Assembly: GCA_016936655.1 (NCBI GenBank)
Contig: JAFGXL010000003.1
Location: forward strand, 1 to 33,194
DNA: 33,194 nucleotides
Direction: 5' to 3'
From: Nitrospirota bacterium
GTDB lineage: Bacteria; Nitrospirota; Thermodesulfovibrionia; Thermodesulfovibrionales; Dissulfurispiraceae
Both the position numbers and the translations under genes were made by a program. The notes under the pieces were generated by a model. That model was not told where the DNA came from and searched no databases. It saw only the letters and a program-made list of their open reading frames with translations. Below, piece after piece: positions 1 through 33,194 of this stretch. Each line of letters opens with the position of its first letter. Positions within the stretch are counted from its first letter, which is position 1.

Positions 1-80
1 AATAGGCAGACATGATGCACGCGGAGGATTGAATGTTCTTTTCTGTTGCGCGCTGCAGGGTTGCAAGGGAGCTGTACTGA

Positions 81-1907
81 ATGTGCGGCATAGCCGGCAT
101 TGCATCATTCGACAGTAGAAAAGTCTCTGCTGATACACTGACCAGCATGCGTGACCTCCTTACCCACAGGGGGCCTGATGACGCAGGCATATATATCACT
201 CCAGATTCCAGACTCGGTTTTGCCCATCGCAGACTCAGTATAATCGATCTCACATCAGCAGGCCGCCAGCCAATGTCAAATGAGGATGGGACAGTATGGA
301 TATGTTTTAACGGCGAGATATTTAATTTCCCTGATCTAAAATCATCACTTCTTAGACAGGGGCATAAATTCAGGTCAAACTGCGACACAGAAGTAATAAT
401 CCATCTCTATGAAGAGTACGGCACAGACTGTCTTAAAAGGCTGAACGGACAGTTCGCCTTTGTGATATGGGATCAGAAAAGACAGATGCTTTTTGGAGCA
501 AGGGACAGACTAGGCATACTTCCCCTATACTACTGCTGGAACAATAAGGAGTTTTCCTTTGCATCAGAACTCAAATCCGTACTCAAAGCAGCAGGCAAGG
601 GAGAGCTTGATATGGGCGCTCTTGCAGATTTCCTTGTGCTCCAGTATGTGCCTGCGCCAAAGACAATATTCAGACACATAAGAAAGCTCGAGGCCGGCAC
701 ATGTTTTACTTTGAAAAATTCAGATTTCAGGCTTCATCGCTACTGGAAGCCAGAGCCTGTATATGACAGCAGCATGTCAGAGTCACAGGCAATGGAACAG
801 CTCGACCATCTTATAAGCAGCTCTGTAAAGAGACAGCTGATATCAGATGTGCCGATAGGAGTGTTTCTTTCAGGCGGCGTTGATTCGAGCGCTATAACCT
901 CATACATGTCCGGAATAATGAATATGCCTGTCAAGGCATTTTCAGTAGGCTTTGAGGAGAAGGAGTACAGCGAGCTCGAGTTCGCAAAAATGGCAGCATC
1001 CTTTATCCCGAATGTTGAGCATCATACGCTTGTGCTGAAGGCAGATTCAGCCATGAATCTGGTGCAGGAGCTCTTTGAGACACTTGATGAGCCTTTTGCT
1101 GACCAGGCTATACTGCCGACATACCTTATGACCAAATATGCGCGGGAGAATGTGACAGTATGTCTGTCTGGTGAAGGAAGCGACGAGATATTTGGCGGAT
1201 ATGACCGCTATCTTTCCACAATCAAAAGGGTGCATACAATCGGAGACCTTACGAGATTCACTCCTGACCTCAAGCCATTTTTAGACGATTCGATCAGACT
1301 TCATTATGAAGACTATCTTGCCAATCTCTCTTCATTCAGCCCAAAGGAGTATTCAGCTCTCTTCCCTTACCAGATGAAACCTGCTGATGATTTTGCATCC
1401 CATGAGTTCAAGAACTTTTATTCAAAAATGGATGCTTCTGATGATCTGCAGAGGGTTCAGCGCTTTGACATATCAACCTATCTGGCAGACAACCTGCTCT
1501 TCAAGGTTGACAGGGCGAGCATGCTCTCGTCTTTGGAGGTGAGGGTTCCTCTGCTCGACTACGAGGTGGTCAACTTCTGTCTCGGTCTGCCTTTTCATTT
1601 CAGATACAGAAGCCATATACAGAAATACATACTCAAAAAGCTGATGCGCAGCAGGATACCCAATGAGGTGATCTACAGAAAGAAGATGGGATTTTCCGTG
1701 CCTGTCTTTCTCTGGTTTCAGGGTGCATTCAAAAGCTATCTTAATGACACACTTCTGAGTCAGAAAGCACGCGAAAGGGGAATAGTAAGGCCGGCTTTTG
1801 TAGAGTCACTGCTCGATCCCAAACGCATGACAATAGATAAGCACAACTCACTTAAGCTATGGTGCCTGCTTGTGCTGGAAGAGTGGTTCAAGAGGTATTA
1901 TGATTAA
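81..1907 (+). CDS. asnB: Asparagine synthase (glutamine-hydrolysing), AsnB type
   Basis: The 608-residue protein begins MCGIAG, giving the N-terminal catalytic Cys of class II glutamine amidotransferases. The glutaminase domain spans about residues 2-200, and a synthetase domain follows with the PP-loop ATP-pyrophosphatase motif SGGVDSS near residue 265. Length matches full AsnB proteins (about 600-650 residues). The start is fixed by the Cys and by AAGGGAG at 65-71. The family transfers glutamine-derived ammonia to an adenylylated carboxylate, classically aspartate. As first gene of a glycosyltransferase run it may instead amidate a sugar acid, as WbpS-like AsnB homologues do in O-antigen clusters. 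That substrate is inference; the family assignment is secure. Its stop overlaps the next gene by 8 bp, suggesting translational coupling. Confidence 0.93.
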   Translation: MCGIAGIASFDSRKVSADTLTSMRDLLTHRGPDDAGIYITPDSRLGFAHRRLSIIDLTSAGRQPMSNEDGTVWICFNGEIFNFPDLKSSLLRQGHKFRSNCDTEVIIHLYEEYGTDCLKRLNGQFAFVIWDQKRQMLFGARDRLGILPLYYCWNNKEFSFASELKSVLKAAGKGELDMGALADFLVLQYVPAPKTIFRHIRKLEAGTCFTLKNSDFRLHRYWKPEPVYDSSMSESQAMEQLDHLISSSVKRQLISDVPIGVFLSGGVDSSAITSYMSGIMNMPVKAFSVGFEEKEYSELEFAKMAASFIPNVEHHTLVLKADSAMNLVQELFETLDEPFADQAILPTYLMTKYARENVTVCLSGEGSDEIFGGYDRYLSTIKRVHTIGDLTRFTPDLKPFLDDSIRLHYEDYLANLSSFSPKEYSALFPYQMKPADDFASHEFKNFYSKMDASDDLQRVQRFDISTYLADNLLFKVDRASMLSSLEVRVPLLDYEVVNFCLGLPFHFRYRSHIQKYILKKLMRSRIPNEVIYRKKMGFSVPVFLWFQGAFKSYLNDTLLSQKARERGIVRPAFVESLLDPKRMTIDKHNSLKLWCLLVLEEWFKRYYD

Positions 1908-3711
1908 GTGCAGACATTGCGGACATAATCTGAAGCCTGTTGCAGGTGTCCATATCAGGGCAGACCAGCTGCGTGAAATAGAGGAGTGCCCTGCCTGTGC
2001 GTTTATGAGCATATATCCCTTTCCTGATATGGGTAAGAGGAAAAAACTCTATCATACGGTTCAGGAAAATTATCCGTCTTTTGATGCTGATTTTGAGTGG
2101 AAGCTCTTTTTCTGCAGAAGATACTTTCATGACAATACAAAGGCGTTGCATATAGGGCTTGAGAGCAAAATGCTCGCATCAGCGTTCAGGAAAGAGAAGG
2201 TTGATCTTGTGCAGATCGAGGCAATAAACCACGAAGCGCTCTCGCACTTTAAGGCTGATGAGTTCGATGCTATTTTTGTATGGGATATTCTCGAATTTGT
2301 CGAGAACTTTGATGCCTTCTTCAAACAGATAAAACGGATACTCAAGCCGGGCGGGTATATATCCCTCAGGATCAGGGATGCTTATTCAAATTTCAATCAA
2401 TCCCGCGCAAAGGAAAATCTAACAACAGGGCATCTTAACTTCATGGGCAGGGAGTTTATCAAGAATATCTATGCAAAATATTTTAATGATATACCGCACT
2501 GCTTCATGCAGGAGGCATACGGAGACAGTATGCTCACTGCAAACGGGATCAACAATGAAGGAACGCTTCCGTATGCAGAGATGAATGTGCTTGTTGTTGT
2601 GCATCACTATCTCTTTTCAAAGCTTGATGATGCTACAGGCCCGAGGGGCAGGGTGCTGAACACAATAGATATGCTCAAGAGAAAGGGCGTGCATGCTGAC
2701 ATATCTCTCTCGAACCAGCCCTCCGGTCTTGGGTATGATCTTGTGCATCTTTTCCATAACGCATGGGAAACACAGGATGGGCTCTCGCAGATAAGCTCAG
2801 TAAAGAGCAACAATGCCAAGGTTGTGATATCTACAATCTATATGGATCCGTCAGAGACCAACTTTGTGATAAATGTGATAAACAGAATCTTCAAAATCCA
2901 TTCAAAAAGAGAGCGTGAAAGCCTGCTCGAAAAACTGGCGCAGAAGAGGCTCACTGCCGGAGACCTGCGGCAGGATATGCGTTTTTACGCAAGATGGAAT
3001 ATAGAAGAAGACCAGAAGGCTCTGCTCGAGATCGCTGACAGGCTTATATGCTTCTCATATACAGAGATGCGCCAGATGAGCCTCAACCTCGACAGGACAC
3101 GGCCATTTTCTATTGTCTACAACTCTGCAAATGAGGAAACATTCGGCGTGCATGGTCCTGAGATATTTACTGAACAGTATGGTCTGAAAGATTTTGTGAT
3201 AGCAGCAGGCCATATCGAGTGGCGCAAGAACCAGCTCATGCTCCTGTATGCAATGCGCGACATACCCGAGATACCGATAGTGATTGTAGGCGCAAAGACT
3301 GATGATGAGTATTACGAATTATGCAGGGCATGGTCTCACAAAAACACCCTCTTCATATCGCAGCTCAAACACAGACACCTTGCGAGCGCTTTTGCAGCAG
3401 CAAGGGTGCATGCGCTTCCGAGTTGGATAGAGGGCATATCCCTTTCGAGCATAGAGTCATCAATGTGCGGATGCGCTCCTGTTGTTGCTGACAGAGCCGG
3501 GGAGATTGAGTATTACGGAGAGTATGGTTTTTACGCTAACCCCGGATCACTCGATTCCATACGCACTGCCGTAATTTCCGCATACAAGCGCAATCATGGC
3601 GATAACCGCAAAAAGATAAAGGATTATGTGAGATCAAAATATACATTCAATAACGCTGTGGACATGACAATAGATGCATACAGAAAAACGATCAGCGAGG
3701 ATCTGTCATGA
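1900..3711 (+). CDS. Methyltransferase-like domain fused to GT4 glycosyltransferase
   Basis: I chose ATG 1900, overlapping the asnB stop and preceded by AGAGG, over a TTG 30 bp upstream; the product is 603 residues. Residues 4-33 hold two CxxC pairs (C4/C7 and C30/C33), a probable zinc knuckle. Residues about 84-220 resemble a class I SAM methyltransferase (FDAIFVWDILEFVENF, then LKPGGYISLRIRD). However, motif I reads LHIGLESKM instead of a glycine-rich loop, so SAM binding may be lost. Residues about 228-603 form a GT-B, GT4-type glycosyltransferase with IEWRKNQ in the donor region and an EX7E-like element in EGISLSSIESSMCG near residue 510. No membrane segment is visible. Acceptor and donor sugars are unknown. 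The stop overlaps the next start by 4 bp (ATGA). Confidence 0.85.
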   Translation: MIKCRHCGHNLKPVAGVHIRADQLREIEECPACAFMSIYPFPDMGKRKKLYHTVQENYPSFDADFEWKLFFCRRYFHDNTKALHIGLESKMLASAFRKEKVDLVQIEAINHEALSHFKADEFDAIFVWDILEFVENFDAFFKQIKRILKPGGYISLRIRDAYSNFNQSRAKENLTTGHLNFMGREFIKNIYAKYFNDIPHCFMQEAYGDSMLTANGINNEGTLPYAEMNVLVVVHHYLFSKLDDATGPRGRVLNTIDMLKRKGVHADISLSNQPSGLGYDLVHLFHNAWETQDGLSQISSVKSNNAKVVISTIYMDPSETNFVINVINRIFKIHSKRERESLLEKLAQKRLTAGDLRQDMRFYARWNIEEDQKALLEIADRLICFSYTEMRQMSLNLDRTRPFSIVYNSANEETFGVHGPEIFTEQYGLKDFVIAAGHIEWRKNQLMLLYAMRDIPEIPIVIVGAKTDDEYYELCRAWSHKNTLFISQLKHRHLASAFAAARVHALPSWIEGISLSSIESSMCGCAPVVADRAGEIEYYGEYGFYANPGSLDSIRTAVISAYKRNHGDNRKKIKDYVRSKYTFNNAVDMTIDAYRKTISEDLS

Positions 3712-6611
3712 TCAGGCTGCATATCATCTATCAATGGCGGTCTGATGAACTCACAAACGGGTTCTTCAAGTTCTGGGACTCTCTGATAAAAGAGTCAGAG
3801 CTCCAGATAACATTTTATGACATAGAAAAATATGATATGAAGGATTTGTCAAAAGCTGACAGGATCATATTCTCGAATGTGATTAACAAAAAGGCATTGA
3901 TCATAGCAGAAGAGGCAGCAAGATCAGGTATCAGTACCATATATGACAGCAGGATTGCAGAGTCAGGTGCAGGGGCGCTCTCAGCATTGGTTAAAGATTC
4001 TGTGAGCGATCTGAGATCACAAAACATAACAGACCGGCTGATCAGGATTGTTGACCTTGTGACCTCAGACAGCAGCAGGGTATCTGAAAGATATACTGTG
4101 TGTGCCTCGTATTTTAAGATCATCAAAAGCGATGACATGACAGCATGGAAAGCTCTGCTCTCAAGCCTGGAGCCTGCATCTTCATTCGAAAGAAGAGAGA
4201 CCGGTAAAAAAATATTTGTAATTGCACCAACATTTATGTGGCCTCATCACTATATATGCGATATGCTGACAGAAGCTTTTATGAACATGGGCCACAGGGT
4301 GCATCTGTTTACTGTAAAACCGACTGCATTTCTTTCAGAGGCAGTATGCTGGAAAAAGGAGTTTGACAACAAGTTTCTCGACTGCGTCGCATATCATCAG
4401 GAAGATGCATGGAAGATAAAACCGACAATAGACCGTGAAGATCCTGACCTTATCTTTACTGTACAGGGCTACGCGATCCCAAGACAGATGCTTCAAGAGA
4501 TCAAAAATACAGGCATACCTTTTGTCTCTTGGTTTATGGACGAACCGTATGACTCTGCAAGAAGCCTATCTTTCAGCAGATACTTTTCTCATGTATTCAT
4601 ACAGGACGAGGCATCACTCAGTTTTCAGAGGCATTTCGGCAATCCGAACACCTTTTATCTGCCTCACGGATGCATGCCTGATGCATCTGCTTTAGCGAAA
4701 ACTGAATATAAAAGAGATGTTGCTCTGTTGGGTAATCCATTCCCACGCAGGATAAAGCTGGTCGAGTACCTCGCATCAAAGGGTATTAGTGTAACAGTCA
4801 CAGGCAGCGCATGGAAAAAAGTTATTAATGGAAATCAGAACATCAATGTTATCGATAATATTCCGCTCAACAAGACATCCCGGTTCTTCAGGGAGACAAA
4901 AATAATACTCAATATGCATAGAAGCAGTGATGACTTTTCAACCAACAAGAATTCATTTATTCCAGAGAGTCCGAACGGCACACTATTTTATATAGCAGCG
5001 AGCGCTGGATTTCAGCTTGTTGATTCAGGCCGCGATGAACTCAAGAACTTTTTCGAGCATGGTAAGGAGATAGTGACTTTCGATTCAGAGAGCGATTGTT
5101 ATAAGAAAGTCATGCATTATCTGTCTCACGAAAGCGAAAGAGAAAAGATAAGGCTTGCCGGCTGCAAAAGGGCGATTGAACATAACACATACGCAAAAAG
5201 GCTTCAGCAGATGCTGGATACAGTAAAAAATGAACAATCAATACCGGTTGATTCCAGCCACCGCAGAATTGGATTTATATCCACATCCGCAAGCCTTTCC
5301 GGTTTTGAAAATCTGCCTGACAGATACTGCTGCACAGTACTGTCAGAAAACAAAATTGACCATAAAACAAAGGAAAATATAAAGATTGTGATGCCGGATA
5401 AAAGCAGGGGATTCGCGAGCGCTCTTAATGCTGCGATCTTTGAGACTTCTGCTGATTATTTTGTTCTGCATAGCTTTGAAAGCTTTGATCCGGAGATGTA
5501 CGAGAAGATTGTTGACAGATTTGAAGAAGACATGAACCTTGGGATTATAACAATAAAATCTGCTTCAGGCTGTTCAGGATTTATTATTCCTCAACGCATT
5601 CTGGATGAGGCAGGTACACTACAGTATAAAAACGCAGACATGTGTGTAATTGCGCTTTACAGCACAGTTGTAGACATCGGTTATACTGCATCTGAAGTTT
5701 GGTGCGAAGGTCTGCCGGTCAGTGAATCCTGGTTCTCTGCATCCAGTGATGAAGAAGAGAGAGCAAGATTTTATCGTGATTGGACATCTGACCACAACAC
5801 AAGACTTCAGGCAAGAAGGCTTCTGAGGCTGCTCGAGACAAATGCCTATAAAATTTCGCCGGACGAAGCATACAGCACCCTCGAGAAAATAGTCTCGATA
5901 TCACCGCAATTTGGGGAAGCACAAAAAAAGCTTGCTGAGCTTTCCCTGAGCAAAGGCAAATTCAGGAACGCGCTCGATTGTTATGAGACATTATGGGAGA
6001 TTGATCCATCTGACCCGGTAACCATACTCTCTTATTCTGCTGCGCTATGCATTCATAAAGAGTTTGATAAAGCGTTCGAACTTCTCGGTACGCTCGCTGA
6101 TACTGATGCCACAGCGCTCCAGATCGCGAGCATGCATTATCAGAAGGGAAGGATTATGCTCGCTAAAGGCGACAATGCTGCTGCAATGGAGTCGTTCAAA
6201 AGTGTACTCGAGTTTGACCCTACTCATCTTAATGCTCTTAAAGAGATTGGACTATTAATGTTCAATAATGGCGATACTGAAGGCTCGTTAATACAACTTA
6301 GCAATGCGCTTGTCTTTTCCGTAGGCAGTGCAGCCAGCGAGATACTTAATGATATGGGGGTGGTGAACTGGCAAATAGGCAATACAAAAGAAGCCCTTTC
6401 ACTTTTTGACAGGGCGCTCGAAAAGAGCCCTTCAAACAAGAGCGCTGTTATTAATCTCGCCACAGTAGGCAGAGGACTATTATCTGATGAGGAGATCAAA
6501 GAGTACATATATGACTGCCTCGGCTTTTATCCACATGATACTGACCTGCTGAAGCTGCTGGAGGCAATGAATAGTTCTGTTGAAAATCACAAACTCAAGA
6601 CTAATAAATAA
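3708..6611 (+). CDS. CgeB-type glycosyltransferase with GT2-like segment and C-terminal TPRs
   Basis: This is a 967-residue multidomain protein. Residues 1-160 form a Rossmann-like N-terminal segment I cannot name. About 167-510 is a CgeB-type GT-B domain (KIFVIAPTFMWPHHYICDML at the start; ASAGFQLVDSGRDELKNFF and the terminal HNTYAKRLQQML signature). About 517-670 looks like a reduced GT2 fold (ENIKIVMPDKSRGFASALNA). About 715-925 contains several TPR helices, for example RNALDCYETLWEIDPSDP and EALSLFDRALEKSPSNKSAV. TPR-glycosyltransferase fusions often modify proteins directly in the cytosol, which would suit flagellin glycosylation; that is inference. It starts on an ATGA overlap with the preceding gene. 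Exact sugar specificity cannot be read. Confidence 0.82.
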   Translation: MIRLHIIYQWRSDELTNGFFKFWDSLIKESELQITFYDIEKYDMKDLSKADRIIFSNVINKKALIIAEEAARSGISTIYDSRIAESGAGALSALVKDSVSDLRSQNITDRLIRIVDLVTSDSSRVSERYTVCASYFKIIKSDDMTAWKALLSSLEPASSFERRETGKKIFVIAPTFMWPHHYICDMLTEAFMNMGHRVHLFTVKPTAFLSEAVCWKKEFDNKFLDCVAYHQEDAWKIKPTIDREDPDLIFTVQGYAIPRQMLQEIKNTGIPFVSWFMDEPYDSARSLSFSRYFSHVFIQDEASLSFQRHFGNPNTFYLPHGCMPDASALAKTEYKRDVALLGNPFPRRIKLVEYLASKGISVTVTGSAWKKVINGNQNINVIDNIPLNKTSRFFRETKIILNMHRSSDDFSTNKNSFIPESPNGTLFYIAASAGFQLVDSGRDELKNFFEHGKEIVTFDSESDCYKKVMHYLSHESEREKIRLAGCKRAIEHNTYAKRLQQMLDTVKNEQSIPVDSSHRRIGFISTSASLSGFENLPDRYCCTVLSENKIDHKTKENIKIVMPDKSRGFASALNAAIFETSADYFVLHSFESFDPEMYEKIVDRFEEDMNLGIITIKSASGCSGFIIPQRILDEAGTLQYKNADMCVIALYSTVVDIGYTASEVWCEGLPVSESWFSASSDEEERARFYRDWTSDHNTRLQARRLLRLLETNAYKISPDEAYSTLEKIVSISPQFGEAQKKLAELSLSKGKFRNALDCYETLWEIDPSDPVTILSYSAALCIHKEFDKAFELLGTLADTDATALQIASMHYQKGRIMLAKGDNAAAMESFKSVLEFDPTHLNALKEIGLLMFNNGDTEGSLIQLSNALVFSVGSAASEILNDMGVVNWQIGNTKEALSLFDRALEKSPSNKSAVINLATVGRGLLSDEEIKEYIYDCLGFYPHDTDLLKLLEAMNSSVENHKLKTNK

Positions 6612-6622
6612 CGGAGAGTAAA

Positions 6623-7231
6623 ATGACGGTAAAGAAGATGAACATCACTAGACATGAAGGCAAGGTGACCAAAGAGGAGAGATGTTCGCGCAATCAGGCT
6701 AATTCAGTTTTAATATGGCTTACCGGTCTTTCAGCATCAGGAAAATCTACGATAGCCTATGAGCTTGAGCGACTATTATTTGATGCCGGCAGGTCTGTAT
6801 ATGTTCTTGATGGTGATAATGTAAGGTACGGCCTAAACAAGGATCTCGGTTTCAGCGAAGATGACCGGAGAGAAAATTTAAGAAGGATAGGAGAGATTGC
6901 AAAGCTCTTTGTTGATGCCGGGGTTATTACTATTGCGGCCTTTATTTCACCATACAGATATGACAGGCGCATGATCAGGAGTCTGTTCAGTGAGAAGGGG
7001 TTTATAGAGATTTATGTCAGATGTCCGCTTGAAGTATGTGAAGAAAGAGATCCAAAAGGACTCTATAAAAAAGCTCGTAAAGGAGAGATACCTAATTTTA
7101 CAGGTGTGTCAGACCCCTATGAAATACCTGAACACCCGGAACTCATTGTAGACACTAGCTTGCTTAGCGCTGATGAAAGCGTAGATATGATCTTTCAATA
7201 TATTAAAGCCAAAAAAATTATTGATAATTAA
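6623..7231 (+). CDS. cysC: Adenylylsulfate (APS) kinase
   Basis: The 202-residue protein is canonical CysC. It has a Walker A loop GLSASGKST at residues 35-43, then LDGDNVRYGLNKDLGFSEDD, RRENLRRIGEIAKLFVDAG, AAFISPYR, and the late signature DPKGLYKKARKGEIPNFTG. CysC phosphorylates APS to PAPS, the universal sulfuryl donor. GGAGAG precedes the ATG. No ATP sulfurylase lies in the window, so APS must come from elsewhere. The gene lies inside a glycosylation cluster that also carries a sulfotransferase at 15851-16645. This suggests it supplies PAPS for glycan sulfation more than for cysteine synthesis, although a dual role is possible. Confidence 0.95.
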   Translation: MTVKKMNITRHEGKVTKEERCSRNQANSVLIWLTGLSASGKSTIAYELERLLFDAGRSVYVLDGDNVRYGLNKDLGFSEDDRRENLRRIGEIAKLFVDAGVITIAAFISPYRYDRRMIRSLFSEKGFIEIYVRCPLEVCEERDPKGLYKKARKGEIPNFTGVSDPYEIPEHPELIVDTSLLSADESVDMIFQYIKAKKIIDN

Positions 7232-7251
7232 AATTTAAATCTGAATTGAAA

Positions 7252-8181
7252 ATGGATAATATGAATAAACTTATACCAGTCTCACAAAACTATATTGCAT
7301 TCTTCCTGACTTTTGGATGCAACCTTCACTGTCCCTACTGTATTAATGAACATTCAGAGTCTGGTGCAAAAAAGAGCGGTGTCAAGATGATGATTGCTGA
7401 GGATTGGATATTAGCTACAAACCGATTTGTGTTGAGAGGTGAACTTCCTATAACACTTCAGGGCGGTGAACCTACACTTCATAAAGGTTTTTATCAGATT
7501 GTGAGTGAGGTTGATAAGACTATAAAGATGGATCTGCTTACTAATATGCTGTTTGATGTTGATGAGTTTATTAAAAGAGTTCCGGTATGGCGTTTTGACA
7601 GGACAGCGCCTTATTCACCAATAAGGGTGAGTTACCATCCGGGCCAGAATGACATAGATGATCTAAAAGCCAAGACTCTCAAACTGCTCGAAAAGGGCTA
7701 CAAGGTTGGTGTTTTTGCTATAGATCATCCAGATGAAGAAATTAAAAAAAATATTCTCAAAGCAGAGCTTAAATGCAAGGAAGTTGGCATCGACTTCAGA
7801 CTGAAAGAGTTTTTGGGAGATTGGGAAGGTCAGCTTTACGGAACTTATAAATATGACGGATGCGTTAATAGATCAATTTTTAAAACCTGCGACTGCAGAA
7901 CATCAGAAATACTGGTCAACCCAGCCGGGTATATTTTTAGGTGTCATTCTGATTTATATAAAAACCGAACTCCTATAGCACATATATTGGATGAAGATCT
8001 TCAACTCGGACATCTTGAACAGTTCAGGCAATGCGATTATTATGGAGACTGTAACCCTTGCGATGTGAAGGTTAAGACTAATCGCTTTCAGATTTTTGGG
8101 CACACTAGTGTACAAATAAAAAATATTCGCCAGCGCGCTATAAATATTAATGCTAATTGTGTAAAAGGTAGAAATTTATGA
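7252..8181 (+). CDS. Radical SAM protein (first of three)
   Basis: From ATG 7252 the product has 309 residues; a TTG 6 bp upstream and an ATG at 7261 are alternatives, with no strong ribosome site for any. The radical SAM CX3CX2C motif is C23/C27/C30 (CNLHCPYC), followed by a glycine-rich QGGEPTLHKGF that fits the SAM-binding GGE motif. The C-terminal third has further cysteines (CDCRTSEILVNPAGYIFRC, then CDYYGDCNPC), suggesting a SPASM-like auxiliary Fe-S cluster. Such enzymes use a 5'-deoxyadenosyl radical; some modify peptides and others sugars. The substrate is not visible. It ends in an ATGA overlap with a second radical SAM gene, so the two probably act together. Confidence 0.85.
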   Translation: MDNMNKLIPVSQNYIAFFLTFGCNLHCPYCINEHSESGAKKSGVKMMIAEDWILATNRFVLRGELPITLQGGEPTLHKGFYQIVSEVDKTIKMDLLTNMLFDVDEFIKRVPVWRFDRTAPYSPIRVSYHPGQNDIDDLKAKTLKLLEKGYKVGVFAIDHPDEEIKKNILKAELKCKEVGIDFRLKEFLGDWEGQLYGTYKYDGCVNRSIFKTCDCRTSEILVNPAGYIFRCHSDLYKNRTPIAHILDEDLQLGHLEQFRQCDYYGDCNPCDVKVKTNRFQIFGHTSVQIKNIRQRAININANCVKGRNL

Positions 8182-9245
8182 AAAAATACATATTAGATGG
8201 GCATAAGTTAATGTATCATCCTGAGAGGGTGGCAGAATATATCAAGACCGGAGATTGTTATCCGCTTTATATGGAAGTTAGCCCGGTTGCGTCATGTAAT
8301 TACAGATGTATTTTTTGTGCATATGATTATCTCGGTCATAATGATTCAATTCTCGAGACTAAAAGACTTAAAGAGATAATAACTGAGCTTGGTAATGCAG
8401 GCCTTAAGAGTATTCTCTATGCAGGGGAGGGCGAACCGCTGCTGCATCCGGACATGCCTGAAATTGCTGCTTATACAAAAGCATCTGGGATTGACTCAGG
8501 CATGTATACAAACGGTTTTATGCTGAATGAAAGAATAATCAGTCAGCTTCTCCCGAATCTGATCTTCTTAAGAATCAGTTTTAACGCAGGCACGGCAGAA
8601 AATTATGCACAGATACATAATGTTTCAGAACCTGCTTTTAAAAAAGTTCTCGATAATATAAAGATGGCGGTTAGGTTTAGGAATGCTTCTGGAGCTGATC
8701 TGAATATAGGACAGCAGTTTGTTCTGATTCGTGAGAATATGCATACCATGTCTAAAGCTATCAAAATAGCTAGAGATTGCGGTATTGACTACTTTGTCAT
8801 TAAGCCATTTGTGCTTCAGAATCAAAACCAATCTTATAAGCCACAGTACAATATATCTGCTCACGAGCTCGAAGAATTATTTGGAACAGCTGATGCCTTA
8901 TCAACAAATGAATTCAAGGTAATTGCTAGAAAAGAGTCTTTCGAAACATATGGACAAAGATGTTATAAGCACTGTTACGGAACATCATTTATTTCTGTAC
9001 TTAACTCCAGCGGTAATATATGTACATGCCTGCCATATTGGGACAGAAAAGAGTTTACATTCGGCAGCATATATCAGAACTCATTCTCTGAAATATGGAA
9101 TGGAGAACAGAGAGTAAGGATTAAGCATCATCTTGAGAATACTCTTGATGTTGCATCCTGTCCACCAAATTGCAGGCCGCACAAGATAAATGAATTCTTG
9201 TCAGAAATAAAGCAGCCGTCTGTACGGCATTTAAACTTTATTTGA
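8178..9245 (+). CDS. Radical SAM protein with SPASM-like C-terminus (second)
   Basis: This 355-residue protein has CX3CX2C at C40/C44/C47 (CNYRCIFC), then GEGEPLLHPDM as the SAM-binding GGE-type motif (here GEGEP). The C-terminal region is cysteine rich: CYKHCYGTSFISVLNSSGNI, then CTCLPYW, FGSIYQNSFSEIWNGEQR and CPPNC. That layout, including the 'lG-I...-eIWn' segment, is typical of SPASM domains that bind auxiliary [4Fe-4S] clusters. It overlaps the upstream radical SAM gene by 4 bp (ATGA at 8178). The reaction is unknown; sugar or peptide tailoring in the surrounding glycosylation pathway is the natural inference. Oxygen-sensitive clusters would fit an anaerobic or microaerophilic host. Confidence 0.88.
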   Translation: MKKYILDGHKLMYHPERVAEYIKTGDCYPLYMEVSPVASCNYRCIFCAYDYLGHNDSILETKRLKEIITELGNAGLKSILYAGEGEPLLHPDMPEIAAYTKASGIDSGMYTNGFMLNERIISQLLPNLIFLRISFNAGTAENYAQIHNVSEPAFKKVLDNIKMAVRFRNASGADLNIGQQFVLIRENMHTMSKAIKIARDCGIDYFVIKPFVLQNQNQSYKPQYNISAHELEELFGTADALSTNEFKVIARKESFETYGQRCYKHCYGTSFISVLNSSGNICTCLPYWDRKEFTFGSIYQNSFSEIWNGEQRVRIKHHLENTLDVASCPPNCRPHKINEFLSEIKQPSVRHLNFI

Positions 9246-9258
9246 ACAGGAGAAATGA

Positions 9259-10245
9259 GTGTTTAAAATATTGATGATCAAGTTAGGATACTCAGAAACT
9301 CTAGATCCCGAAATAGGGAGGGTCTCAAGTCTTGGTGATATTGTCAGGACAACGCCGGTCTTGAGAGCGCTTAAAGACAAATATCCAGAATCTCATATAA
9401 CCTGGCTTGTTGACAGGGATGCTGAGCCGCTTCTTATCCGCAATAAATTTCTCGATAGAGTGCTTGTATGGGACGAGTTTGTACCATTTCAACTGATGAG
9501 AGAAAAGTTTGACATATTGATTAATCTTGAAAAGATAGCGGGTGTCTGCGCGCTGACTGATATGACAGATGCATGGATAAAATATGGTTTTAGATTCGAC
9601 AGCATCAAAGGTATATATCATGCATATGAAAAGGGGCTCAGCTTTATTGATTATATATCTGAAAAGAACAAGACAGGCAGACCAAAAAACTATTGGCAGA
9701 AAGTGCTTATTGAGATGCTCGGAGCCGAATGGAAGGAGCAGAAATATATACTCGGATACAAGCCAAAGTCTGAAGTCAAGTATGATGTGGGGTTCAATTA
9801 CCTTGCAGGCACAAAATGGCCGAATAAAATTATGGCTACATCTAAATGGAAGGAACTTGAAAGAAAACTAAAGAAAGCAGGATACAGTATTTCCTGGCAG
9901 CAGGGCATAGGCAATCTAAATGAGTATATGGACTGGATCAACTCATGCAGGCTTATAATCTCACAGGATAGCTTAGGTATTCATCTGGCTCTCGCTCTCA
10001 AAAAGAGAGTAGTCGGATTGTTCGGACCCACTGATTCAAATGAGGTTTTTTTCTACAACAGCGGAATGCCTGTTCATTCTAAGCAGGATTGCAGTTATAT
10101 GCCGTGTTACAAGCCAAAGTGCATTAAGGGGCTTGATTGTATGAGTGGCATTGATCTGGAAGAAATTATAACAGCTATCAAAATGCTGAAGATAGAGTCT
10201 GATGAGTCAAAAAAAGTTCAAAAAGGGCATCACTCTGATGGTTAA
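9259..10245 (+). CDS. Glycosyltransferase family 9 (heptosyltransferase-like)
   Basis: The 328-residue protein starts at GTG 9259 (MFKILMIKL), because the nearby ATG at 9255 runs into a stop at once; CAGGAGA sits just upstream. N-terminal SSLGDIVRTTPVLRALKDKY is the GT9 hallmark. Later SQDSLGIHLALALKKRVVGLFGPTD matches the donor-binding region of ADP-heptose:LPS heptosyltransferases, and the C-terminal cysteine-rich segment (CSYMPCYKPKCIKGLDC) is common in this family. It is predicted cytosolic or peripheral. In this context it probably adds a heptose-like or other nucleotide-activated sugar to the island's glycan instead of LPS core; that is inference. A second GT9 protein lies at 25722-27464. 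Confidence 0.9.
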   Translation: MFKILMIKLGYSETLDPEIGRVSSLGDIVRTTPVLRALKDKYPESHITWLVDRDAEPLLIRNKFLDRVLVWDEFVPFQLMREKFDILINLEKIAGVCALTDMTDAWIKYGFRFDSIKGIYHAYEKGLSFIDYISEKNKTGRPKNYWQKVLIEMLGAEWKEQKYILGYKPKSEVKYDVGFNYLAGTKWPNKIMATSKWKELERKLKKAGYSISWQQGIGNLNEYMDWINSCRLIISQDSLGIHLALALKKRVVGLFGPTDSNEVFFYNSGMPVHSKQDCSYMPCYKPKCIKGLDCMSGIDLEEIITAIKMLKIESDESKKVQKGHHSDG

Positions 10246-11209
10246 TAAATCAACTTTTTTGAGAGAGCGCCTTAAGACGATGCTTCGGATAAGGATATTT
10301 GAAGAAAAGACATCATTGGAGTATCCTTCTGGCTACTTAAAGTGTCCAGTGCATTTATATATAGGACAGGAGGCAGTCGCCGCAGGAATATGCACCTACC
10401 TTGAAACTGCTGATTATGTAACTACAAATCATAGAAGCCATGGTCATTATATAGCACGAGGCGGTGATATGTTAAAGCTCGCTGCCGAGATGGCAGGTAT
10501 GGAGTCTGGATGTACTGGAGGCATAGGTGGGTCACAACATATATATGCTCCAGAATCTGGCATAATGGGAACATCAGCAATTGTGGGCAGCGGCATCTCA
10601 ATAGGCACAGGTATTGGACTCGGAATAAAAATGAAGAAGCAGAATCATGTATCAGCAATATTTCTTGGCGATGGCGCGACTGAAGAAGGATACTTTTACG
10701 AGAGCCTTAATTTTGCTTCTCTGAAAAAACTGCCGGTTCTTTATGTCTGCGAAAACAACTCTCTTGCTACACAATCAAGGATAGAGTCGAGAAGAGCCTC
10801 CGGAGTTGATATATGCAAAATTGCAGAGAGTCTTGGTGTTCAATCAATAAGGGTTGACGGAAACAATGTGATGGATGTTGCAGAAGCAGCTGAAACAATC
10901 ATTCAAAAAATCAGAAATGAATCTTGTCCTTATCTTATTGAAGCTGTTACATACCGTTGGATGGGGCATGTTTCTCCGTATGAAGATTATGGGGTGAGAT
11001 ACAGAACTCAGCATGAGATTGAAGAGTGGAAGAAAAAATGTCCGATAAAGAAGCTGGCTGATTACATGACTCAAAGCAGTATTATCTCAAATGAAGAATA
11101 TGATTTCATATGTAAGTTAATAAAAGATGAAGTTGATGAAATCTTTGAAAAGATAAAAAAGGTGGAAAAGAGTTCTGCGAAGGTTTCAGCGCCTTCTACA
11201 CCATACTAA
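10238..11209 (+). CDS. ThDP-dependent E1 component, alpha subunit (2-oxoacid dehydrogenase family)
   Basis: I place the start at ATG 10238, overlapping the upstream stop by 8 bp; ATG 10202 would give a longer 44-bp overlap and a lysine-rich 12-residue prefix unlike the family. The 323-residue protein carries the E1-alpha signature: NHRSHGHYIARGGD, then the thiamine-diphosphate motif GDGATEEG near residue 142 closed by CENN near 170. E1 alpha/beta pairs decarboxylate 2-oxoacids and normally hand the acyl group to lipoyl E2. No E2 or E3 is nearby. Within a glycan cluster the pair may instead transfer a ThDP-bound two-carbon unit onto a keto-sugar; this is inference. Its partner beta subunit follows 9 bp downstream. 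Confidence 0.88.
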   Translation: MVNKSTFLRERLKTMLRIRIFEEKTSLEYPSGYLKCPVHLYIGQEAVAAGICTYLETADYVTTNHRSHGHYIARGGDMLKLAAEMAGMESGCTGGIGGSQHIYAPESGIMGTSAIVGSGISIGTGIGLGIKMKKQNHVSAIFLGDGATEEGYFYESLNFASLKKLPVLYVCENNSLATQSRIESRRASGVDICKIAESLGVQSIRVDGNNVMDVAEAAETIIQKIRNESCPYLIEAVTYRWMGHVSPYEDYGVRYRTQHEIEEWKKKCPIKKLADYMTQSSIISNEEYDFICKLIKDEVDEIFEKIKKVEKSSAKVSAPSTPY

Positions 11210-11218
11210 ACACAAATC

Positions 11219-12226
11219 ATGACAAGAGAGATAACATATAGCGAAGCTATACTCGAAGCGACTACCCAGCTTATGGAGGGACATCCCGAAGTCTATCTTA
11301 TTGGCGAAGGGGTTGATGATTTCAATGGCCTGTGGGGCAGCACAAAAGGATTATATGAGAAGTTTGGAGATCAGAGGGTTCTTGATATCCCGATTTCAGA
11401 AAACGCGCTCACAGGTATAGCTGCCGGCAGCGCCCTCGTTGGATTTAGGCCGATATTTACACACCAGAGAATTGACTTCATGCTTATGTGCATGGATGCG
11501 CTTTTTAATAACATTGCCAAGTGGCAGGCGATGACAGGGTATAAACAGAATATGCCATTCACGGCACGCGGTATTGTCGGCAGGGGGTGGGGACAGTCTG
11601 TTCAGCACGCACAGAGCTTTTATCCGGTTTTTGCGCATTTCCCCGGTGTTAAAGTTGTAGCTCCTTACAGCCCTTACGAAGCAAAAGGTTTATTGACTGC
11701 TGCTGTGCTGGCGGAAGAGCCTGTAATTGTTATAGAAGCTAGATCATTATATTCCAAAAAAGGGTGTGTTCCTGAAGATTTTTATACACTTGATTTTGGG
11801 AAAGGCGAGATTTTGAGAGATGGTTCAGATGTTACAATAGCTGGTCTTTCATACATACTTGAAGATTTATTGAGCGCATCAGATCTGCTTAAGGACAAAG
11901 GTATCTCCGCAGAGGTGATCAATTTGCGAAGCATAAAGCCATTTGATATGGATATTCTTATTGAGTCTGTCTCAAAAACAGGCAATCTCGTAATAGCTGA
12001 TATAACCTGGGACTGCTTTAATCTCGCATCTGAGCTATCTTGCAGAGTGAATGAGCAGCTTTTCACTGAAATCAAGAGGCCGCCACTAAGACTTACACTT
12101 CCTGAGATGTATGTGGGAGCTTCCCGGGAGTCTGAAGAGAATTATTATATGAGCGCTGAATCAATAGCAAAAAAGATATTCTGCTGGTTAGATCAGCCTA
12201 TGCAAAAAAGGCAGGCATTGCAATGA
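11219..12226 (+). CDS. ThDP-dependent E1 component, beta subunit (transketolase-like)
   Basis: The 335-residue protein is a standard E1-beta: REITYSEAILEATTQLM at the N-terminus, GEGVDDFNG holding the catalytic Glu, then DIPISENALTGIAAGSALVG and VVAPYSPYEAKGLLTAAV. The C-terminal domain (DVTIAGLSYILEDLLSASDL, then EVINLRSIKPFD) is the usual transketolase C-terminal fold. It should form an alpha2beta2 heterotetramer with the product of 10238-11209. No dihydrolipoyl acyltransferase or dihydrolipoamide dehydrogenase is encoded here, so a conventional dehydrogenase complex is not supported locally. The ribosome site before ATG 11219 is weak. The stop overlaps the next start (ATGA at 12223). Confidence 0.88.
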   Translation: MTREITYSEAILEATTQLMEGHPEVYLIGEGVDDFNGLWGSTKGLYEKFGDQRVLDIPISENALTGIAAGSALVGFRPIFTHQRIDFMLMCMDALFNNIAKWQAMTGYKQNMPFTARGIVGRGWGQSVQHAQSFYPVFAHFPGVKVVAPYSPYEAKGLLTAAVLAEEPVIVIEARSLYSKKGCVPEDFYTLDFGKGEILRDGSDVTIAGLSYILEDLLSASDLLKDKGISAEVINLRSIKPFDMDILIESVSKTGNLVIADITWDCFNLASELSCRVNEQLFTEIKRPPLRLTLPEMYVGASRESEENYYMSAESIAKKIFCWLDQPMQKRQALQ

Positions 12227-12885
12227 ATAGACAGCTAAATATATTTTCTGGAATTCATAAAGCTACTGCGCGTGACTATGTTGCACGAATGGGGAGCAAT
12301 AAAATTGAATGCATGCGGATAGCGAGGAAGTTTGAGTTTGATTATTGGGATGGAGATAGAAATCACGGCTACGGCGGATTTGTATATGACGGCAGATGGC
12401 AGAATGTTGCAAAGCAGCTTATACAACATTACGGCCTGACAGGAGATTCCAAAATTCTGGATGTTGGATGCGGCAAAGGCTTTTTGCTCCATGATATAAA
12501 AGCAGAACTTCCTTCTTTAAATGCAATTGGATTTGATATTTCGGAATATGCAATTAAGTCTGCTCCTGATGATATAAGGAACTCACTCATTGTTCACAAA
12601 GCTGAGGAGAAATACCCATACAGTGATAAATCCTTTGATCTTGTTTTATCTTTTAACACCCTTCACAACCTCACTCTTCCAAAGCTCCAGTATGCGCTTC
12701 AGGAGATTGAGCGGGTAGGCAGAGATAAATACCTAGTTATTGAGTCTTACAGAAACGAAAAAGAACTTTACAATCTCCAGTGCTGGACTCTTACTTGCGA
12801 GTCATTCCTGAGACCAGAGGAGTGGCTCTGGGTCTTTAAACAGTCAGGATATACTGGGGACTATGAGTTCATATACTTTGAATAG
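12223..12885 (+). CDS. Class I SAM-dependent methyltransferase
   Basis: The 220-residue protein has a clear motif I, ILDVGCGKGFLLHDI near residues 78-92, followed by an acidic motif II region (AIGFDISEYAI) and SFDLVLSFNTLHNL as motif IV. The upstream segment FDYWDGDRNHGYGGFVYDG is distinctive, but I cannot attach a known substrate to it. The protein is predicted soluble. It starts on an ATGA overlap with the E1-beta gene and lies just before a radical SAM gene, so it probably acts on the same sugar intermediate as the ThDP pair. O- or N-methylation of a sugar is the simplest inference. Confidence 0.85.
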   Translation: MNRQLNIFSGIHKATARDYVARMGSNKIECMRIARKFEFDYWDGDRNHGYGGFVYDGRWQNVAKQLIQHYGLTGDSKILDVGCGKGFLLHDIKAELPSLNAIGFDISEYAIKSAPDDIRNSLIVHKAEEKYPYSDKSFDLVLSFNTLHNLTLPKLQYALQEIERVGRDKYLVIESYRNEKELYNLQCWTLTCESFLRPEEWLWVFKQSGYTGDYEFIYFE

Positions 12886-12898
12886 TGAGGAGCTGCGC

Positions 12899-13969
12899 AT
12901 GGGACTTCTATACACAAAAATGAAAGTGTTCCATTTCAGGGAAAAGCTTGAATCGCTCTCTGCTAAAAATCCTGATATATTGCCTCCAATTCAAATCCGG
13001 ATTAAACCTACCAATGTTTGTGCGCACAACTGCTGGTACTGTGCCTATAAGGCTGATAATCTCAAGCTCGGCAAAGACATGGTCAAGTCAGACCATATAC
13101 CGAAAGACAAGATGATAGAAATCATCAATGACTGTACTGAAATGGGTGTAAGGTCAATAACATTCAGCGGCGGAGGAGATCCTTTTCACTACCCTTATCT
13201 TGTTGAAGCTGTAAAAAAGCTTGCACACAGCCCTGTAAAGTTTGCATCACTCACGCATGGCGCAAGACTTGAAGGAGAGCTGGCTGAAATATTTTCTGAA
13301 TATGCGACATGGCTCAGAGTATCAATTGACGGATGGGATGATGCCAGCTATTCTGAGTACAGAAGTGTGCCGCAAGGTGAATATACAAGAGTGATGAAAA
13401 ACCTTGAAGCCTTCAAAAAGATAAGCGGCAAATGCTACTTAGGAGTTGTTCTTATCACTGATAAAAAGAATGCACCGCATGTATATTCTCAAATTGAGAA
13501 GCTGAAAAATATAGGAGTTAACAGTATAAAAATATCACCATGCATAGTAAGCGAAGTGAGTGCAGAAAACAACAGTTATCATAAGGAGCTTTTTCCATTA
13601 GTTAAAGACCAGATACAGAAAGCAATGAATAGCTTTGCTGACAGCAACTTCGAGATTTACGACGCATATCATACACTTGAGGAGAGATTTGAAAAGAGTT
13701 ATACATGGTGTCCGTATATCCAGATTGTGCCTGTTATAGGCGCAGACATGAATGTATATACCTGTCATGACAAGGCATATGATCTTGATGAAGGACTACT
13801 TGGGTCGATTAAAGACCAAAGTTTTAAAAACTTCTGGTTTTCAAATAAAGAAAAGTTTTTCAAGATTAATCCGTCTAAAGACTGCAACCACCACTGCATG
13901 GTGAATTTTAATAATAATCTTATTCATGAATATCTGAATGCAGATGAAGATCATCTGGATTTTGTTTGA
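12899..13969 (+). CDS. Radical SAM protein with SPASM-like C-terminus (third)
   Basis: I chose ATG 12899, which has GAGGAG at 12887-12892 with 6-nt spacing, over ATG 12863, which would overlap the previous gene by 23 bp. The resulting 356-residue protein has CX3CX2C at C41/C45/C48 (CAHNCWYC), then FSGGGDPFHYP as the SAM-binding GGE-like motif. C-terminal cysteines in WCPYIQIVPVIGADMNVYTC and DCNHHCMVNF indicate a SPASM-type auxiliary cluster, and GLLGSIKDQSFKNFWFS matches the segment typical of SPASM proteins. It is related in plan, but not closely similar in sequence, to the protein at 8178-9245. The substrate is unknown. Confidence 0.88.
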   Translation: MGLLYTKMKVFHFREKLESLSAKNPDILPPIQIRIKPTNVCAHNCWYCAYKADNLKLGKDMVKSDHIPKDKMIEIINDCTEMGVRSITFSGGGDPFHYPYLVEAVKKLAHSPVKFASLTHGARLEGELAEIFSEYATWLRVSIDGWDDASYSEYRSVPQGEYTRVMKNLEAFKKISGKCYLGVVLITDKKNAPHVYSQIEKLKNIGVNSIKISPCIVSEVSAENNSYHKELFPLVKDQIQKAMNSFADSNFEIYDAYHTLEERFEKSYTWCPYIQIVPVIGADMNVYTCHDKAYDLDEGLLGSIKDQSFKNFWFSNKEKFFKINPSKDCNHHCMVNFNNNLIHEYLNADEDHLDFV

Positions 13970-13984
13970 ATTTCGGGAGGACTA

Positions 13985-14641
13985 ATGAAAACATCTGCTG
14001 AACATGTTGACAAGATTATAGATACGCCTCTGTTTAAGCTGGGTCCCAGGGCATCATACAGTATGCTGCACGATCCTAAGCACCTTGTGTTTGTACTTTC
14101 AAGATATAAGTTCTGCGCAAAGCTGCTTGATAGAAAGCATTCAGTACTTGAAGTCGGCTGTGGTGATTCTTTTGGTTCTCCGCTTGTTGCACAGGCGGTT
14201 AAAGATCTCTTTTGTCTTGATCGAGAATCTCGTCTTATTGATTCAAACCAAGAGAGGCTGGCAGGTGTTGAAAACATAGAATTCCATACCATGGATATAA
14301 CAGCAAAATCTCCAGATAGAAAGTTTGATGCTGCTTTCAGCTTAGATGTCATTGAGCATATTGATCCTGAAAAAGATAATGCGTTTGTTTCAAATATTTG
14401 TAAATGTCTCACAAAAGACGGTGTTTTGATAATAGGAACGCCAAATATAGAAGCTGCGAAATATGCATCAGAACCGGGTGCAAGCCCGCACATCAATCTG
14501 AAGAGCCACGATACATTAAAGAAGCTGCTCGCTAATTATTTCAATAATACATTCATTTTTTCTATGAATGATGAAGTTGTGCATACCGGATTCTATCCCA
14601 TGGCTCACTATCTTTTTGGTGTAGGTGTAGGTCTAAGGTAA
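13985..14641 (+). CDS. Class I SAM-dependent methyltransferase
   Basis: The 218-residue protein is preceded by GGGAGG at 13975-13980, 4 nt before the ATG, an excellent ribosome site. Motif I is VLEVGCGDSFGSPLVAQAV near residues 56-74, with FDAAFSLDVIEHIDPEKDN as motif IV and LTKDGVLIIGTPN after it. This arrangement is typical of Methyltransf_11/23-type enzymes in polysaccharide clusters. No membrane segment is seen. It sits 2 bp ahead of the aminotransferase gene and is probably translated with it. An amino-sugar or O-methyl target is plausible but not visible in the sequence. Confidence 0.85.
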   Translation: MKTSAEHVDKIIDTPLFKLGPRASYSMLHDPKHLVFVLSRYKFCAKLLDRKHSVLEVGCGDSFGSPLVAQAVKDLFCLDRESRLIDSNQERLAGVENIEFHTMDITAKSPDRKFDAAFSLDVIEHIDPEKDNAFVSNICKCLTKDGVLIIGTPNIEAAKYASEPGASPHINLKSHDTLKKLLANYFNNTFIFSMNDEVVHTGFYPMAHYLFGVGVGLR

Positions 14642-14643
14642 CC

Positions 14644-15861
14644 ATGCAAAAACAACTTCTTGCGGTAAATGGCGGCAGCAAGACAAGGCAAACACCTATG
14701 CCATGTAGAAAGCTCTTTGGGCCGGATGAGTTGAGTATTGTTGAGCAGGTATTTAAAGATTCATGGCAGATCGGTGTTGACTTTGGATATCAGGGCAAAT
14801 ACGAGAAGTTATATACTGATGCATTTTGCGAGTTTCAAGGCGGCGGATATGCAGATGCAGTCTGCTCAGGAACTGCAGCAATACATCTTGCGCTTCAGGC
14901 ACTCGACATTGAAGCTGGAAGTGATGTCATTGTTTCGCCAGTAACTGACCCGGGTAGTGTTGCCCCAATTATCATACAAGGGCATAGACCCGTACCAGCG
15001 GACTCTGAGCCTGACTCGTTCAATATGGGCGTTGCAGAGTTTGAGAGAGCCATAACTACTGAGACGCGTGCTGCTATTATTACTCATTCGGGCGGCTATC
15101 CTGCGGATATTGAACATATCGTTCGTATTGCCAGACAAAAGGGGATTAAGGTTATTGAAGACTGCTCTCAGGCTCATGGAGCATTATTCAACGGGAAGAA
15201 GGTCGGTACATTTGGTGACTTTGCCGCATTTTCGACAATGTTTTCCAAGACTCATGCAACAGGTGGATGCGGTGGAGTTGTCTATACGCAGAATGAAGAA
15301 TATTACTGGAAAATACGCTCACTTGCTGATAGAGGAAAGCCTTTTGACAAGAAGGATTATGATCCAAAAGATCCATCACAATTTTCATTTCCTGCATTGA
15401 ATTACAATCTCGATGAGCTATCGTGTGCGATTGGTTTTTCAACGCTTCGCCGTTTGCAAGAGACCATTGACAGGCGATGTGAAATAGCAGAGAAAATCGA
15501 TAAATCCTTAGGATATTCGCGTGTTGTTTATGTTCCTGAGTCAAGGTCGAAAATTAAGCTTGCACAGAAACCTTCACCCTTTTTTCATACATTATGTGTC
15601 AATACAGACAAGGTTCGAGTATCAAAAAAGGACTTTGCTAATGCTGTGGCAGCAGAGGGTATACCGCTTAATCCAGACTACAGGTATATAGTCTCAGAAT
15701 GGAGCTGGATGCGGCCTTATGCGGATATGAATTCTACACCAAATGCCAGGCGGTTTTGTGACATCTCGTTTAATTTAACATTTAATGAGAGATATTCAGA
15801 GCAAGAAATATCTGATATTGCAGGGAGCATTTTTAAGGTTGAGGCTGAATATGCAAAATAA
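14644..15861 (+). CDS. DegT/DnrJ/EryC1/StrS-family sugar aminotransferase
   Basis: The 405-residue protein belongs to the PLP-dependent sugar aminotransferases: CSGTAAIHLALQAL in the cofactor-phosphate region, VIEDCSQAHGA with D173 near the pyridine nitrogen, and FSTMFSKTHATGGCGGVV with K202 as the likely Schiff-base lysine. The region FPALNYNLDELSCAIGFSTL is also typical. The family aminates nucleotide-linked 3- or 4-keto sugars, so a keto-sugar is probably made for this glycan. No 4,6-dehydratase is in the window, so the substrate comes from elsewhere or from the ThDP or radical SAM steps. The gene's 3' end overlaps the sulfotransferase start by 11 bp. A link to amino-group tailoring of the same sugar that is sulfated is inference. 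Confidence 0.92.
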   Translation: MQKQLLAVNGGSKTRQTPMPCRKLFGPDELSIVEQVFKDSWQIGVDFGYQGKYEKLYTDAFCEFQGGGYADAVCSGTAAIHLALQALDIEAGSDVIVSPVTDPGSVAPIIIQGHRPVPADSEPDSFNMGVAEFERAITTETRAAIITHSGGYPADIEHIVRIARQKGIKVIEDCSQAHGALFNGKKVGTFGDFAAFSTMFSKTHATGGCGGVVYTQNEEYYWKIRSLADRGKPFDKKDYDPKDPSQFSFPALNYNLDELSCAIGFSTLRRLQETIDRRCEIAEKIDKSLGYSRVVYVPESRSKIKLAQKPSPFFHTLCVNTDKVRVSKKDFANAVAAEGIPLNPDYRYIVSEWSWMRPYADMNSTPNARRFCDISFNLTFNERYSEQEISDIAGSIFKVEAEYAK

Positions 15862-16645
15862 AAATAATCAGAAAAACAAATTGCCGATATTTATTTTGGG
15901 GTGTCAGCGTTCAGGAACTTCATTGCTCAGGAGAATATTTGATTCACACACCAACATAGCATGCCCGCCTGAGTCAGGTTTCATTGTTCAGCTTGCTGGT
16001 GTTTATGAGAATGAACGTTCAATACAGTGCCTTGAAAGCATGGGATTTACAAAGCAGCAAGTGCTGGATGAGATGAGGAGTTTTACCACACACTTTTTTT
16101 ATGATTACGCTGCGAGGAAAGGTAAGAATAGATGGGCAGACAAAACGCCTCACTATGTTAATCACGCTGAAACTATTGACAATATGTTTGGCGGCAAAGT
16201 TCTCTACATAGGTATTGTCAGGCACGGCCTTGATGTGGCCTGCTCTTTGTGCGATTATGAGTGGGGCATTCTCAAGCCATATATGGCTGATGGAATTGAC
16301 AAACCAATAGCAGCAGTACGTTTTTGGCGCGATCAGAATCTTAAACTCGTCGAGTTTAAGAAAAAGGCAGAAGGCCGATTTCACTTGATCAAATATGAAG
16401 ATCTTACTACAATTCCGGAAACTGTGTTGAGGAAGGCATTCAGATATATTGATGAACCATGGGAAGATTCGGTACTTGATTTTAACAACCATCAGCATGA
16501 TGCAGGATTTGAGGACCCCAAAATTACGAAGCTGAGCAAGATTGAGAGCAACAGCGGTAACTACAAAAAATGGTCTGCTGAGCTGCAGGAGAAGCTGTTT
16601 TTAGAGGCTCAAGATGTTTTCGAACATTACGGATATAAGATCTGA
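15851..16645 (+). CDS. PAPS-dependent sulfotransferase family protein
   Basis: I use ATG 15851, not an upstream alternative at 15785, because the family fold starts directly after it (KLPIFILGCQRSGTSLLRR). The 264-residue protein has the 5'-phosphosulfate-binding loop at residues 17-26 (GCQRSGTSLL) and a 3'-phosphate-binding segment near 118-132 (GIVRHGLDVACSLCDYEWG) with the expected Arg and Ser. FHLIKYEDLTTIPETVLRKA also matches Sulfotransfer_1/3-type proteins. It should move a sulfuryl group from PAPS to a hydroxyl or amine of a sugar. The PAPS-making CysC lies in the same gene run (6623-7231). No signal peptide or membrane anchor is seen, so action in the cytosol is likely. Confidence 0.85.
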   Translation: MQNKNNQKNKLPIFILGCQRSGTSLLRRIFDSHTNIACPPESGFIVQLAGVYENERSIQCLESMGFTKQQVLDEMRSFTTHFFYDYAARKGKNRWADKTPHYVNHAETIDNMFGGKVLYIGIVRHGLDVACSLCDYEWGILKPYMADGIDKPIAAVRFWRDQNLKLVEFKKKAEGRFHLIKYEDLTTIPETVLRKAFRYIDEPWEDSVLDFNNHQHDAGFEDPKITKLSKIESNSGNYKKWSAELQEKLFLEAQDVFEHYGYKI

Positions 16646-16664
16646 ACTATAAAGAGAAGGAGAC

Positions 16665-17894
16665 ATGTTATTAATGAAGCCGAAGCTTTCTGTTATTTTG
16701 CCAAATTACAATCATGCCAAATATCTTGAGCGCTCGCTTGGAGCGCTTGTAGAGCAGACATATAGGCCTGCAGAAATTATTGTAATTGATGATGCTTCAA
16801 CTGACAAAAGTTTAGAGATAATAAATGCCTTTGCAGCACGTTATCCAGATATAAAATTGATTGCTAATAACACAAACAGAGGCAGTCTTGCTTCCGGCAA
16901 TATAGGCAGAGAGCATGCAAGTGGTGATTACATTTACAATACTGCTGCTGATGATAGAGTGCTTTCCGGTTTTTTTGAGAAGGCAATGGAGATGGCTGTT
17001 CAATATCCTGATGCTGGTCTTATTTTTGGCAAAATGGGCATGGTGGATAAAGATTTTATCAATGCAGGAGAGATTGAAATTAAAAAGTGGCAGGAACCTC
17101 TTTATGCAGACCCGAAAAGGTTTTTAACGGACTTTCTTGACTCTGAACCTTCATCACACTCACTCTGTGCAGCAACAATTTATAAGCGCACTGCATTTGA
17201 TGAAGTCGGACTGCATAGCGAGCTTAACCACTGGCGCGATTCTTTTACAGCCAGAGCTATAGGTCTTAAATATGGAGCTTGTTATATCCCAGAGAGATTT
17301 GTTGACTGGACAATACTGCCAGACAGCTTTTCTCAATCTGGACGAAAAGATTTAGGACTTCAGATCTCTATGGTTAGTAATGCAGCATCACTTATGAGAT
17401 CCGTAAAATTCAGAGACAGGTTCCCGGAAGATCATGTTCAGCGATGGGAATCTGAATATTATAAGCTAATTTTACGAGAGCATAATAAAATAAATTCAAA
17501 GGAAGATATTTCAGTTCAAATGGATGCTATTATTTCAGCAGTGACGAATGTTGAGATGATGATCGATTCTCAATCGCTTATTAATGAAAATGGTGATTGT
17601 TTTGTGTATTCGTTCAGAACCAATGCTGCACGCATATTTTCAAGGTTGCCATTTTACGCCAACTCGCTTTTATATGAAGATGGCAGGCCGCTGGCTATTC
17701 CAGCCTCTGAGCATGATGATATAAGAAATCTTGGTGAAGGGCGTTATTCAATGTGGCCAGACAGTATCTGGTTTTCATCAAGCGATCATTCAGACCCAAG
17801 ATATAATGGGAGAAAGTACACGATCCGTGTGCCGGCCTATCTGCTTTTTTTAGAAAACTTGCCTATTGAACAGATTCAGAAATGGGGGCTTTGA
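16665..17894 (+). CDS. Glycosyltransferase family 2 with an unassigned C-terminal module
   Basis: The 409-residue protein starts at ATG 16665, after GAAGGAGA. Residues 8-115 are a standard GT-A GT2 domain: LSVILPNYNHAKYLERSL, IIVIDDASTDKSLEII, NTNRGSLASGNIG and AADDRVLSG as the DxD-like metal site. Residues about 300-409 form a separate module, including SSSDHSDPRYNGRKYTIRVP, which I do not recognise. The reading frame runs into TGA at 17892-17894, but downstream sequence in that same frame still looks coding (see the entry at 17895-18083), so the protein may have lost a C-terminal extension. Donor and acceptor are unknown. Confidence 0.88.
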   Translation: MLLMKPKLSVILPNYNHAKYLERSLGALVEQTYRPAEIIVIDDASTDKSLEIINAFAARYPDIKLIANNTNRGSLASGNIGREHASGDYIYNTAADDRVLSGFFEKAMEMAVQYPDAGLIFGKMGMVDKDFINAGEIEIKKWQEPLYADPKRFLTDFLDSEPSSHSLCAATIYKRTAFDEVGLHSELNHWRDSFTARAIGLKYGACYIPERFVDWTILPDSFSQSGRKDLGLQISMVSNAASLMRSVKFRDRFPEDHVQRWESEYYKLILREHNKINSKEDISVQMDAIISAVTNVEMMIDSQSLINENGDCFVYSFRTNAARIFSRLPFYANSLLYEDGRPLAIPASEHDDIRNLGEGRYSMWPDSIWFSSSDHSDPRYNGRKYTIRVPAYLLFLENLPIEQIQKWGL

Positions 17895-18083
17895 TATTAT
17901 GTTTTGGCTGACGAGTACGAAATGTTTAAAGATGCATTAACACAGGCAATAATGAATAACAACTTTAATATGATTAAAAAGCCCAAGTATCTTAATCTGA
18001 TTCTTACGGAGATACGTAATCTTGAATAAATAAAATTGCTCAAGAGTGAAGTCGAACAGTTTGAGGATAGCATAAATGAAAGA
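17895..18083 (+). pseudogene. Possible decayed C-terminal extension of the GT2 gene
   Basis: Downstream of the GT2 stop (TGA, 17892-17894), the same frame reads protein-like sequence (YYVLADEYEMFKDALTQAI onward) to TAA at 18027-18029, then continues (KLLKSEVEQFEDSINER) to TAA at 18084-18086. There are no frameshifts, only two stops in the 63 codons, and the amino-acid composition looks ordinary. This suggests point mutations cut off a former 60-residue tail. An alternative is an independent 35-residue ORF from ATG 17922 to 18029, but no good ribosome site precedes it. Read-through or recoding cannot be excluded but has no specific support. Confidence 0.4.
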
Positions 18084-19119
18084 TAATGAAATTGTTTTAG
18101 GAGTAACAGTGGGAGAGATTGCTGCTGCTTTTGCTGAATACAAGGCTAAATATGGCAAGCAGCCTGACCCAGATACAGCGCTTCAATTTCCGATAAATCT
18201 TCAGCAGGTCGGGCTGAATGAGCTGATAAAAAATTATCAATTCTCTTCATACGACTCTCAGGCTTATAACAACGCATTTATAGAACTTGTATCAAGAGGT
18301 AATTCGCACAACAGCAGTTTTATTTATGACACATTAATTTTTACAAGATACCAGAGGCCGTTCAGCCGCTATATGGGCCGTATGCCTGAATCAACACTCC
18401 AGATCGGTCCTGGCGGGTCGCTAGGCTGCGAGGTGCTGTTCTGTATGTCCGGCGTTAAAGAGACCTTTACTCTTGATCCATTTCCATTAATGACATTTGA
18501 TATAGAAAATTACATGGAGTCTTTAAAATTATTATTCAACACAATTAAGCTGTTCGAGGGAATTAACGGATTCAATGCCTCAACTCTTAATACACCAGAG
18601 TATCAGTCAATTGAAAAAGGTGTGTATAAAGTCGGATCTGGCGTTATCAGACATGTTCATCCCAGAATGTTCGAGGATACAGGATTTGGTGATGAGTCTG
18701 TTGACTACCTTTTTTCTCATGCAACTCTTGAGCATGTACGGAGTCCGTTAAAGTGTATTCAGGAGACAAAACGTGTTCTTAAAAAGGGCAGCATAACTGC
18801 TCACTGCATTGATCTGCGAGACCATAGAAACTTTGATGCCCCGCTCGGCTTTCTCCGGGAGTCTGATGCATCCTGGTCAATGTTGATGGAGGAATACTGC
18901 AAGCATGATGCTTCAGGATACATGAACAGGTGGCGCGCTAGTGAATTCGTATCTGAGTTCGAAAAGAACGGATTCAGGATTCTTGAGGTGACTCCAGAGA
19001 TGAAAGTGAGTGATGAGATGCTCGATTCAGAGCTGCCGAATCTTGATCTGAAGTATAAAACTTACAAGAGGGATGATCTGTCAGTTATCTCGGTTTTTAT
19101 AGTAGCTCAAAAAATATAG
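18076..19119 (+). CDS. SAM-dependent methyltransferase domain protein
   Basis: The 347-residue protein starts at ATG 18076, with GAGGA at 18063-18067. The SAM-binding motif I is unusual (LQIGPGGSLGCEVLFCM near residue 108) but keeps a glycine-rich loop. Motif IV is VDYLFSHATLEHVRSPLKC near 208, followed by ETKRVLKKGSITAHCIDLRD. About 100 residues precede the methyltransferase core and have no family I can name. The end, DDLSVISVFIVAQK, completes the terminal strand of the fold. It probably methylates a glycan intermediate, but no substrate is visible. It lies between the GT2 region and a Maf-like/CgeB gene. Confidence 0.78.
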   Translation: MKDNEIVLGVTVGEIAAAFAEYKAKYGKQPDPDTALQFPINLQQVGLNELIKNYQFSSYDSQAYNNAFIELVSRGNSHNSSFIYDTLIFTRYQRPFSRYMGRMPESTLQIGPGGSLGCEVLFCMSGVKETFTLDPFPLMTFDIENYMESLKLLFNTIKLFEGINGFNASTLNTPEYQSIEKGVYKVGSGVIRHVHPRMFEDTGFGDESVDYLFSHATLEHVRSPLKCIQETKRVLKKGSITAHCIDLRDHRNFDAPLGFLRESDASWSMLMEEYCKHDASGYMNRWRASEFVSEFEKNGFRILEVTPEMKVSDEMLDSELPNLDLKYKTYKRDDLSVISVFIVAQKI

Positions 19120-19141
19120 GGCATGGAGGCATTCCGTCGGA

Positions 19142-20827
19142 ATGGCAAATAAACAGGATATTTTAATAGAGCTGGTCTTTGCAAAAAACAGCAGCCCGAG
19201 TCTAACGGTCAGAACTGCTGAAAGCGCTGCAAAACCGCTGCACAGCCTTTATGATCCAGAAACAGAGGCTGCGACACTTGTATCCGGGTTTAATTTTATT
19301 GGCAAGGGTCTTCTTGTTGTTCTTGGTCTTGGCCTCGGATACCATATTAAAGAGCTGATAACTAAATATCCTGATGCTGAGCTTATTGTTATAGAGCCTG
19401 ATGCAGGAATTTACGAATATGCAAAAGCCCATGGCACTCTGAAAAATACAATCAGCAGCCTGGATGTAGTTGTAGGGTTAAAGCCTGACAAGGCGCTTGA
19501 GCATATTTCTAAGGCACAAATAATGCACGGGATGAGGCAGTTATCCTTCTTCAAGCTACAGTCTGAGGTGTCGGTTTTTTCATCATACTTTGCACCCATA
19601 ATTAAAGCGCTCGATGCATCAGTATCTGTCAAGCTCTGGGAACGGCTCAGGTACACCAAGTTTAAAGATGCAAGAACAAAGATTCTTCTTATTGACCAGA
19701 AGTATTTTCTTACCAAAGAGATCGAGCGAGCTGCTGAGTCAAACGGCCATATTGTTGAAAAGGTTTCTCTAACAAAAGGCGAGGTGACTGGCGATATACT
19801 GCCGAGATTGATCAGGAAGATTATAGAGTTTAAACCTGACTTTTTAATGACAATAAACCATCTCGGTTTTGATGAAGAGGGGATAATAGCTTCTTTCCTT
19901 GAATCAATCGATATGCCTGCAGCCTCGTGGTATGTTGACAGTCCGGATCTTATTGTGAGGAGCTTTACAAAAAACGCGCTCTCAAATATCCATCTTTTCA
20001 TCTGGGACAGACACTATATTCCGAGCATGCGGAGCGTTGGTTTCGAAAATGTGATTTATCTGCCTCTTGCTGCTGATGAAGATGTATTCAGGCCTATGGA
20101 ACTTTCAAAACATGATTTCAGAAAGTATGGAGCAGATACAAGTTTTGTAGGCAATTCGATGGTTAAACCATATAAAGACAACATTCAAAAACTGCCTGCC
20201 TCCTGTCATGAGGCAGTAGAAAAGCTCGCTGCTGCATTATCAAAGGAGCGTGTTTCACTCAGCAGCCTGATTGCTGACCATACTGATTTAAAAGATGACA
20301 TTAATAAACTTGATACACACCAGAGGCTCGCCTTGGATGCTGCGGTGTTATGGAAAGCTACCATGCTATACAGGGCAGGGCTGATAAACTCTCTCGATTT
20401 TCTTAATCCTGTTGTGCATGGTGATGCCGGATGGAAGTCGCTATTGTCAAAAAATATACAGCTCAAACCGGAGCTGCACTACTATTCAGAGCTGCCGCAG
20501 TTATATAATGCTTCGAAAATTAATTTTAATGCTACAAGTCTCCAGATGCTCGGAGCTGTAAACCAAAGGGTGTTTGATGTGCCTGCTTGCAGGGGCTTTC
20601 TTCTGACCGATGCCCAGGACTCGATATCTGACCTGTTTGAACCCGGCAAAGAGGTGATCACCTACTCATCACAGCAAGAAGCTGCTGATCTTGCAAGGCA
20701 CTTTCTTGACAATGAGTCAGGCAGAAGAGCAGTTGCACAAGCGGCTCATCAAAGGGTGCTTAATGAGCATACTTACAGACACAGAATGCTCAGAATTACC
20801 AAAGAGATGAGGAAGATGTTTCCGTAA
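19142..20827 (+). CDS. Maf N-terminal-like segment fused to CgeB-type glycosyltransferase (first)
   Basis: The 561-residue protein has two parts. Residues about 30-160 resemble the N-terminal domain of Maf (motility accessory factor) flagellin-glycosylation proteins: LHSLYDPETEA near 33, then LLVVLGLGLGYHIKEL near 58-73 and VIEPDAGIYEYAKAHG. Residues about 180-561 form a CgeB-type GT-B domain, with AASWYVDSPDL, CRGFLLTDAQDSISDLFEPG, a helical insertion near 350-430 and the closing NEHTYRHRMLRI signature. The domain order matches the paralogue at 23939-25720. A role in adding sugar to flagellin is inferred from the Maf-like part. No membrane segment is seen. Confidence 0.78.
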   Translation: MANKQDILIELVFAKNSSPSLTVRTAESAAKPLHSLYDPETEAATLVSGFNFIGKGLLVVLGLGLGYHIKELITKYPDAELIVIEPDAGIYEYAKAHGTLKNTISSLDVVVGLKPDKALEHISKAQIMHGMRQLSFFKLQSEVSVFSSYFAPIIKALDASVSVKLWERLRYTKFKDARTKILLIDQKYFLTKEIERAAESNGHIVEKVSLTKGEVTGDILPRLIRKIIEFKPDFLMTINHLGFDEEGIIASFLESIDMPAASWYVDSPDLIVRSFTKNALSNIHLFIWDRHYIPSMRSVGFENVIYLPLAADEDVFRPMELSKHDFRKYGADTSFVGNSMVKPYKDNIQKLPASCHEAVEKLAAALSKERVSLSSLIADHTDLKDDINKLDTHQRLALDAAVLWKATMLYRAGLINSLDFLNPVVHGDAGWKSLLSKNIQLKPELHYYSELPQLYNASKINFNATSLQMLGAVNQRVFDVPACRGFLLTDAQDSISDLFEPGKEVITYSSQQEAADLARHFLDNESGRRAVAQAAHQRVLNEHTYRHRMLRITKEMRKMFP

Positions 20828-20828
20828 T

Positions 20829-20850
20829 AAGGCATAATAAAAAATGCCTT
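20829..20850 (+). other. Short intergenic hairpin
   Basis: AAGGCAT (20829-20835) and ATGCCTT (20844-20850) form a perfect 7-bp stem with an 8-nt A-rich loop right after the preceding stop codon. No T-run follows, so termination is doubtful; a role in transcript processing or stability is possible. The element lies in the 72-bp gap before the largest gene of the island. Confidence 0.35.
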
Positions 20851-20899
20851 TCAAGTTGCTGGTTGTTCTGTTAAGATATCACCACGGAGGGTCTATTAT

Positions 20900-23806
20900 A
20901 TGGTACTGAGGATACTCACTTTTAACTGGCACGAGGCTTATATATCACTGCTTGCAAAGACGGGTCATGATTTTGATGTTGTCCAGAAGTGGAAGGGCGG
21001 CAGATTCGGCTGGATGACAGAGTTCAGGCCGGTGCCGCAGAACTGCCGCCTCATAACAGAAGATGAGGCAAAGGCAAAAATCTCAAATTCCGAATATGAC
21101 AGAATCATATGCCACAACATGGAAGATCTAGTCTTTAGCCTTAATACCAAGATTCCCAAGATATTTGTTTTTCACAACAAGCTCACAACAGAGATAGGTC
21201 TGGGAGGTAATGCGGTTGATCGAAATGACTACCTTATCCATGTAAAAAAGCTTTTCAGAGCTTCCGCTCCTGTTTTGCCAATATTCATTTCAGAATCCAA
21301 GCGTGCAGATTGGGGGCTTGATGGAGAAATTATAATGCCCGGCATAGATGCGCAAGAGTATGGAGGCTGGTCAGGCGAAGAAAAAAAGGCGCTCAGGATC
21401 GGTAATCTTCTGAAGGAGCGCGATCTGATGCTAGGATTTAATATTCAGGAGCAGATACTCAGAGACATACCTTCAACTATACTCGGACTAAATCCTACAA
21501 TACAGGGGTCGAGCATACCTGACAGCTGGGAATCTCTTAAGTCATATATGAAGTCTCACAGGGTATATATGAATACATGTGTTCACCCTTATGAAGATGG
21601 CTATAATCTGGCCCTTTTAGAAACAATGGCCACAGGAATGCCAATTGTTTCGATAGCCAATGCTACTTCTCCTATTGCAGACGGTGTTAATGGATTTATT
21701 TCTGATGACTACGAATATCTGTATGATAAGGTGCTGGAACTGTTTAGTGATGATAAGCTGGCTTCATCTGTCGGCATAAAAGCTAAAGAGACAGTAAAAG
21801 AAAAGTTTCATATCGAGAAGTTCATAGCCTCCTGGAATGATGCTTTGTCATATACAATAAAGACTGCGCATCAATACGCATCTAAATATTCAGAACCGGC
21901 AAAGACAGAGCTCAATATCTTGATGAGCTATACATCCAATCCGCAGACAACTGCCGCTTATCTTGAAAAGGCACTCAGAAAGTTTAATTCAGTAGTAACC
22001 TATGGACCAAGGCTTAGCGATGATATTGTTAAGGCATGGGATCTTGAACTTATCAAAGACAGAATAAAAGACCATGACATTCCATACAGAGGTCCTGATA
22101 TAAATGACGCGCTTAAAGAATTGCCTGAAGGATGGCATCCGGATATTTTCCTATGGGTAGAGTCAGGTGTATGGTTTCCGCTCGACAATCTGGAGACTAT
22201 GCCATGTGTTAAGGTCTGCTATTTGATAGATACTCATCTGAATCTAGAGACTCATCTTAAGGTCGCACGTCCGTTTGATATTGTATTTCTTGCGCAGAGG
22301 TCATACATACCAAGATTTATCCAAGAAGGCTACACAAATGTTTTTTGGCTGCCGCTGGGCTGTGATGTTGAGATGCATGGCAAGCGCGGAGATCAGAAAA
22401 ATTATGAAATAGGTTTTGTAGGCAGTCTTAATAATGAAAACAGGATCAGGCTGCTTAATATGCTGTCGCAGAATCTTCCGGTCCATTATGAAAGGGCTTT
22501 CTTAGAGAGGATGTCAGAAGTCTTTTCTGAATCCAAGATCGTCTTTAACAACTGCGTAAAGGATGATCTGAATATGAGGGTTTTTGAGGTGCTTTGCTCA
22601 GGCAGCATGCTTTTGACTGATGAGGCTAGAGGCAGCGGTCTTACTGAAATGTTTAGTGATAAAAAACATCTGGTGATTTATAGAAATGACGAAGAGCTGC
22701 TTAAGCTTGCTGAATACTATCTGAAAAATGATAAAGAGCGCGAAGATATTGCTGCCAAAGGTATGCAGGAAGTACTTGCAAAACATACTTATGACCACAG
22801 GGCTCGCGAGCTGATAACAAAGGTAGCTGCAAATGCTGACAAGATAATCAGGGTTGATAAGGAAAACAAGACACTTTCTATGCCTCAAGAGGAGTCCAAA
22901 CCCTTGGACTATTATGCACAGCCGAGACATGAAGTGGCTGCCCTTGTTCCAAAATCCGCACGCGTAATACTTGATGTAGGATGCGGAGAGGGTGTGCTGG
23001 GAGAACTGCTTTTAAAGCAGGGAGTAACTAAAGTTGTTGGAATAGAGATTAATCCTGATGCATGTGAAAAGGCTAAAAACAGACTTTCTGATGTAATATG
23101 CGGAGACATAGAGTCAATAAATCTGCCTTTTGCTGACGGATATTTTGACTGCATAATAATGGCTGATGTGCTTGAGCATTGTAAGGAACCTTTAAAGGTC
23201 TTGAAGAAATTTTCACGTTATCTCAATGATTGCGGCAGGATAGTAGCGAGCATACCTAATGTCCGTTTCTGGGCAATTGTTATGATGCTGGCTGCGGGCA
23301 GATGGCAGTATGAAGACTCTGGAATTCTGGATAGAACACACTTGAGGTTTTTCACAAAAAAAGAGATAGAAATACTTTTTAGTGATACTGATCTGGAGAT
23401 CTCTTTGATAACAGCTAATCTGGATCCCAGATACAAGAACATACAAAATCAGAAGCTCACAAGTCTGCGGTTCGGGAAAATGGTTATAGAGGATGTTACA
23501 GAAGAGGACATCAAAGAGTTCTTTTCAATACAGTATCTGATAAGAGCGAAAAAGAGCGTCTGCGACTCAGCTATGCTTGAACTTGCGCTTAAGGAAGATA
23601 TTAGCGATTCAGACAAGAAGTTTGCGATAGACGAATATCTCAAGGCTCATCCCGGAGATCTGAATATGCTTTTTAGACATGCTGAACTATGTTATAGAAT
23701 GGGTCTGTACGAAGATGCATTGCTAAGCATAGAGAAGGTTATAATTTTTGACCCCGGCAGGCAGGGCTCCATTGAGCTGAGAAATAAAATTGTTGAGGCT
23801 GGATGA
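20900..23806 (+). CDS. Multidomain GT4 - CgeB - methyltransferase - TPR-like protein
   Basis: This 968-residue protein joins four units. Residues 1-320 are a GT4-type glycosyltransferase (LRILTFNWHEAYISLLAKTG at the start; HPYEDGYNLALLETMATGMP with the EX7E-like site near 230). About 337-645 is a CgeB-type GT domain (VFEVLCSGSMLLTDEARGSG, then AKHTYDHRARELI). About 690-860 is a class I methyltransferase with intact motif I (ILDVGCGEGVLGELL) and CIIMADVLEHCKEP. The end, about 895-968, has TPR-like helices (YRMGLYEDALLSIEKVIIFD). CGGAGGG lies 9 bp before the ATG. Two sugar transfers and one methylation could therefore be carried out by one polypeptide; whether all domains are active is not known. 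Confidence 0.85.
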   Translation: MVLRILTFNWHEAYISLLAKTGHDFDVVQKWKGGRFGWMTEFRPVPQNCRLITEDEAKAKISNSEYDRIICHNMEDLVFSLNTKIPKIFVFHNKLTTEIGLGGNAVDRNDYLIHVKKLFRASAPVLPIFISESKRADWGLDGEIIMPGIDAQEYGGWSGEEKKALRIGNLLKERDLMLGFNIQEQILRDIPSTILGLNPTIQGSSIPDSWESLKSYMKSHRVYMNTCVHPYEDGYNLALLETMATGMPIVSIANATSPIADGVNGFISDDYEYLYDKVLELFSDDKLASSVGIKAKETVKEKFHIEKFIASWNDALSYTIKTAHQYASKYSEPAKTELNILMSYTSNPQTTAAYLEKALRKFNSVVTYGPRLSDDIVKAWDLELIKDRIKDHDIPYRGPDINDALKELPEGWHPDIFLWVESGVWFPLDNLETMPCVKVCYLIDTHLNLETHLKVARPFDIVFLAQRSYIPRFIQEGYTNVFWLPLGCDVEMHGKRGDQKNYEIGFVGSLNNENRIRLLNMLSQNLPVHYERAFLERMSEVFSESKIVFNNCVKDDLNMRVFEVLCSGSMLLTDEARGSGLTEMFSDKKHLVIYRNDEELLKLAEYYLKNDKEREDIAAKGMQEVLAKHTYDHRARELITKVAANADKIIRVDKENKTLSMPQEESKPLDYYAQPRHEVAALVPKSARVILDVGCGEGVLGELLLKQGVTKVVGIEINPDACEKAKNRLSDVICGDIESINLPFADGYFDCIIMADVLEHCKEPLKVLKKFSRYLNDCGRIVASIPNVRFWAIVMMLAAGRWQYEDSGILDRTHLRFFTKKEIEILFSDTDLEISLITANLDPRYKNIQNQKLTSLRFGKMVIEDVTEEDIKEFFSIQYLIRAKKSVCDSAMLELALKEDISDSDKKFAIDEYLKAHPGDLNMLFRHAELCYRMGLYEDALLSIEKVIIFDPGRQGSIELRNKIVEAG

Positions 23807-23938
23807 TACAAAATTATTTTACGAATAATTTCAAATAAAATTAATCAATCTGGACAGTTAGATTTTTTTCTTATATGCAGTTTTATGCAGTAATGTAATC
23901 TGGTAATTTCTTTTAAATAACGGAGTGCAATTAATCTA
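23807..23938 (+). other. AT-rich intergenic spacer with hairpin and direct repeat
   Basis: This 132-bp gap is one of the longest inside the island. It has an all-A/T inverted repeat, AAATTATT (23811-23818) and AATAATTT (23824-23831), with a 5-nt loop, and ATGCAG twice, 4 nt apart, near 23875-23890. TGGACA at 23851-23856 resembles a -35 box, but no well-spaced -10 box follows. An internal promoter or mRNA processing site is possible but not shown. CGGAG precedes the next gene. Confidence 0.3.
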
Positions 23939-25720
23939 ATGAACCTGAAAAATAATATTTCGTTACTGCGAACAAGAAATAAAAAGTTCGCTGAGCAGAT
24001 AATGTCATGCAAGCCTACCAGCGACATTGTTGTTTCGGAAACAAAGTCAGGGCTTAAGTCTTTAAAAATTGATAAAACTGCGATTCATAGCTTTTATGAT
24101 CCTGTAAAAGAGGCTCAGCAGTGGGCTCTGCATAATAGGGAGCGTGCAGAAAATATACCTGCCGTAATTGTATTGGGTTTTGGTTTTGGTTATCACATTA
24201 GAGAACTGCTAAAGCATACAGATGCAGAGATGTATGTATGCGAATCAAGGCCGGATATCATACGCGCAGCATTTGAGTCTGTTGACCTTACCGATATTCT
24301 GCCCAGGATAAATATTATCGCTGATCAGAATATTCCTCCTTTGAGAAAAAACTTTGAGATACTCGAGCATGCTCCATCAGTCAGCATCAACAAGAAGTAT
24401 TACATGGAGCTTTTAAACAGATTAAAAACCCTTAAGCTTATAGCAAAAGGCCTCAGGATTATGGTTGTCGGCCCTATTTACGGAGGCTCGCTTCCTATCG
24501 CCAGATATTGCTCTGAGGCATTCAGAAATATGGGCGTTGATGTAGACTTCTTCGACAGCAGTATTTACAGTCCGGCATTCTTTTCTGTTAAAGACATAAC
24601 AACAATAACAGATCACCAGAATCAGCTGCGTGATATGCTGGCATCATTCATTTCAGAAGCAGTTATAGCGAGATGTCAGGAGTATAGACCTGATATTGTA
24701 TTTGCACTGGCACAGGCTCCGCTTAATGAACTTGGGCTGGCAAAGCTCAGGGCAAGCGGCATACCGACAGCGTTCTGGTTTGTTGAGGATCATAAGACAC
24801 TCTCTTATTGGAAAGTGATGGCAAAATACTATGACTATTTCTTCACTATTCAGCGCGGCGACTTTATTAGGCAGCTCGGAGATCTTGGACTCCAGAATGT
24901 AAAATATCTTCCACTTGCAGCATCTCCGCATATACATAAGAAAATTAAACTCACAAAAAAAGATATGGATATGTTTGGCAGTGATGTATCTTTTATGGGA
25001 GCCGGATACTATAACAGGCGCAGATTTTTTCTCGGCCTAATGGATTATGACCTTAAGATCTGGGGCAATGAGTGGGATCCGCATGCGCCTCTCAACAAGT
25101 TTTATCAGAGATCAGGGGAGCGAATCACTACAGAAGATACTGTTAAGATATTTAATGCATCAAAAATAAATGTGAATCTGCATTCATCCACATACCATTC
25201 AGGAGTTGATCCATACGGAGATTTTGTTAATCCCCGCACTTTTGAACTCGCATCCTGCGGAGCGTTTCAGCTGGTTGATTACAGGTCTGAATTGCCTGAG
25301 CTCTTTAATATTGGAGAAGAGGTTATATGTTTTGAGGATGTGAGCGACATTCGAAAAAAAATCAACTATTATCTCGATAATGAACAGGAGAGAGAGGCTG
25401 CAGCTCTCAAGTCTATGAATCGCGTACTTAAAGACCATACATATCAACATAGAATGTATGAGGCGCTCCAGTTCATGATTGAGAGCGGGCTGAATCTGCC
25501 GTCATGGTCAAATGCTCCTGAAGATATTCGTGATCTTATATCTAAAGCAGGTGCGGATACGGAACTGGGTCTATATCTTAAACAGTTCAGGGCTGAAGGC
25601 AATATCAGCCTTAATGATATTATGCAGACTATTCACAAGGGGAAAGGCGCCCTTGGGCATGTAGAAAAGATGTTTCTGCTGCTCGATGAAATGAGGGACG
25701 TATACTGCAAAAAGGATTGA
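23939..25720 (+). CDS. Maf N-terminal-like segment fused to CgeB-type glycosyltransferase (second)
   Basis: This 593-residue protein repeats the architecture of 19142-20827. Residues about 45-165 are Maf-N-like: IHSFYDPVKEAQQW near 49, VIVLGFGFGYHIRELL near 76-91 and YVCESRPDIIRAAFES. Residues about 172-520 form a CgeB-type GT-B domain (LRIMVVGPIYGGSLPIARYC, SFMGAGYYNRRRFFLGLMDY, ELASCGAFQLVDYRSELPEL, then KDHTYQHRMYEAL). A helical tail of about 70 residues follows. The two copies are too diverged for a recent duplication. Predicted job: glycosyltransferase dedicated to a protein target, probably flagellin; the target is inference. Confidence 0.8.
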   Translation: MNLKNNISLLRTRNKKFAEQIMSCKPTSDIVVSETKSGLKSLKIDKTAIHSFYDPVKEAQQWALHNRERAENIPAVIVLGFGFGYHIRELLKHTDAEMYVCESRPDIIRAAFESVDLTDILPRINIIADQNIPPLRKNFEILEHAPSVSINKKYYMELLNRLKTLKLIAKGLRIMVVGPIYGGSLPIARYCSEAFRNMGVDVDFFDSSIYSPAFFSVKDITTITDHQNQLRDMLASFISEAVIARCQEYRPDIVFALAQAPLNELGLAKLRASGIPTAFWFVEDHKTLSYWKVMAKYYDYFFTIQRGDFIRQLGDLGLQNVKYLPLAASPHIHKKIKLTKKDMDMFGSDVSFMGAGYYNRRRFFLGLMDYDLKIWGNEWDPHAPLNKFYQRSGERITTEDTVKIFNASKINVNLHSSTYHSGVDPYGDFVNPRTFELASCGAFQLVDYRSELPELFNIGEEVICFEDVSDIRKKINYYLDNEQEREAAALKSMNRVLKDHTYQHRMYEALQFMIESGLNLPSWSNAPEDIRDLISKAGADTELGLYLKQFRAEGNISLNDIMQTIHKGKGALGHVEKMFLLLDEMRDVYCKKD

Positions 25721-25721
25721 T

Positions 25722-27464
25722 ATGAAGGAAGTCATTATACTTAATCTGACCAGAATGGGTGATCTTATACAGACCACTCCTGTTATGCAGGGTATAAAAG
25801 AGAAATATCCTGAATGCAGGATAACTCTGGTTGTTAATGGACTTTTCGAAAAGATATGCAGCTTTATCCCTCATGTTGATGAGGTGATTGTTTTTGACAT
25901 GAAAGAGTTTCAGTCTATTGCATGCGGCGGCTCAGGCATTGTTGAGCAGTACAGGTATACAGAAGATTTCGTAAAAAAGATAAACAGCCGTCATTATGAT
26001 ATGGCGATAAACTTTACACACTCAAGGCCTAGCGCTGTTATCCTTTCCCTCACTAATGCTGATGACAGAAGGGGTTTTATGGTTGATGCAGAGGGCAACA
26101 GTATTATCAGGCATCCATGGATGAAGTATTTTTTTAATGTTATCCCAAACCGCGATTTTAATCCTTTTCATCTATGTGATATTTATGTTAAGTCTGGCGA
26201 GCTTGTACCTTCAAAGAAAGGCTTGCATCTGGATGTGCCGGTTGCAGCAATGGAAGATATAAAAAAACTTCTCGATGCTAACCAGATAAGCCCAAGTGAT
26301 AAATTAATAGCTATCCAGCTTGGAGCCAGCTCTGAGGACAAGCGATGGACAGCTCCATCATTCGCTGCCATGGCTGACAAGCTTGTTCAGCAAAGAGGAG
26401 CTAAGATAGTGCTTATAGGGTCTTCATCAGAAGATGCGCTCGGAAGAGAATTTGAGCTTTCTGCATCTAGCAGGCCGCTTAACCTTATAGGCAAAACAGA
26501 TCTGAGTCAGCTTGCTGCACTGCTTCACAGATGCGATATGCTGGTGAGTAATGATACAGGGCCTCTTCATATAGCAACAGCTGTAGGCACAAAGGTTCTT
26601 GATATATCAGTTGCTTCTGTGCATTTTAGAGAGACAGGGCCTTACGGAGACAACCTTTATGTGATACAGTCAGAGCTTTCATGCTGTCCATGTAGTTTTT
26701 ATAATGTATGCAAAAACCCGATATGCAAAGATACAGTTACACCCGACAATGTGTTCTCTCTTGTCTGCTCGATTTTAGATAGTGACGAGCCTATAGAGTG
26801 CATACAGGAGTCTGCCCTCTGGAAAAACGCTCAGGTATATAAATCATACTTTGAGGATGATGGGCTGATAGAGTATAGACCGCTTATAAAAAGGGCTGTC
26901 AGCAGGCATGTTCTTTACAGTCATATATTCAGGCAGACATGGCTAAGGATACTGGACGCAAAGAAATCATCTGATCCGTTTGTCACAATTTATGATCCTT
27001 CTGCCCTAGAAGCGATACCAGAGTCCATATCAGACAGGCTTGTGAAGCTCATTGGGGAATGGTATAATGATGAAATTTCTGATGACTTTTTTGCTTCTAT
27101 TGAAGAAGAGGTTGCATCTATGAAGCGGCTTAAAGAGCTGGCGGATGAAGGCTACATCAGGGTATCAATGATCGAGTCTGAAGCACGCAAACAGTCGCCT
27201 GATGTTGTCAGGATAAAAGACCTCTGGTCAGCAGTTCCTGACATTGATGAAGGTATAGACAAGATAGGCAATATTTTTACATCGATTCATCCGCTTACAG
27301 TTATTTTTAGTTATGGCCGGAGCGGACTTGAGGGCAGCGATCTGAAGCTGCTTGCAGCAGAGACAGCAAGGCTGTACGACGAACTTAGGGTGCATGTATC
27401 AATGGTTCTGAGTGTTGTCGATAAGCTTTTAAATAGATATGCGGTTAAGGCTGTGAATAAATAA
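25722..27464 (+). CDS. GT9 glycosyltransferase with long C-terminal extension
   Basis: The 580-residue protein starts 1 bp after the previous stop. Residues 1-350 are GT9: MKEVIILNLTRMGDLIQTTP, IAIQLGASSEDKRWTAPSFA, then LVSNDTGPLHIATAVGTKVL, and the Cys cluster CCPCSFYNVCKNPICKD near 321. That is the normal size of an entire heptosyltransferase. About 230 extra residues follow, mostly helical and acidic, with no domain I recognise (for example EYRPLIKRAVSRHVLYSHIF). The extension could bind the protein target or a partner. Activity on ADP-heptose or another donor cannot be read. It is the last glycosyltransferase of the island. Confidence 0.87.
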   Translation: MKEVIILNLTRMGDLIQTTPVMQGIKEKYPECRITLVVNGLFEKICSFIPHVDEVIVFDMKEFQSIACGGSGIVEQYRYTEDFVKKINSRHYDMAINFTHSRPSAVILSLTNADDRRGFMVDAEGNSIIRHPWMKYFFNVIPNRDFNPFHLCDIYVKSGELVPSKKGLHLDVPVAAMEDIKKLLDANQISPSDKLIAIQLGASSEDKRWTAPSFAAMADKLVQQRGAKIVLIGSSSEDALGREFELSASSRPLNLIGKTDLSQLAALLHRCDMLVSNDTGPLHIATAVGTKVLDISVASVHFRETGPYGDNLYVIQSELSCCPCSFYNVCKNPICKDTVTPDNVFSLVCSILDSDEPIECIQESALWKNAQVYKSYFEDDGLIEYRPLIKRAVSRHVLYSHIFRQTWLRILDAKKSSDPFVTIYDPSALEAIPESISDRLVKLIGEWYNDEISDDFFASIEEEVASMKRLKELADEGYIRVSMIESEARKQSPDVVRIKDLWSAVPDIDEGIDKIGNIFTSIHPLTVIFSYGRSGLEGSDLKLLAAETARLYDELRVHVSMVLSVVDKLLNRYAVKAVNK

Positions 27465-27495
27465 ATTTAGGTTTTACTGCTAAAAGGAGGCAGAT

Positions 27496-27915
27496 GTGCA
27501 GAATAAAATAAATAATGAAGATCTTAAGAAGGTTCTACTCAAAGAGATCAATTCAGCTCATGAGGTTTTGATCCAGATAACAGACGGTTTTAGTGAGTGC
27601 ACTAATACTTTAAGGGTTGAGCAGAATGAGAATGTATTCACCCTTTTGTCTGAACTGATTAAAAATCTCAACCTCTTCGTAGATTTTATAAAAGAGCTAA
27701 AAACAGGTGTTGACCATCTGAATGAGAGCGGACATAACCTTCCTGTAGAGCCACTTATACACTGGGACAAATCTCTTGAACTATTTAAGAATATGCTCGA
27801 ATCATTTGAAGGATCTGACTGGGTAACACTCTGCGATCTTATGCAGTATGAGCTTATTCCCATGCTGAAGGAAGGCGAGGAAAAGCTTGTTAATCTAAAG
27901 TCAGCTCTTCAGTAG
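27496..27915 (+). CDS. Small helical protein of unknown function
   Basis: The 139-residue protein starts at GTG 27496; AAGGAGG at 27484-27490 is 5 nt upstream, and ATG 27494 would stop after five codons. It is acidic and predicted almost wholly helical, with no signal peptide or membrane segment. A patch near the end, GSDWVTLCDLMQYELIPML, looks conserved in character, and I have a weak impression that similar DW...YEL...P patterns occur in uncharacterised proteins near flagellar loci. It is the last gene before the strong terminator, so it belongs to the glycosylation run. A chaperone or adaptor for flagellin is conceivable, but nothing in the sequence proves it. Confidence 0.75.
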   Translation: MQNKINNEDLKKVLLKEINSAHEVLIQITDGFSECTNTLRVEQNENVFTLLSELIKNLNLFVDFIKELKTGVDHLNESGHNLPVEPLIHWDKSLELFKNMLESFEGSDWVTLCDLMQYELIPMLKEGEEKLVNLKSALQ

Positions 27916-27951
27916 CAAATCAGCATTAATTTAGTATCAATAAACACTTGT

Positions 27952-27982
27952 AAAAAAGGGAGGCCTCTCGCCTCCCTTTTTT
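27952..27982 (+). terminator. Rho-independent terminator ending the glycosylation run
   Basis: GGGAGGC (27958-27964) pairs perfectly with GCCTCCC (27970-27976) around a CTCTC loop, flanked by six A residues upstream and six T residues downstream. The A/T arms extend the stem to 13 bp. It is symmetric and could work in both directions. It cleanly separates the glycosylation island from the motor operon. Confidence 0.92.
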
Positions 27983-28052
27983 ATAGAGTTTCTTCCTATT
28001 ACTGTAAATAGTCAGACTTGATTTTCAAATGTAATATTTTATCTGATTGAGC

Positions 28053-28079
28053 TTTAGTGAATTTAAAAAAATACGATAA
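28053..28079 (+). promoter_or_regulatory. Candidate sigma-28 (FliA) promoter of the motor operon
   Basis: TACGATAA at 28072-28079 matches 6 of 8 bases of the FliA -10 consensus GCCGATAA, including CGATAA. Exactly 11 nt upstream lies TTTAGTGA (28053-28060), a partial match to TAAAGTTT (4 of 8). The site is 75 bp before the first mot gene, in the only sizeable gap after the terminator. Stator genes are commonly FliA-dependent. The -35 match is weak, so this is a candidate only. Confidence 0.4.
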
Positions 28080-28153
28080 TATATGTAGTACTTGTAATTT
28101 TATATATGTGTCTGGTTTGTATAATAAAGTTAATTTGAGGGGTTATAAGCCAA

Positions 28154-28921
28154 ATGCTTGATCTGGCGACATTTTTGGGGCTGTTGATAGGAATTGGCGC
28201 TATTCTGGCCGGCAATCTGATTGAGGGTGGAACTACTGGCCATCTTATTCAGTTTGCTGCTGCAGTTATAGTCTTTGGCGGTACATTTGGGGCTACGCTT
28301 CTTGGATGTTCAATGCAGGACATGAAGAATGCATTCAGAGCCTTTTTTATGATTTTTAAGACCCGGCCAGATTCAGCTCCAGAGGTTATAAATGAGGTTC
28401 TCAAAATACTGGCAATGGCAAGGAAGATAGGCTTGGTAGCTCTCGAGCCTGAGGTCAAGAAGATAAATCATCCCTTCCTGAAAAAAGGGCTCTACCTTGT
28501 TATAGACGGAATGTCTCCTGTGATGATCAAGGATGTGCTTTCGCAGGAGATTACCACATATGAGGAGACATATAAAAAAGCTGCAAAGGTATTTGAATCT
28601 GCCGGCGGCTATGCTCCTACCATAGGAATAATTGGAGCAGTTCTCGGCCTGATACAGGTTATGAAAGATGTTACTGACCCATCAAAGATAGGCGGAGGAA
28701 TTGCTGTAGCTTTTGTCGCTACTATATATGGAGTGGGTTCTTCTAATCTCTTTTTTATACCAACAGCAAAAAAAATCATGAGCAGGGTAAGAGAAGAGGT
28801 ATTTATAATGGAGCTGATTTTAGAAGGCATAATGGGAATAGAGAGCGGAGTGAATCCTTATTTTATGAGAGCGCGTCTTAATGCGTTTTTGTCTGAACAC
28901 CAAAAGAGAGAGAATAACTGA
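28154..28921 (+). CDS. motA: Flagellar stator protein MotA family (MotC-like)
   Basis: The 255-residue protein has four expected membrane helices: near 3-21, 31-51, about 152-170 and 183-205. R90 and E98, in MARKIGLVALE, fall exactly at the E. coli MotA numbering for residues that contact the rotor protein FliG. P155 and P203 correspond to the E. coli prolines P173 and P222 needed for torque generation. Length and the GGYAPTIGIIGAVLGLIQVM helix fit the shorter MotC/PomA/MotP group. MotA forms a pentamer around a MotB dimer in the inner membrane and couples ion flow to rotation. Its stop overlaps the next start by 1 bp (TGATG). A second, differently built MotA lies at 30138-30995. Confidence 0.94.
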   Translation: MLDLATFLGLLIGIGAILAGNLIEGGTTGHLIQFAAAVIVFGGTFGATLLGCSMQDMKNAFRAFFMIFKTRPDSAPEVINEVLKILAMARKIGLVALEPEVKKINHPFLKKGLYLVIDGMSPVMIKDVLSQEITTYEETYKKAAKVFESAGGYAPTIGIIGAVLGLIQVMKDVTDPSKIGGGIAVAFVATIYGVGSSNLFFIPTAKKIMSRVREEVFIMELILEGIMGIESGVNPYFMRARLNAFLSEHQKRENN

Positions 28922-29571
28922 TGAGATCAAGACGCAAAAGAGAAGAAGAACATGAGAACCACGAGAGATGGCTTGTTTCTTATGCTGACTTTATTACGCT
29001 GATGTTCACTTTTTTTGTGGCTCTTTATGCGCTATCTTCGCTGGATCAGGGCAAGGCTCAGAAGTTTACCAGTTCACTTAAGCAGGCATTCAAGGTTATA
29101 GATGATCCTATTCCGCTGCATGATACCAGAAGCAAGGAGATGGTGGAGCTGCTAAGAGGGGTTATAAGCCAGACATCAGGCATTACTGTTAAGGAAGAAC
29201 CCAGGGGTGTAGTTATAACCTTTTCTGACGGGGTTTTGTTCAAATCAGGCTCTGCTGAGGTTAAAAAAGATATATTGCCTGTATTGAAAGAGCTTTCTGA
29301 AAAGTTTAGGGATATTAACGGACATTTTATTGTTGAAGGGCATACAGACAATTTGCCTATTGCATCTGACAAGTATCCTTCCAACTGGGAGCTCTCAGCA
29401 GCCAGAGCAGGCAGTGTGGTCGCCCATCTTGTATCCATCGGCATTGATCCTGAAAGGTTTAGTGTTGCCGGATATGCTGAGTACAGGGCTTTGGAGTCTA
29501 ATCTTACGGAAGAGGGCAGGGCTAGAAACAGGCGCGTTGAGATTGTTGTAAAAAATAATAAGGCCTCATAG
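28921..29571 (+). CDS. motB: Flagellar stator protein MotB family (MotD-like)
   Basis: The 216-residue protein has a short cytosolic N-terminus, one membrane helix (WLVSYADFITLMFTFFVALY, residues 17-36) with the ion-carrying Asp at D23, and a periplasmic OmpA/MotB peptidoglycan-binding domain (VEGHTDNLPIA, NWELSAARAGSVV, RARNRRVEIVV). The helix closely resembles the RWLVSYADFITL segment of Pseudomonas MotD, an H+ type stator, so proton use is the likely reading; this is inference. It is shorter than the second MotB because it lacks a C-terminal tail. It is translationally coupled to the upstream motA. Confidence 0.94.
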   Translation: MRSRRKREEEHENHERWLVSYADFITLMFTFFVALYALSSLDQGKAQKFTSSLKQAFKVIDDPIPLHDTRSKEMVELLRGVISQTSGITVKEEPRGVVITFSDGVLFKSGSAEVKKDILPVLKELSEKFRDINGHFIVEGHTDNLPIASDKYPSNWELSAARAGSVVAHLVSIGIDPERFSVAGYAEYRALESNLTEEGRARNRRVEIVVKNNKAS

Positions 29572-29581
29572 GTTAAGAAAT

Positions 29582-30127
29582 ATGCATACAAACAAAGAGT
29601 GCGGCATAGAAAACATAGAAAACAGGGAGTCTCCCAGGGTTGATGTTGTGATACCTTTTGAGGCATCTCTTGTTCCTGCTTCAGAGAAGGAAAATATCCG
29701 CTCCAGAAAAGCTGGCTGGTCCATGCCTGCAGAGTATCAGACTATGGCAGAGATTGAGGACAAGCTGCTCAGCGACTGGCTAAAAATGCTCAATATAAAG
29801 CTTGACCTGATAATAAATATGATGGCTCTTACTAAAGAGGGGATGTCTTCTTTGCCTCCATCAAGACTGAATATAAGCGGCACAGGGCTCTCGTTTTCTG
29901 CTGTAAATGGTTTTAGTGTTGGAGATATTGTTGAGCTTAAACTGCTGTTGCCCCTTATGCCTCCTGTAGCCCTTTTGATTTATGGTGAGGTGGTATGCTG
30001 CGATAAAGAGAGCGGGATCTCCAAAACTGCTGTTAAATTTATAAATATAGATGAAGAGATAACTGACGAGATTGTGAAGTTCATTTTTAAGACAGAAAAA
30101 GAGATTTTAAGAGACAAGAGGAGGTAG
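29582..30127 (+). CDS. PilZ-domain c-di-GMP receptor with helical insertion
   Basis: The 181-residue protein has both c-di-GMP-binding motifs of PilZ: R15xxxR19 (RESPR) and N97xS99xxG102 (NISGTG). In usual PilZ domains these lie about 25-35 residues apart; here an insertion of about 50-60 residues, rich in helix (AEIEDKLLSDWLKMLNIKLD), separates them. A similar long-helix arrangement occurs in tetrameric PilZ proteins; assignment to that class is inference. The beta-barrel continues with VELKLLLPLMPPVALLIYGE. It lies 10 bp after a motD-like gene and 10 bp before the second motA. By analogy with YcgR/FlgZ it probably adjusts stator function when c-di-GMP is high. Confidence 0.85.
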   Translation: MHTNKECGIENIENRESPRVDVVIPFEASLVPASEKENIRSRKAGWSMPAEYQTMAEIEDKLLSDWLKMLNIKLDLIINMMALTKEGMSSLPPSRLNISGTGLSFSAVNGFSVGDIVELKLLLPLMPPVALLIYGEVVCCDKESGISKTAVKFINIDEEITDEIVKFIFKTEKEILRDKRR

Positions 30128-30137
30128 GTAAACAGGG

Positions 30138-30995
30138 ATGTTAACTATAATCGGAGCAGTCTTTGTGCTTGTAAGCGTAATTGGCGGCTATCTTTTGGGT
30201 CACGGCAATCTGAGTGTCCTTTTTCAGCCTGCTGAGCTTGTCATAATTTTTGGAGCAGCTATAGGTGCTTTTATAATCGCATCTCCGCCAAAAGTGATAA
30301 AACTCGTTATTGGCGGAGTTAAGAATATTCTGTCCGGCAAAGCATACTCAAAAGATGACTATATGAATGTTCTTCTGATGATGAGCGAGGTCTTTTCGAA
30401 AATAAGGAAAGAAGGTCTGGTTTCTATAGAGGCAGATGTTGATGATCCTGAAAAAAGCCCGATCTTCAGTAAATATCCTAAGTTTCTGTCAAATCATCAT
30501 GCAGTTACTCTCCTTACAGATACATTAAGAACAGTTATGACAACAAGCATCGCGCCGTACGAACTGGAATCTCTTATTGATACAGAGCTGGAGTCTCACC
30601 ATGAAGAGCTGATGATCCCTGCTCACAGTATTAATACTGTTGCAGACGGTCTGCCCGGCCTCGGTATTGTTGCTGCTGTTATGGGTATTGTCATAACAAT
30701 GGGCAAGATCAATGAGCCGCCTGAGGTGCTGGGGCATCATGTAGGAGCTGCCCTTGTTGGTACTTTTTTGGGAGTTCTTAGCTGCTATGGGTTTGTAGGT
30801 CCTGTAGCAAAGAATCTTGAGTATATAGCTAATGAAGAGAAAGAGTTTTTAAATATTTTCAAGATTGCGCTAGTGGCATTTGTTGGCGGAGCTGCGCCAC
30901 AGATAGCTGTCGAGTTCGGCAGAAGAGGCGTGCCGGGCAATGTAAGGCCTTCTTTCCTTGAGGTGGAAGAGGCTCTCAGACAGATAAGAAAATAG
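30138..30995 (+). CDS. motA: Flagellar stator protein MotA (classical long type)
   Basis: The 285-residue protein is an E. coli-type MotA. R90 and E98 (KIRKEGLVSIE), P173 (GLPGLGIVAAVMGIVITMGK) and P222 (GFVGPVAKNLEYIANEE) all fall exactly at the E. coli positions that contact FliG or support torque. The four membrane helices are visible, with the large cytosolic loop between helices 2 and 3. Together with the next gene it should make a second, H+ driven stator. It shares only general plan with the shorter MotA at 28154-28921, so the two are separate lineages and not a recent duplication. AGGAGG at the end of the PilZ gene and CAGGG just before ATG may serve ribosome binding. Confidence 0.96.
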   Translation: MLTIIGAVFVLVSVIGGYLLGHGNLSVLFQPAELVIIFGAAIGAFIIASPPKVIKLVIGGVKNILSGKAYSKDDYMNVLLMMSEVFSKIRKEGLVSIEADVDDPEKSPIFSKYPKFLSNHHAVTLLTDTLRTVMTTSIAPYELESLIDTELESHHEELMIPAHSINTVADGLPGLGIVAAVMGIVITMGKINEPPEVLGHHVGAALVGTFLGVLSCYGFVGPVAKNLEYIANEEKEFLNIFKIALVAFVGGAAPQIAVEFGRRGVPGNVRPSFLEVEEALRQIRK

Positions 30996-31020
30996 AATTG
31001 AATAATTAAGCAAATACCAT

Positions 31021-32049
31021 ATGAGTGATAAATCAAAAACAATAATAGTTAAAAAAATTAAAAAGGGCGGCGGAGGTCATCACGGCGGCTCATGGAAAGT
31101 CGCTTACGCAGATTTTGTTACAGCCATGATGGCCTTTTTCCTTATGCTATGGCTGCTCGCGATGGTATCACCTGAAAAGCGTGCAGCGCTGTCTGAGTAT
31201 TTCAAGAACTTTTCCCTTTTTTCAGAGTCAGGCCAATCTATGATGTCAGGTTCTACTGAAATAATGCAGAATGCAGAGGGAGAGGTTAAGCATTCGCCTT
31301 CCAAATTTGATACTCCTCAGGATATAAATATTGAGGCTCAAAAAGAGAAGCTGAAAGAGATGATAAGAAAGGCTATCGAACAGAAGATGGCTGCGCTTAA
31401 AGATCAGGTAATAATAGATGTTGTAGATGACGGAATAAGAATACAAATTGTTGATACAGAAGGCGGATGGATGTTTGCTCCGGGCAGTGCGCAGCCTACT
31501 GAGAGGGCAAATCAGCTGATTGGTTTAGTCGCTGAATATGTAAAAGAGACTAAAAATAAAATTGCTGTCGAGGGTCACACAGACGCTTCGCCTACAAAAT
31601 CTTCGGGTAATGGCAACTGGGAGCTCTCCTCAGCAAGGGCTTCATCAGCAAGAAAGGCGCTCGAAAATAACGGGCTTACTGAAAAGAGAATAGAAAGGGT
31701 TGTTGGCTATGCAGACAATCAGCTTCTTTTTAAGGATAAGCCGAATGATGCGCGCAACAGGAGAATAAGCATAATCCTTCTTCACGAAAAATTGCCGCAT
31801 AAAAAAACTGACCAGAAGGCTGCTTCATCTGACAAGCCTACTGCTGCACCAGTTGAGCAGGCACCTGTTCAACAGCAGCCTCCTGCTCCGATACCAGCTC
31901 CTGTTCAGCAGCCTAGACCAGCTCCTGTGCAAGTGCAGCCAAAGCAGCAGGAACTACAGCAGAAAAAGCCTCAAATTATTGATATTAAGCCAAAGAAGCC
32001 TATTGATATAATAAATAAGCCCGTAAATCCTCCTGATTTTAGCAGGTAA
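31021..32049 (+). CDS. motB: Flagellar stator protein MotB (classical type)
   Basis: The 342-residue protein begins with a basic glycine/histidine-rich segment (KKGGGGHHGGSWKVAYADF) as in E. coli MotB; D31 is the proton-carrying Asp (E. coli D32) in a helix ending FFLMLWLLAMVSPEKR. The plug region follows, then the OmpA/MotB peptidoglycan-binding domain (VEGHTDASPT, NWELSSARASSARKALE, NDARNRRISIILL). Residues about 265-342 are a Pro/Gln-rich disordered tail absent from the first MotB. It is the partner of the MotA encoded just upstream. The coding end overlaps the left arm of a terminator-like inverted repeat. Confidence 0.95.
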   Translation: MSDKSKTIIVKKIKKGGGGHHGGSWKVAYADFVTAMMAFFLMLWLLAMVSPEKRAALSEYFKNFSLFSESGQSMMSGSTEIMQNAEGEVKHSPSKFDTPQDINIEAQKEKLKEMIRKAIEQKMAALKDQVIIDVVDDGIRIQIVDTEGGWMFAPGSAQPTERANQLIGLVAEYVKETKNKIAVEGHTDASPTKSSGNGNWELSSARASSARKALENNGLTEKRIERVVGYADNQLLFKDKPNDARNRRISIILLHEKLPHKKTDQKAASSDKPTAAPVEQAPVQQQPPAPIPAPVQQPRPAPVQVQPKQQELQQKKPQIIDIKPKKPIDIINKPVNPPDFSR

Positions 32050-32065
32050 AGTTTTGCGGGCTTAT
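32015..32065 (+). terminator. Terminator-like inverted repeat between convergent genes
   Basis: ATAAGCCCG (32015-32023) inside the end of motB pairs perfectly with CGGGCTTAT (32057-32065); a T-G pair and three A-T pairs extend the stem inward. A nested smaller hairpin (CCTG...CAGG) lies in the 33-nt loop. The T-run after it is weak. Position between convergent transcripts supports a terminator role. Confidence 0.45.
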
Positions 32066-32086
32066 AATTATTTCTTGGTCTGATTA

Positions 32087-32215
32087 TTAGTGAGCGCCGT
32101 GAATAAGTATAGGCAGGCATCTTACACATACCAGCTTATGCTCGCCTGAATGAACACATGATATGTATACCCTGTCATTATCTGTTGCACCGCATACAAA
32201 GCATTTTGTATCCAT
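32087..32215 (-). CDS. Small Cys-rich (zinc-ribbon-like) protein, 42 residues
   Basis: Read on the minus strand, ATG 32215 opens a 42-codon frame ending at 32087: it starts MDTKCFVCGATDNDR and ends LPILIHGAH. It has C5xxC8 and C30xxC33 pairs plus C20, H22 and H26, which suggests a zinc ribbon or small metal-binding protein. Support is good despite the size: GGAGG (complement of 32223-32227) lies 7 nt before the ATG, and the start overlaps the upstream stop by 1 bp (TAATG), so it is translationally coupled to the DUF1858 gene. Function is unknown; a redox or metal role beside its CxxC neighbour is a guess. It falls below the usual size cutoff for gene callers. Confidence 0.75.
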   Translation of the reverse strand: MDTKCFVCGATDNDRVYISCVHSGEHKLVCVRCLPILIHGAH

Positions 32216-32430
32216 TATTTAGCCTCCAGTTCATTTAGATCTCTGATGATATCATCAGGATTTACATTATGCATCATAGCTCCAAAGCTTATGCTCTCCA
32301 CCTTCATTCCGGGACATGTAAAGCAACCATTGCCGAAGTATTTTTTTATAACATTTGCGGCTTCAGGGTTGTTTTTTAGCACATCTCCAATAATTGAATC
32401 CTTTGTGACAATTTTTTTAGTGTTTTCCAT
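32215..32430 (-). CDS. DUF1858 domain protein (CxxC redox-disulfide type)
   Basis: The 71-residue minus-strand protein matches DUF1858: VTKDSIIGDVLKNNPEAANV, then a Gly-flanked C36xxC39 pair (GNGCFTCPGMKVESI), and a short C-terminal segment (NVNPDDIIRDLNELEA). The family is described as a hybrid-cluster-protein-associated disulfide domain; its biochemical role is poorly defined. AGGAGG (complement of 32435-32440) sits 4 nt before the start, a very strong ribosome site. It shares a divergent promoter region with the membrane protein at 32553 and is coupled to the Cys-rich 42-residue ORF. A role in redox or nitrogen-oxide stress is inference from the domain name. Confidence 0.9.
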   Translation of the reverse strand: MENTKKIVTKDSIIGDVLKNNPEAANVIKKYFGNGCFTCPGMKVESISFGAMMHNVNPDDIIRDLNELEAK

Positions 32431-32479
32431 GGAACCTCCTTTTCTGATTCTTTATTTTATGGCATTACAATAAATTATG

Positions 32480-32499
32480 TTTATGATTATAATCATAAA
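32480..32499. promoter_or_regulatory. Perfect 20-bp palindrome with divergent -10 boxes
   Basis: TTTATGATTATAATCATAAA is a perfect 20-bp palindrome in the 122-bp gap between divergent genes. It contains TATAAT on the plus strand (32488-32493) and, by symmetry, on the minus strand (complement of 32486-32491). Possible -35 boxes are TTACAA (32465-32470) for plus and TTTGCA (complement of 32509-32514) for minus, each 17 nt away. ATGAT-N4-ATCAT resembles the FNR/CRP-family half-site pattern TTGAT-N4-ATCAA with one symmetric mismatch. A regulator bound here could block both promoters. Confidence 0.6.
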
Positions 32500-32552
32500 G
32501 TTCTAAAATGCAAAAATGCTTTATTATATAGTAAAAATATTATGGAGGATTT

Positions 32553-32954
32553 ATGGAACGTTTTGTAAAAAATTTCATATTAATGAGTATTATCTATCTG
32601 TTTCTGGCATCTATATTTGGAGTGTTTATGCTGGCATCTCCAGATGCCCTTTATCTGAGGTTTGTACATTCTCATCTTAATTTGCTCGGTTGGGTCTCCA
32701 TGATGATTTTTGGTGTTGGCTATCACATACTTCCAAGATTTGCAGGTAAAACGCTGAAGAGCGTAAAGATGGGAGAAGTGCAGTTTTACATGGCAAATAT
32801 AGGACTGATAGGGATGCTCATATTCCATACTCTTCAGTATACGAATCCTTCACCAATTTATACTTTTTTGGCGGTTGCATCAGGACTTTTAGAGACAGCA
32901 TCGATTTTACTGTTCATTTACAATATGTTAAGTACATTATATAGTAAACAGTAG
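32553..32954 (+). CDS. Small haem-copper-oxidase-like membrane protein
   Basis: The 133-residue protein has four likely membrane helices (near 7-28, 41-60, 78-95 and 103-128). It resembles a short piece of haem-copper oxidase subunit I of the cbb3/NorB side: FVHSHLNLLGWVSMMIFGVG contains H39 and H41, and GYHILPRF adds H58. Full subunit I has about 12 helices or more, so this is not an oxidase by itself. Similar four-helix proteins are often annotated as cytochrome oxidase subunit I-like; a haem- or gas-sensing role is possible, but no function is established. GGAGG lies 6-7 nt before the ATG. It is divergent from the DUF1858 gene. Confidence 0.78.
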   Translation: MERFVKNFILMSIIYLFLASIFGVFMLASPDALYLRFVHSHLNLLGWVSMMIFGVGYHILPRFAGKTLKSVKMGEVQFYMANIGLIGMLIFHTLQYTNPSPIYTFLAVASGLLETASILLFIYNMLSTLYSKQ

Positions 32955-33049
32955 TATATTTCTCTATTATGGAAGCTTTTTTCGGTCTTTATTATATAGT
33001 CTGTTTTTAGTATCATATAACTATAACATCCTACCTTCAGGAGGCTGCC

Positions 33050-33194
33050 ATGAGAGAAGAAGAGATCGTAGAGCTGTTAAGAGGTCAGAACGAAAACTTC
33101 CGCAAACTCTACCAAGAACACAGAGACCTTGATACCGTTCTGACCGAGATGGCAAAAAAGCAGTTCCTTAGCAGTGAAGAAGAGTACAAGATGA
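33050..33194 (+). CDS. DUF465 (YdcH-like) small protein, cut by window edge
   Basis: ATG 33050 follows AGGAGG at 33039-33044. The 48 codons present read MREEEIVELLRGQNENFRKL at the start and EMAKKQFLSSEEEYKM at the end. The pattern 'N-x-x-F-x-x-L-x-x-E-H-x-x-L-D' is the hallmark of DUF465/YdcH proteins, which are usually 65-80 residues long with a later LKKxKLxLKD segment that would lie past the window. It is predicted to be a helical coiled-coil, soluble protein of unknown function. No stop is reached inside the window. Confidence 0.82.
   Translation, partial: MREEEIVELLRGQNENFRKLYQEHRDLDTVLTEMAKKQFLSSEEEYKM

Follow-up and report, generated by a model that had tools for sequence, protein, structure and literature searches.

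Maf N-terminal domains joined to CgeB-type glycosyltransferases: candidate flagellin-modifying enzymes in Nitrospirota and other phyla

A contig of 33,194 nucleotides from a Nitrospirota bacterium (C40, analysed whole and called the window here) encodes two paralogous proteins, P0001 and P0002, in which the N-terminal domain of Maf proteins is joined to a CgeB-type glycosyltransferase domain. At least three kinds of enzyme in flagellin gene clusters carry this N-domain, which has passed from one enzyme class to another. On the strength of sequence comparison and gene neighbourhood, we predict with reasonable confidence that P0001 and P0002 are cytoplasmic flagellin glycosyltransferases, with a donor other than a nonulosonic acid and with the N-domain serving the target side. 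The two fusions and the genes around them are as follows.

19142..20827, + strand: P0001, type A fusion (Maf N-terminal domain, DUF3880 and Glyco_trans_1_2), 561 aa, ATG start
19151..19666, + strand: Maf N-domain of P0001, about residues 4-175, from the HMM match and the A-family profile
19676..20824, + strand: CgeB-type glycosyltransferase domain of P0001, about residues 179-561, with PF12996 at residues 262-340 and PF13524 at residues 423-552
20900..23806, + strand: 968-aa protein with GT4-type, CgeB-type and SAM-methyltransferase domains (Pfam), between A and B
23939..25720, + strand: P0002, type B fusion (Maf N-terminal domain, DUF3880 and Glyco_trans_1_2), 593 aa, ATG start
23939..24454, + strand: Maf N-domain of P0002, residues 1-172, from the AF2 model, the 5mu5 alignment and conserved columns
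24455..25504, + strand: CgeB-type glycosyltransferase domain of P0002, residues 173-522, from Pfam and the counterpart in Desulfovibrionaceae that lacks the N-domain
25722..27464, + strand: GT9-type glycosyltransferase (PF01075), directly after B
27496..27915, + strand: 139-aa protein without a Pfam match at E 0.01, of a family found near B fusions
28154..32049, + strand: MotA, MotB, PilZ, MotA and MotB (Pfam), flagellar genes at the edge of the cluster and the end of the window

Identity of the N-terminal domain

Both open reading frames are intact, and in each the first 170 residues or so form a domain that is followed by Pfam matches over the cut-off to PF12996 (E 1.4e-11 in P0001, 3e-13 in P0002) and PF13524 (E 1.5e-32 and 4e-37). 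Type A proteins are about 560 aa long and type B proteins about 600 aa. The first-pass annotation had noticed that both proteins open with the motifs HSxYDPxxEA and LGxGxGYHIxEL, and these are present as HSLYDPETEA and LGLGLGYHIKEL in P0001 and as HSFYDPVKEA and LGFGFGYHIREL in P0002. It had also proposed that a CgeB-type transferase replaces the Maf catalytic core, and the domain matches agree: Pfam finds PF12996 and PF13524 in both proteins, and finds that core, PF01973 (MptE-like), in neither of them nor anywhere in the 2.0-Mb assembly to which the window belongs. As PF01973 was looked for and is absent, the two proteins are not Mafs by membership; they probably act in the same pathway. C-terminal of the glycosyltransferase domain, where P0002 has an unassigned tail, neither protein has a TPR or other Pfam match at E 1. 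Searches of solved structures with single full-length P0001 or P0002, and with a profile of the CgeB domain, returned nothing informative. A further CgeB-type domain occurs in a 967-aa protein at 3708-6611 of the window, which also matches GT2 weakly and ends in TPR.

The Pfam model of the Maf N-terminal domain, PF20157, matches P0002 at 43 bits, above its cut-off of 23.5, and P0001 at 21.3 bits, slightly under it, so that the Pfam match alone is insufficient for P0001. An HMM built from ten fusion N-domains retrieved Mafs bearing PF01973, the domain by which we defined true Mafs, at E 1e-18 to 1e-23 and over model positions 3-142 of 144, which rules out a chance motif match. Profile-profile comparison of 94 fusion N-domains with 10 Maf N-domains gave a probability of 99.4% (E 5e-22, 145 columns); the type A family alone, to which P0001 belongs, scored 99.3% against the Maf profile (E 1.5e-20) and the type B family alone 99.4%, whereas 34 methyltransferase domains, used as a control profile, reached an insignificant 15.5% against the fusion N-domains.

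Structural comparison points the same way. A PDB sequence search with a combined N-domain profile that included seven Maf N-domains ranked 5mu5, the single public Maf crystal structure according to a 2024 paper, at the top (E 1.3e-4); the runner-up had E 0.059. Residues 1-172 of P0002, as modelled by AF2 (pLDDT 96.3), align with 5MU5 at Z 15.8 (rmsd 3.0, 162 residues). Spermidine synthases follow at Z 8.9, and in plain Foldseek, without re-ranking, they stand on top (E 1e-5). Because 5mu5 may have been in the AF2 training set, the structure match backs the sequence match and is no substitute for it. The weaker Rossmann matches are expected, since the N-domain is itself a methyltransferase/spermidine-synthase-like Rossmann fold; Pfam finds no spermidine synthase or methyltransferase family in it at E 1, and the similarity to spermidine synthases and SAM-methyltransferases is one of fold only. 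The motif residues of P0002 are H50, S51, D54, P55, G80, G82, G84, Y85 and E102, and across 56 N-domains P55, G80 and G82 are invariant and G84, Y85 and E102 nearly so.

Collectively, both routes that had been suggested for checking the Maf assignment, profile comparison and superposition of a predicted structure, lead to Maf, which is by a wide margin the best match by profile, PDB sequence and structure alignment. The outcome named there as refuting, a lack of any Maf match together with a stronger one to some unrelated Rossmann domain, did not occur, and a generic Rossmann explanation is ruled out by the same three comparisons. The N-domain of the fusions is the Maf N-terminal domain, homologous over its whole length. 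A weak N-domain match in locus L163 belongs to a spermidine-synthase-family protein and was left out of the N-domain architectures.

Other hosts of the N-domain and distribution of the fusions

Besides CgeB domains, the N-domain is found on Maf cores and on SAM-methyltransferases, where it stands before or after the methyltransferase domain. Additional GT4, GT2, GT9 or GT17 domains precede the N-domain and CgeB in further fusions. The clearest view of a transfer comes from locus L044, in which the gene at 7668-8993 joins an N-domain (PF20157, 30.6 bits) to a SAM-methyltransferase (Methyltransf_23). Compared with its counterpart in the neighbouring B fusion, this N-domain is 95.3% identical in DNA over 536 bp and 94% identical over 179 aa. 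On either side the identity drops to background, downstream at the start of CgeB. In this one MAG, the N-domain alone has recently been copied onto a methyltransferase. Elsewhere, a methyltransferase domain lies ahead of the N-domain, which is followed by a Maf core in some proteins and not in others, and the N-domain matches in the short proteins of methyltransferase plus N-domain are weaker (21-42 bits). The idea of a reusable module, put forward from the window alone, gains from these hosts, from CgeB relatives that lack the N-domain (N-less below) and from the one recent duplication. The methyltransferase at 18076 of the window has no N-domain. In L159, L160 and L161, tandem proteins of methyltransferase plus N-domain adjoin one in which these two domains are followed by a Maf core. 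True Maf genes directly adjoin a B fusion at L047:7107-8996 and L055:1909-3885, so the two kinds of enzyme are not mutually exclusive.

The pair of A and B recurs in further members of the order, and the two fusions occur together in 27 of the 80 loci fetched from the genome collection. Type B is present in Nitrospirota, Thermodesulfobacteriota, Myxococcota, Nitrospinota, Calditrichota, Binatota, Latescibacterota and Pseudomonadota (MAGs, with phyla as named). A tree of the CgeB domains has a deep split between A and B, which are old paralogues. In the same tree, the N-less B proteins form one Desulfovibrionaceae clade, whose members are 40-43% identical to P0002, and the complete N-less A proteins form one Calditrichota-like clade. 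In the tree of N-domains, those of four type A proteins lie apart from other A and near B; this may be a swap, in a tree that is short and weakly supported.

Flagellar context, donor sugar and neighbouring genes

Among 65 loci with N-domain fusions, filament genes (counted as flagellin, FliD, FliS, FlgK, FlgL and FliW) occur in 21, motor genes in 19 and either in 37, and flagellin and FliD share loci with the fusions in several phyla. Loci without such a fusion had filament or motor genes in 0 of 15, three of which end early at a contig end, and in the 12 N-less loci of the Desulfovibrionaceae type the fetched regions were free of flagellar genes. In Calditrichota-like loci, N-less type A CgeB proteins adjoin flagellin, so the N-domain is not required there. 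In the window's own assembly, flagellin lies on another contig (C31).

Across 295 Nitrospirota genomes, 111 have N-domains (a count that includes some true Mafs) and 182 have flagellin. Flagellin is present in 108 of the 111 genomes with an N-domain vs 74 of 184 others (Fisher p 1e-26, with kinship ignored). Where the positions of both were compared (71 genomes), the N-domain and the best flagellin share a contig in 65 and lie within 15 kb in 62, many of them 4-5 kb apart. Gene neighbourhood and co-occurrence thus speak for the flagellin pathway to which the first-pass annotation had assigned the module.

The donor appears to set the fusions apart from Maf. Full-length NeuB (E 1e-53 or better) is encoded in 8 of 9 Maf genomes vs 0 of 5 fusion genomes (p 0.003); these five, the window's assembly among them, give only weak partial NeuB hits of about 45 bits. 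From these NeuB counts, in few genomes, we infer for the fusions a donor other than nonulosonic acids. This indicates that flagellin glycosylation can do without such acids in Nitrospirota and related phyla, for which our literature search found no description of the enzymes.

Several neighbours of the fusions recur with them. In related loci, too, genes similar to that at 20900..23806 stand between A and B (gene cluster c12). The family of the 139-aa protein, which has no Pfam or NCBIfam match, is encoded in 43 of 81 loci and, among 60 relatives, in 4 of 5 fusion genomes vs 0 of 55 others (p 1e-5, with few fusion genomes); it has no relative among the ORFs of the Maf loci examined. Its AF2 model is a four-helix bundle (pLDDT 94.4) whose structural matches are generic helical bundles only, and longer relatives (200+ aa) have an additional N-terminal segment. 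In a Latescibacterota locus, L035, a GT9 domain is fused ahead of the type A fusion, as Pfam confirms; in the flagellin loci L035, L051, L054 and L062, a GT9-type gene lies directly before the type A CgeB or is apparently fused to it. Further upstream in the window, 6623-16645 encodes an APS kinase, three radical SAM proteins, a paired E1 dehydrogenase/transketolase-like set, a DegT aminotransferase and a sulfotransferase, which suggest that the sugar is an unusual one and possibly sulfated.

Predicted role, alternatives and related systems

In both proteins a Maf N-domain is joined to a CgeB/DUF3880-type GT-B enzyme, which stands where Maf has its catalytic core, and our preferred model makes them glycosyltransferases of a flagellin glycosylation pathway. 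Maf makes direct contact with flagellin and does its work ahead of chaperone binding and export (PMC4065374); by analogy, the fusions would act in the cytoplasm and would transfer sugar from a non-nonulosonic nucleotide donor to flagellin, or to a glycan already on it. The N-domain would supply what its hosts share, most likely a contact with flagellin or with a flagellin-modifying complex. As the hosts use different donors (CMP-nonulosonic acid, probably an NDP-sugar, and SAM), a role on the target side is the more likely one, and its presence on three enzyme classes in flagellin loci, together with the recent copy on a methyltransferase, points to such a shared role. Against this counts that acceptor specificity in Maf-1 is reported to lie in the C-terminal TPR domain and not in the N-domain (PMC13317340), as does the presence of some N-less CgeB proteins in flagellin loci. 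For the 139-aa helical protein we propose the part of an acceptor adaptor, GlfM-like in role; this is plausible, since flagellin binding by Maf-2 depends on GlfM, which is encoded alongside it (Unay et al. 2024, as cited in PMC13317340).

A wider version of the model, which we hold only tentatively, makes the N-domain a general docking module for flagellin modification, carried by the Maf core, two CgeB lineages and SAM-methyltransferases, with the helical protein replacing the TPR or GlfM adaptor. If it is true, flagellin remains the target even as enzyme class and sugar are free to vary.

The fold of the N-domain invites another reading, namely that it is a ligand-binding or catalytic Rossmann domain (for SAM, decarboxylated SAM or a nucleotide) that derives from a spermidine-synthase/methyltransferase fold, so that the fusions are bifunctional or ligand-regulated. 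The spermidine synthases that rank next after Maf, the invariant and nearly invariant residues listed above, and a weak similarity of the Maf N-domain to methyltransferase motifs, noted in a review of the Maf crystal structure (PMC11339370), are in its favour, and the conserved GxGxG and Glu mean that the N-domain of our preferred model may hold a small ligand too. We nevertheless consider this reading unlikely: the same paper describes this domain of Maf as a Rossmann fold that has degenerated and whose function is unclear, the methyltransferase control profile gave no significant match, and two host classes already have a SAM-methyltransferase domain of their own. It is more improbable that the N-domain serves simply for structural support or dimerisation and plays no part towards the acceptor. 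Such domains are common in enzymes, and CgeB relatives do without this one; yet its reuse tracks the flagellar locus across enzyme classes, and its most conserved residues are motif-like and not scattered through the domain.

The window is itself a large mixed sugar cluster, with asparagine synthase, GT4, GT9 and GT2 besides the DegT, sulfotransferase, APS kinase and radical SAM genes, and might be read as an island for surface glycans, in which the fusions serve LPS, capsule or another such polymer and lie near flagellar genes by shared location. The short distances to flagellin, the near absence of N-domains from genomes without flagellin, and the presence of flagellin and FliD in the same loci in several phyla make this very improbable. 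Returning to flagellin as the target, we found no paper in the literature searched that treats the Maf N-domain as a reusable flagellin-pathway module, and no relevant one linking CgeB or DUF3880 with flagellin. The role of the Maf N-domain, called unclear in the literature, is now testable by domain swaps.

The fusions combine features of known systems. With Maf (PF20157 plus PF01973; 5MU5) they share the entire N-terminal domain and the flagellin-locus context; unlike Maf, they have a CgeB-type GT-B domain, with no PF01973 core and no Pfam match to TPR, and the five fusion genomes checked are without a full NeuB. With the CgeB/DUF3880 glycosyltransferases (PF13524, PF12996) they share the catalytic region, to which they add the Maf N-domain and a place in flagellar loci. 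A possible parallel to the GlfM-assisted Maf-2 systems is that there, too, a small protein is encoded alongside the transferase.
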